DNA from: Verrucomicrobiota bacterium
Lineage (GTDB): Bacteria > Verrucomicrobiota > Verrucomicrobiia > Limisphaerales > UBA9464
Length of the DNA stretch: 64,000 nucleotides
Reading direction: 5' to 3'
Assembly: GCA_947471985.1 (NCBI GenBank)
Contig: CANIZL010000019.1
Span: 1 to 64,000, forward strand
Below the pieces are notes generated by a model that saw nothing but the letters and a program-made list of their open reading frames with translations, was not told the origin of the DNA and searched no databases. Both the position numbers and the translations under genes were made by a program. Of this stretch, positions 1 to 64,000 are shown piece after piece. Position 1 is the first letter of the stretch; every line of letters begins with the position of its first letter.

Positions 1-171
1 CATTTCAGCGATGGGGTAGTCCTGGGTTCGCGGGAGTTCGTGGATAAGCAGTTCATGCGGTACAGGGACCGCTTCAGCCCGAAGCGGAAGGATGGGGCCC
101 GCCCCATCCGAGGCGTCCCACTCCCCGGAATCAGCGTCCTACGCGACCTGCGCGTCGACGCCATCGGCTGA
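1..171 (+). CDS. IS200-like / REP-associated transposase, C-terminal end (partial)
   Basis: The reading frame is open from the first base of the window and stops with TGA at 169-171, giving the last 56 residues of a protein whose start lies outside. The visible part (GSREFVDKQF, then YRDRFSPKRKDGARP) resembles the C-terminal tail of Y1-type (IS200/REP-associated tyrosine) transposases that are common in verrucomicrobial genomes. The catalytic HUH motif and tyrosine are upstream and cannot be seen, so activity cannot be judged. Identification rests on this short tail and is by family resemblance only. Confidence 0.6.
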   Translation, partial: HFSDGVVLGSREFVDKQFMRYRDRFSPKRKDGARPIRGVPLPGISVLRDLRVDAIG

Positions 172-694
172 CGGCCCAAAGAACCGACCCCTCCACAAGC
201 CGAACCGGCGAAACTCCCGCGCCGGAAGGGGAGAATTTTGCCGATCTCCGGCGTAGTCGTGCCGCCCGGGGCCTCACGAAGATCAAAAGTGAGCTGAGCG
301 CCCGCCCAAACACCCATCCTGGTCCTATTCCACCGCCCAAAGTTCACGCCGCCGACCGCGGAATCGCCGGCGGAGGCCGCTGGGCAAGATACTGAGGCTG
401 GCTCCCTATCTGGCGATGAAAGCGAACCTGGCACGATCGCGAAGCTGGGCGAATAGGGAGGTTGGCACCATCTTCAGGGGGATCGAATGGGGAGCCTGGC
501 CCGATGATTTACGCAGTGAACTTGGCGCGTGATTCTGTGATACCGTCGCCTATCAACAGGGGAGAGCTTTTAAGGTGGGTAATCGCTCAAGGTTCGCGCT
601 CGGACCGGGCATTTTCACGGAAGGGTCCGAGGCACCACCGGGCCGCACCGACCGGGAAGCGACCCAGGGAATCCGCACGCCACCGGCGACGGCA
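172..694. other. Gene-free stretch
   Basis: About 520 bases between the transposase tail and the DUF1501 gene. Short open frames here have no recognisable protein signature and are overlapped by antisense frames. The only structure I see is the separated inverted repeat at 402-460. It may include the end of the mobile element, but no target-site duplication can be shown from one side. Confidence 0.5.
402..460. repeat. Separated 8-bp inverted repeat
   Basis: CTCCCTAT at 402-409 is answered by its exact complement ATAGGGAG at 453-460, with 43 bases between. It lies in the gene-free stretch downstream of the transposase tail. It could be the palindrome associated with a REP-type transposase, or chance. 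Confidence 0.3.
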
Positions 695-2104
695 CTAGGC
701 GAAAATTTCGGAAACCACCCGACCAGCCACATCCGTCAGACGAAAATCCCGACCGGCATGCCGGTAGGTCAACGCCTCGTGATCCATTCCCAACAGCGCC
801 AGCAAGGTCGCGTGCAGGTCATGAACATGGACCTTCTCGTCGACACAGTAGAAGCCGTAGTCGTCCGTGCGACCGTAGCTAAACCCCGCCTTCACCCCGC
901 CACCCGCCAGCCACATCGTGAAGGCATGAGGGTGATGGTCACGCCCATCCTTGCCTTGGAGCGTCGGCGTCCGGCCAAATTCACCGCCCCAAATCACCAA
1001 CGTCTCCTCCAGCAATCCGCGCGATTTCAAATCGCGCAGGAGGCCGGCGATCGGGCGATCCACCTCTGCCGCGATCCGGCCGTGATCCTTGGTAAGATCC
1101 TCGTGCTGGTCCCAATAGCCGTGCGTAACCTGGACAAACCGCACACCACGTTCGCTGAATCGACGGGCCAACAAACATTGGCGGGCAAAGGAGGAAGTGG
1201 CGGGTTGGTCCAGGCCGTAAAGTCGCTGGGTGGCCGCCGACTCACCCTTCAAGTCGAGGATTTCCGGGGCCTCCGTTTGCATCCGAAACGCCAGCTCGAA
1301 AGACTCAATGCGGGCCTCCAAAGCCGGATCCACGCCCGCCTGCGCCAGGTGTTCACGATTCATTTCACCCAGCAGATCAAGCTGGGCTCGTTGTCGGCCC
1401 GGATTACCTCCGGGATCCTGCAGATATTGAATCGTCGCCTTTTCCACCGGCATCCCGCCGCCCAGCGGCGTCCCTTGATGCACCGCCGGCAGGAAAGCAC
1501 TCGACCAATTACCCACACCCCCGTGGCCCAGGGTGGGATTGATGGTAATGAAGCTCGGCAGATTCTGGTTCTCGGTGCCGAGTCCGTAGGAAATCCAGGC
1601 ACCCATGCTCGGGCGGACAAACGTATCCGACCCAGTATGCAGCTTCAACAAGGCACCCCCGTGGGCCTCGTTGGTGCCGTGAATGGATTTGAGCAAGCAA
1701 AGATCATCCGCGCACGCCCCCACCAGCGGAAACAGATCGCTCACCATCGCGCCACACTGACCGTAAGGCCGAAATTCCCACGGCGACCGGCGCAGATTGG
1801 CCGTCTTGGCAAACTGGATGCGGGGCTTCTCAAAGGGCAACGGCTGGCCGGAATCGCGAATCAGGAGCGGCTTGTAGTCAAACGTATCGACGTGCGACGG
1901 CCCCCCGTGCATGAAGAGAAAAATCACGCGCTTGGCGCGGGGTGCGAAGCGGGGCGGTCGGCTCGCCAGGGGATTCACCAAACCGGCACCGTGTGTTCGC
2001 TCCAGGGACGTCAGGAGACCCATCAGCGCCAGCTGGCCAAAGCCAGCTCCACACTGGCGGAGCATCTGCCGGCGATTCAGAGGTGCGGGCAACGAATGGG
2101 GCAT
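695..2104 (-). CDS. DUF1501 family secreted protein
   Basis: A 469-residue protein of the DUF1501 family, which is distantly related to sulfatases/alkaline phosphatases and is abundant in planctomycetes and verrucomicrobia. The N-terminus has a twin-arginine motif (NRRQMLRQ, residues 10-17) followed by a hydrophobic stretch, so it is probably exported folded by Tat. The family signature FMHGGPSHVDTFD follows the signal region, and a second signature, WGGEFGRTP, then DHHPHAFTMW, is near the C-terminus. The PSD1 gene lies 139 bases upstream on the same strand, the usual pairing. Its exact reaction is not established; the pair is thought to act in degradation of complex polysaccharides outside the cytoplasm. 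Confidence 0.9.
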   Translation of the reverse strand: MPHSLPAPLNRRQMLRQCGAGFGQLALMGLLTSLERTHGAGLVNPLASRPPRFAPRAKRVIFLFMHGGPSHVDTFDYKPLLIRDSGQPLPFEKPRIQFAKTANLRRSPWEFRPYGQCGAMVSDLFPLVGACADDLCLLKSIHGTNEAHGGALLKLHTGSDTFVRPSMGAWISYGLGTENQNLPSFITINPTLGHGGVGNWSSAFLPAVHQGTPLGGGMPVEKATIQYLQDPGGNPGRQRAQLDLLGEMNREHLAQAGVDPALEARIESFELAFRMQTEAPEILDLKGESAATQRLYGLDQPATSSFARQCLLARRFSERGVRFVQVTHGYWDQHEDLTKDHGRIAAEVDRPIAGLLRDLKSRGLLEETLVIWGGEFGRTPTLQGKDGRDHHPHAFTMWLAGGGVKAGFSYGRTDDYGFYCVDEKVHVHDLHATLLALLGMDHEALTYRHAGRDFRLTDVAGRVVSEIFA

Positions 2105-2243
2105 ACAAAAAACTTCCGCGCTGAATGTCTACCGCAACAGCGATGGGCGGTACTCTTTTTCTTGGGCAAAAGATCGGTCCAAGAACCGACCCGGATGGGC
2201 GGAAGCGATTTCTCGCGCCCGGATGACCCCATCGATTGCACGG

Positions 2244-5200
2244 CTAATCGCGGTAAACAAACTCGTTCGCCGCCAGGAGCGTCTGACACAACGCCGCATA
2301 GCGCGGTAGCAGATCGCCGCCTCCAGCCACTCCCGCGGCACCCGCCGGTCCATCCGCGACCTCCAGGAATCTCCGGGCCCGCGCCGTCTCGGACTCCGTG
2401 GGCACACGATTCAACGTCGCCTGATAAGCCCATTCAATTCGCGCCGACGCATCCTTCGGCGCCAACTTCAATAGATTCTCGGCCAAAGCCTCGGCGCTCG
2501 CTTTTACCAACGGGCTGTTGAGAAAAAACAGCGCCTGATGCGAAACGACCGTCGGCACCCGCTTCGCAACCCCCACGCTCGGATTGGCAAAATCAAAGAT
2601 GGAGAAAACGTCGTAAACCAGGTCCCGCACAATCGGCAGATAGACCGACCGGCGAACCGATCGCGCCGCGTCCTCGGTGTGCGGCGTATATTCATCGTTC
2701 TTCCACGACACCAGGGATCCGCCCGGCAGCGGGTCCAGTCGACCCGACACCGCCAACAAGGCATCGCGAATCATCTCCGCCTCCAACCGTTGCCGAGGAA
2801 AATGGGACAGCCACCGGTTCTCCGGATCCACCGTTTCCGCCGCGCCGGAATTCACCGAGCCCTGCTGCCAAGTCGCCGAGGTCAGGATCAGCCGGTGCAA
2901 CGCCTTCAGGCTCCAGCCATTCGACACGAACTCCCGCGCCAGCCAATCGAGCAACTCCGGATGGCTGGGAACGTCACCCCGCACGCCGAAATTGTCGGGT
3001 GTCCGCATGAGTCCTTCGCCGAAATGAGCCTGCCAGACGCGATTCACAATGACGCGCGGTGTGAGGGGATTCTCCGGATGCACGAGCCAGCGTGCCAGTT
3101 CCAATCGCCCACTCCGCTCCGGCGGCAGCGCGGTCCGCACGCCGGGTGGGACTGCGTGCAAAAATCCCCGGGGAACCGGATCGCGCGCCAGGTTCAAATG
3201 ACTGCCGCGAAGATGTACCGGGAGATCCACCACCGTGGCTTCATCCACCGCCAGCGCATACGCGGCCGGGGGCGGAGCGGCCGCTTTCAACTGATCGCGC
3301 TCGGCCTCCAAGGCACCAATCGCTGCCCGGGTTGCCGCGGGATAAGCGGACCGCGAATCCGTCGGCAAGGCCAGCAAGCCACCCGGCTGGCGCAGGGTAT
3401 CGCGCACTTCCACGCCGGCCACGGCCCCGCGCTCCGCTTCCGACAAATCATTAAATTCCCACCGCGCCACCGCACCCGCGCCATCCACCTGATCCGGCTG
3501 GGTAAAGTGCGCCAGCACTTCCGCCGCCGACAATGCCCGATCATAAACCCGCGCTTCATCCAACCCACCGCGGAACGAGAGATACCCATCCTGGCGTCGT
3601 CCCAGCGTGAGTGACTTGGTGCCTGGCACCCGCGCGCGTTGAATCACCAAACTTCCGGCGGTCTGGCCGTCCACAAAGAGCCGCAGCGTGCCGCCGTCAT
3701 ACGTGAACGCGAGGTGATGCCATTGGTTGGTCTTCAGTTCCGGACCGTCGCTCCACAGGGCAAAAACATTCTCCTTACCCCCGCCAATGTTCAGGTACGC
3801 GCCCGGCCGGCGCCGATCCAGCATCAGCGCGTAATGCCCTTCCACCCATTCGTTGCCGTTCTTGTTCAGCAACCAACGACGCGCATCGCCGGCGGCGGGA
3901 AACTCCGTCGCCCGCACCCAGGCCTCGACCGTCAAGTGCGCCGGATCCAGCGCCGGCGATGTGGCAAGATCCAAGTGATTGGAACCGGTCGCCACAAACG
4001 CCGCACCCACCCGGCCGGGAGCCAGCGCCACCGCGGTGGTATTCGTGGGGGCCGCCAGGGCATCCGTCAGTGCAACAGCCGGATCCTTCGCTGCCACCAG
4101 TCGATGCAGCGTCCGGCTCAGCGCGTTCGTTCCCGGATCCAGAGCCAATCCCGCCACGACCTGAGCCAGCACGTTCGTATCAACGTCCGCGACCGCGCCA
4201 TCGGCTGAACGCGGGCCGGCTGCCGCGACCAGTGCCCGGCCCAGCTGGCGTTGACGTTCGACGAGCCATTCTTGATCTGCCTGCCGGATCGCCGCCAGCA
4301 CGGCGTTGGTTTTCGCGGCGATTACCCGATCGCTCGCCGCAATCGCCGCCAGTTCCTCCGCCGTGGCCACCCGCCGTTCATTGAACTTCGAAACGAAGGA
4401 GAGGTTCTCCATTGTGCGGGTGCTCTTAAAAATCCCGGCCATCGCGTAGTAATCCCGCGCCGGAATGGGATCGAACTTGTGATCGTGACACCGCGCACAA
4501 CCCACTGTGAGCCCCAAAAAGGCACGACTGACGACATCAATCTGTTCATCCACGATGTCCATCACCAGCTTCGGCTTGTCCTGTTCGGCCAGCATTTTCG
4601 GGCCGAGCACGAGGAATCCTGTGGCCGTCCAACGATCCAGCACCGTCCGCGCCGGCACGCCATTCGTGGGCTGCAGATCGCCGGCGAGCTGATCCAACAC
4701 GAATTGATCAAACGGCAAATCCGCATTGGCGGCGCGGATCACCCAGTCGCGATAGCGCCAGGCATTGGCCATCACCTTATTCTCGTCCTGCCCATTGGTG
4801 TCGGCATAGCGGGCGACATCCAGCCACCAGCGCGCCCAGCGTTCGCCATAGTGAGGCGACGCCTGCAGTCGATCGACCAGACGCTCGAACGCATCGGGCG
4901 CCGGATCGGCAACGAACGCAGCCACCTCCGCCGGTGTGGGTGGCAGCCCCAGGAGATCGTAACTGGCGCGACGAATGAGCATCCGCCGCTCCGCCGGCGC
5001 GGACGGGGTCAGGTGATGTGCGGCCAAGCCGGCGTGGATAAAACGATCAATGGGATGCCGCACTGGATCCGGCCTCAGGCGGGCATCGGCCGGCGGGTTG
5101 CCCGCGTGCAAAGGTTGAAAGGCCCAATGCGGGGGACGGACGGCGGGCGTGGTCGACGGCGCCGTGCCGGTCGACGCGGAGTTGGTCGACGGGGCTGGAA

Positions 5201-5588
5201 AGACCGCGCCCTGCAATACCCACGCTTCCAGGTCCGCGATGGCGCGATCCGGCAGCTTTTGTTTGGGCGGCATCTGGCGATCCGGATTGTGATATCGGAC
5301 CGCATCGATCAGCCGGCTCTTGTCCGGTACCCCGGCCATCACGACGGGGCCGGAATCGCCCCCTGCCCTCACCATGGCCTCGCTGTCGAGACGCAGTCCG
5401 CCCTTGAGTTTCGCGCTCCCGGCGCTGTGGCACTCGTAGCAATGCTCGCTCAGGATCGGCCGCACGCGCTGTTCAAAAAAGCGCTCGGCAACGGCGTCGG
5501 CAGCCTGTGCCGTCCGTCCCGCCAGGATCGCCATCCCGAGGAAGGCGATCCGGATCATTGCCGGCAGGAGGCGAAAAGGCACTGGCAT
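2244..5588 (-). CDS. PSD1 / DUF1549-DUF1553 protein with cytochrome and LamG-like domains
   Basis: A 1114-residue secreted protein. A hydrophobic signal peptide (residues 10-30) is followed by a planctomycete cytochrome-c domain with one heme site CYECH (C50, C53, H54). Next come DUF1549 (about 175-390), a concanavalin/LamG-like insertion (about 525-700, with TVEAWVRATEF and WHHLAFTYDGG) and DUF1553 (about 830-1090, with NPLTPRVIVNRVWQ and HPELLDWLA). This order is typical of the family. It lies upstream of the DUF1501 gene and is probably co-transcribed with it. Families of this type are associated with sugar-polymer breakdown and electron transfer in the periplasm; the substrate is unknown. 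A start at residue 11 (ATG at 5558) is also possible. Confidence 0.92.
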   Translation of the reverse strand: MPVPFRLLPAMIRIAFLGMAILAGRTAQAADAVAERFFEQRVRPILSEHCYECHSAGSAKLKGGLRLDSEAMVRAGGDSGPVVMAGVPDKSRLIDAVRYHNPDRQMPPKQKLPDRAIADLEAWVLQGAVFPAPSTNSASTGTAPSTTPAVRPPHWAFQPLHAGNPPADARLRPDPVRHPIDRFIHAGLAAHHLTPSAPAERRMLIRRASYDLLGLPPTPAEVAAFVADPAPDAFERLVDRLQASPHYGERWARWWLDVARYADTNGQDENKVMANAWRYRDWVIRAANADLPFDQFVLDQLAGDLQPTNGVPARTVLDRWTATGFLVLGPKMLAEQDKPKLVMDIVDEQIDVVSRAFLGLTVGCARCHDHKFDPIPARDYYAMAGIFKSTRTMENLSFVSKFNERRVATAEELAAIAASDRVIAAKTNAVLAAIRQADQEWLVERQRQLGRALVAAAGPRSADGAVADVDTNVLAQVVAGLALDPGTNALSRTLHRLVAAKDPAVALTDALAAPTNTTAVALAPGRVGAAFVATGSNHLDLATSPALDPAHLTVEAWVRATEFPAAGDARRWLLNKNGNEWVEGHYALMLDRRRPGAYLNIGGGKENVFALWSDGPELKTNQWHHLAFTYDGGTLRLFVDGQTAGSLVIQRARVPGTKSLTLGRRQDGYLSFRGGLDEARVYDRALSAAEVLAHFTQPDQVDGAGAVARWEFNDLSEAERGAVAGVEVRDTLRQPGGLLALPTDSRSAYPAATRAAIGALEAERDQLKAAAPPPAAYALAVDEATVVDLPVHLRGSHLNLARDPVPRGFLHAVPPGVRTALPPERSGRLELARWLVHPENPLTPRVIVNRVWQAHFGEGLMRTPDNFGVRGDVPSHPELLDWLAREFVSNGWSLKALHRLILTSATWQQGSVNSGAAETVDPENRWLSHFPRQRLEAEMIRDALLAVSGRLDPLPGGSLVSWKNDEYTPHTEDAARSVRRSVYLPIVRDLVYDVFSIFDFANPSVGVAKRVPTVVSHQALFFLNSPLVKASAEALAENLLKLAPKDASARIEWAYQATLNRVPTESETARARRFLEVADGPAGAAGVAGGGDLLPRYAALCQTLLAANEFVYRD

Positions 5589-5707
5589 GGGCGCGAAGAA
5601 TCCTCAGCGAAGGGCCGCAGTGCCAAGTATTCTTCAAAAGTTGGGGCGATCACTCGCGCTTCAGTTGCCGGAACGAGGCGGAGTTCCTAATCTTCGGTCC
5701 TCACCTT

Positions 5708-6487
5708 ATGGATTCATCGATCCCTCCCGCCGCCGTGAATCGGCGCACGTTCGTTCGGGCCTCCGGTGCCGCGGCCGCTTTGGCCGGCGCCGCCGGCTTC
5801 ACGTTGGGCACTCCCGTCGCCCAGGCCGCCCGCCCCGCCTTGAAGGGCAAAAACAAGGTCATTCTATTTCAGGGCGACTCGATCACCGACGCCGGCTGGA
5901 GTCGCGAAAAGGGCGCCCAGGCCAACACCCAGGCCGCCATGGGCAATGGCTACGCGTGGCTGGCGGCCGCGGAATTGCTGGTCGACCGGCCCAACGACGG
6001 CCTGAAGATTTTCAATCGCGGCATCAGTGGTCACAAGGTGTTCCAGTTGGCCGAGCGCTGGCAGAAGGACTGCCTGGACATCAAACCGGATGTCCTGAGC
6101 ATCCTGATCGGGGTCAACGATTTTTGGCATACCCTGAGCGGCGGATACAAGGGCACGGTGGCGACCTATGAGAAGGATTTCCACGCGCTCATCGAGCGGA
6201 CGCTCCGGGCCCTGCCTCAGGTGAAGCTCGTTATTTGCGAGCCCTTCGTGCTGAAATGTGGGGCGGTGAACGATTCGTGGTTCCCCGAGTTTGATCGCTA
6301 TCGCAAGGCCGCTCGTGGAGTCGCCACCACCTACCGTACCCACTGGGTGCCCTTCCAATCGATGTTCGATCAAGCCCTCCAGTATGCCCCGCCGGCGCAT
6401 TGGGCGGGTGACGGGGTCCATCCTTCGGCCGCCGGTGCGTCACTCATGGCGCATAATTGGCTTAAAGTGGTAAACGGACTCGCCTGA
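5708..6487 (+). CDS. SGNH/GDSL-family hydrolase (lipase/esterase), Tat-exported
   Basis: A 259-residue esterase of the SGNH superfamily. I start it at ATG 5708 because this gives an N-terminus with a twin-arginine motif (NRRTFVRA) and a long alanine-rich hydrophobic region; the open frame extends further upstream without similarity. Block I GDSITDAG carries the nucleophile serine, GVNDFWH is block III with the oxyanion asparagine, and DGVHPSAAG near the C-terminus supplies the Asp-His pair. Such enzymes in this phylum often deacetylate sugars. It is divergent from the PSD1 gene (120-base gap) and convergent with the TrpF-like gene. Confidence 0.9.
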   Translation: MDSSIPPAAVNRRTFVRASGAAAALAGAAGFTLGTPVAQAARPALKGKNKVILFQGDSITDAGWSREKGAQANTQAAMGNGYAWLAAAELLVDRPNDGLKIFNRGISGHKVFQLAERWQKDCLDIKPDVLSILIGVNDFWHTLSGGYKGTVATYEKDFHALIERTLRALPQVKLVICEPFVLKCGAVNDSWFPEFDRYRKAARGVATTYRTHWVPFQSMFDQALQYAPPAHWAGDGVHPSAAGASLMAHNWLKVVNGLA

Positions 6488-6515
6488 GGCCGGCGGCGGG
6501 CGCCGGGGCGCGGAG

Positions 6516-7214
6516 CTACTTCAGGTCCGCGAACCCCCGGCGCGCTTCGGCCACGAACCGACGGACCAGGTGCTCGTCCTTGCGGCCATTCGGGCCTTCC
6601 ACCCCGGTGTGAGTGTCCACCCCGGCCGGACGCACACGCTGGATGGCGGCGTACACATTGTCCGGACGGAGTCCCCCGGCCAGGATGACCGGCTTCTGAG
6701 AAAGCTTCACCAGGCGGCTGCTAATGGCCCAATCGTGCGTCTTCCCTGTAGCCCCGGACGCCCCGGTGCGCGGATCGAAGGTGTCGGTGATAAACGCATC
6801 CACCATGGGCTCCAAGGTCCGCACGAGGCCCTCCAGGTCCGACATATTGCCGTTGCGCACCACCAGGCTCTTAATGATGAACAAGCCGGGATCCAAGGCG
6901 CGCAGTCGTCGGGCCTCGGCCGGCGCCAAATTCCCGTGCAGTTGAACATGGCGGGCGCCGAGGTAACGGCAGAATGCCAAAATCGTTTCCGCCTGTTCAA
7001 GGTACGTGATCAAAACTCCGGGACACGTCTCCGGAAGCTGTCGAATGATCTCACCCGCGGCCGCCTCCGACAAATCCTCGGCGTGAACGGTCAGCTGCAA
7101 CGGAAATCCCAAGTGAGTCGCTCCGAGCCGCACCAGCAGCTCCGCTTCCGCCAAATCGATCACCCCGGCGATTTGAATGGCCGGTGACGGCAAGGCGGCA
7201 GGTTGAGCATTCAT
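6516..7214 (-). CDS. Phosphoribosylanthranilate isomerase (TrpF)-like protein, catalytic Cys absent
   Basis: A 232-residue TIM-barrel protein matching the TrpF family over its length: ARHVQLHG in the middle, the aspartate loop FITDTFD followed by GATG and HDW, and the C-terminal phosphate-binding pattern ILAGGLRPDNV and GVEGPNGRKD. In TrpF the first strand carries K-I-C-G with the general-base cysteine; here it reads Q-I-A-G (residues 14-17), so the cysteine is an alanine. The other family landmarks are kept. It may be an isomerase using another residue, or a paralogue with a different sugar-phosphate substrate. No other trp gene is adjacent, so a role in tryptophan synthesis is uncertain. 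Confidence 0.75.
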   Translation of the reverse strand: MNAQPAALPSPAIQIAGVIDLAEAELLVRLGATHLGFPLQLTVHAEDLSEAAAGEIIRQLPETCPGVLITYLEQAETILAFCRYLGARHVQLHGNLAPAEARRLRALDPGLFIIKSLVVRNGNMSDLEGLVRTLEPMVDAFITDTFDPRTGASGATGKTHDWAISSRLVKLSQKPVILAGGLRPDNVYAAIQRVRPAGVDTHTGVEGPNGRKDEHLVRRFVAEARRGFADLK

Positions 7215-7409
7215 ACCCCAACCTTAACGGAAGCGCCTCCGCTTGCCCAATTTCCCCAATCAGTCCTGGGATGACCCCGGTCGGGCCCGCAAAAACTTCC
7301 GCCCCGTCGGCGGCTGTGGCATCCTGTTCAGCCAACGGCTCACCATGTCCGAACCACGCCTGCCTTGGATCACCGGCCATCGAGGGATTGATCCCTCCGG
7401 TCCCCGCTC

Positions 7410-8315
7410 ATGCCCGCAGCGTTGATCATCGTCAACCCCGCCGCCCGCGCCGGCCGTCCGCTTCCCAAAATCGTGGCGGCCGCGGCGGAAGCACTGCGAC
7501 ACCGGGGATTCGCCACCGAGATCCGCACCACGGAAAACGCCGGACACGCCACCCGCCTCGCTGCACGGGCCCGCGTCGACCTGGTGGTTGCCGCTGGGGG
7601 CGACGGAACCGTCAATGAAGTGGTCTCCGGTTTACTGAAGAACCCGCAGGGCACCGCCACCCTGGCGATCCTGCCCACCGGAACCGGCAACGATGTGGCC
7701 CGCCTGCTCGGCGTCCGCGCCCTCCCGGTGGCCCTCGCTGCTTTGGCCGGGAACGCCGTGACGTCTTGGGACGTCATTGAAATCTCCTGTCGAAACGACA
7801 ACGCGCCGGTGTGCCGGCATGCCCTGCTGTTTGCGGGTGCGGGATTTGTCGGAGACGTGATCCGGCAGACCACTCCGCGAGTGAAGGCCTGGTGTGGTCC
7901 GACACTTTCCTACGCGGTGGGATTCTTTCGGGCGCTGGCGCGGTATCGATCCTGCCACCTCCGGGTGCGTGGCCCGGGACTGACGTACGACGGCCCCCTG
8001 CTCGCCGCCCTCGCCGCCAATGCACCACACGCGGGGGGCGGCGGCATGCGACTTGGGCCCGGAGCCCGGATGGATGACGGCGCCTTTGACGTGAGCCTGA
8101 TCGGCAGCGTGACCCGCGGAGAAGTGGCCCGTCAGTTCGTGCGCCTCACACGGGGCACACACATCCATCACCGGGCGGTGAACTATTTTCCATCCGCGTG
8201 GTTGGAGATCGACGCCGCACAACCCCTCGACGTGGTGGCGGACGGCGAATTGATCGGCCAGACCCCCGCCCGCTTCGACCTGCGTCCCGGCGCCCTTCGA
8301 TTGTATCGCGCCTGA
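7410..8315 (+). CDS. Diacylglycerol/lipid kinase family protein (YegS/DgkB-like)
   Basis: A 301-residue member of the diacylglycerol-kinase catalytic-domain superfamily, which phosphorylates lipid hydroxyls with ATP. The N-terminus has IIVNPAA, then the nucleotide-binding signature GGDGTVNEV (about residues 65-73) and PTGTGNDVARLLG (about 90-102). The C-terminal half has the lid-domain features of the family (GGGMRLGPGA, DGAFDVSLI, VVADGEL). The length is normal for the family. It is divergent from the TrpF-like gene with a 195-base gap. The lipid substrate cannot be told from sequence; DgkB-type recycling of diacylglycerol is one option. Confidence 0.88.
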   Translation: MPAALIIVNPAARAGRPLPKIVAAAAEALRHRGFATEIRTTENAGHATRLAARARVDLVVAAGGDGTVNEVVSGLLKNPQGTATLAILPTGTGNDVARLLGVRALPVALAALAGNAVTSWDVIEISCRNDNAPVCRHALLFAGAGFVGDVIRQTTPRVKAWCGPTLSYAVGFFRALARYRSCHLRVRGPGLTYDGPLLAALAANAPHAGGGGMRLGPGARMDDGAFDVSLIGSVTRGEVARQFVRLTRGTHIHHRAVNYFPSAWLEIDAAQPLDVVADGELIGQTPARFDLRPGALRLYRA

Positions 8316-8363
8316 ACAGCACGCCGACCGTGGGGCATGTCTCCCGCGGTATCACTCCCGGCC

Positions 8364-8404
8364 AAAAATGAAATGCCCCGGACGCGAAGCACGCGCCCGG
8401 GGCA
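8364..8404 (-). terminator. Rho-independent terminator of the large repeat-protein gene
   Basis: On the minus strand, 18 bases past the stop at 8423, TGCCCCGG pairs with CCGGGGCA (8397-8404 with 8374-8381), continued by an inner CGCG/CGCG stem with a 5-base loop. It is followed by a T-rich stretch (TTTCATTTTT). Confidence 0.75.
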
Positions 8405-8422
8405 GGCACCACGGGAAACGAC

Positions 8423-11400
8423 TCAGCGCTGCAGCCGGAAGAACTGCTGCGCGAGATTGCCGGGCACCACGATGTATTGCTGGGCCCCGTCGACCACCAC
8501 CGGGGAGGGGATCGCCGTGTACGCGCCGGAAACAACACCGGCCCCGAAGAGCCGCCAACCCGTAAAGCTCGCGGCCCACGCGAGCCGCAGGTTGCCTTCC
8601 GGCGTGCGCGTGGCCGACAGCGTGGGCGCGGGTTGCGTCACCGTGCCGCCCTTCACGAGCTGGACGTTGTCGAACACGAGGGTGTTATCCCCCGCCGCAA
8701 TCTGTTCGAACTTGAGCGCGCCTTCGGTCGCCGGAGCGGCGAAGACGATCGAACGGGTGGCATACGGATTCGTTCCGCCCACGGGCGTGATGGATTCCTC
8801 CAGCAGCGTCGCGCCATTGAAGGAAACCCGGAGCTGCGGCGTATTGCCACCCCGGGCATTCACCGCAAAGGACAGCGTGTAGTTTTGTCCGCTGGTCAGG
8901 CCGGTGACGTTCTGGCTGAGCGACGATCCCTGCCCCTGCAGGAACGCGACCGAATCCTGATCCGGTCCCACGCCATTGTCCGCGAACGGCCCCACCACAT
9001 AAGCGTTCACGCCGTAGTTGCCGGTGCCGATCCAACCCGTGAGCGCGTCCGGCTGAAGGTATCCCGGGAATGCCACAATCCCTTCGGCCTCGAAACTGGG
9101 ATTGCTGAGGACGACCTGTCCCGCATCCCGCTGAACCACCGTTACGCCATCGAGCAACAAGGTGGCATCGCCACTGGCCGTCGAGTTGAAGCTCAGGAGG
9201 CCGCTATCGGCCGTGGGCACAAACTCAGCCTGAGCCGCGTAGTAATCGGCGGTCCCACCGACGGGCGTGACGGTTTCCACAGTCAACAGATCCGTGTCGT
9301 TGAATCGCACGGTGAAACCCATACTGCCGCCGCAGCAATTCCGCGTGTTGTAGCGGAACTGGAGCCAGTAAGCCTTGCCGGGCACGAGATTGGCGAGCGC
9401 CTGCGAGAGGACGGAGCTGCCCTGCAGGAAGGCGATCTGACGCCGATCCGGAACGACGCCGTTGTCATGGAACGGCCCGGTGTTGTTGTTCAGTCCGGAA
9501 CCACCGGTCCACGCGAGGATGGAACCATAACCCGGGAAGCCGCCCGCGGGATTGGCTTCGAAGCTCGGATTGCGAACGAACGAACCGCTGACGACGACAC
9601 TGACCCCGTTGTCCACGCACAAGCCGGCGGCACTGACCACTTCCACATTGGCCCGGCCCACGGCGAGAGTATGCAGGGCTATCTCCTGCAACGTCTCCCC
9701 GCCGGCGGCGAAGGTGACGCTGAGCACGCCGTCGGCCGCCGCGCCTTCCAGTCGGAGCACGGCCGGATTGGAACTGCGCAGTTTGATGGTCGCCGGACCG
9801 GCAGCGATCAATTGCGCCGGCACCGCAATCGCCACCGACGCCGTTTGATTGGCGGACAACTCCAATTGTCCGGGTGAGACCCCCAGACACGGCAGGGTCA
9901 CCGATTGGCCCAGCAGCCGGATGTCGTCCAACAGCACCGTCTGATCGCCCGCGGCGACCTGTTCAAACAGCAGATCCACGCTGACGCCCGACGACACAAA
10001 ATCCACGAAGGCGCTGCGATAGGCCTGCCCGGCACCCACGGGGGCAACGTCATTTTCCCAAACGACCGTCGTCCCCACTTTGACCCGCAAACGCGGCGTG
10101 TTGCCGCTGCGGGCGTTGTAATTCCACTGCAGCCGATAACTGCTCGCCGCAGTCAACCGCGGGATCGTCTGCCCCAACGAACTCGCCCCCTGCAGGAACG
10201 CCACGTGATCCTGATCGGGCGCGTGGCCATTGTCCGCAAACGGACCCGCTCCGGCGAAATTGACCCCGTAGGTGCCGGTGCCGGTCCACCCGGACAACAG
10301 ACGCGGCCCGATGATTCCGTCCGACGCCACGTCGCCGCTGGCCTCGAAACTCGGATTGGCGATCACCACATTGCCGTCATCGCGCTGCACAATCGTGACG
10401 CCGTCGATGAGCACGGTGGCATCGCCCGTCGCCGTCGAAGCCAGACTGAGGCGCGCGGTATCGGCCGCGGCCTTGAACGGGACATTCCGGGTGTAGTAGG
10501 GATTCGGCGCCGCCGTCCGGATGTTGGCGATACGATCGACCTCGACTTCATCGATCTTGGTGGCGAGATCCATGGTGCCACCGCAGCAGCCGCGGACGTT
10601 GTAACGGAACTGCACCCAATAGGTCTTGCCCGCCACCAGTCCGGTGAGGTTTTGGCTCAAAGAACCCGAGCCCTGCAGGAACGCCACACGCGCCTGATCC
10701 GGGATCGTGCTGTTGTCGTGGAACGGGCCGTTGGACTGATTCACCCCGCCGCCGCCCGTCTTCTCCCACTGGGCCACGTCGGAATAGCCCGGGAAGGCGG
10801 GATTGTAGTTTTCCTCGAAGCTGGGATTTTTCACCAACCCGGACCGCACGCGAACGGCGAAGGGATCACCAATGCAGGCCCCCGCGGCACTCACGATCGA
10901 AATTCGCGCGGAACCCGTGCCTTTGATTTCCATCGGCACAGGCAGTGTGTAAGGACCGCCCTTGGCGAACGTCAGCGTCAATTCCCCATTGGCCGCCGCC
11001 CCCGTCAATTTGGCCACGGACGGGTCCGAAGAAACCACCTTCACCACCGCCGGACCATTGGCCACCAGACCCGAAGGCACCCAAACGGTGGCCGTTTCGG
11101 AGCGACCGACCGCCGACTCTATACCTCGCTCGGTGAAATCCACACAGGCCTTCGCACTGATCTTGAGGTCCTCAAAGACATGCTGCCAGTTGGCTCCGAC
11201 GCCCTCCAGGGTGATGTAATTATTCCGGAAGCCGCTGGCTTTGACGTACTCGTTTCCGCTGTCGGTCAGGGCCACCGCCGCGCCGTTCACCGTCAGGGAC
11301 AGGGTGGCCGGCGCACCGGCGAAGTTGGCCGCCTTCGCGCTCAACTTCACCTTGAACGGCGGCTCGGGGAGGATCCCCACCGCCGAACTGAACACCTTCG

Positions 11401-12880
11401 TGCCACCGTCCCAGACTTCGATCGCACCGTTGATGCGGAACAGAACGCCCATGCCGTCCTGGTTGATGACGAAACTATTCGGCGTCGAATTCCCAACCAC
11501 AATGGCCGCCCAGTCGTTGGACGAACGATCCGGCGCGTTGGCGCCCGGAGTCAGTTCCACTTCCACGGCAAACTCCGGTCCCTCCCGGAAATTATGGGCC
11601 GGAGAAACTCCGCCACCTTGATTCACGATCACCAGCTTGTTGGGATACTCGGTCGGTCCCACCTGAGTGGTATCGTCCGCATCTCCGCCCGCCGCGCTCA
11701 CCGCAGCCTCGGTATAGGTCAACGGCTTCAAGACCCCGCCCTGCCGGGTGTCGACGCCGGCATTCACGTCCAGACTACCACCCGCCAAATTGAACGAATC
11801 GGTTAGCAATACTTCGTCGTAGGCCAGTCCATCGGTGACAAACACCGTGACCCCGCCCGCGACATTGACGTCGGCGGGGCCTTCCACGGTGAACGTGGCG
11901 ACACCGGCCGCCACGCCGGCAATGGTAAAGGTCTTGGAAGTCGGTCCGCCCTTCGCAAAATCGAGGGTCAGAACGCCGCCCGCGGATCCACCGGTCGGCC
12001 GTGCGACCGAGGGCGCCGATGAGGTCACTTTGATCTGAGCCGCACCGTTGGCGATCAGTTGGGCCGGGATGGTCACGGTGATCGGATCGCTCGTCGGCGA
12101 AACCAGTTTATCAATGGTGCGACTTTGCGGGGCGACCTGAATGTCGGGCACGGCCGACACCGTGAGATTGTCAAAACCATGCAACCACGGTGTGGGCGAA
12201 CCGTAGCCCATCAGGGTCACGAAGTTGTTTTTGAATCCGGCCGCCTTGGTCAGGGTGGTGGCATTGCCGGCACCGATCTGGGCCAGTTTATCGTCCACAT
12301 ACATCTGCACCATGGCCGGAGCGCCGGTGAAATTTCCGGCACTGACTTCAATCCGGACATGGAAGGCCTGGTCGCGCGGACAGCCGCCGGTGATTCCGGG
12401 CCCGCCGTATTGCGCGGCCCCACCGTCGAAGGTCTGGATGTCCCCGTTATTGCGAAACAGGATGCCGACGCCATCGGAGGCATTGACGAAAATATTCTGC
12501 GCCGTGGCACCAAAAACCACCGCGCACCAATCGGTGGACAAGCCATCCCCGGGGTCATCATCAACCCCGGGATTTGCGTCGAATTCGATCGTGAACCGGC
12601 GGCCCTCCGTAAAATTATGGACCGGTGACAGGTAGGAATTCGAGGTCAGCAGGACACCTCCCGGGAAACCCGGATCCCCGATTTGGGGTGGATTTGCGGT
12701 GGTCGCGTAATTGAGTGGGGCGAGGCGGCCGGTCTGACGCAACGCGGTGTCGGTGTTGAGGTCCGAGGCGGATCCGGCGTCAAAACTGTCCTTGAAACTC
12801 AGCTCGGAATTCAGTGGAGCCGCCTGGACCCACGCTGCCGCCATCACTGATAACGATGGCCAGAAATACGATTTACGCAT
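8423..12880 (-). CDS. Large secreted multi-domain protein with two ConA-like and four NPSFE repeat units
   Basis: I start this 1485-residue protein at ATG 12880, which is preceded by AGGAAGAAC and gives a good signal peptide (MRKSYFWPSL..., cleaved after WVQA). Two lectin/ConA-like units occupy about residues 25-215 and 335-560; both contain the pattern W-[CA]-A-[VI]-V, then GVLFR or GILFR, then FRNNYITL or FKNNFVTL. Ig-like linkers follow each. Four units beginning NPSFE start near 682, 840, 1101 and 1257 and each contains a PD-[QR]-x-x-[VI]-AFLQG core. They resemble carbohydrate-binding or DUF642-like jelly rolls. No catalytic domain or anchor is recognised; the C-terminus ends in a short fibronectin-like tail (FFRLQR). 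A role in binding polysaccharide or surface layers is inference. Confidence 0.8.
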   Translation of the reverse strand: MRKSYFWPSLSVMAAAWVQAAPLNSELSFKDSFDAGSASDLNTDTALRQTGRLAPLNYATTANPPQIGDPGFPGGVLLTSNSYLSPVHNFTEGRRFTIEFDANPGVDDDPGDGLSTDWCAVVFGATAQNIFVNASDGVGILFRNNGDIQTFDGGAAQYGGPGITGGCPRDQAFHVRIEVSAGNFTGAPAMVQMYVDDKLAQIGAGNATTLTKAAGFKNNFVTLMGYGSPTPWLHGFDNLTVSAVPDIQVAPQSRTIDKLVSPTSDPITVTIPAQLIANGAAQIKVTSSAPSVARPTGGSAGGVLTLDFAKGGPTSKTFTIAGVAAGVATFTVEGPADVNVAGGVTVFVTDGLAYDEVLLTDSFNLAGGSLDVNAGVDTRQGGVLKPLTYTEAAVSAAGGDADDTTQVGPTEYPNKLVIVNQGGGVSPAHNFREGPEFAVEVELTPGANAPDRSSNDWAAIVVGNSTPNSFVINQDGMGVLFRINGAIEVWDGGTKVFSSAVGILPEPPFKVKLSAKAANFAGAPATLSLTVNGAAVALTDSGNEYVKASGFRNNYITLEGVGANWQHVFEDLKISAKACVDFTERGIESAVGRSETATVWVPSGLVANGPAVVKVVSSDPSVAKLTGAAANGELTLTFAKGGPYTLPVPMEIKGTGSARISIVSAAGACIGDPFAVRVRSGLVKNPSFEENYNPAFPGYSDVAQWEKTGGGGVNQSNGPFHDNSTIPDQARVAFLQGSGSLSQNLTGLVAGKTYWVQFRYNVRGCCGGTMDLATKIDEVEVDRIANIRTAAPNPYYTRNVPFKAAADTARLSLASTATGDATVLIDGVTIVQRDDGNVVIANPSFEASGDVASDGIIGPRLLSGWTGTGTYGVNFAGAGPFADNGHAPDQDHVAFLQGASSLGQTIPRLTAASSYRLQWNYNARSGNTPRLRVKVGTTVVWENDVAPVGAGQAYRSAFVDFVSSGVSVDLLFEQVAAGDQTVLLDDIRLLGQSVTLPCLGVSPGQLELSANQTASVAIAVPAQLIAAGPATIKLRSSNPAVLRLEGAAADGVLSVTFAAGGETLQEIALHTLAVGRANVEVVSAAGLCVDNGVSVVVSGSFVRNPSFEANPAGGFPGYGSILAWTGGSGLNNNTGPFHDNGVVPDRRQIAFLQGSSVLSQALANLVPGKAYWLQFRYNTRNCCGGSMGFTVRFNDTDLLTVETVTPVGGTADYYAAQAEFVPTADSGLLSFNSTASGDATLLLDGVTVVQRDAGQVVLSNPSFEAEGIVAFPGYLQPDALTGWIGTGNYGVNAYVVGPFADNGVGPDQDSVAFLQGQGSSLSQNVTGLTSGQNYTLSFAVNARGGNTPQLRVSFNGATLLEESITPVGGTNPYATRSIVFAAPATEGALKFEQIAAGDNTLVFDNVQLVKGGTVTQPAPTLSATRTPEGNLRLAWAASFTGWRLFGAGVVSGAYTAIPSPVVVDGAQQYIVVPGNLAQQFFRLQR

Positions 12881-13015
12881 GGTTGTTCTTCCTATCCCCG
12901 CATGGGAGGGACACGAAAATGCGGGAGCGAAGGGCACACGCATGCCACGACGGACGCAATTCTGGTCCAGACTTCAACGGGGAACGCCGCCAAGAATGCG
13001 CCCGCCCCCACGTGC

Positions 13016-13029
13016 TTGGCAATTGCCAA
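13016..13029. promoter_or_regulatory. 14-bp perfect palindrome in a divergent intergenic region
   Basis: TTGGCAATTGCCAA is a perfect palindrome located between the start of the large secreted-protein gene (12880, minus) and the halogenase-like gene (13131, plus). Position and symmetry suit an operator for a dimeric regulator of one or both genes. A few such palindromes are expected by chance in 64 kb, so this is tentative. Confidence 0.3.
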
Positions 13030-13130
13030 TTCCAAACTCAGCGAAAGCAACGCCGCCGTTCCCGCCCCGTGAATCGCCCCGGGGGATGGGGCTTGCCCTA
13101 CCGCGGCCAACGGCTGCACGCTGAGGCTTT

Positions 13131-14687
13131 GTGAGGACCGCCACGGCTGCTGATGATCCGGGAATTTATGATGTCGCCATTCTGGGCGGTTCCCTGGCCG
13201 GGGCATCCATGGCGCTGCTGCTGCTGCGGGAGCGGCCGGACTTGCGCGTGGTCATCCTGGAGAAATCCACCTCGTTCCCCCGCCGCGTCGGGGAAGCCAC
13301 CGTGGAGGTGAGCAGTTATTTTCTCAGCCGCGTGCTCGGCCTGACGCAGTTCCTCAACGAGACCCAACTCGCCAAACAGGGGATGCGATTCTGGTTCGCC
13401 AACGAGCACGTCCAAAAGCTGGACGAAAGCAGCGAAATCGGCGGGCGCTACCTCGCCCGGCTGCCCGCGTGGCAGGTGGATCGCAGCACCTTGGACGAGG
13501 AAGTCCTTCGTCGCGCGGCCGCCGCCGGAGCCGTCCTCCACCGCCCCGCCAAAGCGATTCGCGTCACGCTGAAACCCGGCGGCCTGCAGGTTATCGACTG
13601 GCAATCCAGCGAGGCCCCCGACCGTCCGGCAGCCACTCCCCTGCGCGCCCGGTGGGTCGTCGATGCGAGCGGCTTTTCCTGCCTATTGGCGCGTCAGGAA
13701 GGTTGGTTTCAGCGCAACGCCGATCATCCCACCACCGCGTGTTGGGCGCGCTGGACCGGCGTGCAGGACTGGGACAGCCACGAACTCGCGCAGCGCTTTC
13801 CCCAGTGGTCCGCCGCGTGTCAGGGGATCCGCGCCACCGCCACCAACCACCTGGTGGGCGATGGCTGGTGGGCCTGGTGCATTCCACTGAAGGGCGGCGA
13901 TTATTCCGTGGGCGTGGTGTTCGATCAGCGACGCGTGGAATGGTCGCGGGACAGCGCACCGCTCGGAGTCCGGCTGAAGGAATTTCTCTGCGCCCATCCG
14001 GTCGGCCGCGAAATGTTCGCGCACGCGGAACCCGTGGCCGGTGACGTCAAATGGCGGGCCAACCTCGCCTACTCCAGCCGGCACTATGCGGGCGACGGTT
14101 TTGTGCTGGTCGGCGATGCCGCTGCCTTTCTGGATCCGTTTTACAGCCCGGGCATGGATTGGTTGAGTTACACCGTCACCCGGGGTTCGCAGTTGATTCT
14201 CGCGGGATTGCGCGGCGAACCCGTGAAACCACTTGTGGACCGCCATAATCGCGATTTTACCCAAGCTTACGAACGCTGGTTCGCCGCCATCTATCAGGAC
14301 AAGTACGACTGGATGGGGGACTTCGAACTCATGTCGGTCGGCTTCCAACTCGACCTGAGCCTGTACTACATCGGCGTCGTTTCCCAACCGGTGAAGCAGG
14401 GCGGCGCGGCCCTGTTGCAACCGGTCTTCAGCCTGCCGCCGAGCGAGGGGCCTTACCGATTGATGCGCCTGTACAATCGTCGGCTGGCGTCGATGGCCCG
14501 CGAACGCCGGCGGCGCGGCCGGTTTGGTCGCCGGAACGATCATCAACGTTTTCTGCTCAACGGATTCCTGCCGGACAATTCCACCGGCCGCGCCGTGCTG
14601 ACCGGACTGCGGCACTGGCTCATGCTGGAGTTGACCGAGGGTTGGCGAACCTGGTTCCGGGCGCGAACGGCGGGTGCAACCAAGTAG
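13131..14687 (+). CDS. FAD-dependent monooxygenase / flavin-dependent halogenase-like protein
   Basis: A 518-residue flavoprotein starting with GTG. The Rossmann FAD motif VAILGGSLAGAS is at residues 15-26, an arginine-glutamate element (RRVGEAT) at 51-57, and DASGFS near 178. Residues 247-252 read W-A-W-C-I-P, fitting the WxWxIP signature of flavin-dependent halogenases. K82 (AKQGMRFWF) lies where halogenases carry the lysine that directs hypohalous acid. The second FAD signature VLVGDAAAFLDPFYSPG is present. Related proteins without halogenase activity (geranylgeranyl-reductase-like) cannot be excluded. Neighbours are not biosynthetic: a PQQ dehydrogenase starts 54 bases downstream on the same strand. 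Confidence 0.75.
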   Translation: MRTATAADDPGIYDVAILGGSLAGASMALLLLRERPDLRVVILEKSTSFPRRVGEATVEVSSYFLSRVLGLTQFLNETQLAKQGMRFWFANEHVQKLDESSEIGGRYLARLPAWQVDRSTLDEEVLRRAAAAGAVLHRPAKAIRVTLKPGGLQVIDWQSSEAPDRPAATPLRARWVVDASGFSCLLARQEGWFQRNADHPTTACWARWTGVQDWDSHELAQRFPQWSAACQGIRATATNHLVGDGWWAWCIPLKGGDYSVGVVFDQRRVEWSRDSAPLGVRLKEFLCAHPVGREMFAHAEPVAGDVKWRANLAYSSRHYAGDGFVLVGDAAAFLDPFYSPGMDWLSYTVTRGSQLILAGLRGEPVKPLVDRHNRDFTQAYERWFAAIYQDKYDWMGDFELMSVGFQLDLSLYYIGVVSQPVKQGGAALLQPVFSLPPSEGPYRLMRLYNRRLASMARERRRRGRFGRRNDHQRFLLNGFLPDNSTGRAVLTGLRHWLMLELTEGWRTWFRARTAGATK

Positions 14688-14741
14688 CGGCGAACGCATT
14701 TCGCGTTTGACCAGCACAACCCGGGCGCTGGATTCTGGCCC

Positions 14742-16925
14742 ATGTCCGCCCGCACTACCGGTTTAACTACCGGTTTAATGAGAACGTCTTCCTGGTCCCT
14801 GGTGACCGTGATGCTGGGCTGTCTGCTCGCCGTGCGCAGCCTCGCCGCCCCGGACGTCAATTGGGGCAGTTATCTCGGGGACGCCGGCAGCAGTCATTAC
14901 TCGCCGCTGCGACAGATCACGCCCGGCAATGTGCCCAAGCTCCGCGTGGCGTGGACCTACCATGCCGGCGGGGCCAGCACCAACAATCGCACCCAGATCC
15001 AATGCAATCCCCTGGTCATCGACGGGGTGCTGTACGGCACGTCGCCGGATTTGCAGCTTTTTGCGTTGGACGCCGCGACGGGCCGGGAATTGTGGCGGTT
15101 TAATCCCAGCACCCTGAAGGGCTTTACCCGGTCGGGGGTAAACCGCGGACTGGTCCACTGGAGCGACGGCCGCGAGCGGCGCATTTTCTACGGCAACAAC
15201 CATTACCTGCACGCGCTGGATGCCCGCACCGGACAACTTATCCCATCCTTTGGCACCAACGGTTCCATCGATCTCAAATTGGATCTCGGCCGCGACGTCA
15301 CCGGGCTGGACCTGCAGGCGAACACGCCGGGGCGGATTTACCGAGACCGGCTGATCGTCGGGATGCGCGTCGGCGAAGGACCCGCTCCGGCCGCGCCGGG
15401 ACATATCCGCGCGTACGACGTCCGGTCCGGCCGGCTGATCTGGCGCTTCAACACGATTCCGCATCCGGGCGAACCCGGCTATGAAACCTGGCCGCCCAAC
15501 AGTCACACCTACATGGGAGGCGCCAATGTCTGGGCGGGATTCTCGCTCGACGAGGCGCGGGGATTGGTCTTCTGCCCCACCGGTTCCTCAGCGTTTGATT
15601 TCTGGGGCGGGAATCGCATCGGCCAAAACCTTTATGCCAACTGCCTGATCGCCCTGAACGCGGAGACGGGACAGCACGTCTGGCATCAACAGCTGGTGCG
15701 GCACGACCTGTGGGATCGCGACCTGCCGGCGCCGCCCAATCTGTTAACCGTCACCCACCAGGGCCGGCGCGTGGATGCCGTCGCGCAGGTGACGAAGTCC
15801 GGTCACGTCTTCACGTTCCATCGCGAGACGGGAGCGCCGCTGTTTCCGATCCGCGAAGTGCCCGTGCCACCCTCGGATCTTTCCGGTGAGTCCGCGTGGC
15901 CAACCCAGCCCATTCCGACCAAGCCGTCCCCCTTCGCGCGCCAGCTGTTCACCTACGATGAAATCACCGACATCTCGCCGGAGGCCCACCGGCAGGTGCT
16001 GGATCGCTTCGTCAAACTGCGCCCCCACGCCCTCTTTCTGCCGCCCAGCCGCGAAGGAACCATCATCCTGCCGGGCTTCGATGGCGGCGCGGAATGGGGC
16101 GGCGCCGCGGCCGATCCGCAGGGGATTCTCTACGTCAACGCCAACGACATGCCCTGGGTCTTAAACATGGTGGAGACCCGTCGCCCGGGCAGTGAACCGC
16201 AGTCGAGTGGCGCGGCCATCTATGGCCAGATCTGCGCCGCGTGCCATGGCTTGGACCGCTTGGGTAACCGCGCGCAAAACGTCCCGTCGCTGCTGGACAT
16301 CGCGCAGCGCCTGAAGCAGCCGGACATCCTGGCCCTGCTGAAGACCGGCAAAGGCGTGATGCCGGCGTTCGATTTCCTTAGTGAAGGTCAGCGCCGGGCC
16401 GTGGTAGGCTATTTGCTGGGATCCATTGGCGCCGCGGAAGCCGCCGCCACCGGAGACGGGCATCGGGAGGAGACCGTGGGGGCGGATGTCGTGGGCACGA
16501 TTCCCTATACCACGACTGGATACAATCGCTGGCTCGACACCAACGGCTATCCGGCCATCAAGCCGCCCTGGGGCACGCTCAATGCCATCGATCTCAACAC
16601 CGGAGAATACGTCTGGCGGGTGCCATTGGGCGAGCGTCCGGAGCTGACTGCCCGGGGAATACCGCTGACGGGCACGGAAAATTATGGGGGCCCCATCGTA
16701 ACCGCGGGAGGCTTGGTTTTCATCGCGGCCAGCCGCGACGAACAGTTCCGGGCGTTCGATCGAAAGTCGGGTCGCGAACTTTGGAAAGTCCCACTGCCCG
16801 CCGCCGGATATGCCACCCCGGCCACGTACTCCGTGAAGGGGCGGCAATACGTGGTCATCGCCTGCGGCGGCGGCAAGATCGGAACCAAGAGTGGTGATGC
16901 CTACGTCGCCTTCGCCCTGCCCTGA
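14742..16925 (+). CDS. PQQ-dependent dehydrogenase with internal cytochrome c domain
   Basis: A 727-residue secreted quinoprotein. After a signal peptide comes the family opening [19 protein letters not shown] and repeated propeller-blade motifs ([44 protein letters not shown]) forming an eight-bladed beta-propeller that holds pyrroloquinoline quinone. A cytochrome-c domain with CAACH (C497, C500, H501) is inserted before the last blades, so electrons could pass from PQQ to heme within one chain. The alcohol or sugar substrate is not predictable. The start is uncertain: ATG 14742 or ATG 14778; the second directly follows a 12-bp tandem doublet and still leaves a full signal peptide. It probably forms a unit with the upstream flavoprotein gene. 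Confidence 0.9.
14754..14777. repeat. 12-bp perfect tandem doublet
   Basis: ACTACCGGTTTA occurs twice without a gap at 14754-14765 and 14766-14777. It ends on the base before ATG 14778, the alternative start of the PQQ dehydrogenase. If that start is used, the doublet lies in the untranslated leader; otherwise it encodes TTGLTTGL in the n-region of the signal peptide. Confidence 0.6.
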
Positions 16926-16929
16926 CGCT

Positions 16930-17643
16930 GTGAAGGACACCTTACGGGGCGCACCCACCGGCTTCACCCTGATCGAGCTGCTGGTGGTGGTCGGTATCAT
17001 CGCCCTGCTGGCGGGACTCTTGCTCCCGGCGCTGGCCCGGGCTCAGGGCACCGCCCGGAAGTCGGCGTGCGTCAGCAATCTGCACCAGCTCGGGCTCGCC
17101 TGGCAGCTTTACCTCGACGATCACGCCGATCATTTTCCCGACCGGCGCGATTTGAAGTCCGCACTTCCCGGCGGTTACCAACCGTGGACCACCTGGCCCA
17201 AGAGTGATCCCCGCGCCGGTTGGGCGGCCGTGGTGCTGCAGACGATTCTGCCCACCCGCGGAATCTGGGAATGTCCGGCCGTTGCCACCGGTCCACTCGC
17301 CCGAATCGAGCAGGCCCATCAAGCCGCCGGAACCAACGCCGCCGCGCCTCGGGTCACCTACTGGATGTGGCGGTTTGATCGAACCGACGATCCCATTCCC
17401 GCCGACAATTTTTGGGGCCGGACGGTCAACGAAGCCATCCAACAACTCAGCACGGCCAACAATCCCACCGTGGGCACGCCCAACGGCCCGGCCGACGTGG
17501 AGTTGATCGTAGACCCGTATTTTCCCAATACCATCCCGTCACTCCCGGAAGAGATCCGCGGCTGGTCGGCGCATCTTGGGGGGCGCAACCGGTTGTTGTT
17601 GGATGGTCACGTGGAAAACCTCCGGGATTCGCGCACCCGGTAA
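16930..17643 (+). CDS. Prepilin-like protein (type II pseudopilin) with H-X9-DG motif
   Basis: Starting at GTG 16930, four bases after the PQQ dehydrogenase stop, this gives 237 residues. The N-terminus carries a type IV prepilin signal: [21 protein letters not shown], cleaved after the glycine by prepilin peptidase with methylation of the phenylalanine. The C-terminus has histidine, nine residues, then DG ([12 protein letters not shown]), the pre-pilin H-X9-DG pattern characteristic of verrucomicrobial and planctomycetal pseudopilins. No pilus or secretion-system genes are nearby, so it is one of the dispersed pseudopilins typical of these phyla. ATG 16891 would overlap the previous gene and add unlikely residues before the leader. 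Confidence 0.88.
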
Positions 17644-17669
17644 CTCCCGGCACCGCACGGATCACGGCT

Positions 17670-19091
17670 TCAGCCCGGTCGCGGTGGCGACGCCGACCCT
17701 TCGCTGGGCGGTGATGTCGCCGCGCGCCATTTGGCGAGACGTTCGGCGATCTTTTTCTCCGTCCCCTGATCCGTCGGCTCATAGTATCGTCGCCGAGCCC
17801 CCAGATAATCCTGGGCCACATGATGGCCCGCGTGGTCATGGGGATAAACATATCCGGTGCCGTGCCCGAGTTGCTTCGCCGCCAGATAATGGGCGTCCTT
17901 CAACGCCGACGGGACTTCTAGGGTACGGCCGTTGCGAACATCCTCCAGGGCGGCATCGATGGCCTTGTAGGCGGAATTGCTCTTGTTCGCCGTGGCCAGA
18001 TAGATCGTGGCTTCAGCGATGGGAATGCGGGCCTCCGGCCAGCCGATAAACTCCGCCGCCTGCGCCGCCGCCTGCGCCAGGATCAACGCCATGGGGTCGG
18101 CCAGACCGACATCCTCAGCCGCCAGAATCACCAACCGACGGGCAATGAACCGCGGATCCTCCCCGGCGTGAATCATCTTGGCCAGCCAGTACAGGGCCGC
18201 GTCCGGATCCGATCCCCGGGTCGATTTGATAAACGCACTGATGGTGTCGTAATGGGCGTCGCCATCGCCATCGTAGACGACGGCCTTCTTCTGGATGCAG
18301 GCCTCCGCCACGGCGAGGTCGATGACGATCCAACCGTCCGGCCCCGGCGGCGTGGTGAGCGCACCGATCTCGAGGGAATTGAGCGCCTTGCGACCGTCGC
18401 CATCGGAAACGCGCGACAGATGGGCCAACGCGGCGGGTTCCACCCGCAACCGCAAATGGCCCAGCCCCCGGTCGACATCGCTTAAGGCCCGCTGCAGCAA
18501 CCCGAGGAGGTCGGCTTCGCCCAGCGGTTTCAGCTCAAAAACCTGCGAGCGCGAGACCAGCGGGGAATTGACGAAGAAAAAGGGATTGTGGGTGGTGGCC
18601 CCGATCAGTTTGACCACACCGCTTTCCACGTCCGGCAGGAGGACATCCTGCTGGGCTTTGTTGAAACGGTGAATTTCGTCGATGAACAGAATCGTGGAAT
18701 GCCCGGTGTTCTGCAGCCGGTTGGTGGCGCCACTGAGCACGCGGCGCAGGTCGGCCACGTTGGATTCCACACCGTTGAGACGTTCGAAGCGCGCGCGGGT
18801 TTGGGCGGCGATGATCTGGGCGAGGGAGGTCTTGCCGGTGCCGGGCGGACCGTAGAAAAGCAGGGACTGGATGCGATCGGCCTCGATGGCCCGGCGCAGG
18901 AGCATGCCCGGGGCGAGGATGTGCGACTGTCCGGCGTATTCGTCGAGCGTGCGCGGGCGCATGCGCGCCGCCAGGGGCGCGGCAGAAGTGCCGAACGGCG
19001 CCGACGGGGCCTCGGACGCCGGGTCCGACGACGGCTCAGCAGCACCGGACGGGGGGCGTCCGGCGGGGGCAAAAAAATCGGCCTGCGCCAC
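17670..19091 (-). CDS. rarA: Replication-associated recombination protein A (AAA+ ATPase)
   Basis: A RarA/MgsA-type AAA+ ATPase acting at stalled replication forks. The Walker A motif is GPPGTGKTS, Walker B is ILFIDEIHRFNKAQQD, and the sensor region follows GATTHNP. The C-terminal oligomerisation domain has LYWLAKMIHAGEDPRFIARR and ends with YVYPHD and AQDYLG, as in E. coli RarA. The open frame continues far upstream; I place the start at GTG 19091 (VAQADFFAPAG), giving 473 residues against about 447 in E. coli, with a proline/alanine-rich N-terminal extension before RPRTLDEYAGQ. No clear ribosome-binding site decides this. The gene is divergent from clpC. Confidence 0.9.
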   Translation of the reverse strand: MAQADFFAPAGRPPSGAAEPSSDPASEAPSAPFGTSAAPLAARMRPRTLDEYAGQSHILAPGMLLRRAIEADRIQSLLFYGPPGTGKTSLAQIIAAQTRARFERLNGVESNVADLRRVLSGATNRLQNTGHSTILFIDEIHRFNKAQQDVLLPDVESGVVKLIGATTHNPFFFVNSPLVSRSQVFELKPLGEADLLGLLQRALSDVDRGLGHLRLRVEPAALAHLSRVSDGDGRKALNSLEIGALTTPPGPDGWIVIDLAVAEACIQKKAVVYDGDGDAHYDTISAFIKSTRGSDPDAALYWLAKMIHAGEDPRFIARRLVILAAEDVGLADPMALILAQAAAQAAEFIGWPEARIPIAEATIYLATANKSNSAYKAIDAALEDVRNGRTLEVPSALKDAHYLAAKQLGHGTGYVYPHDHAGHHVAQDYLGARRRYYEPTDQGTEKKIAERLAKWRAATSPPSEGSASPPRPG

Positions 19092-19606
19092 GGTGGGAGC
19101 ATCGGGAAGGGCTTGGCCGCGGAAAGAAAAACGGCGGCCGCAATCAGTGCCCGTAAGCACCGTCTGCGACCGCCGAAAGAGACCCCGCCAAAGCCGTGGG
19201 AGACAGGTCCCTTCTACCGAAGGAACCAGGTGGGAGCAGCGAGTGAAGCCCGCCTTCCTGTAATAGGTAGGCCTGGCGTTAATCACCACGCTTTGACGCC
19301 CCCGGGGTTGTAACAAGGTCGAAGGACGTTGCCTCGATACACGCACCCAGCAGGGAAAGTTTCCAAAGAGCGTCGGACCCGGGGCCCGACAAGCGCCAAG
19401 CAATCGACGACGGGCGGGAAAGCGCAAGCGAAAGCCACCGGGCACCGCGGTTTCGCGCAGCAATGCCAAGTGCGCCGGAACGTGCCAGGAGCGCCCGCTG
19501 TGACTGGCACGCCTATTTTATCGACGGGGGCGAAACAAGGTTGACGCCACAGAGCACCAGACAGAGGGTGCGATTGTCCGGCGCGAGTTCCGCGCCACTA
19601 TCAACC
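19092..19606. other. Gene-free divergent region between rarA and clpC
   Basis: About 515 bases with no convincing gene. It must contain the promoters of rarA and clpC, but I see no strong consensus -35/-10 pair. One imperfect hairpin stands out: CAGGTCCCTTC (19204-19214), loop TACC, GAAGGAACCAGG (19219-19230). I compared the stretch with the signatures of RNase P RNA, tmRNA, SRP RNA and 6S RNA and could not fit any. A CIRCE-type heat-shock operator (TTAGCACTC, spacer, GAGTGCTAA) is absent. Confidence 0.5.
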
Positions 19607-22162
19607 ATGAGCGAAGAGAACTTGAATAACTTTACGCCCAGAGCCCAGCAGGTGCTCGCCCTGGCGCGCAAGGAAGCCGACCGGTTTAACCATAACTTTG
19701 TGGGCACCGAACACTTGCTGCTCGGGCTCATCAAGCTGAACCAGGGCGTCGCCGTCAATGTGCTCCAGAAGATGGGGCTCAATCTCGAAACGGTGCGCCA
19801 GGAAGTCGAACGCGAAATTCGCGGCGGTTCCGAGCCGAAGAACGGCGGCAATATTCCCTATACGCCGCGGGTGAAAAAGGTGCTCGCCCTGGCCGCCAAA
19901 GAGGCGAAGGCGCTCAACCATACCTACGTCGGCACGGAACATATCCTCCTCGGCCTCCTCAAGGAAGGCGAGGGCGTCGCGTCCAAGGTGCTCAAGAACC
20001 TCGATCTCGACATCGAACAATGCCGTCAGGAGATCCTCAAGGAGCTGAACCCGGAATTCCAACAGGGGGAAGACGAGGGCAACGAGGAGGAGAAGCACCT
20101 CACCAACGAAGGCGAGGACCCGAACAAGGACAAGTCCGGTGGCCCGGAGGGCGGCAAGGACGCGAAGAAAAAGGACAACAAGACGCCCGCCCTCAAGGCG
20201 TTCGGCCGCGACCTCACCGAGATCGCCAAGAAGGGCGAGATGGATCCGGTCATCGGCCGCGCCAGCGAAATCGAACGCGTCATCCAGATCCTCTGCCGCC
20301 GCACCAAGAACAATCCCGTGCTGTTGGGTGAAGCCGGCGTGGGCAAGACCGCCATCGTCGAAGGCCTGGCCATGGAGATCATCAAGGGCAACGTCCCCGA
20401 CCTCCTGATCAACAAGCGCGTGGTCACGCTGGACCTCGCCCTCATGGTCGCCGGCACCAAATACCGCGGTCAGTTCGAGGAGCGGATCAAGGCCGTCATG
20501 GACGAGATCCGTCGCACCAAAAACGTGCTGCTCTTCATCGACGAATTGCACACCATCGTCGGCGCCGGTTCGGCCGAGGGCACGATGGATGCCTCCAATA
20601 TCTTCAAACCCGCGCTCTCGCGCGGCGAATTGCAGGTCATCGGCGCCACCACACTCACCGAGTATCGCAAATACATCGAGAAGGATTCGGCGCTCGAACG
20701 CCGGTTCCAAACTGTCAAGGTTGAGCCGCCCACCGTCGACGATGCCATCACCATCCTGAATGGATTGAAAGGCAAATACGAAGAGCATCACAAGGCGGTG
20801 TTCTCGTCCGAGGCCATCACGGCCTGCGTGCGCCTTTCCGATCGTTACATCACCGCCCGGTTCCTGCCGGACAAGGCGATCGACGTCATGGACGAAGCCG
20901 GTTCCAAGGCCCGCATCGGTGCGATGCAACGTCCCCCGGACCTGAAGGACCTCGAGGTCGAGATCGAACGTCTCAAGACAAAGAAGGAGCAGGCCATCAA
21001 GGATCAGGACTTTGAAGGCGCTGCGGCCCTGCGCGATCAGGAGAAGGCGGCGAAGGAGCGGCTGGAGACGTCCTTGGGCGAATGGAAAATCGCCAAGGAA
21101 GAGCGCCGGGTGGCCGTCACCGAGGACGACATCCTTCAAGTGGTTGCCAAATGGACCGGCATTCCGCTGAAGCGCATGGGCCAGTCGGACATGCAGAAGC
21201 TGCTCACCGTGGAGGAGGAACTGGATCGCATCGTCATCGGCCAGAAGGACGCCGTCACGGCGCTGGCCAAGGCGTTGCGCCGGGCCCGGACGGATCTCAA
21301 GGATCCCAAGCGCCCGATCGGCTGCTTTGCCCTGCTCGGCCCCACCGGCGTCGGCAAGACCCTGCTCGCCCGCACGCTCGCCGAACAGATGTTCGGCAGC
21401 AGTGCCGCACTCATCCAACTCGACATGTCCGAGTACATGGAGAAGTTCACCGTCAGCCGTCTCGTCGGCTCCCCGCCGGGCTATGTCGGCTACGAGGAAG
21501 GCGGCCAGCTCACGGAGAAGGTCCGTCGGCAGCCGTATTCGGTGGTGCTCTTCGACGAAATCGAGAAGGCGCATCCCGACGTCGCCAACATGCTGTTGCA
21601 GATCCTGGAAGAGGGTAAACTGACCGACTCCCTCGGCCGGGTCATCGACTTCCGCAACACGATCATCCTGATGACCTCGAATGTCGGGGCGGAGACGATC
21701 CGGCGGAATTCCGTCATGGGCTTCGCGAAGCCCACGGAAGCCAACGACTACTCCGTGATGCGGGACCGGATTCTGGAGGAGGCCAAGAAGGCGTTCCGTC
21801 CGGAATTCCTCAATCGTCTGGACGACGTGATTGTCTTCCGCACGCTGGGCCGGCCCGAGCTGGCGCAGATTCTGGAGCTGGAAGTGGCGAAGGTCGTGAC
21901 CCGGATCGCCCGCAAGAATGTGAAAGTACTGCTCGACGACAAGGCGCGCGACTTCCTGATCGAGAAGGGATACGACCCGCAATACGGCGCCCGTCCGATG
22001 CGCCGGGCCGTGGAGAAGTATCTGGAGGACCCGCTCGCCGAGGAAATCCTCCGGGCGACCCTGCTGGACGGCGAACCGGTGACGGTGACGGCGGAGAAGG
22101 AAAAGCTGATCTTCACGCAGGTGAAGCCCAGCGCACCGACTGAACCGGCGCCCGCGCCCTGA
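19607..22162 (+). CDS. clpC: ATP-dependent Clp protease ATP-binding subunit ClpC
   Basis: An 851-residue class I Hsp100 unfoldase that feeds substrates to ClpP in the cytoplasm. The order is two Clp-N repeats (about 10-75 and 85-150, each with [11 protein letters not shown] or [11 protein letters not shown]), an acidic linker, AAA domain D1 with Walker A GEAGVGKT (near 241), a UVR motif (about 449-485, the mark of ClpC rather than ClpA or ClpB), and D2 with GPTGVGKT (near 577). The C-terminal D2-small domain includes [15 protein letters not shown] 19607 gives the usual N-terminus ([17 protein letters not shown]); the longer open frame upstream has no similarity. clpP is not in the window. A strong terminator follows. 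Confidence 0.97.
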
Positions 22163-22185
22163 AGCCCGGTTCCAGCCGGTTTTGC

Positions 22186-22220
22186 ACACCCGCGACAGCC
22201 TGCTGTCGCGGGTGTTTTTT
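22186..22220 (+). terminator. Rho-independent terminator of clpC
   Basis: A perfect 13-bp stem (ACACCCGCGACAG at 22186-22198 with CTGTCGCGGGTGT at 22203-22215), loop CCTG, is followed by a T-run to 22220, 23 bases after the clpC stop. Confidence 0.95.
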
Positions 22221-22318
22221 GTCCCGGGGATTTCCCTTGCCCTACCCCCACCCGGCCCCGTTCACTGGTGCCGTTCTTTGCAGCGGTGCACTCCGGTGGA
22301 GTGCCCCCAATCGAAAAT

Positions 22319-22465
22319 CACTGTTGCCACTGCGGGAACCCCGTGAGACTCGGGGACGGTAGCGCCACGGTATCGGGTGACGAACCCCCAACAGCCACTG
22401 GTCGAAAGACTGGGAAGGCGGGGGCGAGGTTAGCAGCCCGGAGTCCGGATATTGCAACAACAGTG
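22319..22465 (+). promoter_or_regulatory. Cobalamin (vitamin B12) riboswitch
   Basis: The stretch contains the conserved cobalamin aptamer elements in the right order: CGGGAACCCCGTGAGACTC near the 5' end (the GGGAA...GTGA core), CGCCACGGTA, GGTGACGAACCCCCAACA, then GCCACTG, TGGGAAGGC and the 3' box GCCCGGAGTCCGG. The closing helix P1 is visible as CACTGTTG (22319-22326) pairing perfectly with CAACAGTG (22458-22465). A further hairpin (GCACTCC/GGAGTGC, 22288-22304) precedes it. It lies 97 bases after the clpC terminator and 250 bases before the PEP-CTERM gene, on the same strand. Cobalamin riboswitches normally turn genes off when B12 is plentiful. Confidence 0.93.
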
Positions 22466-22569
22466 CTCGTCCTCCCCTGCCTTCATGGGCCGGGGAACTT
22501 CGCCGCCGAGCGAAGGATGAGGCCAGTCCGGAGGGCCTGTTCTGCCCTCCGGGCACAGAGAAATTTCTG

Positions 22570-22606
22570 ACGCCTTCATTCTCAGTTCCGGGGAAGAAGG
22601 CGTTTT
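22570..22606 (+). terminator. Candidate riboswitch expression-platform terminator
   Basis: ACGCCTTC (22570-22577) pairs perfectly with GAAGGCGT (22596-22603), followed by TTT. It sits between the cobalamin aptamer and the first gene of the operon, where a ligand-controlled terminator would be expected. A second strong hairpin without a T-run lies just upstream (CCGGAGGGC/GCCCTCCGG, about 22528-22552) and could be part of the switch. The T-run is short, so function is not certain. Confidence 0.5.
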
Positions 22607-22715
22607 GCGTTGGTGCGGGTCCTTTCGGTCCCACGCTAGCCGCCATCGCTCCTTTCCCACTGGTCTCAAGAACCCAACACCCGATCCGTTCTGCGGATCC
22701 TTTGAGATCAGTCCC

Positions 22716-23588
22716 ATGTTCCACAACGTCCTGTCGCCCGTGGCGACCCTTCGGGGTCGTGTCACCGGCAAGTTCTGCCTCGCCACGCTGGTGCTCGCGC
22801 AGTCGCTCGCCCACGCCCAATACGCCACCGCCGTTGTTCAGTATACCGCCGGGACCGGCTATGCCACCGAGTTCGGCACCGGGCTCGGCTACACCCAGAC
22901 CGGTAGCGTCCTGGGCGAGCCCAGTCGCTCCACCCCCGGCGAGTTCGGCGGCCCGGTGGATCCCTTCAGCGCCCCCTACCTCCGCGAGCAATTGCTCAGC
23001 GTGGGGAGCGGCGGCTCCCTGACCGTCGCCCTCTCCGCCCACAATGACCCAGCCAATCCGTACGGACTCGATTTCCAGATCTTCGGCGGCAGCTTCTTTG
23101 TCATTTCCAACGGGGACTATTCCGGCGGCGGAATTACGGACGGAACGATCTACGGCAGTCACCTCGGCGAAACCCGATTGAGCGTCAGCGCGGATGGCAT
23201 CAACTTCTACGTACTGGATCCGCATCGCGCCCCCAGCCCGGATGGCTTGTTCCCCACCCGGGGCAGCGGAGACTTTCAAATTCCCGTGAATCCGGCGCTT
23301 AAAGCCGCTGATTTCGCGGGGGCCAGCCTGAGTGACATTGCCCTCAAATATCAGCTGTCCGGCGGGGGCACCGGGTATGACATCGCCTGGGCACAAAAGC
23401 CCGACGGAACGTCGGCGAGTCTGTCGAACATTGAGTTCGTCCGGGTGGAAGTGCTGAGTGGCCGTAGCGATCTGGATGGCTTCGCCGCCGTGCGCGCCGT
23501 CCCGGAGCCCGCCGCGTGGACCCTGCTGTTGAGCGGACTGACGGGGATCGTACTCCTCGGCCGCCGCTGCCACCCAGTGCGTTCATGA
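22716..23588 (+). CDS. PEP-CTERM surface protein under cobalamin riboswitch control
   Basis: A 290-residue exported protein. ATG 22716 gives a signal peptide (core FCLATLVLAQSLAHA, cleaved near residue 34). The mature part includes GYTQTGSVLGEPSR, LREQLLSVGSGGSLTVAL and NDPANPYGLDFQIFGG; from memory these resemble a family of cell-surface proteins in planctomycetes/verrucomicrobia, but I cannot check this. The C-terminus is a textbook PEP-CTERM signal: V-P-E-P at 262-265, a hydrophobic segment, then GRRC and basic residues, the substrate for an exosortase (not in the window). It is the first gene after the B12 riboswitch and its stop overlaps the next start (ATGA). A role in capturing corrinoids at the surface is inference. 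Confidence 0.88.
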   Translation: MFHNVLSPVATLRGRVTGKFCLATLVLAQSLAHAQYATAVVQYTAGTGYATEFGTGLGYTQTGSVLGEPSRSTPGEFGGPVDPFSAPYLREQLLSVGSGGSLTVALSAHNDPANPYGLDFQIFGGSFFVISNGDYSGGGITDGTIYGSHLGETRLSVSADGINFYVLDPHRAPSPDGLFPTRGSGDFQIPVNPALKAADFAGASLSDIALKYQLSGGGTGYDIAWAQKPDGTSASLSNIEFVRVEVLSGRSDLDGFAAVRAVPEPAAWTLLLSGLTGIVLLGRRCHPVRS

Positions 23589-23944
23589 GCACCTGCTCCA
23601 CGACCGGCAACTGTCCGTTGTGCCAGGGCGACAATGCCTGTCGCCAGGTCTCTGTTCATTCCCACAAAGGACCGTGCTGGTGCGAGCAGACCGACATTCC
23701 CGCGGGCCTGCTGGAACAATTGCCCGAAGCCGCCCGCGGCCGCGCCTGCATCTGTCCCGCTTGCGTCGCCACTTTCAATCGGGAACGAGCCTACCATCCC
23801 AAGCCCGGCGCCGGTGACCACTATTACGATGCCAGTGGCCGCTGGGTTTTCACGGAGACCTATCTTCGCCGCCGCGGTTACTGCTGCGGCAGCGGTTGCC
23901 GGCATTGTCCCTATCCAGCGCACCAACCCCGGGAGGTCGCATGA
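23585..23944 (+). CDS. Cysteine-rich CWC / DUF5522 fusion protein
   Basis: A 119-residue cytoplasmic-type protein with 13 cysteines. The N-terminal half is a cysteine-rich CWC module (C10-P-L-C13, then G-P-C31-W-C33, then C55-I-C57-P-A-C60). The C-terminal half is a DUF5522-type module: YYDASGRWVFTETYLRRRGYCCGSGCRHCPY (split here at residues 80-90 and 91-110), with C100, C101, C105 and C108. It probably binds zinc or an iron-sulfur cluster, but the function is unknown. It overlaps the genes on both sides by ATGA, so it should be made together with the B12-regulated surface protein. No signal peptide is present. Confidence 0.85.
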   Translation: MSTCSTTGNCPLCQGDNACRQVSVHSHKGPCWCEQTDIPAGLLEQLPEAARGRACICPACVATFNRERAYHPKPGAGDHYYDASGRWVFTETYLRRRGYCCGSGCRHCPYPAHQPREVA

Positions 23945-24936
23945 AGGGATTCTCGGTTCCACTTCAAATCGCCGCCCCGGCGCTGTCCTGCCTGTCCGTC
24001 CTCGCCGGACTCGATGTGCAGGACGATTTCAGCACGGACCCGTTGGCGACCGGCCACGCGCGCTGGCAGGTCGTGGGTGATGCCGACTTGTTTCGCTGGG
24101 ATTCGACCGCTCACAACCTGGCGGTGACCTGGGATTCGGCGCGGGCGAACTCCTTCTGTCTCCTGCCCCTGGGCCAGTCCCTGACGTCCGCCAACGCGTT
24201 CAACTTCGCGTGGGACCTGACGCTCATCGACGCCGGGGCGCGGCCCGATTCCCCCCGCACCAATGTCCTGCAACTCAGCGTGGCCCTGGTGCGTCAATCG
24301 CGCCTGTCCGCCGGGTATCCGCAACGGACGACGTCGGGACGGGCGCAGGACATGTTGGATTTCAGCTTCTTTCCGTTGGCCGATTATGGCCCCTTCGGCG
24401 CTGCGGCGTATGTGGCCCCGGTGGCCTTTGGCGGAAAGCAGGCGGGCTATAGCTTCGGCAATCCGTACGATCTCGCCGACGGTGTCACCCACCGTATTCA
24501 GTGCCGCTGGGATCCGATCACCCGCCGGTTTTATACCGACATCACCGGCACCGGACCGGTTCAGCCGACCGACCCGGCCCTGCCCGCCGACGATGATTTC
24601 GCCGTGGACGCCCTGGCGATCATCGTGTGGAATGAAGCCGCCACCCCGCGGGATTCGCTGCTCGCCCACGGGACCTTGGATAACGTCACCCTCGTCGTGA
24701 CGGATCCAGGCGCGCCGCCGCTGGGTCGGCTGGGTTTTGATCCCGCGAGCCGAACGGTGCGGTGCGACAGTCGGGCGGGATATCGGTACCAGTTGGAAGC
24801 GAGCGGCGATCTGGTGTCGTGGACGGGACTCCAGCTCCCGGTGGACGGTACGGGCGGCGAGCTGACCTTGGGCGACTTCCGCAAGGCGCTTTTCCCGCAA
24901 CAATTTTATCGGGTGCGCGCCACGGCGAAGCCATGA
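23941..24936 (+). CDS. Secreted protein of unknown function (ConA-like fold likely)
   Basis: A 331-residue protein with a signal peptide (PLQIAAPALSCLSVLAGLDV) starting at ATG 23941, which overlaps the previous stop. The mature part begins with DDFSTDPLATGHARWQVVGD, and the later WDSARANSFCLLPL and TLDNVTLVV are the kind of blocks seen in jelly-roll (ConA-like) domains of secreted verrucomicrobial proteins. The C-terminus (YRYQLEASGDLVSW and FFRV-like ending QFYRVRATAKP) is a small beta domain common at the end of such proteins. No catalytic site is recognised. As third gene of the cobalamin-riboswitch operon it may work with the PEP-CTERM protein at the surface (inference). Confidence 0.8.
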   Translation: MKGFSVPLQIAAPALSCLSVLAGLDVQDDFSTDPLATGHARWQVVGDADLFRWDSTAHNLAVTWDSARANSFCLLPLGQSLTSANAFNFAWDLTLIDAGARPDSPRTNVLQLSVALVRQSRLSAGYPQRTTSGRAQDMLDFSFFPLADYGPFGAAAYVAPVAFGGKQAGYSFGNPYDLADGVTHRIQCRWDPITRRFYTDITGTGPVQPTDPALPADDDFAVDALAIIVWNEAATPRDSLLAHGTLDNVTLVVTDPGAPPLGRLGFDPASRTVRCDSRAGYRYQLEASGDLVSWTGLQLPVDGTGGELTLGDFRKALFPQQFYRVRATAKP

Positions 24937-25721
24937 AACGTTCCCCGAACCAAACCACCGCCCCACCCTTTTCGCCGCAGCGGGCCGCGGGGGCATTTAC
25001 CTTGGTGGAGCTGCTGATGGTGATCGGGATCATCGCGCTCCTGACGGGGCTGCTGACTCCGGCGCTATCCCGGTCGCGGGCGGCAGCGCAGACGATCCGC
25101 TGTATCAGCAACGTGCGGCAGATGGGCGTCGCCACGCGCATGTATTGGGACGAAAACGGCGGACGTGCCTTCCCGGAAGGCATCACCCGCACCAATGGCG
25201 GTCAGGTCTACTGGTTTGGCTGGCTGCAGGACGGCGCGGAGGGCACGCGTGAGTTTGATGTCCGCGCCGGACGACTCTGGCCGTATCTTCAGGGACGGGG
25301 TGTCGAAACCTGTCCGGGGCTGAATCGGAGCAACCCGCAGTTCAAATCGAAGGCCCGCGGCGCGGCCTATGGCTACGGCTATAATCTGAATCTGGGTCCC
25401 CGCGACCCCGAAGGGATGGGCCGTACGCCTTCGGTGCTGATTGATCGCCTCGCGAATCCCTCGACGGTGGCGGTCTTTGCGGATTGTGCGCAGGTGAATG
25501 ATTTTCAAGCGCCGGCCTCCCCGGAGCGGCCGATGCTGGAGGAATTCTACTTTTTCGAGACCACCTACCCGACCGTGCATTTCCGTCACGGCCCGCAGGC
25601 AGCGGTGGTTTTTGTGGACGGACACGTGGGCCGCGAAACTGCGGAACGCGGCTCGGAAGATCGTCGCCTCGCCGGACAAGTGTTGGGGCGCCTATCCCGG
25701 GATCTGTTGATTCCGCAATAG
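24933..25721 (+). CDS. Prepilin-like protein with H-X9-DG motif, last gene of the B12-regulated operon
   Basis: A 262-residue pseudopilin starting at ATG 24933, overlapping the previous stop by ATGA. After a 20-residue basic leader comes the type IV prepilin signal AGAFTLVELLMVIGIIALLTGLL. The C-terminus shows the H-X9-DG pattern (HGPQAAVVFVDG). It is the fourth gene of the cobalamin-riboswitch operon. A pseudopilin co-regulated with secreted proteins suggests a surface fibre or secretion step linked to B12 supply, but no assembly ATPase, platform or secretin gene is in the window, so it would depend on machinery encoded elsewhere. Confidence 0.9.
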   Translation: MKRSPNQTTAPPFSPQRAAGAFTLVELLMVIGIIALLTGLLTPALSRSRAAAQTIRCISNVRQMGVATRMYWDENGGRAFPEGITRTNGGQVYWFGWLQDGAEGTREFDVRAGRLWPYLQGRGVETCPGLNRSNPQFKSKARGAAYGYGYNLNLGPRDPEGMGRTPSVLIDRLANPSTVAVFADCAQVNDFQAPASPERPMLEEFYFFETTYPTVHFRHGPQAAVVFVDGHVGRETAERGSEDRRLAGQVLGRLSRDLLIPQ

Positions 25722-25779
25722 CCTATCCCTGCTTGCGGGGAGGGCCGGATATCGGGATATCGTCTGCCAGCGAACGCAC

Positions 25780-27630
25780 TCAGGCCCCGGACGGAAACTT
25801 GGCCAGGGCTTCCCGGATCCAATCCACCTGGCTGGGGAAAAGTCGGCGTGTTTCAATCCGACCGTACGCCACACGCGCCAAGGGATATTGTTTGGTCGTC
25901 ACGTAATATTCAAACCAGGCCAACTGGAGGTCGGCGGTCTCGTCGGGACTGAGCTCCCGGGTGCCGAGTGGATTGAGCAGTTTTTCCACCTCACTCGTAT
26001 AGCCATTCAGCAGCAGCGCCAGGGCATGATTAATGATCGCTGAGTAGCTGTGAGGCTCCTCACGGAGACGGGCAACGGAAAGCTCCAGGGCCTTCGCCGG
26101 CAGCCGGCGGTTTACCAGGAGCGCCGTGGCGTAGTTGTGTCCGTAAGCAGAGTTCTGCGGTGCCATCGTATAGGCCTTCTCCGCGGCCAGCAACGTGACC
26201 GCAGGATCCTTGGCCGCCGCCGCCGTCAGGGTGTACTGGAACCAGAAATCCACATCGTTGCCCACCCGGTTGGTCAGCGTACCGCACAATTGCAGGGCCG
26301 GCACGGGATAACCCAGGGAGCGCATCGCGAGGACGCACTCGAAGGCGAGATCCGGCGTGCCAAAACTCTCGCCTGCCGCCTTGATAAACAGCGGAGCCGC
26401 CGACTCCGGCCGATCCGTGGCAGCGTCGGCATAGGCTTCGCAAAAACCGGAGAACCCCTCCAACTGCCCGTGCAGGGGAATGGAATTCCGCATCAGCACT
26501 GCGAGGTGTCGCAACTCATCCCACTGCTTGAGCTGGATGAAATTCTTGGCCTGAACGCGCCAGAGATTGACCTCGAAGCCGAAATTGGGGAGCTCCCGGT
26601 TGAGATAATCCGCCGATACATCCGCAAGTCCCAGTTGGTTCAGAGCCGTGGCATAGTCCGACGCCTCACTGGGATTCGCGGCGGGGGCGGTATGGCGCCG
26701 GGCCAGGGCGATGGCCTCGGTCTTCGCGCCCGACCGGTAAATCAAGCGCCAAAGACCGATGTGATCCCGGGGGCGATCGGCGTGACGTTCGATCAAATCC
26801 TGCATGGTCTTCCGGTACGCGGACAGGTCTTCCCGCTGGAGGTGCACCGTAAGGAGGAGCTGGTTGGCCAGATCATGATTTTCAGGCTGCCCCAAAGCGG
26901 TCTGCAGCGCCTGGCGGGCGACGCCAGCGCCGCCGGCCGGCCCCCATTCCACCGCCCAGGCGGCATGGCGCAATTGACTGGGCACATCGGTCGCCAAGGT
27001 CGCCTGGTGCTGGTTCCACAACTGCTCAAAGGCCTTCATATCCTTGCGATCAAACGCCGTGGCCAAGAGCGCGGCGGCGGTTCGCGGGCCCAGATTGGTC
27101 AGGCCCGGCGGAATGAAACCCGATAGATACTGATGCAGGTTCCGGGCAAAGAAGAACCGGGCCACCAATTCCAAATCCGCCGAGTTCGTGCGGGTCAGCC
27201 GCAGCAGATGGATGGCCCGCTCATAGCCGTAAAAAAGCTGTTCGCGATCGGATTTGGTGGCCAGCAGCAATGTCTCCAGTGCGCCCCGCGGAATCGACGC
27301 ATCGCCGGGATCATTGAGCTCCGCCACCGTCCAGGCATCAATGGCCCGATTAATATCGCCCGCCGCATGCTGCTGGGCTGCCACCCGCTTCAACCGCCAC
27401 GCCTGCACCAGATTCATGCCGCTCGCCTTGAGGGGCGGCTGGAATTCCGGCGGAGTCCGCACCCATATCTTCGGCAGAAACAGGCTTAAAAAAACCACCG
27501 CCAGGAGCGCGGCAATCACGAACACCCGGAACCAGACATCGTGAAAAAGAAAAAGAAATGTCCGACTGCCCCACCGCTCCATGGGTGGATGCTTCTCGTC
27601 GAACTGTCCGTCGTAGTTTTCGTCGCTCAT
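25780..27630 (-). CDS. Membrane-anchored TPR-type helical repeat protein
   Basis: A 616-residue protein. A cytoplasmic N-terminus of about 30 residues is followed by one transmembrane helix (VWFRVFVIAALLAVVFLSLFL, about residues 32-52) and then a long helical region with TPR-like repeats, for example HAAGDINRAIDAWTVAELNDP and TLLAAEKAYTMAPQNSAYGHNYATALL. No enzyme motif is seen. Similar TPR proteins with one membrane helix are found near exopolysaccharide and exosortase systems in these bacteria, but nothing in the immediate context (manA upstream by 100 bases, B12 operon convergent) fixes the role. Confidence 0.75.
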   Translation of the reverse strand: MSDENYDGQFDEKHPPMERWGSRTFLFLFHDVWFRVFVIAALLAVVFLSLFLPKIWVRTPPEFQPPLKASGMNLVQAWRLKRVAAQQHAAGDINRAIDAWTVAELNDPGDASIPRGALETLLLATKSDREQLFYGYERAIHLLRLTRTNSADLELVARFFFARNLHQYLSGFIPPGLTNLGPRTAAALLATAFDRKDMKAFEQLWNQHQATLATDVPSQLRHAAWAVEWGPAGGAGVARQALQTALGQPENHDLANQLLLTVHLQREDLSAYRKTMQDLIERHADRPRDHIGLWRLIYRSGAKTEAIALARRHTAPAANPSEASDYATALNQLGLADVSADYLNRELPNFGFEVNLWRVQAKNFIQLKQWDELRHLAVLMRNSIPLHGQLEGFSGFCEAYADAATDRPESAAPLFIKAAGESFGTPDLAFECVLAMRSLGYPVPALQLCGTLTNRVGNDVDFWFQYTLTAAAAKDPAVTLLAAEKAYTMAPQNSAYGHNYATALLVNRRLPAKALELSVARLREEPHSYSAIINHALALLLNGYTSEVEKLLNPLGTRELSPDETADLQLAWFEYYVTTKQYPLARVAYGRIETRRLFPSQVDWIREALAKFPSGA

Positions 27631-27731
27631 GGTGCAGCTGCGGGCTCTATCCGCGGAGTCTGGTGGTTGAAATCGCCCTTGGCGAGGGCCGCTTCAGTAC
27701 GGGAACGAATCTCGCTCAGCGCCCGGCCGGA

Positions 27732-28769
27732 TCAGGACCGACCCACGGTCATTTCCAGGACCACGACCTCCGTCGTCGCCGTCAGCTCAATCTGCCGGCA
27801 GGCGGCGGGGATCAGGGCGAAGTGTCCCGCCGTGAGCTGCATCGATTCGCCACCGCCCGCCACGGTCAGGCTCCCTTGCACCACTGCCAGGAGCGATGGG
27901 GTACCGGCGGGCCGACCCTCGGCCAACGGCGATCCTGCTCCGGCGTGAAGTTCGTGCGCGCAAAATGCGGGATCCTGAACCAGAATCCGCCGCCCGGGCA
28001 CGGGACCCGCGGACGCCCGACGGGGAATCAGCGAAGGTGAAAAGTCGCTAAAATCGATGGCTTGCAACGCTTCCGCCACATGCAGGGGACGCGGCCGGCC
28101 ATCCAACCCCAGGCGATTGAAATCAAACACCCGATAGGTGGTGTCGGAATTCTGCTGCAACTCAAAAATCACGATCCCCGCACCCAAGGCATGTACCCGG
28201 CCACTGGGCACAAACAAGACATCGCCGGGCTGTACCGGGAGTTCCTGAAAGCAACCCGCCACGGTTCCATCCGCGGAGCGCCGGACGAATTCATCCCGGG
28301 TCACGCCGGGCCGCAAGCCGGCAAGGAAACGGGACCCGGGGTGGGCCGCCGCAACGTACCACATTTCCGTCTTCGGCTCACCGTTCATCGCCGCCGCCAA
28401 CGCCGCCGGCGGATGCACCTGCAGTGACAGATCCTCCCGGGCATCCAACACTTTGGCGAGCCAGGGAAAACGCCCGTCCGGGCGCCCCGAGTCACCCACC
28501 ATCTCCGCCGGAAAAGCCGCCATCAACTGCCGCAGGCTGGACCCCGCCCACGGACCGTTCACCACGACACTGACGGCGTCGGGACGATCCGCCACCTCCC
28601 AGGACTCCCCAATCGGCCGGTCGGCCGGGAAGTCCTTGCCAAACAGTTCCCGAAGACGCGTCCCGCCCCAAACCCGCTCCATGGGCAGCGCGCGAAACCG
28701 CAACGGATAATCCGGCGGGCGTTGCTGGGAGCCACGGTCCCCCCCGGGGAAAACACCGGATGCGCTCAC
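27732..28769 (-). CDS. manA: Mannose-6-phosphate isomerase, class I
   Basis: A 345-residue enzyme interconverting mannose-6-phosphate and fructose-6-phosphate, supplying GDP-mannose for polysaccharides. Zinc-ligand and active-site motifs are LQVHPP, KTEMWYVA, a glutamate/histidine region VPSGRVHALGAGIVIFELQQNSDTTYR (split: VPSGRVHALGAG and FELQQNSDTTYRVFD) and the C-terminal cupin. Length and motifs fit the shorter Firmicutes-type class. It starts with GTG at 28769, which overlaps the accA stop as GTGA, so it is probably translated by ribosomes finishing accA. The N-terminal 20 residues before YPLRFRALP are weakly supported and the true start could be a little downstream. Confidence 0.92.
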   Translation of the reverse strand: MSASGVFPGGDRGSQQRPPDYPLRFRALPMERVWGGTRLRELFGKDFPADRPIGESWEVADRPDAVSVVVNGPWAGSSLRQLMAAFPAEMVGDSGRPDGRFPWLAKVLDAREDLSLQVHPPAALAAAMNGEPKTEMWYVAAAHPGSRFLAGLRPGVTRDEFVRRSADGTVAGCFQELPVQPGDVLFVPSGRVHALGAGIVIFELQQNSDTTYRVFDFNRLGLDGRPRPLHVAEALQAIDFSDFSPSLIPRRASAGPVPGRRILVQDPAFCAHELHAGAGSPLAEGRPAGTPSLLAVVQGSLTVAGGGESMQLTAGHFALIPAACRQIELTATTEVVVLEMTVGRS

Positions 28770-29749
28770 GCCGCCTTGGGGTTGGATTGGGGTTCGTGAA
28801 AATGCCCAAAGGAGCGGAATTTCCCGTAGCGGGTGTGCTGGCGGAGGCGCGGCCCCATCGATTCCACTTCCTCCAGATGCCGCGTCAACACCGTCCGCAG
28901 GGACATCGCCGCCGCCGCGGGATCATTGTGGGCACCGCCCAGCGGTTCGGGCACAACGTCGTCGACCAGACCCAGCTGCCGCAGATCGGTGGCCGTGATC
29001 TTGAGCGCGGCGGCCGCCTGTGCGCTGGCCTTCCGATCCTTCCACAAGATGGCGGCGCAACCTTCGGGCGAAATCACCGAGTAATACGCATTTTCCAGGA
29101 TCAAAACCCGGTCGGCCACCCCGATGCCCAGCGCCCCGCCCGAGCCGCCTTCGCCGATCACTGCGGCGATGATTGGCACCTCGAGCAGCATCATCTCCCG
29201 CAGATTCACGGCGATCGCCTCCGCGATATGCCGCTCCTCCGCCCCGATCCCTGGATACGCTCCCGCGGTATCGATGAGGGTAATGATCGGCAGCCCAAAT
29301 TTGTCGGCCATTTTCATCAGCCGCAGGGCCTTGCGATACCCCTCCGGATGCGCCGAGCCGAAATTGCGCAGGATGTTTTCCTTCGTATCCCGGCCCTTTT
29401 GGGTGCCGATGACCATCACCCGGCGCGTTTCCAAGAGGGCAAATCCACCGACCACCGCCCGGTCATCCGAGTAGAGACGGTCGCCGTGCAGCTCCTCAAA
29501 GCCGTTGAACGTCGCTCGGAAATAATCCAGGGAATAGGGTCGTTTGGGATGACGCGCCAACTGCACGCGCTGCCAGGGCGAAAGCTGACTGAACACCTCC
29601 CGCCGGGCGATCTCGATTTTGCGCTCGAGCTGCTGCAACTCGTCCTCCCAGGAGATCCCCAGGGTGTGCTTGTCGGGGTGCGCCCGCAGATCTTCGAGCT
29701 TGGCCTGCAACTCGTAGATCGGTCTTTCAAAATCAAGGTAATGCTTCAT
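28766..29749 (-). CDS. accA: Acetyl-CoA carboxylase carboxyltransferase subunit alpha
   Basis: A 327-residue subunit that, with AccD, moves the carboxyl group from biotin to acetyl-CoA in the first step of fatty-acid synthesis. I start it at ATG 29749 because MKHYLDFERPIYELQAKL is the normal N-terminus; the open frame extends upstream, and ATG 29788 is an alternative. Landmarks include LARHPKRPYSLDY, FNGFEELHGDR, IGTQKGRDTKENI, FGSAHPEGYRKALRLM, FGLPIITLIDTAGAYPGIGAEERHIAE (split at FGLPIITLIDTAGAYPG and GAEER) and GEGGSGGALGIGVADRVL. accD is not adjacent. Its stop overlaps the manA start. Confidence 0.96.
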   Translation of the reverse strand: MKHYLDFERPIYELQAKLEDLRAHPDKHTLGISWEDELQQLERKIEIARREVFSQLSPWQRVQLARHPKRPYSLDYFRATFNGFEELHGDRLYSDDRAVVGGFALLETRRVMVIGTQKGRDTKENILRNFGSAHPEGYRKALRLMKMADKFGLPIITLIDTAGAYPGIGAEERHIAEAIAVNLREMMLLEVPIIAAVIGEGGSGGALGIGVADRVLILENAYYSVISPEGCAAILWKDRKASAQAAAALKITATDLRQLGLVDDVVPEPLGGAHNDPAAAAMSLRTVLTRHLEEVESMGPRLRQHTRYGKFRSFGHFHEPQSNPKAA

Positions 29750-30063
29750 TGCCACCAACCGAACCTTCGGCTCCCGGATGTTAGACATCCCAGCCCCCGG
29801 CCGGCAACCCGCGCTTTCAAAACCCACCCATCGACCGCACCTGACCAAAACTTGGCATTGCACTTGCTAACAGTAATTCACTGTCCTCGAGGGGGCGGGA
29901 AAATAGTTCAAGTGCGTTCGATTTCCCGCCGCCTCGCCGGCGGTGCGCCGCGTCCGCCTAACCCAAAAACGCCCTCCGCCTGATTGCGTCCGCAGCTCCC
30001 GCACACACGGCCGACGTGTGTTTCGATTTGACCAGCCGGGCTCGTTTCCGCTGATATATCCTG
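29750..30063. other. Gene-free divergent region between accA and the esterase gene
   Basis: About 314 bases expected to hold promoters for accA (minus) and the sialate O-acetylesterase (plus). On the plus strand TTGGCA (from 29852), a 16-base spacer and TAATTC form a weak -35/-10 candidate. If ATG 29788 is used for accA, the first 39 bases would be coding. Nothing else is recognised. Confidence 0.4.
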
Positions 30064-31638
30064 GTGATCTCCCGCGTGTTTTCGTTTTCTCTGGCCCGGA
30101 CCGGCTTTTTTGCCGCGGTCGCCGGGTGTTTGAGCCATTTTTCCGGCCAGGCCGAGGTCCAACTCCATCCGCTGTTTACCGATCACGCCGTATTGCAGCG
30201 GGATAAACCGCTGCGGATCTGGGGTTGGGCGGCCCCGGGAGAAGCCGTGAAGGTCGATTTCGGCGGGAAGACCGCCAACACCCGCACCGGTGACACCGGC
30301 CGCTGGTCCGTCGAGTTACCCGCGTTTCCCGCCAACACGTCACCCGGCACGCTGACCGTCACCGGATCGAACATTGTAACGCGACAGGATCTGCTCGTCG
30401 GCGACGTCTGGCTGTGCTCCGGGCAATCCAACATGGAATGGCCGCTAAGCCGCAGCTTCCAACCCGCGGCGGACATCGAGGCCGGCACCCTGCCCAACCT
30501 GCGTCTTTTCACCGTCCTCAAAAATCGCGCCAGTCGCCCGCTCGATAACTTCGGCAAACCCGCCGAACATTTCTGGCAGAAATCCGGACCCGGTTCCGTC
30601 CGCGATTTTTCCGCCGTGGCCTACTACTTCGGTCGCGACATGCAGAGCGCCCTGCACGTACCCATCGGTTTGATCAACACCTCCTGGGGCGGCTCCCCCG
30701 CCGAGGTATGGATGACCGAAGGCATGCTCCGGCGAAATCACGTTCTGGATCGGGACATCCTCAGCAGCTGGCCGAAACAATTCCGCGATTACCAACGCAA
30801 TCTCGCCAATTGGGAAGGCGAAAAGGCCATCGCCGAAAAACTCAAACTTCCCTTCAATCGCCCCCGGCCGTCTCTCGGCTGGACGCCCGCGGAATTGTTC
30901 AATGCGATGGTGCAACCGCTCGTGCCCTACGGAGTGGCCGGCGCCATCTGGTATCAGGGGGAATCCAACGCCGGACGGGCGTTTGAATATCGCTCTTTGT
31001 TTGCCGACATGATCCGCAATTGGCGGGAAGAATTCGGGCAGGGCGATTTCCCCTTCCTCGCAGTTCAACTCGCGCCCTGGGACAAAAACCGGAAACGCAG
31101 CCTGACCGAAATTACCGCGACCCCGGTTGAGAGCGATTGGGCGGAGCTGCGGGAGGCCCAGAACTACGCGGTGACCACGCTGCCCCACGTGGGCATCGCC
31201 GTCATCACGGACGTCGGGGACAAGGACGACATCCACCCCTCGAAAAAGGCTCCCGTCGGGGCGCGGCTCGCCCTGTTGGCCCAACGGATCGCCCATCAAC
31301 GTCCCGTGGCCGCCTACGGTCCCGTGCTGCGCAGCGCCATCCCGCGTGAAGGTCACGTGAACCTGACGTTCGGTGAAACGGCGAAAGGCCTTCGCTCTCT
31401 GGATGGCGGGCCGCTGACCGGTTTTGCGATCGCCGGTGAAGATCGCGTCTGGCATTGGGCGGAGGCGACTTTTCAAACCGCCACCACCGTCAAGGTGAGC
31501 AGCCCCGAAGTGCCCCGTCCGGTGGCGGTCCGCTACGGTTGGTCGGATTACCCAGTGGTCAATCTGGCGGACAGCACGGGCCTGCCGGCGTCGCCCTTTC
31601 GGACGGATGACTGGCCCATGACCACCAGCCGACGCTGA
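30064..31638 (+). CDS. Sialate O-acetylesterase family protein
   Basis: A 524-residue secreted esterase of the SASA/DUF303 family, which removes acetyl groups from sialic acid or plant polysaccharides. A hydrophobic N-terminus (VFSFSLARTGFFAAVAGCLSH) serves as signal peptide. LFTDHAVLQRD and an Ig-like domain follow. The nucleophile serine is in CSGQSNMEWPL, YQGESNA is the block III element, and the late DVGDKDDIHPSKK carries the catalytic Asp-His pair. The start is GTG 30064. The gene stands alone between divergent accA and a convergent hypothetical gene. The natural substrate cannot be told from the sequence. Confidence 0.92.
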   Translation: MISRVFSFSLARTGFFAAVAGCLSHFSGQAEVQLHPLFTDHAVLQRDKPLRIWGWAAPGEAVKVDFGGKTANTRTGDTGRWSVELPAFPANTSPGTLTVTGSNIVTRQDLLVGDVWLCSGQSNMEWPLSRSFQPAADIEAGTLPNLRLFTVLKNRASRPLDNFGKPAEHFWQKSGPGSVRDFSAVAYYFGRDMQSALHVPIGLINTSWGGSPAEVWMTEGMLRRNHVLDRDILSSWPKQFRDYQRNLANWEGEKAIAEKLKLPFNRPRPSLGWTPAELFNAMVQPLVPYGVAGAIWYQGESNAGRAFEYRSLFADMIRNWREEFGQGDFPFLAVQLAPWDKNRKRSLTEITATPVESDWAELREAQNYAVTTLPHVGIAVITDVGDKDDIHPSKKAPVGARLALLAQRIAHQRPVAAYGPVLRSAIPREGHVNLTFGETAKGLRSLDGGPLTGFAIAGEDRVWHWAEATFQTATTVKVSSPEVPRPVAVRYGWSDYPVVNLADSTGLPASPFRTDDWPMTTSRR

Positions 31639-31660
31639 TCGATCGGTCCGCGGGCCCAGG

Positions 31661-32512
31661 TCACGGACGCGGGCCGGAGCCACGCCAGCGGGCGAGCTCC
31701 ACCGCCTGCTCCGTCACCAGCAGCTTGTGGCGGGCCAGCTCTGCCTCCGCTTGGCGTAATTGTTCCGCCAACCGCAGATGCCCGAGCATCCAGCCAAACG
31801 AGGGATTCTTGGCGGCGTTCACCGCCAACAGCCGCTCCAGTTGCTGGACATCATCGAGGCCCGCTTTGGTGACGGCTTCCGCCGGAGGCAAACCAAGGGA
31901 AATGTCGTCACAGGCGCGCTTCAATCGGCGCAGCAACACCGCCGAGCCTTCGATCGCGTCTCCCGCACCCCAACCGACATCCGCCCGGGATTCCTCACCT
32001 TCCCGGGTCGCCGGGCCGGATGGCCGACCCACCCGGCGCATGATCGCCGGCGAGGTGCGGATGTACTCGGGAACCACCGCGCCATCGGGCGATCGCCGAT
32101 CACCCGCGGGGGTTGCGCCGCCCCGGACTTCGTCCGCGCGCCCGGCCGGCACCACTGCGGTCGGTGCGACGTAAGGGGCCACGGTCTTCCAGAGAGTCAT
32201 CAGCCGCGTTCCGGACGCGCGAATACCCAGAAATCCCCGCCGAATATTCCGTTCCAACCGATTGACCGCGTAAAGCTCATCCAGCTGCAAGGAGAACTGC
32301 TCCTCGGAGGTCATGGCTCCGAGGCTGCGGATGATATCCAGATCCGTGGCGAAAAAGGTCCGATTAAAGGCCAGGATGGGCGCCGCCAAAGGTCGTCGCG
32401 AAACCGGCAGCGAACGCCACAGCACCGCCCGGGAGTACTTCTCGGGACTCACCCGGTAATAAGCGCAAAAGGCCTCGCGGAAATTCGCAAACTGCGGTTT
32501 GGATTCTGACAT
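31661..32512 (-). CDS. Conserved hypothetical protein, helical
   Basis: A 283-residue soluble protein I do not recognise. The N-terminus has REAFCAYYRVSPEKYSRAVLWRSLP (FREAFCAYY and EKYSRAVLWR), followed by ILAFNRTFFATDLDIIRSLG. The middle (about 115-175) is low-complexity, rich in glycine, arginine and proline, and the C-terminal 60 residues are predicted helical, with LRLAEQLRQAEAELARHKLLV likely coiled-coil. No signal peptide or membrane helix. Codon use looks like its neighbours. It lies 39 bases downstream of the LarA-like gene on the same strand and could be co-transcribed. Confidence 0.7.
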   Translation of the reverse strand: MSESKPQFANFREAFCAYYRVSPEKYSRAVLWRSLPVSRRPLAAPILAFNRTFFATDLDIIRSLGAMTSEEQFSLQLDELYAVNRLERNIRRGFLGIRASGTRLMTLWKTVAPYVAPTAVVPAGRADEVRGGATPAGDRRSPDGAVVPEYIRTSPAIMRRVGRPSGPATREGEESRADVGWGAGDAIEGSAVLLRRLKRACDDISLGLPPAEAVTKAGLDDVQQLERLLAVNAAKNPSFGWMLGHLRLAEQLRQAEAELARHKLLVTEQAVELARWRGSGPRP

Positions 32513-32551
32513 ATCACCCTCTTAAAACCGAAACCCGGATCATCTTCCCGC

Positions 32552-33805
32552 CTATTTCAGGCGGAAAAGCGTCTCCCCGGCCTTGGGAACGTACAGCACA
32601 CCCTCGGCTTCCCGGTTCTGATAATCCTCCAACCGCAGGGTGCGCCAATCGCGATAGCCCAGGTTGATCTGGCGGCATTCAGCCTCGGAGATACCCGTCG
32701 CCAAAGTCACGCGAGCCCGCGCCTTTTCGACGCCGTTTTCGTAGGTGCCCTGACCAAACACATGGGTGCTGTGGGCCAGTGTGCCCCACGGCAGGTGCTT
32801 GAACTGGTCCCACTGCTTCAGAAAATAATCCCGGCAATGATAGCCCACCTGCCGGATCAAATGACCGTGCACCACACTCACCTCGTGCAGATGCGGGGCA
32901 TAGATGATGAGTTCCCCCCCTTCGGCCAACACCGGCTCCAGCTTGTACATGCACTTCGCCCCGACCCAGAGTTCGTCGTACATGGGCGGAGCGACACTCA
33001 AAATCGTGTGGTACGCGCGCTCTTTCCAGACGATGTGCGTCCGCGCCGACAAATCGGCCGCGGCATCCCACGCCGCCTCGGGCGCACCGGCAAACAGGCC
33101 CGCCAACCCGCCATCCTTCACCGTCAGGGCAAAACACAGCTTCGGCGTCGGCACCATCGCTCCCGCCCGATCCACCACCCGGCGAACCGGCGTCCATTTC
33201 TGGCCGATCACGCCCACCGTGGTGATGACCGCACCCAGCCAATGGAAGAAATTCAGGATCTCCGCGCCGCTCACTCCGGGGAACAGATATTTATATCCGC
33301 CACTGAACCCCACCACCTCGTGGGGAAACACGGGGCCGACGATCACGAGTTGATCGTAATCAAACACCCGCGCATTCACCGTGACCGGGACGTCCATGGC
33401 GAAGCGTCCCTCGGATAACTGACGGATCTCCTCGGCCGGGATGTGCCCGAGGTGACGGAGCGCGGCCGGATTGTCCCACTCGTGATTGTAAAACTGCACC
33501 TTGGCGTAACGGCTGCGGCGCTCTTCGAGCGTAATATCGAGACGCCCGCAGATGGCCTCCTCGGACATCGCCGGATGCGTCCCCAGCGCCACCAGAATGT
33601 CCAGAGCCGCACACGCCTCGCCCACCTGGGCGAAGATGGCCTTGAACATCTGGCCGATCGGCGCCGTACGGGTGCCGTCGGGAATGATCAACAACAGGCG
33701 GCGACCGCGATAATCCGCGACCGGCAGGGCCTGGGCCACCAGGGCCGAAACCTCATCGGGCGACAACAAACCGGCGCTGGCGATGGACGAGTGCAGAGGG
33801 GACAT
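32552..33805 (-). CDS. LarA-like nickel-pincer racemase/epimerase family protein
   Basis: A 417-residue member of the LarA/DUF2088 family, whose founder racemises lactate with a nickel-pincer nucleotide bound covalently to lysine. Family residues are kept: R46 in DGTRTAP, H77 in ALGTHPAM, H162 in FPHEVVGF, K172 in GGYKYLFPG (the cofactor-attachment lysine) and H188 in FFHWLG. Cofactor-synthesis genes larB, larC and larE are not in the window. LarA homologues act on many 2-hydroxy acids and sugar acids, so lactate should not be assumed. An SDR gene ends 39 bases upstream on the same strand, suggesting a joint role in oxidising or epimerising a hydroxy or sugar acid. Confidence 0.88.
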   Translation of the reverse strand: MSPLHSSIASAGLLSPDEVSALVAQALPVADYRGRRLLLIIPDGTRTAPIGQMFKAIFAQVGEACAALDILVALGTHPAMSEEAICGRLDITLEERRSRYAKVQFYNHEWDNPAALRHLGHIPAEEIRQLSEGRFAMDVPVTVNARVFDYDQLVIVGPVFPHEVVGFSGGYKYLFPGVSGAEILNFFHWLGAVITTVGVIGQKWTPVRRVVDRAGAMVPTPKLCFALTVKDGGLAGLFAGAPEAAWDAAADLSARTHIVWKERAYHTILSVAPPMYDELWVGAKCMYKLEPVLAEGGELIIYAPHLHEVSVVHGHLIRQVGYHCRDYFLKQWDQFKHLPWGTLAHSTHVFGQGTYENGVEKARARVTLATGISEAECRQINLGYRDWRTLRLEDYQNREAEGVLYVPKAGETLFRLK

Positions 33806-33844
33806 AGGAGCGGAAAAGGTGGCGGAAGTTCCGTGGCGGGTGAA

Positions 33845-34657
33845 CTAAATCGTCTGAGCGAGGAACCCGCCATCGACCCGCACATCGGACCCGGTGACAA
33901 AGGAACTTGCCCGCGAACTGGCCAGAAATACCGTCGCCCCGACGAGTTCATCGGCCTGGCCGAAGCGGCCCATCGGCGTGTGTCCCCAAATGGACCGGGT
34001 GCGCGTCGACGGGGACCCGTCGTCATTGAACAGCAGCTTGCGATTCTGCTCCGCCGGAAAAAATCCCGGGGTCAGGGAATTCACCCGCACGCCACGCGGC
34101 GCCCATTCGCGGGCCAGGAATTGGGTGAGATTCAACACCGCCGCCTTGGCCGCGGAATAACTCACCACGCGGGACAGCGGCAGGTGGGCCGAAACACTGG
34201 CCACATTGATGATGCTGCCCCGGCCCGCAGCACACAGGGCGGGACCAAACACCTGGCACGGCAACAGGACGCCGCCCACCAGATTGAGATCGAAATTTCC
34301 CCGCCAGGCATCGAGCGACAGCTCTTCAAACTTCTGCTCCGCCGTCACGGTGGCCTTCGGATCGTTGCCCCCGGCGGCATTGACCAGAACGGTGGGCGCG
34401 CCGAGGCGGCTGACGATGGCCTCCCGGGCCGCGGCAAGGGAGGACTTGCTCACGGCGTCGGCGGCGAAGAATTCCGCCCGCCCACCCGCCTGCTGAATTT
34501 CCGACACTACGGCGGCACCGCGTTCGGCATTGCGGCCCACCACGGCCACCGCGGCCCCGTGCTGCGCCAACCCCCGGGCCATTGCCCCGCCCAAGGCACC
34601 GGTGGCACCGATGACCACCGCCACCTCACTGGAAAGATCGAAAAGATTCGTCGCCAT
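33845..34657 (-). CDS. SDR-family oxidoreductase (mannonate/fructuronate-type)
   Basis: A 270-residue short-chain dehydrogenase. ATG 34657 gives the canonical Rossmann opening VAVVIGATGALGGAMARGLA (cofactor motif near residues 14-21); the open frame upstream lacks similarity. The NAAGG motif, the catalytic serine region IINVASVSA, Y-S-A-A-K (Tyr-Lys pair) and VRVNSLTPGFF follow. The C-terminal TPMGRFGQADELVGATVFLASS and VDGGFLAQTI are typical. The overall pattern (NAAGGNDPKAT and FFPAEQNRKLL) resembles SDRs annotated as D-mannonate oxidoreductases, which reduce fructuronate, but the substrate is an inference. It precedes the LarA-like gene and is likely in an operon with it. Confidence 0.88.
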   Translation of the reverse strand: MATNLFDLSSEVAVVIGATGALGGAMARGLAQHGAAVAVVGRNAERGAAVVSEIQQAGGRAEFFAADAVSKSSLAAAREAIVSRLGAPTVLVNAAGGNDPKATVTAEQKFEELSLDAWRGNFDLNLVGGVLLPCQVFGPALCAAGRGSIINVASVSAHLPLSRVVSYSAAKAAVLNLTQFLAREWAPRGVRVNSLTPGFFPAEQNRKLLFNDDGSPSTRTRSIWGHTPMGRFGQADELVGATVFLASSRASSFVTGSDVRVDGGFLAQTI

Positions 34658-34736
34658 GCGACCGCCAGAGTGCCGACCGGACCCGCCCGGCTCAAACCTT
34701 CGTGGGATCAAACTACGCCGGCGACTGCGGCGGACA

Positions 34737-35708
34737 TCAGTCGGCGTACCCGTGCGGATGGCGTTCATGCCAGGCCCAGGCGGTGGTGATGATCTGCTCC
34801 AACTGCGGGAACTTCGGCTTCCAACCCAGCTCCTGAATCGCCTTGCCGGCGGCGGCCACCAAACGCGGCGGATCGCCCGCCCGGCGCGGCTTTTCCAGCG
34901 CGGTAATGGGCCGGCCTGAGATGCGTTCACACGCGGAAATGACCTCGCGCACACTGAAGCCCTCCCCGTTGCCCAGGTTGAAGAAACCGGATTTCCCGGG
35001 CGCCAACGCGAGGATGTGGGCCTGGGCGAGATCCGCGATGTGGATGTAGTCCCGGATGCAGGTCCCGTCCGGCGTGGGATAATCCGTGCCGAAAATCTCC
35101 ACGTGCGTCTTCTGTCCCAGCGCCACCTTCAGCACATTGGGGATCAGGTGCGTTTCGACGCGGTGATGTTCTCCGAACTGGCGGCTGGCTCCCGCCGCAT
35201 TGAAATATCGAAAGGCGACGAAATCGAGTTGGTGCAATTGCTGGTACCACTTCAGCACCTGCTCAAACATCAGCTTGGACTCGCCGTAAGGATTCACCGG
35301 CCGCTGGGGCAGCGTTTCATCCATCGGCATTTTCTCCGGCGTGCCGTAGGTCGCGCAGGTGGAGCTGAAGACGAATTTCTTCACGCCCGTGGCGACGCAG
35401 GCATCCAGCAGATTGATGCCTCCGGCGACATTATTGCGGAAGTATTTGGACGGATTGGTCATGGATTCGCCCACCAACGCGTGGGCGGCGAAATGTACCA
35501 CCGCCTCCGGTTGCGCCGCCTGCAAGGCCACCGCGATGGCGGAGCGATCATTGAAATCACCCTGTAAAAAACGCGCCCGCGGATCCACGGCGGAACGATG
35601 TCCCTCCGCCAGATTGTCAAACACGGTGACGCTGTGACCGGCGTTCAGGAGTTCCTCAACGCAGACCGACCCAATATATCCGGCCCCGCCGGTGACGAAG
35701 ACATTCAT
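34737..35708 (-). CDS. galE: UDP-glucose 4-epimerase
   Basis: A 323-residue extended SDR that interconverts UDP-glucose and UDP-galactose using tightly bound NAD. ATG 35708 gives the N-terminus MNVFVTGGAGYIGSVCVEEL with the GxxGxxG motif; the open frame upstream is not similar. FSSTCATYG (residues 114-122) carries the active-site serine/threonine, and Y141-G-E-S-K145 supplies the catalytic Tyr and Lys. Substrate-binding elements RYFNAAGAS, GTCIRDYIHIADLA and FNLGNGEGFSV are as in bacterial GalE. Length is normal. It is divergent from a DUF1080 lipoprotein gene, with a large inverted repeat between them. Confidence 0.96.
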   Translation of the reverse strand: MNVFVTGGAGYIGSVCVEELLNAGHSVTVFDNLAEGHRSAVDPRARFLQGDFNDRSAIAVALQAAQPEAVVHFAAHALVGESMTNPSKYFRNNVAGGINLLDACVATGVKKFVFSSTCATYGTPEKMPMDETLPQRPVNPYGESKLMFEQVLKWYQQLHQLDFVAFRYFNAAGASRQFGEHHRVETHLIPNVLKVALGQKTHVEIFGTDYPTPDGTCIRDYIHIADLAQAHILALAPGKSGFFNLGNGEGFSVREVISACERISGRPITALEKPRRAGDPPRLVAAAGKAIQELGWKPKFPQLEQIITTAWAWHERHPHGYAD

Positions 35709-35798
35709 GCGCGAAGGGAGACTACGGACGGAATGCGGCATGGCAACTTTGGGAAATCGCGTGCGGTCACGCACCGGACCGACGTGCGGGGAGGGGCA

Positions 35799-35827
35799 GA
35801 AATTTGGGATTTGAAATCCCGAATTTC
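35799..35827. promoter_or_regulatory. 29-bp inverted repeat between galE and the DUF1080 gene
   Basis: Arms of 14 bases (GAAATTTGGGATTT at 35799-35812 and AAATCCCGAATTTC at 35814-35827) around a single G, with one mismatch that would be a G-U pair in RNA. It ends 18 bases before ATG 35846. It could be an operator between the divergent genes, a hairpin in the leader of the DUF1080 mRNA, or a dispersed intergenic palindrome. There is no T-run after it, so it is not an ordinary terminator. Confidence 0.6.
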
Positions 35828-35845
35828 ACGCCAAGCTCCCCGCCG

Positions 35846-36580
35846 ATGCACTCCCGTAAATTTGCGATCTACGTTGCGGCGTTGACCGGTCTGGCCGCTT
35901 CCGGTCTGACCGGCTGCCAACTGACCTCCCGAACCCAGGCCAAGCGCGACGCCGGCTCGGAAATCCTGTTCAACGGCCAGGATCTCACCGGCTGGACCGG
36001 CCTTTCCGATCATTGGACGGTGGAAGATGGAGCCATCACCGGCTACACCACGGCCGCGAATCCGCTCAAGAACAACACCTTCCTCGCCTGGACGGGCGGC
36101 AAGGTCGACAATTTCGAGCTCCGCTTTAAGTACCGGATCTTCAACGGAAATTCCGGCGTGCAATACCGCTCCACCCTCGTGGATCCGGAGAAGATGATTG
36201 TGGGCGGTTACCAGGCGGACTTCGAAGCCGGTACCACCTACAGCGGCATTCTTTACGAAGAACGCGGCCGCGGCATCCTCGCCGAACGCGGACAACGCAC
36301 CCACGTGGTGGATACCGATGCCGGCACCAAGGTGATCACTCTCGGCCGGATGGCGGAAAGCGCCGCCCTGCAGGCCAACATCCGTTCCGAGCAGTGGAAC
36401 GACTACCTGATCATCGCGGACGGCAACCACGTGCAGCATTTCATCAACGGCAAGTGCACGGCCGACGTCGTGGATGACGGCGCGAAGGCGCCCAAGTCCG
36501 GCATTCTCGCCCTCCAGATCCACGTCGGCCCGCCGATGAAGGTGCAGTTCCAGGATCTGAAGCTCAAGCGCCGCCCCTGA
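35846..36580 (+). CDS. DUF1080 (3-keto-disaccharide hydrolase-like) lipoprotein
   Basis: A 244-residue lipoprotein. ATG 35846 gives a signal peptide with lipobox L-T-G-C (cysteine about residue 27). The mature part is a DUF1080 domain, a ConA-like fold: ILFNGQDLTGWTGL, WTVEDGAITGY, NFELRFKYRIFNGNSGVQYR (NFELRFKYRI and NSGVQYR), GGYQADF, and the end GILALQIHVGPPMKVQFQDLKLK (ILALQIHVGPPM and VQFQDLKL). The family acts on glycosides, some members on 3-keto-disaccharides, in the periplasm. It lies just downstream of the 29-bp inverted repeat and divergent from galE. Confidence 0.92.
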   Translation: MHSRKFAIYVAALTGLAASGLTGCQLTSRTQAKRDAGSEILFNGQDLTGWTGLSDHWTVEDGAITGYTTAANPLKNNTFLAWTGGKVDNFELRFKYRIFNGNSGVQYRSTLVDPEKMIVGGYQADFEAGTTYSGILYEERGRGILAERGQRTHVVDTDAGTKVITLGRMAESAALQANIRSEQWNDYLIIADGNHVQHFINGKCTADVVDDGAKAPKSGILALQIHVGPPMKVQFQDLKLKRRP

Positions 36581-36609
36581 TCCGGTCGCCTCGGCCCGGA
36601 CGCCGCGTC

Positions 36610-36631
36610 CGTCCCGGAAAACCCCGGGACG
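36610..36631. terminator. Possible hairpin after the DUF1080 gene
   Basis: A perfect 8-bp stem, CGTCCCGG (36610-36617) with CCGGGACG (36624-36631), loop AAAACC, 30 bases after the stop. It lacks a T-run, so termination is uncertain. Confidence 0.35.
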
Positions 36632-36690
36632 GAGCGCCGCGCCCCCGGCCCCGCGCTGCCGCCCCGGGTGGTTGAAGCCCCTGCCTTCTC

Positions 36691-37455
36691 GTGGACACCC
36701 TCCGAATTCGCACCCCCGAAGGCGTGGAGTTCGCCCTGCCGCTCGCCGGGCCGGTCGTCCGACTGATGGCTTGGTTGGTGGATTTTCTCGTGCTGCTGGC
36801 GGCGGTGGTGGTGGTGACCTTTGGCGCCGAATTGTTCCGCCTCATCTCCCCGGAGCTGGCCACATCGATCAACCTGTTGAGTCTCTTCCTGCTGCCCACC
36901 GCGTACGGTTTTCTTTTCGAGTGGTACGGACGTGGTCGAACCCTGGGCAAACGCCTTTTCGGTTTGCGGGTGGTGGATGCCCGGGGATTGAAGCTGACCT
37001 TTGGACAGGTCGTGCTCCGCAATCTGCTGCGGGCTGTGGATTTTCTGCCGGCCTTTTATTTTGTCGGTGGAATCACCAGCGTGCTTTCGCCCCGCTGCCA
37101 GCGGCTGGGCGATATTGCCGCGGGAACGGTAGTGGTGCGGCAACGGCCCGGAGCGGAGCCGGATCTGCGGCAGTTGCTGGCGGGCAAATTCAATTCCCTG
37201 CGCACGCAACCGCACCTGGCTGCCCGCCTGCGCCAGCGTCTCGGAGCCGCCGAGGCGTCCCTGGCCTTGCAGGCGCTGCTCCGCCGCGACGAACTTGAGC
37301 CCAACGCCCGATTGGAATTGTATCGCGATCTCGCGGATCGCTTTCGCGCGGAAGTGGCGTTTCCACCGGAGATTGTCGATGGACTGTCGGACGAACACTA
37401 CATCCGCAACGTGGTGGACATCCTGTACCACACGAAGCGGGAAGCCACCGCCTGA
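36691..37455 (+). CDS. RDD family integral membrane protein
   Basis: A 254-residue protein starting with GTG 36691. The RDD domain occupies about residues 15-155: the first helix begins RLMAWLVDFLVLLAAVVVV with the family Arg and Asp-Asp-type positions (R, D), a second helix LLSLFLLPTAYGFLFEWYGRGRTLGKRLFGLRVVD (LLSLFLLPTAYGFLF, then GRTLGKRLFGLRVVD), and a third around VLRNLLRAVDFLPAFYF, followed by QRLGDIAAGTVVV. The C-terminal 90 residues are soluble and helical. RDD proteins are membrane proteins of mostly unknown function; some are linked to ion exchange. The gene is convergent with dnaG. Confidence 0.88.
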   Translation: MDTLRIRTPEGVEFALPLAGPVVRLMAWLVDFLVLLAAVVVVTFGAELFRLISPELATSINLLSLFLLPTAYGFLFEWYGRGRTLGKRLFGLRVVDARGLKLTFGQVVLRNLLRAVDFLPAFYFVGGITSVLSPRCQRLGDIAAGTVVVRQRPGAEPDLRQLLAGKFNSLRTQPHLAARLRQRLGAAEASLALQALLRRDELEPNARLELYRDLADRFRAEVAFPPEIVDGLSDEHYIRNVVDILYHTKREATA

Positions 37456-37492
37456 GGGGGCGGCCCACGATTCGTCCAGGACACCGCTGCGG

Positions 37493-39412
37493 TTAGAATC
37501 CGCCCAACTCCGCCAACGGGGTTTTCTTCCAGGCCCGCAGCTGCAATTGCTGCTGCATGACTTCGATCCGCCGTTCGTCCGGCAACGCGACATCCATCAA
37601 TTGTCCGGTCAATATCGATAGTTGCCGGTCGATCCAAAGATTGCGCAAGCGCAGGGTGGCTTCCGATAACTGCGTCGCCAGCTCCGCCACCGCCCGCTGC
37701 TCCATCGCCGCCTCCGTCACCAATTGCACGGCAAACGGGTCCTGCGATAACTGCTCCAACAGCGGGCCCAACTCCGCGGCCCGATCACTGCCCGCCTGTG
37801 CCAGCCGCAGGCCCACCACATTACGGATCGTCTCATGCGCAATCCAGGTGCAATCCAGATGCGCCGCGGCCCACGCCAGCAGGTCGTGATCCGCCAGCAG
37901 AAGAAACTTCAGCAACCAGAGTTCCGGTTGTCCCGGGCGGGACATTTCACGGGGTTCCACGTAATCCTCCGGTGCGGTCGGTAGCGGCCCACCGGCCGAT
38001 TCCGTGGCGGCTTCGTCCGCCGCCGCATCCAGGGCTGCGTCCGCATTGTCGATCCGGGGCGGCGCGGGCGCGGGCGCAGGCGCAGGCGCCCGGACGGGCC
38101 GGGGCGCGGCAGGCACCTGCTTGCGAAATTCCGTCCGCACTGCCTCCGCCGTCACCCCCAGCCGCGTCGCCGTGCGCTGCGCATAGGTGTCGATCAAGAC
38201 CGCATTGCCTGTGCGATTCACCTTGTCCGCCATCGCCCGCACGACCGCCAGGCGGCCACGATCACTTCCGAGGTCATTTTCGGCGGTCAATTGCGCGAGG
38301 TAATAATCGAAGAACCCCTGCGCCCGACCGAGAATTTCCCGGAAGGCGTCCGCGCCATGCTGGCGCAAATACGAATCCGGGTCGTCGGGCGGCGGAATGC
38401 TGGCGACCTTCACGGCCAAGCCGCTGGGCAGACATTCATCCAGCGACCGCACGCTCGCGGCCCGGCCCGCCTTGTCGCCGTCGAAGCACAATACCACCTC
38501 GTTGACGTACCGCTTCAGGATCCGCGCATGGTCCGCCGTCAACGCCGTGCCCTGCGGCGCCACCACGTTCCGCACGCCGGCGGTATGACAAGCAATCGTG
38601 TCGAGCTGACCTTCGCAGATGACCGCGTGGCCCGCGTCGAGGATGGCCCGCTTCGCCTTGTCGAGCGCGAAGAGCACCCTGCCCTTCGTAAAAATCGGCG
38701 TCTCCGGTGAGTTGACGTATTTCGCAATCTTTTCGTCGCCCTGCAGGATGCGGCCGCTGAAGGCAATCACCCGGCCCTGCTCGTCACAGATCGGAAACAT
38801 GAGCCGTCCCCGGAAGCGGTCGTACTCCCGGCCCGTCTCGGGCTTGCGAATGATCAATCCCGCCTGCTCGCCCAGAGCTTTATCGAAGCCGTGCCTTTGC
38901 AGCCACCCGACGGTGTCATCCCAGGCCTCCGGGGCGGCCCCGATCCGGAATTCGCGAATGGCGTCGGCGCTCACGCCGCGCTTCGCGAGATAGGTGCGGG
39001 CGATCTCTCCGGCGGGCTCGCTGGCCAGACACTGTTGCCACCGCTGGCAGATCGCCTCGTGGAGTTTCAGCAGGTGATCCTTCAACCCACGGACCTGCGC
39101 CGCTGCCGGATTCTCGTCGCGTTCCAGCGGAATCCGCGCCCGCTCCGCCAGGCGCTCAATCGCTTCCGGGAAATTCACGTTCTCAAACTGCTGCACGAAC
39201 TTGAAGACATCCCCGCCGGCGTGGCAGCCAAAGCAATGAAAGATCTGCCGGCTGGGCGAGACATTGAAGCTCGGGCTTTTCTCCTTATGAAACGGACACA
39301 GGCCCACAAAATTGCCGCCGGCTCGCTTGAGCGGCACGTACGAGCCGATGACATCCACGATGTCACTCGCCGCCCGTACCCGTTCGCGAAAGCTGTCGTT
39401 AAAGAATCCCAC
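37493..39412 (-). CDS. dnaG: DNA primase
   Basis: A 639-residue primase that makes RNA primers at the replication fork. The N-terminal CHC2 zinc finger has C39, H42, C60 and C63 (LCPFHKEKS, then FHCFGCHAGGD). The primase core follows (GRLMFPICDEQGRVIAFSGR split at GRLMFPICDE and VIAFSGRI; YVNSPETPIFTKGRVLF), then the Toprim acidic motif CEGQLDT and LCFDGDKAG. A proline/alanine-rich linker (APAPAPAPAP, about residue 450) precedes the C-terminal helicase-binding domain. I start at GTG 39412 (VGFFNDSFRERV); residues before it in the open frame are not conserved. There is no neighbouring rpoD or rpsU. Confidence 0.95.
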   Translation of the reverse strand: MGFFNDSFRERVRAASDIVDVIGSYVPLKRAGGNFVGLCPFHKEKSPSFNVSPSRQIFHCFGCHAGGDVFKFVQQFENVNFPEAIERLAERARIPLERDENPAAAQVRGLKDHLLKLHEAICQRWQQCLASEPAGEIARTYLAKRGVSADAIREFRIGAAPEAWDDTVGWLQRHGFDKALGEQAGLIIRKPETGREYDRFRGRLMFPICDEQGRVIAFSGRILQGDEKIAKYVNSPETPIFTKGRVLFALDKAKRAILDAGHAVICEGQLDTIACHTAGVRNVVAPQGTALTADHARILKRYVNEVVLCFDGDKAGRAASVRSLDECLPSGLAVKVASIPPPDDPDSYLRQHGADAFREILGRAQGFFDYYLAQLTAENDLGSDRGRLAVVRAMADKVNRTGNAVLIDTYAQRTATRLGVTAEAVRTEFRKQVPAAPRPVRAPAPAPAPAPPRIDNADAALDAAADEAATESAGGPLPTAPEDYVEPREMSRPGQPELWLLKFLLLADHDLLAWAAAHLDCTWIAHETIRNVVGLRLAQAGSDRAAELGPLLEQLSQDPFAVQLVTEAAMEQRAVAELATQLSEATLRLRNLWIDRQLSILTGQLMDVALPDERRIEVMQQQLQLRAWKKTPLAELGGF

Positions 39413-39552
39413 GTGCCCGCTACCGTAGGACCTCCAGCCGGGTCGGGCGAAAGGAAGCACGACCGGAAACACCCCCCTGCCCCCCGAAGAGACCCGCTGC
39501 CCTCCCCGAATTTACCGTTCGGCAGGGACGCTTTGCGCTCCATACTCGACCC

Positions 39553-40665
39553 GTGGATACACTGCGATGGTTACCTACCGGGGGCGTCGGCCTGCGCGCC
39601 CTGCTGGAAGCCATCCAGGGCGCGCGACGAAGCGTCCGCCTCGAGATGTACATTTATCGGACCGGGTCGCCGGGGTTGGAGATTGCGGCGGCATTGACGG
39701 CCGTCGCTGCCCGCGGGGTAACCGTGCGGGTGCAGCTCGATGCCCTGGGTTCCCGTGAACTGCCGGACGAGTTCTGGGAGCCCCTCCGGGCCGCAGGCGG
39801 AGAAATCCGGCGGTTCAATCCCTTCGGTTCCGGCCGTTACCTGATCCGGGACCACCGCAAACTTTGCGTGGTGGACGACACGTTGGCGCTGATCGCCGGA
39901 TTCAATGTCAGTCCGGAATACAACGGTGACGGCGTGGTCAGCGGGTGGCGGGATCTCGGTCTGGCGATCGAAGGCCCGTCGGCGCAGACGCTGGCCGCGG
40001 TGTTTGATCAACAATACGGCCAGACCGATCTGCGTCCGCGTCTGCTGGCACGCTATCAAAAGCGCCGGGAACGACTGATGCCGGAGCTCAACCCGACGCT
40101 GCGCGTCCTGCCGGTGAGTCCCGGGCGGCAGGCGAGTTGCCTGCTCGATGCCCTTTACGAGGACCTGCCCCAGGCCCGTCGGATCTGGGCCTGCTCGCCC
40201 TACTTCATACCGCCACCCAAGCTGCGCCGCATGCTGGGCCGGGCGGCCCGACGCGGCGCGGACGTGCGATTGATTCTGCCCGCCCGCAGCGATGTTCCCC
40301 TCGCCCAATTGGCCGCTCGCTGGCTGTATGCCGGCCTGCATCGCCACGGAATAAAAATCTACGAATACCTGCCGCAAACCCTCCACGCCAAACTGTGGCT
40401 GATCGATGACGCCGTTTATACCGGCTCCTCGAATCTGGATCCGCGCAGCCTGCATCTGAATTACGAACTCATGATCCGCACCACCCAACCGGCCGTGCGG
40501 GCTCAAGCCGAGGAGATTTGTGAAGACTTGATCACCCACAGTCAGGTGATCCCGGCCAAGGGATGGTCCGCCTCCCGTTCCTGGACCACCAAGCTCCGGG
40601 AACGCTGGGCTTTCTTCCTGATCTATCGGTTGGATCCGTGGCTGACCCACGGGTTCTCGAGTTGA
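39553..40665 (+). CDS. Phospholipase D / cardiolipin synthase family protein
   Basis: A 370-residue enzyme with two HKD motifs: H101-R-K103-LCVV-D108 in the first half, and LHAKLWLID with H278 in the second, followed by GSSNLDPRSL. This is the pattern of cardiolipin synthases (ClsB/ClsC type), which join two phosphatidylglycerols. Unlike ClsA, there are no N-terminal membrane helices; the PLD domain starts at once (MDTLRWLPTGGVGLRALLEAIQ, given here as RWLPTGGVGLRALLEAI). It starts at GTG 39553. Other phosphatidyl transfers are possible. It is divergent from dnaG and convergent with pal, sharing a terminator. Confidence 0.88.
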   Translation: MDTLRWLPTGGVGLRALLEAIQGARRSVRLEMYIYRTGSPGLEIAAALTAVAARGVTVRVQLDALGSRELPDEFWEPLRAAGGEIRRFNPFGSGRYLIRDHRKLCVVDDTLALIAGFNVSPEYNGDGVVSGWRDLGLAIEGPSAQTLAAVFDQQYGQTDLRPRLLARYQKRRERLMPELNPTLRVLPVSPGRQASCLLDALYEDLPQARRIWACSPYFIPPPKLRRMLGRAARRGADVRLILPARSDVPLAQLAARWLYAGLHRHGIKIYEYLPQTLHAKLWLIDDAVYTGSSNLDPRSLHLNYELMIRTTQPAVRAQAEEICEDLITHSQVIPAKGWSASRSWTTKLRERWAFFLIYRLDPWLTHGFSS

Positions 40666-40698
40666 GCGGCGCTCGGCCACTGCGCGCACCCAAAAAAT

Positions 40699-40724
40699 AA
40701 AACCCCGCGGTAAGGCGGGGTTTT
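40699..40724. terminator. Bidirectional rho-independent terminator
   Basis: A perfect 10-bp stem, AAAACCCCGC (40699-40708) with GCGGGGTTTT (40715-40724), loop GGTAAG. The A/T ends supply a T-run on both strands. It ends the cardiolipin-synthase-like gene on the plus strand and the Tol-Pal operon on the minus strand. Confidence 0.93.
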
Positions 40725-40742
40725 AAGTGAATTCGGGGTCGC

Positions 40743-41444
40743 TTAGCGCGTGGCTCCGGGCGGGATCAGCACCACGGGTTCGACGCGGCGGTTCTTCGAC
40801 CACGCCGCCTCATTGTGGCCCAACTCGGCCGGACGATCTTCGCCGAACGTGGCGGTCACCACGGACTCCTGTGACACTCCGAGGTTCAGCAGGCTCTCCC
40901 GCACGCTCAGCGCGCGGCGCTCGCCCAGCGCCCGGTTGTATTCTTCGGTGCCGCGTTCATCCGCGTGGCCATCGAGCTTCACCATGTAGCCCGGGTGACT
41001 CTTCAGATAGTCGGCGATCTTCGCGACATTGCCCGTGTCCGCGCGGCGCACCACGGACTTGTCCAAGTCGAAGTACACAATGGCGGCCCGGAGGGCATCC
41101 GGATCCTGCGGCCAGGTTTCCCACTTGGCACGATCCGGTTGCGACAGATCCGTCGTGGGCTTGTTGATGGTCGGCGTCGAATCCGTACCCAACGGAGTGG
41201 ACGTGGTGGAACCGGGAAGATCCGTGCCAGCGGTGCCCGGGCCCGTGGGCAACCGGCCAGCGCGGCCGCCATCACCCAACTCACCTCCACCACCCACCGG
41301 GCGGGTGTTGGGAGTCAATCCAGTCGTACCACCTCCAACGCGCTCGGAAGAGGGCAGCGGGGTGATGTTTTTGGGGCGGCGCGAGCAACCCGCCACCAAA
41401 CCGGCGGCGAGGACAGTGTAGAGAACGGCGTGAGAGAGCTTCAT
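40743..41444 (-). CDS. pal: Peptidoglycan-associated lipoprotein (OmpA family)
   Basis: A 233-residue lipoprotein starting at ATG 41444, with lipobox VAGC near residue 20. A long glycine/threonine/proline-rich linker (about 25-115) leads to an OmpA-like peptidoglycan-binding domain: IVYFDLDKS, VKLDGHADERGTEEYN and LGERRALSVRESL, all characteristic of Pal. The linker is much longer than in E. coli Pal (173 residues in total). It anchors the outer membrane to peptidoglycan and is recycled by the Tol motor. It is the last gene of the tol operon, 23 bases after tolB, and a terminator follows. Confidence 0.95.
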   Translation of the reverse strand: MKLSHAVLYTVLAAGLVAGCSRRPKNITPLPSSERVGGGTTGLTPNTRPVGGGGELGDGGRAGRLPTGPGTAGTDLPGSTTSTPLGTDSTPTINKPTTDLSQPDRAKWETWPQDPDALRAAIVYFDLDKSVVRRADTGNVAKIADYLKSHPGYMVKLDGHADERGTEEYNRALGERRALSVRESLLNLGVSQESVVTATFGEDRPAELGHNEAAWSKNRRVEPVVLIPPGATR

Positions 41445-41467
41445 GATGAGCGATGCAGTCCAGGAGG

Positions 41468-42709
41468 TCAGCGTCCCCAACTGGGCTGGGAGCAACTACC
41501 CGAATTCAGTGGCAGATCCTTGTACTGCCGGGTGGGTACGTCAAGGAGACGAAGTGTCCGTTCGTTGTTTTTTCGGAAACTTATGGCCAAAGTCCGGGAA
41601 TTTGGCCCCCAAGAGGGGTCTTCCCCGTCCGCCACCTCCTGCGCAACCCCTCCGGAGGCATCCACGATGCACACCCTGAAGTTGTCGCGACCCACCATCC
41701 GGGTGAACGCGATCGCCTTGCCGTCGGGCGACCAATCAGGCTCCGTGGCGTTGATGATTCCGGTCGTGAGCTTGCGGGCCGTGCCGCCACTGGCGGGAAT
41801 CGTGTAGAGCGAAGGCCGCCCGCCACCGGTCGACGCGAAACAAATGGTCTGTCCATTCGGCGACCAGCAGGGTGAGGAAGCGTCGATCTGGCCGCGGGTC
41901 AACTGGACTGCGCCCGAACCGTCGAGATTTGTGACCCAGAGATGCACACCGCCGCCGCGACTCAGCACCATGGCCACCTGATGGCCTTTGGGGGAAACGG
42001 AGGGCGAAAGATTGGATCCCGAATAGCGCGCCACCGGGGCGCGGGCGCCGGTGCTCAAGTCGTGGCTGTAGATGTCCGAATTGCCGCCCCGATTGCTCAT
42101 GTAGACCAACCCGCGCATGCCGGGAATCCAGTCCGGCGACGCATTGATCGCCGCATCCTCGGTCAACTGCACGGGTTCGAAACCGTCAAAATCAGAGACG
42201 AAAATTTCGCTGATGGCTTCGTTATGCAGGTTGCGTTTGCCGAGCACGCGGCGGAAGGCAATGCGGGACTGGCCCAGCCCGGTGGAGCCGGTGACCGTCT
42301 TGATGACTTCGTCCGCCAGGGCATGCACCTGCGAGCGACGCGTGCCGCCGGAAAAGGCCCGGGCGAACAAGGTGGCTTGCCCACCCTTGCTCAGGAGCGT
42401 CCCCGAGACGTTCCCGTCCACCTTGCCTTTGAGCTGATAATCGGCTTGCTCCGCCGAAGCGAATTTGAAGCCGCAGACGGTGAGGTGGAAATCCAGCACC
42501 GAAAGCACTTCCGGCGCGAATCCCGAGACGTTGATCAGGACAGGCGGTTGAATCTGCCCGGCCTTGGTGACGACGTCGATTTTAAAGGCGCCAGCACTAC
42601 CGGTATCGGACTCGGCAGCCGCGGTCGTGAGGGGTGGAGCCAAGGCCAGCAGAAGCCCGCCGGCCAGAGCCGGAAGGGCAGACGGGGAACAGAGAGCACT
42701 CAGTTTCAT
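41468..42709 (-). CDS. tolB: Tol-Pal system beta-propeller protein TolB
   Basis: A 413-residue periplasmic protein with a signal peptide (ALPALAGGLLLALAPPLTTAAA). The N-terminal domain is followed by a propeller with repeated WD-like blades: SDFDGFEPVQLTED, PDWIPGMRGLVYMSNRGG, SPSVSPKGHQVAMVLS, LTRGQIDASSPCWSPNGQTI (ASSPCWSPNGQTICFAS) and EPDWSPDGKAIAFTR. It bridges Pal and TolA. Its start overlaps the tolA stop (ATGA at 42706-42709), so the two are translationally coupled. Confidence 0.95.
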   Translation of the reverse strand: MKLSALCSPSALPALAGGLLLALAPPLTTAAAESDTGSAGAFKIDVVTKAGQIQPPVLINVSGFAPEVLSVLDFHLTVCGFKFASAEQADYQLKGKVDGNVSGTLLSKGGQATLFARAFSGGTRRSQVHALADEVIKTVTGSTGLGQSRIAFRRVLGKRNLHNEAISEIFVSDFDGFEPVQLTEDAAINASPDWIPGMRGLVYMSNRGGNSDIYSHDLSTGARAPVARYSGSNLSPSVSPKGHQVAMVLSRGGGVHLWVTNLDGSGAVQLTRGQIDASSPCWSPNGQTICFASTGGGRPSLYTIPASGGTARKLTTGIINATEPDWSPDGKAIAFTRMVGRDNFRVCIVDASGGVAQEVADGEDPSWGPNSRTLAISFRKNNERTLRLLDVPTRQYKDLPLNSGSCSQPSWGR

Positions 42710-43743
42710 CCGGGAGCAGAACTTTCGAGGTTAAACGTAATAACGACTTCCAGATCCTCCCCTTTCAGGTCGGCTGGAAAAGGATTTAAGCGCCGTTGCT
42801 GGGACATGATCCGGGCGATGGCGGCATCGACGTCCCCAATGCGGGCCATCGAAAGCACGCGGTAGGTGAACGAACCATCGCGACGGATGGTGAGCGACAC
42901 CCGGGAGCGGGCAGACTTGGCGGCCAGCGTGGAAGGACGATTGCGATTCCAAGCGGCTTGGAAGACCTGTTGCACGTGATCGACGTAACTGATCACCACC
43001 GGACCATTACCGCCGGGTCCGGGAATCTCGATTTTGGTCGTGCCGGCGAGCGCTTTTCCCAGACCACTGACCGCATCGCTCAGGGCTTCGCGTCGTTCGC
43101 GTTCGGCCTTTTCCCACGCGGCCCGAGTGCGGGCATCCGCCTTGGCCTGTCGGTCCGCCTCGCGGGCCTCCGCTTCGCGGGCCTCGCGGGCCTCGCGGGC
43201 CTCCGCTTCCCGGGCGGCCTTTTCCGCCAGCTCCTGCTTTTTGCGATCCTGCGCGGGCGTGTGGACGATGTTGGGTGAAATCTCGATCTTCTTGGTCGTC
43301 GTCGCGCGGGTGTTGTCGACCTCTTGCGGCTTGTTCTGTGGCGTCGGCACCACCCGCGGCGGCGGATTGGCGGCGCGATTCCTGGGAGCTGTCGGCGGGG
43401 GCGGCGTGACGGTGGGCTCCGCCGGCGCCGTCGGCGGCGGCGTCGACGGCTTCTTCACGGGCGGGGTGGCCGGCGGAGTCGGGGTGGGAACGGGTGTGGC
43501 CGCCTTGGGGGGATCCGCCGGCGGAGGAGGCTGCTGCTCTCCAGGCGCGCCCGCCGGAGGCGAGCCACCGCGGGAAGCCCCACCGGTCAAGGTCGCCTGC
43601 GTGGGCACCAAGGTGACATACGGCTGAGACACCGGAGGTGGCGTGCCCGGGGAAAAGGCCGAGAGCAAGGCAAGCGCCGCCAGCAGTCCGCCGTGCACCA
43701 CGGCGGAGGTCATCAAACAGCGACGCTGGCTGGGGCTGCTCAT
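42706..43743 (-). CDS. tolA: TolA/TonB-like energy-transducing protein
   Basis: A 345-residue inner-membrane protein. One N-terminal membrane helix (AVVHGGLLAALALLSAF) is followed by a long proline-rich region (about 45-140) and then a charged helical segment (AREAREAREAEAREAD and similar, about 175-215) that should span the periplasm. The C-terminal domain, ending RRDGSFTYRVLSMARIG, INPFP-like LNPFPADLKGE and LEVVITFNLES, is of the TonB/TolA fold. Position between tolR and tolB supports TolA. Both ends overlap neighbouring genes by ATGA. The Ala-Arg-Glu repeat is encoded by a 9-bp tandem DNA repeat at 43162-43221. Confidence 0.88.
   Translation of the reverse strand: MSSPSQRRCLMTSAVVHGGLLAALALLSAFSPGTPPPVSQPYVTLVPTQATLTGGASRGGSPPAGAPGEQQPPPPADPPKAATPVPTPTPPATPPVKKPSTPPPTAPAEPTVTPPPPTAPRNRAANPPPRVVPTPQNKPQEVDNTRATTTKKIEISPNIVHTPAQDRKKQELAEKAAREAEAREAREAREAEAREADRQAKADARTRAAWEKAERERREALSDAVSGLGKALAGTTKIEIPGPGGNGPVVISYVDHVQQVFQAAWNRNRPSTLAAKSARSRVSLTIRRDGSFTYRVLSMARIGDVDAAIARIMSQQRRLNPFPADLKGEDLEVVITFNLESSAPG
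43162..43221. repeat. 9-bp tandem repeat inside tolA
   Basis: Copies of the unit GCGGGCCTC, some diverged, run through this part of tolA (minus strand: GAGGCCCGC, encoding Glu-Ala-Arg). The copies keep the frame, so changes in number would lengthen or shorten the periplasmic helix without breaking the gene. Confidence 0.6.
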
Positions 43744-44186
43744 CGAAACGCCGGAGAGGTGGAGGGTCGGCCCGGCTTGGGTTCCGTGCCGAGGTCAAAA
43801 CGCGCGATGCCCTGCCGCTGGGCGGCATCAATGATCGAAATCGGCAGTTCGTAACGTCCACCGGCATCGGCCCGAATGCGCACGACCAGATTGCTGTTGG
43901 CGCGATAGGCCACACCGAGCCCCCGTTCCAAGTCGGCCAATCCACCGATCGCCCGGCCGGCCAGCCGGTACGTGCCCCCCGGACTCACCTCGGCCACGAT
44001 CACATCCTTGGCATTCGCGACCGGTCGGGGATCGCCGCCCTGGGGCAGGCGCAGGTCGATACTTTGTTCCAGCAACGGACTGGTGATCACAAAGATGATC
44101 AACAACACGAACGCCAGATCGAGCAACGGCGTGATGTTGATCTCGTGCAACGTCACCAACTGATTACGGGCGGAAAATCGGCGCAT
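43740..44186 (-). CDS. tolR: ExbD/TolR family proton-channel subunit
   Basis: A 148-residue protein with one N-terminal membrane helix. INITPLLDLAFVLLIIFVITSP carries the conserved aspartate of ExbD/TolR that takes part in proton flow (in short form: TPLLDLAFVLLIIF). The rest is a periplasmic domain ending in a short proline-rich tail. With the TolQ-like protein it forms the motor that energises TolA. Its stop overlaps the tolA start by ATGA. Confidence 0.93.
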   Translation of the reverse strand: MRRFSARNQLVTLHEINITPLLDLAFVLLIIFVITSPLLEQSIDLRLPQGGDPRPVANAKDVIVAEVSPGGTYRLAGRAIGGLADLERGLGVAYRANSNLVVRIRADAGGRYELPISIIDAAQRQGIARFDLGTEPKPGRPSTSPAFR

Positions 44187-44204
44187 GGGGGGAGGCGGTT
44201 AGAC

Positions 44205-44561
44205 TCAGATTCTCGGCAGCCGTCCGCCGCCGAGCCAGAACAGGAGGACCAACGCGATGACCACGCCGACGCCGGCGACAAACACCGCCCAGAACACCGG
44301 GCTATGCCAGAGCGACTTCATCTGGCTCCGGCGCACATTCCCCTGATTTCGACCACACTGCGGGCACCGGGTGGACGTGCGGGGATTGCGGGTACCGCAA
44401 TGACGGCAATTCGCAAAAAGTTCCAAGCCACAGCGATCACACTTCTCGGAGCCCAAGGGATTGAGCCGCTCGCACGCCGCGCACAGCACGGAGTTGCCGG
44501 TCCGGCGGACAGGCGCCGGGGACGGTGCGGGCGACGCAGGCTGGGGAGTGGGATCGCTCAT
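44205..44561 (-). CDS. Double zinc-ribbon protein with C-terminal membrane helix
   Basis: A 118-residue protein placed between tolQ (7 bases away) and tolR (18 bases away) and surely co-transcribed with them. A proline/alanine-rich N-terminus leads to four CxxC knuckles (CAAC, CDRC, CRHC, CPQC, about residues 27-70), a double zinc ribbon. One C-terminal membrane helix follows (FWAVFVAGVGVVIALVLLFWL), so the ribbon should face the cytoplasm in a tail-anchored arrangement. This gene is not part of the classical Tol-Pal set. I do not know its function; a regulatory or assembly role with TolQ-TolR is inference. Confidence 0.85.
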   Translation of the reverse strand: MSDPTPQPASPAPSPAPVRRTGNSVLCAACERLNPLGSEKCDRCGLELFANCRHCGTRNPRTSTRCPQCGRNQGNVRRSQMKSLWHSPVFWAVFVAGVGVVIALVLLFWLGGGRLPRI

Positions 44562-44568
44562 GGCCCGC

Positions 44569-45309
44569 TCACTCGTCGTCTTGCAGGAATTCGGTTTCCA
44601 GACGCGAAGCCAGGCCCTGCGCGAAGTTATCCAGTTCCACCGTCAACACGCGCAGCGAATGAATCAGCCAGTTGTAGGCGAACATCGACGGAATCGCCAC
44701 GAGCAGACCCGCGATGGTCGTGATGAGCGCGGCGGCGACACCGGGAGCCATGGCCGCCAGATCCGCACGACCGCCGGCCTGTGCCTTGATGGCCACGCCG
44801 CCGAAGGCGTCCATGACGCCCCAGACGGTTCCCAGCAAGCCGAGAAACGGTGCCCCGGAGACGGCGATGGATAGGATGACCAGGCCCGATTCCATGTGGA
44901 GCGATTCCCGCGCCACGGCGCCTTCGAGTGCCCGTTTGACGTGTTCCACCGCCTTGATGGAGAGACGCGTCTTGCGGGGACCGACGGTCTGCTTGAGGCG
45001 GCCGTCAATGTCCTGGCACCCGTCCTGATACACGGAGTACAAGGGACACCCCTCGACCTTGAGCCGGCGGTCGTAGATGTCGAGCACCGCGGGACTGGTG
45101 CGGAATTCCTGACTGAAATGCAGGTTCAGGCGTTTGGCCCGGTGCATTTGCAGGGCCTTGGCGGCCATGGTGGACCACGCAAAAATCGAGAAGACCAACA
45201 GGATGACGATGATGATCTTCGCCTCGAAGGTGGCGAGGTGCCAGATGGCGACTAGGGATAGCTTGTCACCACCGCTGGCAGCGGCGAGCAAACCGGGGAC
45301 TGGATTCAT
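44569..45309 (-). CDS. tolQ: MotA/TolQ/ExbB family proton-channel protein
   Basis: A 246-residue inner-membrane protein with three membrane helices: FEAKIIIVILLVFSIFAWSTM near the N-terminus, then SGLVILSIAVSGAPFLGLLGTVWGVMDAF (short form GAPFLGLLGTVWGVMDAF), and VAAALITTIAGLLVAIPSMFAYN. The GLLGTVWG and T-x-x-G-L-x-x-A-I-P elements are typical of TolQ/ExbB. It forms the ion channel with the TolR-like protein. It is upstream of the zinc-ribbon gene in the operon. Confidence 0.94.
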   Translation of the reverse strand: MNPVPGLLAAASGGDKLSLVAIWHLATFEAKIIIVILLVFSIFAWSTMAAKALQMHRAKRLNLHFSQEFRTSPAVLDIYDRRLKVEGCPLYSVYQDGCQDIDGRLKQTVGPRKTRLSIKAVEHVKRALEGAVARESLHMESGLVILSIAVSGAPFLGLLGTVWGVMDAFGGVAIKAQAGGRADLAAMAPGVAAALITTIAGLLVAIPSMFAYNWLIHSLRVLTVELDNFAQGLASRLETEFLQDDE

Positions 45310-45439
45310 TCAGCTTGGCTACGCGTGGCGGAGCAGGCGGACCGGGAAACTGGGACCGGCCGGGCACCCACCGGACGAAGTGTTGGCGGCGGACGGAGAA
45401 GCGCAAGAGTCTGTTCAAAGAGAATTGCAGTTCGCCCGG

Positions 45440-45754
45440 CTATTCCCCCGGCCCGGGATCCCCCGGGCGGGTGTTGCGCTCGATCTGCAGTTGGCACAAG
45501 GCGGTCTGGGCCTGGAGCTTGAGCAGGAATCCCTTTTCGACCCCCTGGAAAAATCCGATGACCCCCAGCAAAACGGCCGGGACCCATTCCGGGCAGCGGA
45601 GTACCACAGCCACCGGCAAGGCTTGCAGAATGAAGGGAGCCGCCACCAGACCGATCAACCCGCCCAAGACCGTGGACAGCACCACCGAAAGCGCGGCGCG
45701 GGCGTACAGGCGGTCGGCAAACGCTTGGATGATTTGAGGATTGTATTGGGCCAT
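45440..45754 (-). CDS. Small membrane protein upstream of tolQ
   Basis: A 104-residue protein starting at ATG 45754 (MAQYNPQIIQAFADRLYARA). Two probable membrane helices are ALSVVLSTVLGGLIGLVAAPF and WVPAVLLGVIGFFQGVEKGF. The C-terminus is glutamine-rich and then proline/glycine-rich. It is on the same strand as tolQ, 130 bases upstream, and may be the first gene of the operon. I do not recognise the family. An antisense open frame covers it, but the helix pattern and codon use favour this strand. Confidence 0.65.
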   Translation of the reverse strand: MAQYNPQIIQAFADRLYARAALSVVLSTVLGGLIGLVAAPFILQALPVAVVLRCPEWVPAVLLGVIGFFQGVEKGFLLKLQAQTALCQLQIERNTRPGDPGPGE

Positions 45755-45846
45755 GTCGGGTGCGTGGGGTATGAGCGCCGCGGTCCACCTCCCCGGCACG
45801 GGTTCGGTGTGCGGCCAGGCCCCAATCTAGCGAGCCAGGCCCCGAA

Positions 45847-45882
45847 GGGAAGCCCCCCGGGAAGCCCCCCGGGAAGCCCCCG
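45847..45882. repeat. Three tandem copies of a 12-bp unit
   Basis: GGGAAGCCCCCC is repeated at 45847-45858 and 45859-45870, and once more with a changed last base at 45871-45882. It lies in the divergent gap between the small membrane protein gene and kdsD, about 70 bases before the kdsD start, so copy number could affect promoter spacing. Confidence 0.7.
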
Positions 45883-45952
45883 GCATCCGGGATCCACCTT
45901 GGGACGCGGCAGTTCTCTGGCCGTCCCGCAGCCGAGCCGCCATTGGTTCCCC

Positions 45953-46924
45953 ATGACTCCGGTTGCCCGCGCCCGTCAGGTCTTCGCCATCGAAATCGCC
46001 GCCATCCGCACCGTCCAGCGGCGGCTCGATCAACAGTTCAATACCGCGGTGCGGTTGATCGTTGAGGCCTTGGGTCAGCGGGGCAAACTGGTGATCGTCG
46101 GCATCGGCAAATCCGGCAACATCGGCCGCAAACTGGCCGCCACCTTCAGCTCCACGGGAAGTCCCGCCGTAGTCCTGGATCCCGTCGACGCCCTGCACGG
46201 GGATCTCGGCTTGGTGGCGGATGGGGACCTGGTCCTCGCGTTGAGCTACTCGGGCGAGTCGGAGGAACTCGTGAGCCTGCTACCAGCACTAAAACGATTT
46301 GCGGTGAAGTTCATTGCGCTGACCGGCGGCCTGCGTTCGACGCTGGCCCGCCACAGCGATGTCGTACTGGATGTTCGCGTACCACGCGAAGCCTGTCCGT
46401 TTAATCTCGCCCCCACGGCCAGCACCACGGCGGCACTGGTCATGGGCGATGCCCTGGCCCTGGCGGTGATGCAAGCGCGGGGCTTCAAGGAGCGGGATTT
46501 CGCCCAACGCCATCCCAGTGGAGCGATCGGTCGCGCCCTGCTGGTGACCGTGGGCGACATTATGCGCCGCGGAGAACGGAACGCCGTGGCCCCATTGAAC
46601 CTGACCGTCAAGGAGGCGCTGCTCGTCATGACCCGCGCCAAATCCGGTTCGGTCGTCGTGGTCGATGCCCGCGGACGACTCGCCGGAGTCTTCACCGATG
46701 GCGACCTGCGCCGGCACATGGCGGACGATCCCGAGATCCTCACCCGCCCGCTGCGGACGGTGATGACGGCGAAACCCATCCACATTCGCGAAGACGCCCT
46801 CGCCGTGGAGGCGCTGAAAATCTTCAACGCCCGGAATATCGACGATCTGATCGTTCTCAACGCCCGCCGCGAGCCGGTGGGCCTGGTGGACATTCAGGAC
46901 CTGCCCAAGCTGAAGCTGCTCTAA
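45953..46924 (+). CDS. kdsD: Arabinose-5-phosphate isomerase (KpsF/GutQ family)
   Basis: A 323-residue enzyme converting ribulose-5-phosphate to arabinose-5-phosphate, the first step to Kdo in lipopolysaccharide. ATG 45953 gives the normal N-terminus. The SIS domain has VIVGIGKSGNIGRKLAATFSSTG (short form GIGKSGNIGRKLAATF), then DALHGDLG, LSYSGESEEL, and NLAPTASTTAALVMGDALA (LAPTASTTAALVMGDAL). Two CBS domains fill the C-terminal half (VGDIMRRG..., GVFTDGDLRRHM, VMTAKPIHI). The stop overlaps the stop of the convergent RluA-type gene by four bases. Kdo synthesis agrees with the outer-membrane genes nearby. Confidence 0.93.
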   Translation: MTPVARARQVFAIEIAAIRTVQRRLDQQFNTAVRLIVEALGQRGKLVIVGIGKSGNIGRKLAATFSSTGSPAVVLDPVDALHGDLGLVADGDLVLALSYSGESEELVSLLPALKRFAVKFIALTGGLRSTLARHSDVVLDVRVPREACPFNLAPTASTTAALVMGDALALAVMQARGFKERDFAQRHPSGAIGRALLVTVGDIMRRGERNAVAPLNLTVKEALLVMTRAKSGSVVVVDARGRLAGVFTDGDLRRHMADDPEILTRPLRTVMTAKPIHIREDALAVEALKIFNARNIDDLIVLNARREPVGLVDIQDLPKLKLL

Positions 46925-47739
46925 CGGCGCGGACGGATGGGCGGCTTGGCCGTCGGTTTTACCGGAGCGGCAGGCGTCCCCGGAGCCGCGGGGGGCGGTG
47001 CGACCGGGCCCGGCGTCGCCGGCGGAGTCTCGCGCCGAAAACCGAAGTGCGCACACCACGCTTCGGTGGGCGCCCGGATGCGCACCGGCCGACCCGTGAA
47101 AGGATCGCGATAGGCCAGCAACACGGAGCGCAGACCCAAGCCCAGCCGATCCCGACGCCCGTAAAGATCGTCGCCGACCACCGGACAGCCGGCGGCCAAG
47201 AGGTGCAGGCGGATCTGATGGGTTCGTCCCGTATGCGGTCGGGCCTCCACCAACGCCCGGTTTCCGTCCGTGGCGATCACCCGAAATTCCGTCTCCGCCG
47301 CCTTGCCCGCGGCTTCATCGACGCGATGGCGACCCCAGTCGCCGGTGTCCGGCCCCAGCGCCAGGCGGCAGGTCCATTGGGTTTCCCGCGGCACTCCCTC
47401 CGTAACGGCAAAATAGGCCTTCTCGACCGAACGATTGGCGAAGAGTTCCGAGTACGGACGGATGCCGCCGATGGACTTGGCGCAGAGCAAGACCCCGGAA
47501 GTGGGCCCATCCAGCCGATGGACGAAGCGCAGGAAACGCAGATTCCGCGAACGCGCCCAGAAAGCCGCACTGGCGATGCCCTCGGTCAAGGCGACGTGCA
47601 GATTGTGCCGCATCCGCTCTTCATCGTCCGGGCCCAGCACCCAGCCCGGGGGCTTGTCGAGGGCCAGCACCGAGCGGTCCTCGTACAGAATGGGGACCCG
47701 GGTGCGATCCGGCAGCTCAGCGTAATCAGTCTTGGCCAT
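46921..47739 (-). CDS. RluA-family pseudouridine synthase
   Basis: A 272-residue enzyme that isomerises uridine to pseudouridine in RNA. The catalytic motif is HRLDGPTSG with D77. Other family elements are VLALDKPPGW, GRTHQIRLHL and VVGDDLYG. No S4 domain is seen. The last 40 residues are a proline/alanine-rich tail (PPAAPGTPAAPVKPTAKPP) not usual for the family. Which rRNA or tRNA site is modified cannot be told. Confidence 0.9.
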   Translation of the reverse strand: MAKTDYAELPDRTRVPILYEDRSVLALDKPPGWVLGPDDEERMRHNLHVALTEGIASAAFWARSRNLRFLRFVHRLDGPTSGVLLCAKSIGGIRPYSELFANRSVEKAYFAVTEGVPRETQWTCRLALGPDTGDWGRHRVDEAAGKAAETEFRVIATDGNRALVEARPHTGRTHQIRLHLLAAGCPVVGDDLYGRRDRLGLGLRSVLLAYRDPFTGRPVRIRAPTEAWCAHFGFRRETPPATPGPVAPPPAAPGTPAAPVKPTAKPPIRPRR

Positions 47740-47801
47740 CGCAGATCGTCAGGCGAAGCCCAAGCTCGCCCGTCCCTTCCCGCCGGAGTTCTCCCGCGTC
47801 C

Positions 47802-49952
47802 TCAACTCTTGGAAGTCTTGGCCGGCGGGGCGCCCTTTTCCGCCGCCTCCGCCGTGTGCTTGCGGTAGTGGGAGGCGTAGTACCGGTTCTGGTAATAGTG
47901 GTAGCTGTAGTAGTACGAATCCTTGCCCTCGAAATCGATGTCATTCAGCACCAGCCCCACCGGATGAATACCGGCGTCGTGAATGCGTTGGACGCTGCGC
48001 AGAGCGTGTTCCCGGCGGATCTTGTTGAACTTCGTCACGAACAGGAGCCCGTCGCACATCGCACCCACGACCAGCGGATCAGCGACCGCCGAGATCGGCG
48101 GGCAATCCAGCACCACCCGGTCATAGCGTTTCGAAACCTCCTCCAAAAACTGCACCATGCGCTTGGAGCTGATCAATTCGGACGGATTGCTCGGGATGGC
48201 GCCGCAGCAGACGACGTCGAGGCATGGCACGTCGGTGTTGTGGATGATTTCATCCACGGAATTCACCCGTTCCGCCAGATACGCCGCGAGTCCCACCGGG
48301 CTCTGCAACTCGAAGGCCTTGTGGACGGATGGGCGCCGAAGGTCCGCATCCACGAGCAGGGTCTTGAGTCCGGTTTGCGCGGTGACGATGGCAAAATTTG
48401 AGGCCACCAGCGATTTGCCCTCGGAGGGAATCGTGGAGGACACGGCGATGTTGCGGAGTTTGTCCGCATTGCGCGCCAGCGCCACGGAGGCGCGCAAGGT
48501 ACGAAAACCTTCCGCCGCACTTGAAGTGGGATGCAGGTGCGCCTGCAAGTCGCGCTCCACGACCGACGCCGACTTGATGTTGGGAATGTAGCCCAGGAAG
48601 GGCAGCCGGAGGTAATTCTCCACGTCCTCCTGGCTCTTCACCGAATCGTCCAGGTGATTCATCAGGAACGCGAGACCGATCGCCAGCGCCAGCCCACCCA
48701 GGACTCCCCCGGCGATAATCAGCGGCTTGCGCGGCTTGACCGGTTGCGTGCCCGAGACCGCAGGGTCGATGACGGTCATGTTTTGCAGGATGTCGTTCCG
48801 GGCGAGGTCGTACTCCTTGACCTTTTGCACGAGCAGTTTGTAAATGACTTCGGCGCGCTCTTTTTTCTGCGTATAGACGTCGTAATCGACCTTCAGACCG
48901 CTGAGCGTCTCCTTTTCCTTTTCGGCTGCCTGGAATTGTTCCATGGCGTGGGCGGTATTCTGCTTCTCGTTTTCCGCCCGCTGAATCAGTCCTTGGTAGA
49001 CTTTCTCGGCCTCTTTATCGAGAGCCTCGCGGAGGGAAGTAATCGCGCCCGACGCCTGAATGTATTTGGTGTGCTTGGGGCGGTAGCGATTCGTAATGGC
49101 CCCAAACAGGGAAAGTTGGGTGTTCAAATCCGACCGGATCCGGGCGATCTGAATGTCCTCGCGGATATCGGAGTATTCGGCAATGTCCTTGCCCTCCGCC
49201 CGATGACGTTGGGCACCCTCGGCGATCTTGCCGATCTGGTCGGATTTGCGGCGCTGCATGTCGTAAGCCTCGCGCGCCAGGATGAATGTCTTAGTCACCA
49301 CGTCCGAATTGTCTTCCAAGGAAGCCGCGCCCTGCTTGGCACGATAATCCGCCAGCCGCTTGAGCGCGCTGGACAGTTCCGTCTGCGCGGTTTCTTCCTC
49401 CTGCTTGACCATGCGAAATCCCTCGGCGGACTTCATGCGCTTGCGGTCGAGATTCTCCCCCAGAAAGATATTCACGAGGGTGTTGGCGATGTCCCGTGCC
49501 TTGTTCCGGTTCGGGTGGATAACATGAATCTTGATCAGACGGGTCTGCCGGACCGGTTCGATCGTAATGTCCTCACTCACCGCCTGCAGCCAGTCCTGCT
49601 CGACCTTGTATCGCTCGTCATCTTTGAGGGCCAACTTCTGGGCGACCCGCTCCAGCAACGAACGGCTGCGCAAATTCTGCTCCTGCGTCTTGAAGTATTC
49701 GATGTCCTTCTGCTGAAACGACATGCCGTCGCGCAGATTCAATACGCCCGCGGTTTCCGGATCGACCTGCAACACGGCCGTGGATTGAAAGATCGGCGTT
49801 GCCCGGTAGGCCCAGATCAGGGAGGCGAGGGCCGACAGGCAGAAGATCGAGATGATCAACCAACGCCGCTCCAGCATGACATGCCACGAAACGCGCAGGT
49901 GATTCTCCTCTGGTCGGGAAGTCGAGCCGGCGGACGAGAAGTTGTTATCCAT
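47802..49952 (-). CDS. Polysaccharide chain-length / BY-kinase protein (Wzc-like), module A
   Basis: A 716-residue inner-membrane protein fusing a Wzz domain to a bacterial tyrosine kinase. The first membrane helix is WLIISIFCLSALASLIWAYRA, then a long periplasmic coiled-coil region, a second helix (PLIIAGGVLGGLALAIGLAFL, near residue 410) and the kinase. Walker A is STIPSEGKSLVASN (near 505-518), Walker A' is TLLVDADLRRPSVH, and Walker B is VVLDCPPIS. The C-terminus is tyrosine-rich (DSYYYSYHYYQNRYYASHY), the site of autophosphorylation in this family. It controls length and export of an exopolysaccharide. It is the third gene of module A, 14 bases after the Wza-like gene. Confidence 0.93.
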   Translation of the reverse strand: MDNNFSSAGSTSRPEENHLRVSWHVMLERRWLIISIFCLSALASLIWAYRATPIFQSTAVLQVDPETAGVLNLRDGMSFQQKDIEYFKTQEQNLRSRSLLERVAQKLALKDDERYKVEQDWLQAVSEDITIEPVRQTRLIKIHVIHPNRNKARDIANTLVNIFLGENLDRKRMKSAEGFRMVKQEEETAQTELSSALKRLADYRAKQGAASLEDNSDVVTKTFILAREAYDMQRRKSDQIGKIAEGAQRHRAEGKDIAEYSDIREDIQIARIRSDLNTQLSLFGAITNRYRPKHTKYIQASGAITSLREALDKEAEKVYQGLIQRAENEKQNTAHAMEQFQAAEKEKETLSGLKVDYDVYTQKKERAEVIYKLLVQKVKEYDLARNDILQNMTVIDPAVSGTQPVKPRKPLIIAGGVLGGLALAIGLAFLMNHLDDSVKSQEDVENYLRLPFLGYIPNIKSASVVERDLQAHLHPTSSAAEGFRTLRASVALARNADKLRNIAVSSTIPSEGKSLVASNFAIVTAQTGLKTLLVDADLRRPSVHKAFELQSPVGLAAYLAERVNSVDEIIHNTDVPCLDVVCCGAIPSNPSELISSKRMVQFLEEVSKRYDRVVLDCPPISAVADPLVVGAMCDGLLFVTKFNKIRREHALRSVQRIHDAGIHPVGLVLNDIDFEGKDSYYYSYHYYQNRYYASHYRKHTAEAAEKGAPPAKTSKS

Positions 49953-49966
49953 GGGAGGCAGCGGAA

Positions 49967-50572
49967 TCAGAAGATGTTTTGCGGGACGGTGATGACATCG
50001 TCCGCCTCGACGTAAATCTGTTTGTCCGGATCCGTGATCCGGGCCAGCTCGTTCAGGTTGTAGGTGGTGACCACACCCTTCCGCGACAGTTGGACTTTTT
50101 TGCGATTGCCCCGCGGATTCACATCCCCAGCCGTGGAAACGGCTTCGATCAGGCTCAGTTTCCGGTCATTGGGCAGCCGCACCGTTCCGGCCTTGTAAAC
50201 GTAGCCGTTGACCGTCACCACCTTCTCCGCGTAGAGCACCACCACGCACGAGACTTGCGGGTTGATGATCCAATCTTTGTCGAGCCCGTCGCGGATCATT
50301 TTCTCGATCTCGCCGGTGCTCTTATCCTTCACATTCAACTCGCCCAGGTAGTTGAACGTGATCTTGCCGTCCGCATCGACCTTCTTTTCCACCTTCCCGA
50401 TGTCGGCCTCATCCACTTGAATGACCAAGGTATCCCCCGGCTGCACCTTCCGGGTCACCACGGCCGCGTCCTCCGCCGCCAGGGTCCCCGCACAACCCGT
50501 GACCAGCAGCAGCCCCACCCAGGCCCGCGCGAACTGACGCTGCGCGGCGCCGAAAAAGGAGATCCGTTTCAT
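49967..50572 (-). CDS. Polysaccharide export protein (Wza-like, short), module A
   Basis: A 201-residue export protein. The signal region ends VGLLLVTGCAG, a possible lipobox with cysteine about residue 28, though cleavage after LAA is also possible. The Poly_export domain begins VQPGDTLVIQVDEADIG, followed by an SLBB-type domain (VTVNGYVYKAGTVRLPNDRKLSL, short form GYVYKAGTVRLPNDRKLSLI, then EAVSTAGDVNPRGNRKKV). It is shorter than E. coli Wza and lacks the C-terminal outer-membrane helix, so the adjacent barrel protein may supply the pore (inference). Six bases follow the barrel gene stop. Confidence 0.9.
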   Translation of the reverse strand: MKRISFFGAAQRQFARAWVGLLLVTGCAGTLAAEDAAVVTRKVQPGDTLVIQVDEADIGKVEKKVDADGKITFNYLGELNVKDKSTGEIEKMIRDGLDKDWIINPQVSCVVVLYAEKVVTVNGYVYKAGTVRLPNDRKLSLIEAVSTAGDVNPRGNRKKVQLSRKGVVTTYNLNELARITDPDKQIYVEADDVITVPQNIF

Positions 50573-50578
50573 AAACAG

Positions 50579-51889
50579 TCAGAAGCCTAGCGAAAGATTC
50601 AGAAAAACGCGATTCGCTTGATAACCGGTCAGGCTCCGGAGGGCAAGCAAGGGATTGGCGAAATTCACGTGGTAGTACTCAAAGGCGTATCCCATTGAGG
50701 CCGTCACCCACGGCCGCGGTTGGTAATGCAGGGCCAATTCGGCGGTGGAGAAGTCATCCGTCCGAGCCGTGCTGGGCCGACCCGTCAGGGCGGTATTGTT
50801 GTAGTCGGCCAACTGGTACGACGTCGTCCCTTTCACCAGCCATCGCCCGGATTCATCCAGAGTGTGCGAGGCGATCAGGGAGACGGCGTCCGAGGTCACG
50901 TTCTGGCCGCCCAAATTTAGCGACGGGGACGTCCGCCGGCTGTACTGCAACTGCATCGCCGTTGCCTCCGTGAATTGAAAACGCAGGTCCAAGTCGAAGG
51001 CCGGAATCAGAATACCCGAGCGACCCTGCTCAAAGAAATCCCGATTCTCCACACCCACCTTGGCGGTCCCGGAAAAACGGGTGGTGAACTCGCCGCGAGC
51101 CCCCACGAACGTCCCGTAGGTGGCGGAAGCCACCCCGCGGGGCTGGTTGAGCTGATTGGCCGAAACCCCCGACTGCCCGTAGAAGACCTCACTAAAGAGA
51201 TTGATGCGATCGGTAGCGGAATAGTTGCCCCCAATGGCCCCGCGGAGCGTGTTGTAGTCGTACAACGCCACGTCCTTGGCCCAATCCGTCTGGTAATGGG
51301 AGAAATCCGCGTACAATTGCGTCCGATCCGTCCAGCCGTAGGTCGTCCGCAGCGTCCCCGACCAGACATCCCGCCGCCGGGGGGCGAAGTTGATCGTACC
51401 GCCCTGACCGATCACGCCCCCCAGGAACCCGGAGAGTTGTTCGTAGTTTTCGGTGGGCTCGAAAGTCAGCCGCGAGGTACTGAACAAGCCATTGGCTTTG
51501 AGATGGTTCTGCCGGTAATTGAACGCCGAATTGTCGAGAAAAACGATCTCATCGTGGGTCGCCTCCACCGCCGCCCGGTTACCTTGGGAGTCGCCGCGCA
51601 GGATCCGCAATCCCGGGGCGAAAGTGCTCTGCAGGTCGGCAACCTTGGCGGTCGATTGGCTGTAGGTCAGATTATCGGTAAACGCCTCCGAGACATCCAA
51701 TTGCGGATGGAAGGTGAAGCCCCCGAAGTCGTGGGAGAGGAAATCCTCAAAATCCGCCGCTTCCGCGCCCAGAAACGCCACCGCTCCGACGGCCGCTGTG
51801 CGCACCCATCGGGCCAGCGCCCCGGTTCCTCCCGGCGCGCATTCCTCCCCGGCATCAACCGACCGCGGCCGGCACGTTAAACTGAACAT
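50579..51889 (-). CDS. Outer-membrane beta-barrel protein, module A
   Basis: A 436-residue protein with a signal peptide (VRTAAVGAVAFLGAEA) after an unusually long n-region, so the start may be later than ATG 51889. The mature sequence alternates short hydrophobic strands with turns (LDVSEAFTDNLTYSQS, TLRTTYGWTDRTQLYADFSHYQ, SIGLG-type repeats) and ends with a strand finishing in phenylalanine (RVFLNLSLGF), the usual barrel-assembly signal. It resembles the outer-membrane proteins found with exopolysaccharide loci of exosortase-bearing bacteria. First gene of module A. Confidence 0.85.
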   Translation of the reverse strand: MFSLTCRPRSVDAGEECAPGGTGALARWVRTAAVGAVAFLGAEAADFEDFLSHDFGGFTFHPQLDVSEAFTDNLTYSQSTAKVADLQSTFAPGLRILRGDSQGNRAAVEATHDEIVFLDNSAFNYRQNHLKANGLFSTSRLTFEPTENYEQLSGFLGGVIGQGGTINFAPRRRDVWSGTLRTTYGWTDRTQLYADFSHYQTDWAKDVALYDYNTLRGAIGGNYSATDRINLFSEVFYGQSGVSANQLNQPRGVASATYGTFVGARGEFTTRFSGTAKVGVENRDFFEQGRSGILIPAFDLDLRFQFTEATAMQLQYSRRTSPSLNLGGQNVTSDAVSLIASHTLDESGRWLVKGTTSYQLADYNNTALTGRPSTARTDDFSTAELALHYQPRPWVTASMGYAFEYYHVNFANPLLALRSLTGYQANRVFLNLSLGF

Positions 51890-52067
51890 CGGATCGTAGA
51901 TTCGGGAACGGGGTCCCCGTGTAAAACAGATTCACCGCCGTTTCTCATTCCGGCGAGGTCGTGACCCTTTCCTCGGATTCCGCGGGAGCGGCAAACGTTC
52001 AATCACCGGAGGGATTTCCTCAAACTTCCCCCTCGTCCCCGCCCGGATTCCTGACTCATTCCGGCCC

Positions 52068-52748
52068 GTGACTGCCGCTGTTATTGTCGCCGCCGGCCGG
52101 GGTACCCGCATGGGTCCCGACGTGGATAAACTTTTCCTGGAAGTCGCCGGTGCACCCGTCGTCGCCCACACCTGGAAGCGTTTTGACGCCGCGGGCTTTG
52201 ACGAGATTATCCTGGTGGTCCGCGAGGGACTGCAGGAAGCCTTTACCACCTTGGCTGCCAGTCTGGCACTTCAAACACCGTGGCGGCTGGTCCCGGGCGG
52301 TCGCGAGCGACAGGATTCGGTTTGGAACGGGCTCTCGGCCGTTCGCCCGGAAACCCAATGGGTCGCCATCCAGGACGGTGCCCGCCCCTGCACGTCCCTC
52401 GAAATCATCCGCAACTGTCGGGCCGCCGCGGAACGTACGGGCGCCAGCGTGGCCGCCCAACCCGCCGTCGACACCATGAAGGAGTCCGCGGACGGACGCT
52501 GTATTTCCCGTCATCTGGATCGAACCAAACTTTGGGCCGTCCAAACCCCGCAGTGCTTTCGTCTCGAGGTCATTCGCCAGGCACTCACCGTGGTCCGTCA
52601 GCGCGGACTGAATGTCACCGACGACACCACCGCCTGCGACTACATCGGCCAGGCAGTCGAATTGGTCCCCGGATCCGCGCCCAATCCCAAGGTGACGTCC
52701 CCGACGGATTTGCCGTGGATCGATTATCTCCTGCGCTCCCAAGCCTGA
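52068..52748 (+). CDS. ispD: 2-C-methyl-D-erythritol 4-phosphate cytidylyltransferase
   Basis: A 226-residue enzyme of the non-mevalonate isoprenoid pathway; it adds CMP to methylerythritol phosphate. The start is GTG 52068. Landmarks are IVAAGRGTRMGPDVDKLFLEV (short form VAAGRGTRMG...K), GGRERQDSVWNGL, IQDGARPCTS, PAVDTMKE, LWAVQTPQCFRLE and the final DDTTACD and VPGSAPNPKVTSPTDL. All expected substrate-binding residues appear present. ispF, often adjacent or fused, is not seen. Confidence 0.96.
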   Translation: MTAAVIVAAGRGTRMGPDVDKLFLEVAGAPVVAHTWKRFDAAGFDEIILVVREGLQEAFTTLAASLALQTPWRLVPGGRERQDSVWNGLSAVRPETQWVAIQDGARPCTSLEIIRNCRAAAERTGASVAAQPAVDTMKESADGRCISRHLDRTKLWAVQTPQCFRLEVIRQALTVVRQRGLNVTDDTTACDYIGQAVELVPGSAPNPKVTSPTDLPWIDYLLRSQA

Positions 52749-52801
52749 CGAAACGCGGTAGGCGGCGGAAGAAAAGGGACGAAGGGGAATGGAACGGTGG
52801 A

Positions 52802-52878
52802 TGGTCGGGACGACAGGATTCGAACCTGCGACGTCTTGGTCCCAAACCAAGTGCTCTACCGGGCTGAGCTACGTCCCG
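52802..52878 (-). tRNA. tRNA-Pro (anticodon TGG)
   Basis: Read on the minus strand, the acceptor stem CGGGACG pairs with CGTCCCG. The D-arm is GCTCAGCCCGGTAGAGC, the anticodon arm CTTGG-TTTGGGA-CCAAG gives anticodon TGG, and the T-arm CGCAGGTTCGAATCCTGTC (GCAGG...CCTGT) is standard. Discriminator A and CCA are encoded (52805-52802). Total 77 bases. Confidence 0.97.
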
Positions 52879-53033
52879 CACCTCGCGCAGTGTCCCGGCT
52901 GCCGTGGGGAGCAGCAAACGGAATTTTGGGGAAAACCCGGCCATCCTACCCGACCGCGGCCCGTGCCTCCGCTCGGCCGACTGGCGCACGGCCCATCCTT
53001 GCCTCGGCTCCCCCGGTGCCTGATGTCTTGGCG

Positions 53034-53675
53034 ATGACACGTCGCTGCCTTCTGATCACCGCGTTCGCCGCTCTCTGCCTGGCCGGATGCGCCAGCACCA
53101 AATACGCCGTGCTCGAGAAATTCGGCATCCCCAAGCGCGAACTTTTCAAAAAGTACGTCGTCGCCGCTCGCGACGAACAAAAGGCCGCCGGACAACAGTT
53201 TCAGGACGCCCTGTCCCGGCTGAAAACCGTCTACGGATTCAGCGGCGGAAAACTGGAGTCCGCCTACGATGCCTTGAAGTCGGACTACGATCGATCCAAC
53301 GCCCGGGCCACCACGGTGAAGAGTCGCATTCGCGATGTGGAATCGGTTTCGAGCGCCCTCTTCACGGAGTGGGAACAGGAAATTCAACAGATCACCACCG
53401 CCACCCTCGCCGCGGATAGCCGGAGTAAACTGGCCGACACCCGCGCCCGTTACGAATCCATGCACGCCGCCTTGGTGCGCGCCGAACAGGGGATGGATCC
53501 GGTGCTGGCCAAACTCAAAGACAACGTTCTGTACCTGAAGCACAACCTGAACACCCAGGCCATTGCCTCCTTGAAGGGCGAAGCCACCAACATCCAGGGC
53601 GAGATCGGCCGGTTGATCGACGAGATGAATGCGTCCATCCGCAAGGCGGATGAGTTCATCAAAACGCTCCAGTGA
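53034..53675 (+). CDS. DUF2959 family lipoprotein
   Basis: A 213-residue lipoprotein. ATG 53034 gives a signal peptide with lipobox L-A-G-C (cysteine about residue 19). The mature part is helical with coiled-coil character: KFGIPKRELFKKYVVAARDEQKAA (short form FGIPKRELFKKYV), VYGFSGGKLESAYDALKSDYD and LKDNVLYLKHNLNTQAIASLKGE (DNVLYLKHNLNTQAIASLKG), all features of DUF2959. Function is unknown. It starts about 155 bases beyond the tRNA-Pro gene, on the opposite strand to it. Confidence 0.9.
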   Translation: MTRRCLLITAFAALCLAGCASTKYAVLEKFGIPKRELFKKYVVAARDEQKAAGQQFQDALSRLKTVYGFSGGKLESAYDALKSDYDRSNARATTVKSRIRDVESVSSALFTEWEQEIQQITTATLAADSRSKLADTRARYESMHAALVRAEQGMDPVLAKLKDNVLYLKHNLNTQAIASLKGEATNIQGEIGRLIDEMNASIRKADEFIKTLQ

Positions 53676-53814
53676 CCCGCACGCCCCCCCGCCAGTCCGC
53701 GCGCCGGAGCTTGACCCCGACCCTCTCACGCTCCTATCTCCCCGCTAATAAGCCTGCCGGACCACACGGGGACTCCGTCCAATCCCGCAGCATTCATCGT
53801 CGCCGTCCCAATCC

Positions 53815-54546
53815 ATGAACGCCCACCAGACCCGGTCCACCAACCCACCTTCGCTCCGTCGGTTTAGTTACATCGGGGCGGCAGTCGTGACCGCGCTACT
53901 GCTCTCCGCCTGTCAGAATCCTGGCGGGTCCGGCAAATCCACCGGCACACAGGACCTGTTCACCGGCAAAGCGGACCAACTCAAGGATTGGCGGGGCTTC
54001 GGCAAAGCGGAATTCCCGCTCCAAGGCTGGGTGGTGGAGAACGGCTGGCTGCGACACGTCGCCAAGGGCGGGGGTGGCGATGTGATCACGCGGGAGAAGT
54101 TCACTGATTTTGATCTGCGGTTTGAGTGGCGCATCGGCACCGCCGCCAACAGTGGCGTGAAGTACTGGATCGACGAAGCCCGAGGCTCCGCCGTGGGGCA
54201 TGAGTACCAGGTGATTGATGACGCCGCCCATCCGGACGCACTCAAGGGCCCGAAGCGACAGACCGCCGCACTCTACGATGCCCTGGCGGCGGTGAACCCC
54301 GCGATACGCCCGGCCGGGGCGATCAATCAATCCCGAATTATCGTCCAGGGGCAACATGTCGAGCACTGGCTGAACGGACGGCGGGTTTTATCCTATGACT
54401 TGGGCAGCCCGGAACTCGTCGCCGCCAAGGCGCAAAGCAAGTTCAGTCGCGAAGCCCACTGGGGCACCCAATTCCCCACCCCCATCCTGCTGCAGGATCA
54501 CGGCGATGATGTCTGGTTCCGCAACATCGTGATTCGAAAGCTATGA
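53815..54546 (+). CDS. DUF1080 (3-keto-disaccharide hydrolase-like) lipoprotein, second copy
   Basis: A 243-residue lipoprotein with lipobox L-S-A-C (cysteine about residue 33). The DUF1080 domain includes LFTGKADQLKDWRGFG, WVVENGWLRHVAKGGGGDVITRE (short form VVENGWLRHVAKGGGGDVIT), FDLRFEWRIGTAANSGVKYW and GHEYQVIDDAAHPDAL, and ends WFRNIVIRKL. These are closer to the main DUF1080 family than the copy at 35846-36580. It probably acts on glycosides in the periplasm. It is convergent with the FHA gene. Confidence 0.92.
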   Translation: MNAHQTRSTNPPSLRRFSYIGAAVVTALLLSACQNPGGSGKSTGTQDLFTGKADQLKDWRGFGKAEFPLQGWVVENGWLRHVAKGGGGDVITREKFTDFDLRFEWRIGTAANSGVKYWIDEARGSAVGHEYQVIDDAAHPDALKGPKRQTAALYDALAAVNPAIRPAGAINQSRIIVQGQHVEHWLNGRRVLSYDLGSPELVAAKAQSKFSREAHWGTQFPTPILLQDHGDDVWFRNIVIRKL

Positions 54547-54584
54547 GTCGGAATCAACCCGGCCTCCATCCCTAGAATCGCCCG

Positions 54585-54602
54585 GCCAGCCCTCTGGCTG
54601 GC
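54585..54602. terminator. Possible hairpin between convergent genes
   Basis: A perfect 7-bp stem, GCCAGCC (54585-54591) with GGCTGGC (54596-54602), loop CTCT, lies between the DUF1080 stop (54546) and the FHA gene stop (54667). No T-run is present on either strand. Confidence 0.35.
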
Positions 54603-54666
54603 TTCCGGAACGCCGCTGGAGGACCACCGCGGCTCCCCCCAACCAGGATCCCCAACCAGGATCCAC

Positions 54667-55056
54667 TCAGCGCCCGATGCTGAGAAGTATTGTAACGGCC
54701 AGAACCAGCATGGCCGCGATCAGCAGCCAGACGCCGAGTTCCCGCAGCACAAGCGAGCGTTGCGGCGCGCTTCGCAGCGTGAACAGGAGCTTCACCGAAC
54801 CAATCCCCACCACATCCCCGTTGCGCAGGCGATGTTCCGACACGGGCTCCTGATTCACCGTTACGAGAGCCTGACCGAGACCGCGGAGATCAAACCAGCC
54901 GGCAGGATTGAGCTGAATCTCGGCATGAAGATCCCACACGCCGGAATCCGGCAAGGAGATCTCGAGATCCCCTCGCCGCCCCAAACGAACCGGGGCGGCG
55001 TCCGATTGGAAGCGCCGCCCCGGAGTGCGATCGTTGAGGACGATCAGTTCAATCAT
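54667..55056 (-). CDS. FHA-domain protein with C-terminal membrane helix, module B
   Basis: A 129-residue protein. The FHA fold is indicated by VRLGRRGDLEISLPDSGVWDLHAEIQ (short form VRLGRRGDLEISLPD, then HAEIQ), VTVNQEPVSEHRLRNGDVVGIGSVKLLF (VNQEPVSEHRLRNGDVVGIG). One C-terminal membrane helix follows (VWLLIAAMLVLAVTILLSI). FHA domains usually bind phosphothreonine. The gene starts within the stop of the Wza-like gene (TAATG), so it is part of exopolysaccharide module B, which also contains a tyrosine kinase. The serine in the usual phospho-binding GR-x-x-D..S..H pattern is not obvious, so binding may differ. Confidence 0.85.
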   Translation of the reverse strand: MIELIVLNDRTPGRRFQSDAAPVRLGRRGDLEISLPDSGVWDLHAEIQLNPAGWFDLRGLGQALVTVNQEPVSEHRLRNGDVVGIGSVKLLFTLRSAPQRSLVLRELGVWLLIAAMLVLAVTILLSIGR

Positions 55057-55676
55057 TAAAAAATCGAGCGCTCCACCTGAATGCTATCACCCGGATAAAT
55101 CGCGATATCCTCCTTCGGATCCTTCACGGCCTTCTTCCAATTCACGTAAACCACCGTCCCGTCTCCCCGGGTGACTTGGATCTTGGTCTTCTTCGCGTAT
55201 TCCGTAAATCCACCGGCCATGTTAATCGCCTTGACCAGGGTCAGTTTCGCCGAATGGGCATAGGTGCTGGGACTGCGCACCTCGCCACCCACCGAAATCG
55301 TGCGCACCGGAACATCGATGACGATTCCAATGTTCTTGTAGAGACCCTTGTTGATGTAGAGGTCCTTGATTTCCTTCTCCAACTGGGTCTTGGTCTTGCC
55401 GACGAACTCCACCTCAAGGTTCAGGTGGAGCGTGATTTTTTTGGTCTCCGGAATCTGCTGTTCCGTAGGCGGGATGATGACGGGAGTGTCCGAATAGGTA
55501 ATCCGGACCTTGTCGCCCACACTGAGATATTCCGTACCCACCGCCTTGGCGGCATCATTGTCGCCCGTCGGCTTGCGCTTGTCCGCCGCGAAGCCGGTGG
55601 ATAGGGACGCACCGAGGGACACCAGCAACAAGGTGCGGATCCAGAGGACTTGAAACCAACGTGGACTTACTTTCAT
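55056..55676 (-). CDS. Polysaccharide export protein (Wza-like, short), module B
   Basis: A 206-residue export protein. I use ATG 55676 (MKVSPRWFQVLW); GTG 55694 would add six residues. The signal peptide is LLLVSLGASLSTGFAA, with no lipobox. The Poly_export domain begins YLSVGDKVRITYSDTPVIIPP (short form LSVGDKVRITYSD), includes LNLEVEFVGKTKTQLEKEI, and is followed by an SLBB-type part (ISVGGEVRSPSTYAHSAKLTL, short form VGGEVRSPSTYAHS, then INMAGGFTEYAKKTKIQV). It ends IYPGDSIQVERSIF. Shorter than E. coli Wza, like its counterpart in module A. It lies 34 bases after the kinase gene. Confidence 0.9.
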   Translation of the reverse strand: MKVSPRWFQVLWIRTLLLVSLGASLSTGFAADKRKPTGDNDAAKAVGTEYLSVGDKVRITYSDTPVIIPPTEQQIPETKKITLHLNLEVEFVGKTKTQLEKEIKDLYINKGLYKNIGIVIDVPVRTISVGGEVRSPSTYAHSAKLTLVKAINMAGGFTEYAKKTKIQVTRGDGTVVYVNWKKAVKDPKEDIAIYPGDSIQVERSIF

Positions 55677-55710
55677 GACGATTGCTTGGAACACCGAAGA
55701 CTGCCGGGAT

Positions 55711-57924
55711 TCAATATTTCTTCTTCAATTCGACACTGGCCTTCCCGGAGGAGTCTTTGTCCTTCGCAGGTTTGTCGGAATCAGACTCGCTGTCCTTGCT
55801 CTTCGAATAGTAATCGTAGTAGTAACCGCTGTAGTAGTAGTAGTAGCTGTCCTGCGAGATGTTGATGTTGTTCAACACCACACCCAGCAAGCGGTCCTTG
55901 CCACCGATCTTCTCGACCATCTGCTTGGCACGCAGGGTCATCTGCTGCGGGTACTTGCGGTACTGGACGACGAGAATCGCCATATCGACTTCGGCTGCCA
56001 AAATGGAAGCATCGCTGACACCCATGATGGGCGGTGAGTCAAAGAAGACGAAGTCATAGCGACTGCGCACCTCCTGCACGAACTCCCGCATGGCCGCGGA
56101 ATTCAGCACGCCGACGGAACTGCTGGGCAGTTTGCCGGACGGAAGGAAATCGAGCCCCGGAACTGGCGTGGTCTGAACTACTTCCTCCATCTTGTTCTGC
56201 CGGAGGAGATAATTCGTCAACCCCATGGCATTGGAGACGCCGAGGATCTTGTGCAGGCTGGGACGGCGCAAATCCGAGTCAACGATCAGCACCCGCGCGC
56301 CGTTCTGTGCAAAGACGGTCGCCAAATTGAAGATCGTGGTCGACTTGCCTTCACCGGCACCGCCGGAGACGACGGTCATCGTACGAGCACCGGGGTCCTT
56401 GCGGGAGAAGAGAATGTTCGTCCGCAAAACCCGATAGGCTTCCGCATGTGGACTGTCGGGGCCCTCCTTGAAGAGGGCCGTAACGTTCTGCGGGATAACC
56501 CCGAGCACCGCCGTACCCAACGCCTGCTCGACGTCATCGATGGTCTTAACGCTGGTGTCGAGGTACTCGATGAAGAAGGCCAGACCCACACCCAGCAGCA
56601 GACCGAAGACGCAACCCAAGGCGACATTGATCTTCTTGCTGGGTTTGACCGGACGCATACCGGGAATCGCGCGGTCCGTCACGAAAACGGCCCGCGAGGA
56701 ACCCATTTTGGCGCCCACTTCTTCCTGCATGATCTGCATCTGGAGCAGATCGCGCATACGTTCCCGGTTTGCGAGATCGCGCTGCGCGACCACAAACGGC
56801 TGGTACTTGTTGACCTCTTTGGACTGCTTCTCGCGAAGCTCGGCAATATTCTGCTCGGTGGTTTTAATCACGCTGGATTCCTCCTCCACCCGCGACTTCA
56901 AAGCCTTCATGTTCGCCGCCACCTCGCGATTGATTTGCTCGTTGAGCTTGGCGAGGGCGATCACCACCTTCTTGACGTCCGGATGCTCCGGGCCGTAATC
57001 CGGATTCAGCGTGCTGCGTCGCAACTCTGCCCCATTGAACTGGCTGTTTAAAGTGGCCAGTTCCTGGTAACTTCCCGGGCTGGCCGCAACCAGCCGCTGA
57101 GGAAGCTCTTCACTCGGGGTATCGATCAAACCCTGCACCATCGTCGACAGGCGCGTATACGCTTGCTTCGTGGTGCTCAATTCCTGTTCTAGCCGGCCAA
57201 TTTGCGCCGCCGCCACGGTCTGCACCGGGAACATCGCCGTGTTCGCCGAGTCCATGGGAATGCCCAGCTTGATGCGGAGCTGATCCAAGTTGGTTTGCGC
57301 GGCCCCCACGTCGGCCTGCATTTCCTTCAACTGCGACTTCAGGGTATCCAGACCGCTCCGTTCCTTCTGCTCACGAAACTGGGCGCGATAATCCTTATAA
57401 ACGGTGGCAATGCGATTGGCGATATCGGCCGCCAGGGCCTTGTCACTGTCCAAAACCGTCAAACTGACCAACTGGGTGTTGCGATCCGAAACCGCCTCGA
57501 CGTTGGCGTTGAGGATGTCAAAGGCGACCTCCACGGTGAGCTCCGGCACCCGTTCACGCCGCGCATAGACATCATTGAGCTTCAACTGCTTGATGACCGC
57601 CTCAAGGATCTCCCGCGACTTCATCAACGCAATCTGCGTGTTGAAGAAGATGATGTCGTTGTCGCCCCCGCTCTGGCGCATGACATCGAGATCGAACAAG
57701 TCCTTTTGAACGATCATGCGGACCGTGCTGGAATACCGCGGCGTCAGGGCGAACGTCACCGCCGTCACCACGGTTACCACGAGCAGAAAGACCGCGAGGA
57801 TGATCAGCTTCCGGATGCGGATAATCCGCCAATAGTCCAGAAAGTGCAGCTTCTGCTCGCCCGACGTCGCGCCCGGAGCCGCCGGAGCCACCGGCAACGC
57901 CGTGGCAGGTCTCATGTAATCCAT
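55711..57924 (-). CDS. Polysaccharide chain-length / BY-kinase protein (Wzc-like), module B
   Basis: A 737-residue inner-membrane protein with the Wzz-kinase arrangement. The first membrane helix is LIILAVFLLVVTVVTAVTFAL (about 40-60), then a long coiled-coil periplasmic region, a second helix (INVALGCVFGLLLGVGLAFFI, near residue 440) and the kinase with Walker A SGGAGEGKSTT (near 520), Walker A' LIVDSDLRRPSLH and Walker B FVFFDSPPIMG. The tail is very rich in tyrosine (DSYYYYYSGYYYDYY), followed by a lysine/serine/aspartate segment ending KKKY. Its Walker A is closer to consensus than that of module A. A terminator-like hairpin ends seven bases before its ATG. Confidence 0.93.
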   Translation of the reverse strand: MDYMRPATALPVAPAAPGATSGEQKLHFLDYWRIIRIRKLIILAVFLLVVTVVTAVTFALTPRYSSTVRMIVQKDLFDLDVMRQSGGDNDIIFFNTQIALMKSREILEAVIKQLKLNDVYARRERVPELTVEVAFDILNANVEAVSDRNTQLVSLTVLDSDKALAADIANRIATVYKDYRAQFREQKERSGLDTLKSQLKEMQADVGAAQTNLDQLRIKLGIPMDSANTAMFPVQTVAAAQIGRLEQELSTTKQAYTRLSTMVQGLIDTPSEELPQRLVAASPGSYQELATLNSQFNGAELRRSTLNPDYGPEHPDVKKVVIALAKLNEQINREVAANMKALKSRVEEESSVIKTTEQNIAELREKQSKEVNKYQPFVVAQRDLANRERMRDLLQMQIMQEEVGAKMGSSRAVFVTDRAIPGMRPVKPSKKINVALGCVFGLLLGVGLAFFIEYLDTSVKTIDDVEQALGTAVLGVIPQNVTALFKEGPDSPHAEAYRVLRTNILFSRKDPGARTMTVVSGGAGEGKSTTIFNLATVFAQNGARVLIVDSDLRRPSLHKILGVSNAMGLTNYLLRQNKMEEVVQTTPVPGLDFLPSGKLPSSSVGVLNSAAMREFVQEVRSRYDFVFFDSPPIMGVSDASILAAEVDMAILVVQYRKYPQQMTLRAKQMVEKIGGKDRLLGVVLNNINISQDSYYYYYSGYYYDYYSKSKDSESDSDKPAKDKDSSGKASVELKKKY

Positions 57925-57931
57925 AGGTGAG

Positions 57932-57964
57932 AAAAAAAAGAGGCAGGAAAAGGTTTCCGGCCTC
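57932..57964 (-). terminator. Terminator-like hairpin directly before the module B kinase gene
   Basis: On the minus strand GAGGCCGGAAA pairs with TTTCCTGCCTC (10 of 11 positions, 57964-57940), loop CCT, followed at once by eight T (57939-57932). Seven bases later the kinase gene starts. It lies after the barrel gene stop (58013) on the same strand. It looks like a full intrinsic terminator, so the kinase gene needs read-through, attenuation or its own promoter. Confidence 0.8.
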
Positions 57965-58012
57965 CTTCACTAAAAAATGACCAAGTCAGGGCAAACTGGC
58001 AAGCTGCAAAAC

Positions 58013-59257
58013 TCAGTAAGTCAAACGAACGCCGAAGTAGACCCGGTTCCGCTCAAAGTCACGACCATGACCGTTGAAGGCGGGAATGAAGACACCGCCA
58101 CTGCTGCGGGCATCATCATAATAGTACGCCAGCTCGGTGCTGAGGTACTGGTTGAACTTGTAGCTGACCACCGCCCCCAGCAGGAGGTACTTGTCGGTGC
58201 TGATGTTCGAAGCGGCACCGTTGTACTTCAGGTCACCAAATTGGTAACGCGCATTCAGCGTACCGCGGAGGCGAGGAGTGAAAGCGTGCGAAAGCGCCGC
58301 GTAGAAGGAAGTCGCTTCGGAATCGACGATGTCCACCGCCGTGCCCATGTAGGCATCCGTGGCTTCCCGGCCGTGGTGGATACCACCCTGAACAAAGCTG
58401 CCCGGGTTGTAGTTCCAAGTGAGGCTCGCATCGGCGTACGGGCTGGTCTCATCCTTGACCCCGGCCGCATCCCAGCTGCTCAATTCAACACCACCACGCA
58501 CCGACGCCTGGATCGTACCGGTGAACGAGTGATCCACCGAGGCGTAAACGCGGTGGGTCTTCATGTCGCGGTCCACGAAGGCGAACGGCTTGTAATCCCG
58601 GATCTCGTAGTTGTAACCAAACCCGAGCACCGTCTTCGGCGTAAACTGGTAGTTGAAGCGGACACCGGGGATGTGCTCCATCCGGTTCAGCGGGGTCGCG
58701 TAGCTCGTGTCCGCGTAGTCGTAGTAGTTGTTCTGGTACGACAGGCCGGTCGACCACAGGTGCGACAGCTGGGCTTCGAAATCCACACCCGCATGGTTGC
58801 GGATGTTATTGCCTTCGGCGCGGCCGAGCGTCGAGATGGCATTGACACTTTGTTCGGGCTCCTGCGCCACCACGAACCGCTCGTAGGTGCTGATCTTGTA
58901 CCGCGGACTGAAAACGTGGCTCAGGTCCGCCTCAAAATTGTGCGACTGATCGATGTCGCGATTGCTGGCACCGTTCGGATCACGGTCCGCGTAGTACTTC
59001 ATCCCGTAGGTGTATCCCAAGCCAATCTTGGTCTGCTCCAGCGGGAAGGTCAGTTGGATTCCCGGGGTGACTTCAACGCCCGGACTTGAGAATTTCCGGC
59101 CCGAGCCCTTGGGCGCGGTGTAAATGTTGTCGTCGTAAAAGCCGCGGATGCCGGCTGTGAGGGTGTACCACTTGCCAGCTCCCTCGGCGAGAGTCGGTGT
59201 CGAGAGGATGGCGGCGCTGACTGACGCCAGGCCAGCGGCTTGCAGGATCTTCTTCAT
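58013..59257 (-). CDS. Outer-membrane beta-barrel protein, module B
   Basis: A 414-residue protein starting at ATG 59257 (GAGGT about 13 bases upstream), with a signal peptide (KILQAAGLASVSAAILSTPTLA). The mature part is rich in alternating strands and tyrosines: YTLTAGIRGFYDDNIYTAP, TKIGLGYTYGMKYYADRD, FNYQFTPKTVLGFGYNYEIRDY (short form KTVLGFGYNYEIRDY) and LGAVVSYKFNQYLSTELAYYYDD (YKFNQYLSTELAYYYDD), and it ends RVYFGVRLTY, a typical barrel C-terminus. It probably forms the outer-membrane part of the module B polysaccharide exporter. It differs clearly in sequence from the module A barrel. Confidence 0.88.
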   Translation of the reverse strand: MKKILQAAGLASVSAAILSTPTLAEGAGKWYTLTAGIRGFYDDNIYTAPKGSGRKFSSPGVEVTPGIQLTFPLEQTKIGLGYTYGMKYYADRDPNGASNRDIDQSHNFEADLSHVFSPRYKISTYERFVVAQEPEQSVNAISTLGRAEGNNIRNHAGVDFEAQLSHLWSTGLSYQNNYYDYADTSYATPLNRMEHIPGVRFNYQFTPKTVLGFGYNYEIRDYKPFAFVDRDMKTHRVYASVDHSFTGTIQASVRGGVELSSWDAAGVKDETSPYADASLTWNYNPGSFVQGGIHHGREATDAYMGTAVDIVDSEATSFYAALSHAFTPRLRGTLNARYQFGDLKYNGAASNISTDKYLLLGAVVSYKFNQYLSTELAYYYDDARSSGGVFIPAFNGHGRDFERNRVYFGVRLTY

Positions 59258-59311
59258 AAAAATTGCACGTACCTCACCCCGGATATCTTCGCCCGGGAGA
59301 ATTGTCTTCAC

Positions 59312-59340
59312 GTTCTAGGCAAAGTGCCCGCCAGAGTCAA
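59312..59340 (-). promoter_or_regulatory. Sigma70-type promoter of exopolysaccharide module B
   Basis: On the minus strand TTGACT (59340-59335), a 17-base spacer and TAGAAC (59317-59312) form a good -35/-10 pair, 55 bases before the barrel-gene ATG at 59257. It would drive at least the barrel gene. Confidence 0.6.
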
Positions 59341-59570
59341 CCCACAAATCCCTCGCCACGATACTTTTCCAATCGGTCGACACCAGCGCCACTCCAGGAT
59401 CAGCGTCGAGAATCATGGTTTTGAATAGTGCTTTGAGCTCTTGGCACCCGCCACCCGCCAACACTGAGGCGTCACCCGGAATGATTCAATTGATTTTCGT
59501 TGCTATCCAACCCGCAGGTTTCGGCCGCTTCTGATTGGCGAGGGCGCCGCCGCTACGGCTAGCCTGCGCC

Positions 59571-60785
59571 ATGGTCTCACTGCGGGTTCTCCCCCCTCTG
59601 GCTTGGGCGGCCTCCGCCTTGCTGTGCTTCAACCTCACGGCCCATTCGGACACCCCGGACGGTCTGGGAGAGCTGGCGCGGGTCGTCGCAGATTCCCAAG
59701 ATACCGCCCTGCAGCGGGACGTTCTGCGCGGCCTCAAGGCCGCCCTCGCCGGCCGGCCGCATGTCACCGCGCCCGCCGGATGGACTGAGCTCGAGCAGCA
59801 ACTGGCGCAGAGCCCCGACGCGGAAGTCCGCAGCCTCGCCCAATCCCTCGGTTTGACCTTTGGCAGCCCCGCCGCGCAGGCCGCCTTGCGCACCGTGGCG
59901 GCGGATCGCGTCGCGCCCGTCGCGGCCCGCATTCAAGCGATCGGTTCGCTATTGCTCGCCCGGACGCCAAATCTGGCGGAACTCCTCCAATCCCTGTGCG
60001 CCGAGGCCGACCTCCGTCCGACCGCCCTCCGCGGGCTGGCCCAATTTGACGATCCGAAAACCGCGTCCGTGCTGTTGCAGGGTCTGCCCGATTGGCCGCC
60101 CGATCATCGCCGCGATGCCCTGAATACGCTGGCATCCCGCGTGGCGTATGCCCGGCCACTCCTCGACGCGATCGTCGCGGGGAAGGTCGCCAAATCCGAG
60201 TTGGGCGCCGACCTCGTTCGCCAACTCCGCAATCTCAAAAACACCGAACTCAACACGCAACTCACCCGCGTGTGGGGCGTCATGCAGGAGCCCAACGCCG
60301 ATATGACGGCCGAAATCGAGCGGTCCAAACGCCGCTACTGGGCGGGTGGCTCGCAGCCCGGCGACGCCGGGCGGGGTCGCGTGGTCTTCAATCAGCTCTG
60401 CGCGCAGTGTCATCATCTCTTCGACACCGGCGGCCAGGTGGGCCCGGACATCACCGGAGCCAACCGCTCGGATCTGGATTACCTGCTCCAAAACATTCTT
60501 TACCCCAACGCGGTCATTCCCAACGAATACCGCCAATCGGTGATTGAAACCAAGGATGGCCGGGTCCTGACCGGCATCATCAAATCCTCCAACGGCGCCG
60601 CGTACGTGCTCCAGACACCCAATGAACTGGTCACGATTCCCAAGAGCGAACTGGCCAAACTCGATTTGTTGGAGACTTCCATGATGCCCGAGGGCCTGCT
60701 GACCGGCTTGGAAGATCGGCAAATGCGCGATCTTCTGTATTACCTCAGCCGTCCGGGGCAGGTGCCGTTGCCCACCGGAAACTGA
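59571..60785 (+). CDS. Heme-binding protein, Verrucomicrobium/Pirellula type
   Basis: A 404-residue exported protein. ATG 59571 gives a signal peptide (LAWAASALLCFNLTAHS). The N-terminal two thirds are helical, HEAT-like repeats (for example VAARIQAIGSLLLARTPNLAELLQ). The C-terminal 135 residues are the putative heme-binding domain of the Pirellula/Verrucomicrobium type: RGRVVFNQLCAQCHHLFDTGGQVGPDITG (CAQCHH, then GGQVGPDITGANRSD) followed by LLQNILYPNAVIPNEY and DGRVLTGI. The role is probably periplasmic electron transfer or sensing. Homologues usually have an N-terminal glucose/sorbosone dehydrogenase-type domain, which is absent here. Confidence 0.9.
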   Translation: MVSLRVLPPLAWAASALLCFNLTAHSDTPDGLGELARVVADSQDTALQRDVLRGLKAALAGRPHVTAPAGWTELEQQLAQSPDAEVRSLAQSLGLTFGSPAAQAALRTVAADRVAPVAARIQAIGSLLLARTPNLAELLQSLCAEADLRPTALRGLAQFDDPKTASVLLQGLPDWPPDHRRDALNTLASRVAYARPLLDAIVAGKVAKSELGADLVRQLRNLKNTELNTQLTRVWGVMQEPNADMTAEIERSKRRYWAGGSQPGDAGRGRVVFNQLCAQCHHLFDTGGQVGPDITGANRSDLDYLLQNILYPNAVIPNEYRQSVIETKDGRVLTGIIKSSNGAAYVLQTPNELVTIPKSELAKLDLLETSMMPEGLLTGLEDRQMRDLLYYLSRPGQVPLPTGN

Positions 60786-60920
60786 GGCCCCCGTCGACTG
60801 TCTCCCCACGCGATCCCCGCGCGGCTCGGAGCACGGGGACTTCGCCCCATTTTCGCGGTTTTGCCAACGTCCTTCGGACCGACGGCGGGCCACTGGGGCG
60901 TCGCGGATCCATCCCACGCA

Positions 60921-60942
60921 AGCAATCGGACCACCGATTGCT
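60921..60942. terminator. Perfect 9-bp hairpin after the heme-binding gene
   Basis: AGCAATCGG (60921-60929) pairs with CCGATTGCT (60934-60942), loop ACCA, in the 215-base gap after the heme-binding gene. No T-run follows. Confidence 0.4.
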
Positions 60943-60959
60943 ATTGCCATCACCGGGCC

Positions 60960-60996
60960 AACCGGGGTAGGACTGGGATTACCCCCCCGGTTTTTT
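60960..60996 (+). terminator. Terminator-like hairpin directly before the zinc-ribbon gene
   Basis: AACCGGGG (60960-60967) pairs perfectly with CCCCGGTT (60985-60992), followed by T to 60996. Only four bases then separate it from ATG 61001. It could end the heme-binding transcript, or act on the start of the small downstream gene, whose ribosome-binding region it occupies. Confidence 0.6.
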
Positions 60997-61000
60997 GGCT

Positions 61001-61243
61001 ATGGACATCAAGATCGACTGCCCCTGCGGCACCCGGTACGGCTTCGACGTGGAGCCGGAAAATGGACGAATGCCGACAACCGTCGCGTGTCCGACCTGCG
61101 GCGCGGACGGCACCGATGCCGCCAATGCCATTCTCCAAAGCCGTGCGCCCCGACCCATCAGAGTCTCCCTCAGCACCCACGGAACTCCCGCAACCGGCGC
61201 GGCGATGCGGACTTCCCCGCCGGGAGCTGGACCAACGCAATAA
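61001..61243 (+). CDS. Small zinc-ribbon-like protein
   Basis: An 80-residue protein starting at ATG 61001 (MDIKIDCPCGTRYGFDVEP). Two CxC/CxxC knuckles (C7-P-C9 and C29-P-T-C32) could bind one metal ion, and GRMPTTVACPTCGADGTDAANAIL resembles (from memory) a small conserved verrucomicrobial family (short form: ACPTCGADGTDAAN). The C-terminal 35 residues are serine/proline-rich and probably disordered. There is no Shine-Dalgarno sequence; a terminator-like hairpin with T-run ends four bases before the start. Function unknown. Confidence 0.75.
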   Translation: MDIKIDCPCGTRYGFDVEPENGRMPTTVACPTCGADGTDAANAILQSRAPRPIRVSLSTHGTPATGAAMRTSPPGAGPTQ

Positions 61244-61310
61244 ATCTGCGAACCGCGATTCCGGTTCGTTTCCCGGTTTCCCCACGATTCGCGGCGGTTA
61301 GAATCGCGGG

Positions 61311-62246
61311 ATGCAAAGCATCAGTTTGGGGCATTCCCCGTTGAAGGTTTCCCGGTTGGCCTACGGGTGCTGGCGTCTGGCCGGATCCGAAGGGGCCGCA
61401 CCTGAGCCCTCCTCCGACAACGGCAAACGCGCCATCCAGGCAGCCGTCGACGCCGGGTACACCCTGTTCGATCTGGCCAATATCTACGGCGGTGGCCGGT
61501 GCGAAGAAATCTTCGGCGAAGCCCTGCGGGAATCCCCGGGCCTGCGGGACCGGATCGTCATCGCTTCCAAATGCGGCATCCGTCCCGGCAATCCCGCCGC
61601 CGCCCTGCCCGGCCGCTATGACTTCAGCGCGGAACATATCGTCAGCAGCGTCGACGCCTCTCTGAAACGCCTGGGCGTGACGACACTGGACATCCTGCTC
61701 CTCCACCGGCCCGACTACCTCATGGATCCGGCCGAAGTCGCCACGGCGTTTGCCGGGCTGCACCGGGCCGGAAAGGTGCGCGAATTCGGCGTCAGCAATT
61801 TCCGCCCCGCGCAGGTCGCCTTGCTCCAACGGTTCCTACCGATGCGACTCTGCGTCCACCAAGTCGAAATCAGCCTGCTGCAACTGGCCACCTTGGAGGA
61901 CGCCACCCTGGATCAATGCCGGGCGGAGAACTTCACCCCAATGGCGTGGAGTCCACTGGCCGGCGGCCTCCTGGGCGATCGAGTGAAGGGACTCCTGCCG
62001 GGGCAGCGGGGCTACCGTCCAGACGCGACCTGCGAGGAGTTGGATCGACTGGCCACCAACTACGGCGTCGCGCGCGCCACGCTGGCGCTCGCCTGGTTAC
62101 TGAAACACCCCGCCGGCATCCAACCGATCGTGGGCTCGATGCAACCGGCGGATATTCAGGCTCTCGTGGGGGCCACGGAAGTATCACTGAGTCGGGACGA
62201 TTGGTATCGGCTGCTGGTCGCCGCCCGGGGTGTGGCCCTGCCCTGA
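61311..62246 (+). CDS. Aldo/keto reductase
   Basis: A 311-residue TIM-barrel oxidoreductase using NADPH. The catalytic set is visible: D and Y in FDLANIYGGG, K in IASKCG, H in LLLHRPDYL. GVSNF, QVEISLLQ, MAWSPLAGGLLG and IQPIVGSMQP are standard family elements for substrate loop and cofactor binding. It resembles the YdhF-type subgroup. The substrate is not predictable. It is 67 bases downstream of the zinc-ribbon gene and convergent with the epimerase gene. Confidence 0.93.
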   Translation: MQSISLGHSPLKVSRLAYGCWRLAGSEGAAPEPSSDNGKRAIQAAVDAGYTLFDLANIYGGGRCEEIFGEALRESPGLRDRIVIASKCGIRPGNPAAALPGRYDFSAEHIVSSVDASLKRLGVTTLDILLLHRPDYLMDPAEVATAFAGLHRAGKVREFGVSNFRPAQVALLQRFLPMRLCVHQVEISLLQLATLEDATLDQCRAENFTPMAWSPLAGGLLGDRVKGLLPGQRGYRPDATCEELDRLATNYGVARATLALAWLLKHPAGIQPIVGSMQPADIQALVGATEVSLSRDDWYRLLVAARGVALP

Positions 62247-62306
62247 TCCGATTTCACGGGCCGCCGGCAGGCGCCGGGTACGGACGTCAGCGCGGCGACT
62301 CTCGCG

Positions 62307-63308
62307 TCACGTCGAGGGCGTCGCGTCGCCGCTTCCGCCCGATTGAGCCTGGAACCAGGCCACGAATTTCGGGATGCCCGCCGCGATCTGGGTGGTCGGC
62401 TGGTAACCGAGCTTCGCCCGCGCCTTGGAGATATCCGCGAAGGTGCGCGGTACGTCGCCCGGTTGCGGCGGTTGGCGATCAATGATCGCCCGCCGGTTCA
62501 GCGCTTTTTCCAACAGCGCAATCAAATGATCGAGGCGCACGGTTTGGGATTCCCCGAGATTGAACACTTCGTAGCCGAAATCCTGCCGCGTGCACGCCAG
62601 GACGCCGCCCACGATGTCGTCGCTGTAGGTGTAATCCCGTTCGGTGGATCCATCGCCAAACACCGGAATCGGCCGTCCATCGGTGATGAGCCGGGCAAAC
62701 TTGTGAATGGCCAGATCCGGCCGCTGACGGGGACCGTAAACCGTGAAGAATCGCAGCATCGTGACATCCAGGCCGTGCACGTGGTGGTAAACGTGCCCCA
62801 GCGCCTCGCACGCCAGCTTGCTCGCGGCATACGGGGAAATGGGCTGAAAAATCGGATCCGCCTCGCTGAAGGGCACCTTGGCATTCGTCCCGTAGACGCT
62901 GGACGAACTGGCGATGATGAACTTCCGCACCCCGTTCCGACGGCCGGCCTCGAGCAGGTTTACCGTGCCCTCAACATTGACCCGCTGGTACAGCGCCGGC
63001 TCCAACAGTGAGGGCCGCACCCCGGCCCGCGCCGCCAGGTGAATCACCTGATCAAACCGGCGATCCCCAAACAGGGCATCCACCGTGCTCTGTTCCGTGA
63101 TATCGCCGGCCACAAATTCGAACCGCTCCCCGCCGACACCCGCCAGCGCCGCCAGCGCCGCCAGCGCCGCCAGATTCGCCTGCTTCAGGCGGGGCGGGTA
63201 AAACGGATTCAGGTCGTCCAGCACCGTCACCCGATGCCCCTCCACCAGGAGTCGCTCCGCCACGTGCGAGCCGATGAATCCGGCACCCCCGGTGACTAAA
63301 AAATGCAT
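62307..63308 (-). CDS. NAD-dependent sugar-nucleotide epimerase (UDP-glucuronate 4-epimerase-like)
   Basis: A 333-residue extended SDR starting at ATG 63308 (MHFLVTGGAGFIGSHVAERL). HLAARAGVRPSLLEP, ASSSSVYGT, Y-A-A-S-K (catalytic Tyr-Lys) and LRFFTVYGPRQRPDLAIHKF (short form FFTVYGPRQRPDLA) are typical of UDP-glucuronate 4-epimerases; MAIxxF is represented by LAIHKF. It probably supplies UDP-galacturonate for polysaccharide. Residues about 64-72 form an Ala-Ala-Leu repeat encoded by a 9-bp tandem repeat, in a surface-loop region. Confidence 0.9.
   Translation of the reverse strand: MHFLVTGGAGFIGSHVAERLLVEGHRVTVLDDLNPFYPPRLKQANLAALAALAALAGVGGERFEFVAGDITEQSTVDALFGDRRFDQVIHLAARAGVRPSLLEPALYQRVNVEGTVNLLEAGRRNGVRKFIIASSSSVYGTNAKVPFSEADPIFQPISPYAASKLACEALGHVYHHVHGLDVTMLRFFTVYGPRQRPDLAIHKFARLITDGRPIPVFGDGSTERDYTYSDDIVGGVLACTRQDFGYEVFNLGESQTVRLDHLIALLEKALNRRAIIDRQPPQPGDVPRTFADISKARAKLGYQPTTQIAAGIPKFVAWFQAQSGGSGDATPST
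63142..63173. repeat. 9-bp tandem repeat inside the epimerase gene
   Basis: GCCAGCGCC is repeated three times (63142-63168) and begins a fourth. It keeps the reading frame and encodes the Leu-Ala-Ala repeats after the DDLNPFYPPRLKQ segment. Copy-number changes would alter the loop length only. Confidence 0.75.
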
Positions 63309-63409
63309 GGGGCAGAATAGCCGCCGAATGACCGCCGGACACGGGGAAATCTCGCCCACCCCGATTTCTCCTGCCGCTCGGAGCGAACGCGGCTAGGGTA
63401 GGACTGTTG

Positions 63410-64000
63410 ATGAGGTCGACCTTGAACGCCTTTCGCATTGGCTCCGTGCCCTATCTCAACGCCGTGCCCCTGACCCATTCCCTCGGCGCGGGCGTCACGT
63501 ATCTGCCGCCGTCCGAACTCGCCCGCCAACTTCATGGGGGACACCTCGATGCGGCCCTCCTGAGCGTCACCGAAGTCATGGGACGACCCGAGTACACCGT
63601 GCTCGATGGTGCCGGCATCTGCTCGGACGGCCCGGTCTACAGCGTGATCCTCGCCCACCAGGATCCCCTGTCGTCCCTCGGCGAAATCCACCTGGATCCG
63701 GCTTCCTGCACCAGTGTGAATCTCCTGCGCGTCCTGCTGGCCCAACGCGGCCCGGTGCCCGCGTTTCGCACCCTTGACACCACGGCCCACGCCGGCGCAC
63801 ACCGCAACGTGCTGCTGATCGGAAATCCCGCGATCGAATTTCGTCGACGTCCGCACACACACCAGATCTGGGACCTCGGGGCGGCGTGGCAGGAACAAAC
63901 AGGACTGCCTTTTGTCTACGCGGTTTGGGCCCTGCGTCGCGATCAACCCCCGGCGTTGGCGGACCGCTTGCGCGCCTCGCAATCCGCCGGCCTCGCCGCC
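63410..64000 (+). CDS. mqnA: Chorismate dehydratase, futalosine pathway (5' part)
   Basis: The first 197 codons of MqnA, open to the window end. ATG 63410 gives the N-terminus with the hallmark I-G-S-V-P-Y-L-N-A (residues 10-18) and later AALLSVTEVM, DGAGICSDGPVYSVIL, a conserved LDPASCTSVNLLRVLL (short form SCTSVNLLRVLL), LIGNPAIEF and WDLGAAWQEQTGLPFVYAVWALR (DLGAAW, TGLPFVYAVWA). MqnA removes water from chorismate to give 3-enolpyruvylbenzoate, the entry to menaquinone via futalosine. It is divergent from the epimerase gene with a 101-base gap. The family is about 270-290 residues, so roughly 80 residues are missing. Confidence 0.95.
   Translation, partial: MRSTLNAFRIGSVPYLNAVPLTHSLGAGVTYLPPSELARQLHGGHLDAALLSVTEVMGRPEYTVLDGAGICSDGPVYSVILAHQDPLSSLGEIHLDPASCTSVNLLRVLLAQRGPVPAFRTLDTTAHAGAHRNVLLIGNPAIEFRRRPHTHQIWDLGAAWQEQTGLPFVYAVWALRRDQPPALADRLRASQSAGLAA

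Follow-up and report, generated by a model that had tools for sequence, protein, structure and literature searches.

The 64,000-nucleotide stretch analysed here (the window) carries two polysaccharide export modules, A and B, and we consider it likely that each forms the envelope-spanning part of a separate composite OPX/β-barrel exporter. Module B would work with a polymer made by a synthesis cluster on another contig (C23), module A would be a self-standing cassette, and an FHA-like membrane protein would serve module B as an adaptor. Barrel-mediated export itself was already published in 2022, and most of the finding is explained by published work. What is new is the apparent split of module B from its synthesis genes in this lineage, the location of those genes on C23, and the contrast with module A, which is always free-standing.

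Gene content of the two modules

The window lies on contig C19 of a 6.38-Mb genome in 180 contigs, with a reported contamination of 0.74%. Both modules are on the minus strand (Table 1), module A being transcribed in the order barrel, OPX, kinase and module B in the order barrel, kinase, OPX, FHA-like gene. The seven genes, with their strand, coordinates and orders, are as an earlier note on this DNA had described them, and Pfam and NCBIfam matches back each name that it gave.

Table 1. Genes of modules A and B and features between them.
Feature	Position	Strand	Length	Matches and remarks
Module A PCP-2/BY-kinase (Wzz, GNVR, AAA_31/CbiA kinase)	47802-49952	-	716 aa	TIGR01007, E 8.8e-48
Module A short OPX (Poly_export, one SLBB)	49967-50572	-	201 aa	PF02563, E 2.9e-13
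Module A barrel, predicted outer-membrane β-barrel (BBP2_2)	50579-51889	-	436 aa	PF10082, E 1.5e-7
tRNA-Pro (tgg)	52802-52878	-		between modules
3-keto-disaccharide hydrolase gene	53815-54546	+		Pfam; convergent with FHA-like gene
FHA-like domain with C-terminal membrane helix (module B)	54667-55056	-	129 aa	PF00498, E 9.6e-8; TM 109-127
Module B short OPX (Poly_export, SLBB)	55056-55694	-	212 aa	Poly_export PF02563, E 1.3e-5; SLBB, E 1.2e-11
Module B PCP-2/BY-kinase (Wzz, GNVR, AAA_31/CbiA kinase)	55711-57924	-	737 aa	TIGR01007, E 3.6e-50
Module B barrel, predicted outer-membrane β-barrel (BBP2_2)	58013-59257	-	414 aa	PF10082, E 4.8e-14

Each barrel protein begins with a signal-peptide-like stretch and ends in Phe (A) or Tyr (B); for barrel B, a GTG at 59311 is a possible alternative to the ATG start at 59257. 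In both modules the PCP has the make-up of a BY-kinase of the PCP-2a type, with a Wzz domain, a P-loop kinase domain and a C-terminal tyrosine cluster (9 Tyr among the last 45 residues in A, 11 in B), and the closest solved structure to the module A kinase by sequence is Wzc (7nhr, E 1.7e-49). The nearest solved structures of both OPX proteins are likewise OPX proteins, Wza included (2j58, E 3.3e-6 for OPX A in a PDB sequence search). OPX A carries a lipobox-like VTGC motif. The weakest domain match is that of OPX B to Poly_export, at 25.7 bits against a family cut-off of 28; its SLBB match is clear (44.7 bits).

Fit to the composite OPX/β-barrel translocon

A composite D1D2-OPX/β-barrel translocon, in which a periplasmic OPX ring lies between a Wzc-type PCP and a barrel pore, was proposed in 2022 (Schwabe 2022; PMC9601211), with EpsY/EpsX, ExoA/ExoB and WzaB/WzpB of Myxococcus xanthus and VpsN/VpsM of Vibrio cholerae as members. 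A Class 3 OPX, with Poly_export and SLBB domains only, no Wza_C or GfcC and a barrel partner, has also been described (Saidi 2022; PMC9603273). We took the marks of the translocon to be an OPX no longer than 280 aa that has a Poly_export (PES) domain, a barrel gene at most 5 genes away and a polysaccharide gene such as that of a PCP at most 5 genes away. Its other traits are an OPX without a C-terminal helix across the outer membrane, a barrel of 18 strands, and binding between OPX and barrel that stabilises both. The two OPX proteins have 201 and 212 residues, the BBP2_2 barrel gene adjoins the OPX gene in A and lies two genes off in B (and is kept in relatives), and each module encodes a kinase-bearing PCP. 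The C-terminal pore helix Wza_C, which marks Wza as a Class 1 OPX, is missing from both: they end directly after the SLBB domain (TVPQNIF in A, QVERSIF in B), and neither has a transmembrane or strongly amphipathic helix in its last 45 residues. This bears out the earlier description of two Wza-like proteins of about 200 residues lacking that helix.

The barrels were examined by several routes. A rough count of strand peaks gave 18 stronger amphipathic ones both in barrel A (alignment of 19 sequences) and in barrel B (17 sequences). A two-sequence AlphaFold model of barrel B, of low confidence (pLDDT 42), is an all-β meander of about 18 strands, and when this weak model was used in a fold search it returned general outer-membrane barrels at TM-scores below 0.25, too low for use. 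The single-sequence model of barrel A (pLDDT 31) is structurally meaningless, and a PDB sequence search with both barrels gave no significant match.

In both PCPs the periplasmic part, between the predicted transmembrane helices, comprises about 360-375 residues, a length similar to that of the corresponding part of E. coli Wzc. Judged by this length, the extended PCP with periplasmic helices proposed for Myxococcus is not evident in either module.

By gene content, then, both modules fit the composite translocon; OPX ring formation, OPX-barrel contact and polymer transport are what we infer. In such a machine the Wzc-type inner-membrane protein would set chain length, and cycles of tyrosine phosphorylation on it would open and close the assembly. 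The short periplasmic OPX ring would take the chain from the Wzc-type protein and pass it to the linked outer-membrane β-barrel, which would be the exit pore. The earlier suggestion that a linked barrel may replace the missing helix is thus right in outline, each OPX having a co-conserved barrel, and had already been published (PMC9601211, PMC9603273).

Other OPX genes and the question of a shared pore

Six OPX genes were found in the genome: those of modules A and B, one on C92, one on C89 and two on C26. The C92 protein (209 aa) is encoded with a PCP, a barrel match and glycosyltransferases. On C89 (L037, 7287-11842, minus strand) lies a third cassette in the module A order, with a 226-aa OPX, a 751-aa PCP kinase and a 528-aa protein that ends in NLGYRF, has no Pfam match and is probably a barrel; one glycosyltransferase gene is found nearby on the opposite strand. 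The C26 genes (L036, 12847-15018) are adjacent and encode two long but different OPX proteins (353 and 366 aa), each with two SLBB domains.

The C26 pair bears on a quite improbable alternative, in which the barrels have an accessory role in the outer membrane, as Wzi-like surface anchors or porins, and helix-forming OPX proteins from C26 supply the pore for both kinases. The earlier note had named as contrary to its view a full Wza encoded elsewhere and serving both kinases, and candidates of this kind do exist: besides their length and double SLBB, both C26 proteins have a predicted C-terminal amphipathic stretch that could be a pore helix. Barrel B, for its part, has a weak Pfam match to Wzi, below the cut-off. 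However, the locus around the C26 pair is a complete one that encodes a flippase, glycosyltransferases and a PCP of its own, and throughout the order modules A and B have each retained linked OPX and barrel genes of their own. Published short OPX/barrel pairs, moreover, act as a single translocon (PMC9601211).

Conservation and relationship of the modules

We compared 20 relatives' loci for each module, 40 in all, using gene calls and tblastn. The order barrel-OPX-kinase is unbroken in all 20 module A loci, the barrel being syntenic throughout, although in one (L148) the barrel, at 20% identity, was found only by the gene-based search. Module B retains barrel-kinase-OPX wherever the contig extends, one contig (L115) stopping inside the kinase gene. 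The FHA-like gene stands beside it in 18 of the 20; in the other two (L115, L119) its place is taken by a gap of its own size, about 0.4 kb. Since these exact gene orders recur in relatives, the arrangement is far above chance. Relatives of OPX B were present in 74 of the 78 genomes searched, and a contig search with OPX B as query brought up just one further locus.

The two modules do not travel together. Neither was found within the flanks of the other in the 40 sampled loci, where the cross-matches trace to the kinase and OPX paralogues that the module itself contains. In nearly all relatives the two OPX genes are on separate contigs, and in G022, where they share a contig, they are about 36 kb apart. 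Because the modules are not adjacent in relatives, their closeness in the window is peculiar to this genome, and they do not form a conserved unit.

The modules also differ in sequence: BLAST finds no alignment between barrels A and B (E 0.55), and the two OPX proteins are 26% identical. We accordingly rejected a local duplication of one module, given this divergence of barrels and OPX proteins and the lack of neighbouring modules in relatives. On the evidence of sequence and gene order, modules A and B are separate ancient cassettes.

As had been noted earlier, the stretch between the modules is free of glycosyltransferase, polymerase and flippase genes; it holds an IspD-like gene, the tRNA-Pro gene, a gene for a small predicted secreted protein and the 3-keto-disaccharide hydrolase gene. 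An orthologue of the hydrolase gene is found next to module B in two relatives and close to module A in one.

Module B and the C23 synthesis cluster

In relatives, module B is often found with synthesis genes. Among 93 neighbouring proteins, 21 match the glycosyltransferase group 1 model and 7 match an MsbA-type ABC transporter model. Two GT4 genes adjoin the OPX/FHA end of the module, pointing towards it, in 11 of 20 loci, and in two of these 20, from two g6 genomes, a Wzy-like polymerase gene and another GT1 gene follow the pair. In the window, the site of this glycosyltransferase pair is occupied by the 3-keto-disaccharide hydrolase gene.

This genome's best matches to the GT4 pair are adjacent on contig C23 (29677-31886, 50-67% identity). 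A genome-wide search with the first of the two, the one checked, had one hit, at E 2.9e-143, with nothing further at E<=1e-20. The C23 cluster consists of GT2, GT1, Wzy-like and two GT4 genes, the matching Wzy-like and GT1 genes being directly upstream of the GT4 pair, and there is no OPX gene on C23.

The module B kinase tree places genus g7, with seven of eight members linked to the pair, as sister of the window (support 96/92), and the linked genus g6 outside both. The window's row has a long branch, which suggests that its place is less certain than the support values. From this position between linked g7 and g6 it follows that linkage of module B to the glycosyltransferases was probably ancestral, predating the window lineage, and was lost here. 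The simplest reading is that it was also lost in G013, and probably in G010.

It is rather unlikely, by our assessment, that module B was never tied to the C23 genes, that g6 and g7 gained the GT4 pair independently and that the window's module B serves another polymer. The pair is indeed missing from the fetched flanks of nine of the 20 module B relatives that were sampled, and the more distant relatives in the kinase tree are all without it. Yet g6 and g7 have the same two genes in the same order and convergent orientation, directly at the OPX/FHA end, the window lineage branches between them, and a C23-type polymerase and GT1 also stand at module B in the two g6 genomes.

An assembly artefact, with the window or C23 mis-joined or derived from another genome in the bin, would be conceivable in an assembly of so many contigs; we regard it as very improbable, given the low reported contamination and the position of both loci well inside their contigs. 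Beyond the OPX/FHA end of module B the contig runs on for more than 54 kb, and the C23 genes are found at 24-32 kb of a 65-kb contig. Module B most likely exports the polymer of the C23 cluster, from which it would have been parted by rearrangement in this lineage, a pairing that rests on the lost linkage. The tRNA-Pro gene is possibly a site of rearrangement or recombination.

In seven relatives the gene that precedes the module B barrel encodes an MsbA-type ABC transporter (for example L114, 2948-4657); none adjoins the module in the window. This transporter is possibly a flippase for lipid-linked sugars.

Module A and its polymer source

The surroundings of module A are different. No glycosyltransferase is among the 25 commonest families of its 95 neighbouring proteins, and none recurs as a neighbour in the 20 loci. 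The earlier view that export is separated from synthesis is therefore true here for both modules, but not as one shared property, being the rule among relatives for A and apparently a secondary, lineage-specific split for B. Lone export cassettes have precedent: a survey left 287 short-OPX systems unassigned in which the nearest polysaccharide gene is that of a PCP (Wzz/Wzc-type chain-length protein), so that such an arrangement is common (PMC9601211).

The earlier note had proposed a search for synthesis loci lacking their own exporters. Synthesis-type clusters with no OPX gene on the contig are present on C6, C23 and C44. C6 has two PGTs, glycosyltransferases and a Wzy-like gene, with an exosortase set further along; C44 has three GT1 genes, Wzy and a weak Wzx. 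We read module A as a self-standing export cassette with an unlinked polymer source, for which C6 and C44 are left as candidates solely by exclusion.

Contig C6 has neither an OPX nor a PCP gene. At 5591-19487 (L030), a PGT, two GT1 and a Wzy-like gene are mixed with genes for a haem-NO-binding protein, large hybrid histidine kinases and a sigma-54 activator, and this is possibly a nitric-oxide-controlled polysaccharide locus. At about 75.5-82.2 kb (L032/L033), an exosortase with DUF3485 (EpsI-like) is encoded with a PGT, an epimerase, a methyltransferase and a glycosyltransferase.

The FHA-like protein of module B

In an alignment of 20 members of the FHA-like family, Trp or Ala takes the place of the canonical SxxH Ser in all 20, GR is mostly kept and NG is not conserved. 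With the phosphate-contacting Ser gone and NG not kept, we rejected a role as a classical phosphothreonine reader, and phosphothreonine binding is unlikely from these sequences. The protein is a fixed part of module B and probably an inner-membrane adaptor between proteins. A text search of the literature available here for papers treating the FHA domain jointly with exopolysaccharide, tyrosine kinase and polysaccharide export found none, and of all the observations the constant association of this gene with module B has the least explanation. A speculative and rather doubtful extension is that module B is a four-part variant of the translocon, in which the FHA-like protein docks on the cytoplasmic kinase domain or its tyrosine tail and couples export to the synthesis complex. 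Were this so, an exporter parted from its synthesis genes would still find its own polymer.

Comparison with known systems

From a verrucomicrobial order that has been little studied, the modules add well-conserved examples of an export mechanism described only recently, and indicate that comparison of relatives can match an orphan exporter with an orphan synthesis cluster. Module B with C23, together with the free-standing module A, would allow a direct test of how an unlinked exporter recognises its polymer.

The XrtA/PEP-CTERM export set (TIGR03016 barrel, TIGR03027 OPX, TIGR03007 PCP) has the same parts and matches weakly, every score being far under the curated cut-off. Membership was rejected on scores of 46 bits against a cut-off of 180 for the OPX and 25 against 91 for barrel B, and with no exosortase adjoining the modules; the exosortases of the genome are on C71, C93, C6 and C30 only. 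The Wza-Wzc system of the E. coli group 1 capsule has a homologous OPX and BY-kinase, but E. coli Wza has further domains and a pore helix and does not need a barrel as pore. The Myxococcus and Vibrio composite translocons share with both modules a short OPX lacking the pore helix, a linked barrel, a linked PCP and synthesis genes that often do not adjoin, whereas both PCPs here have a fused kinase domain and module B adds the FHA-like membrane protein. Compared with Class 3 OPX proteins, we detected no difference: the Poly_export and SLBB make-up and the pairing with a barrel are the same.
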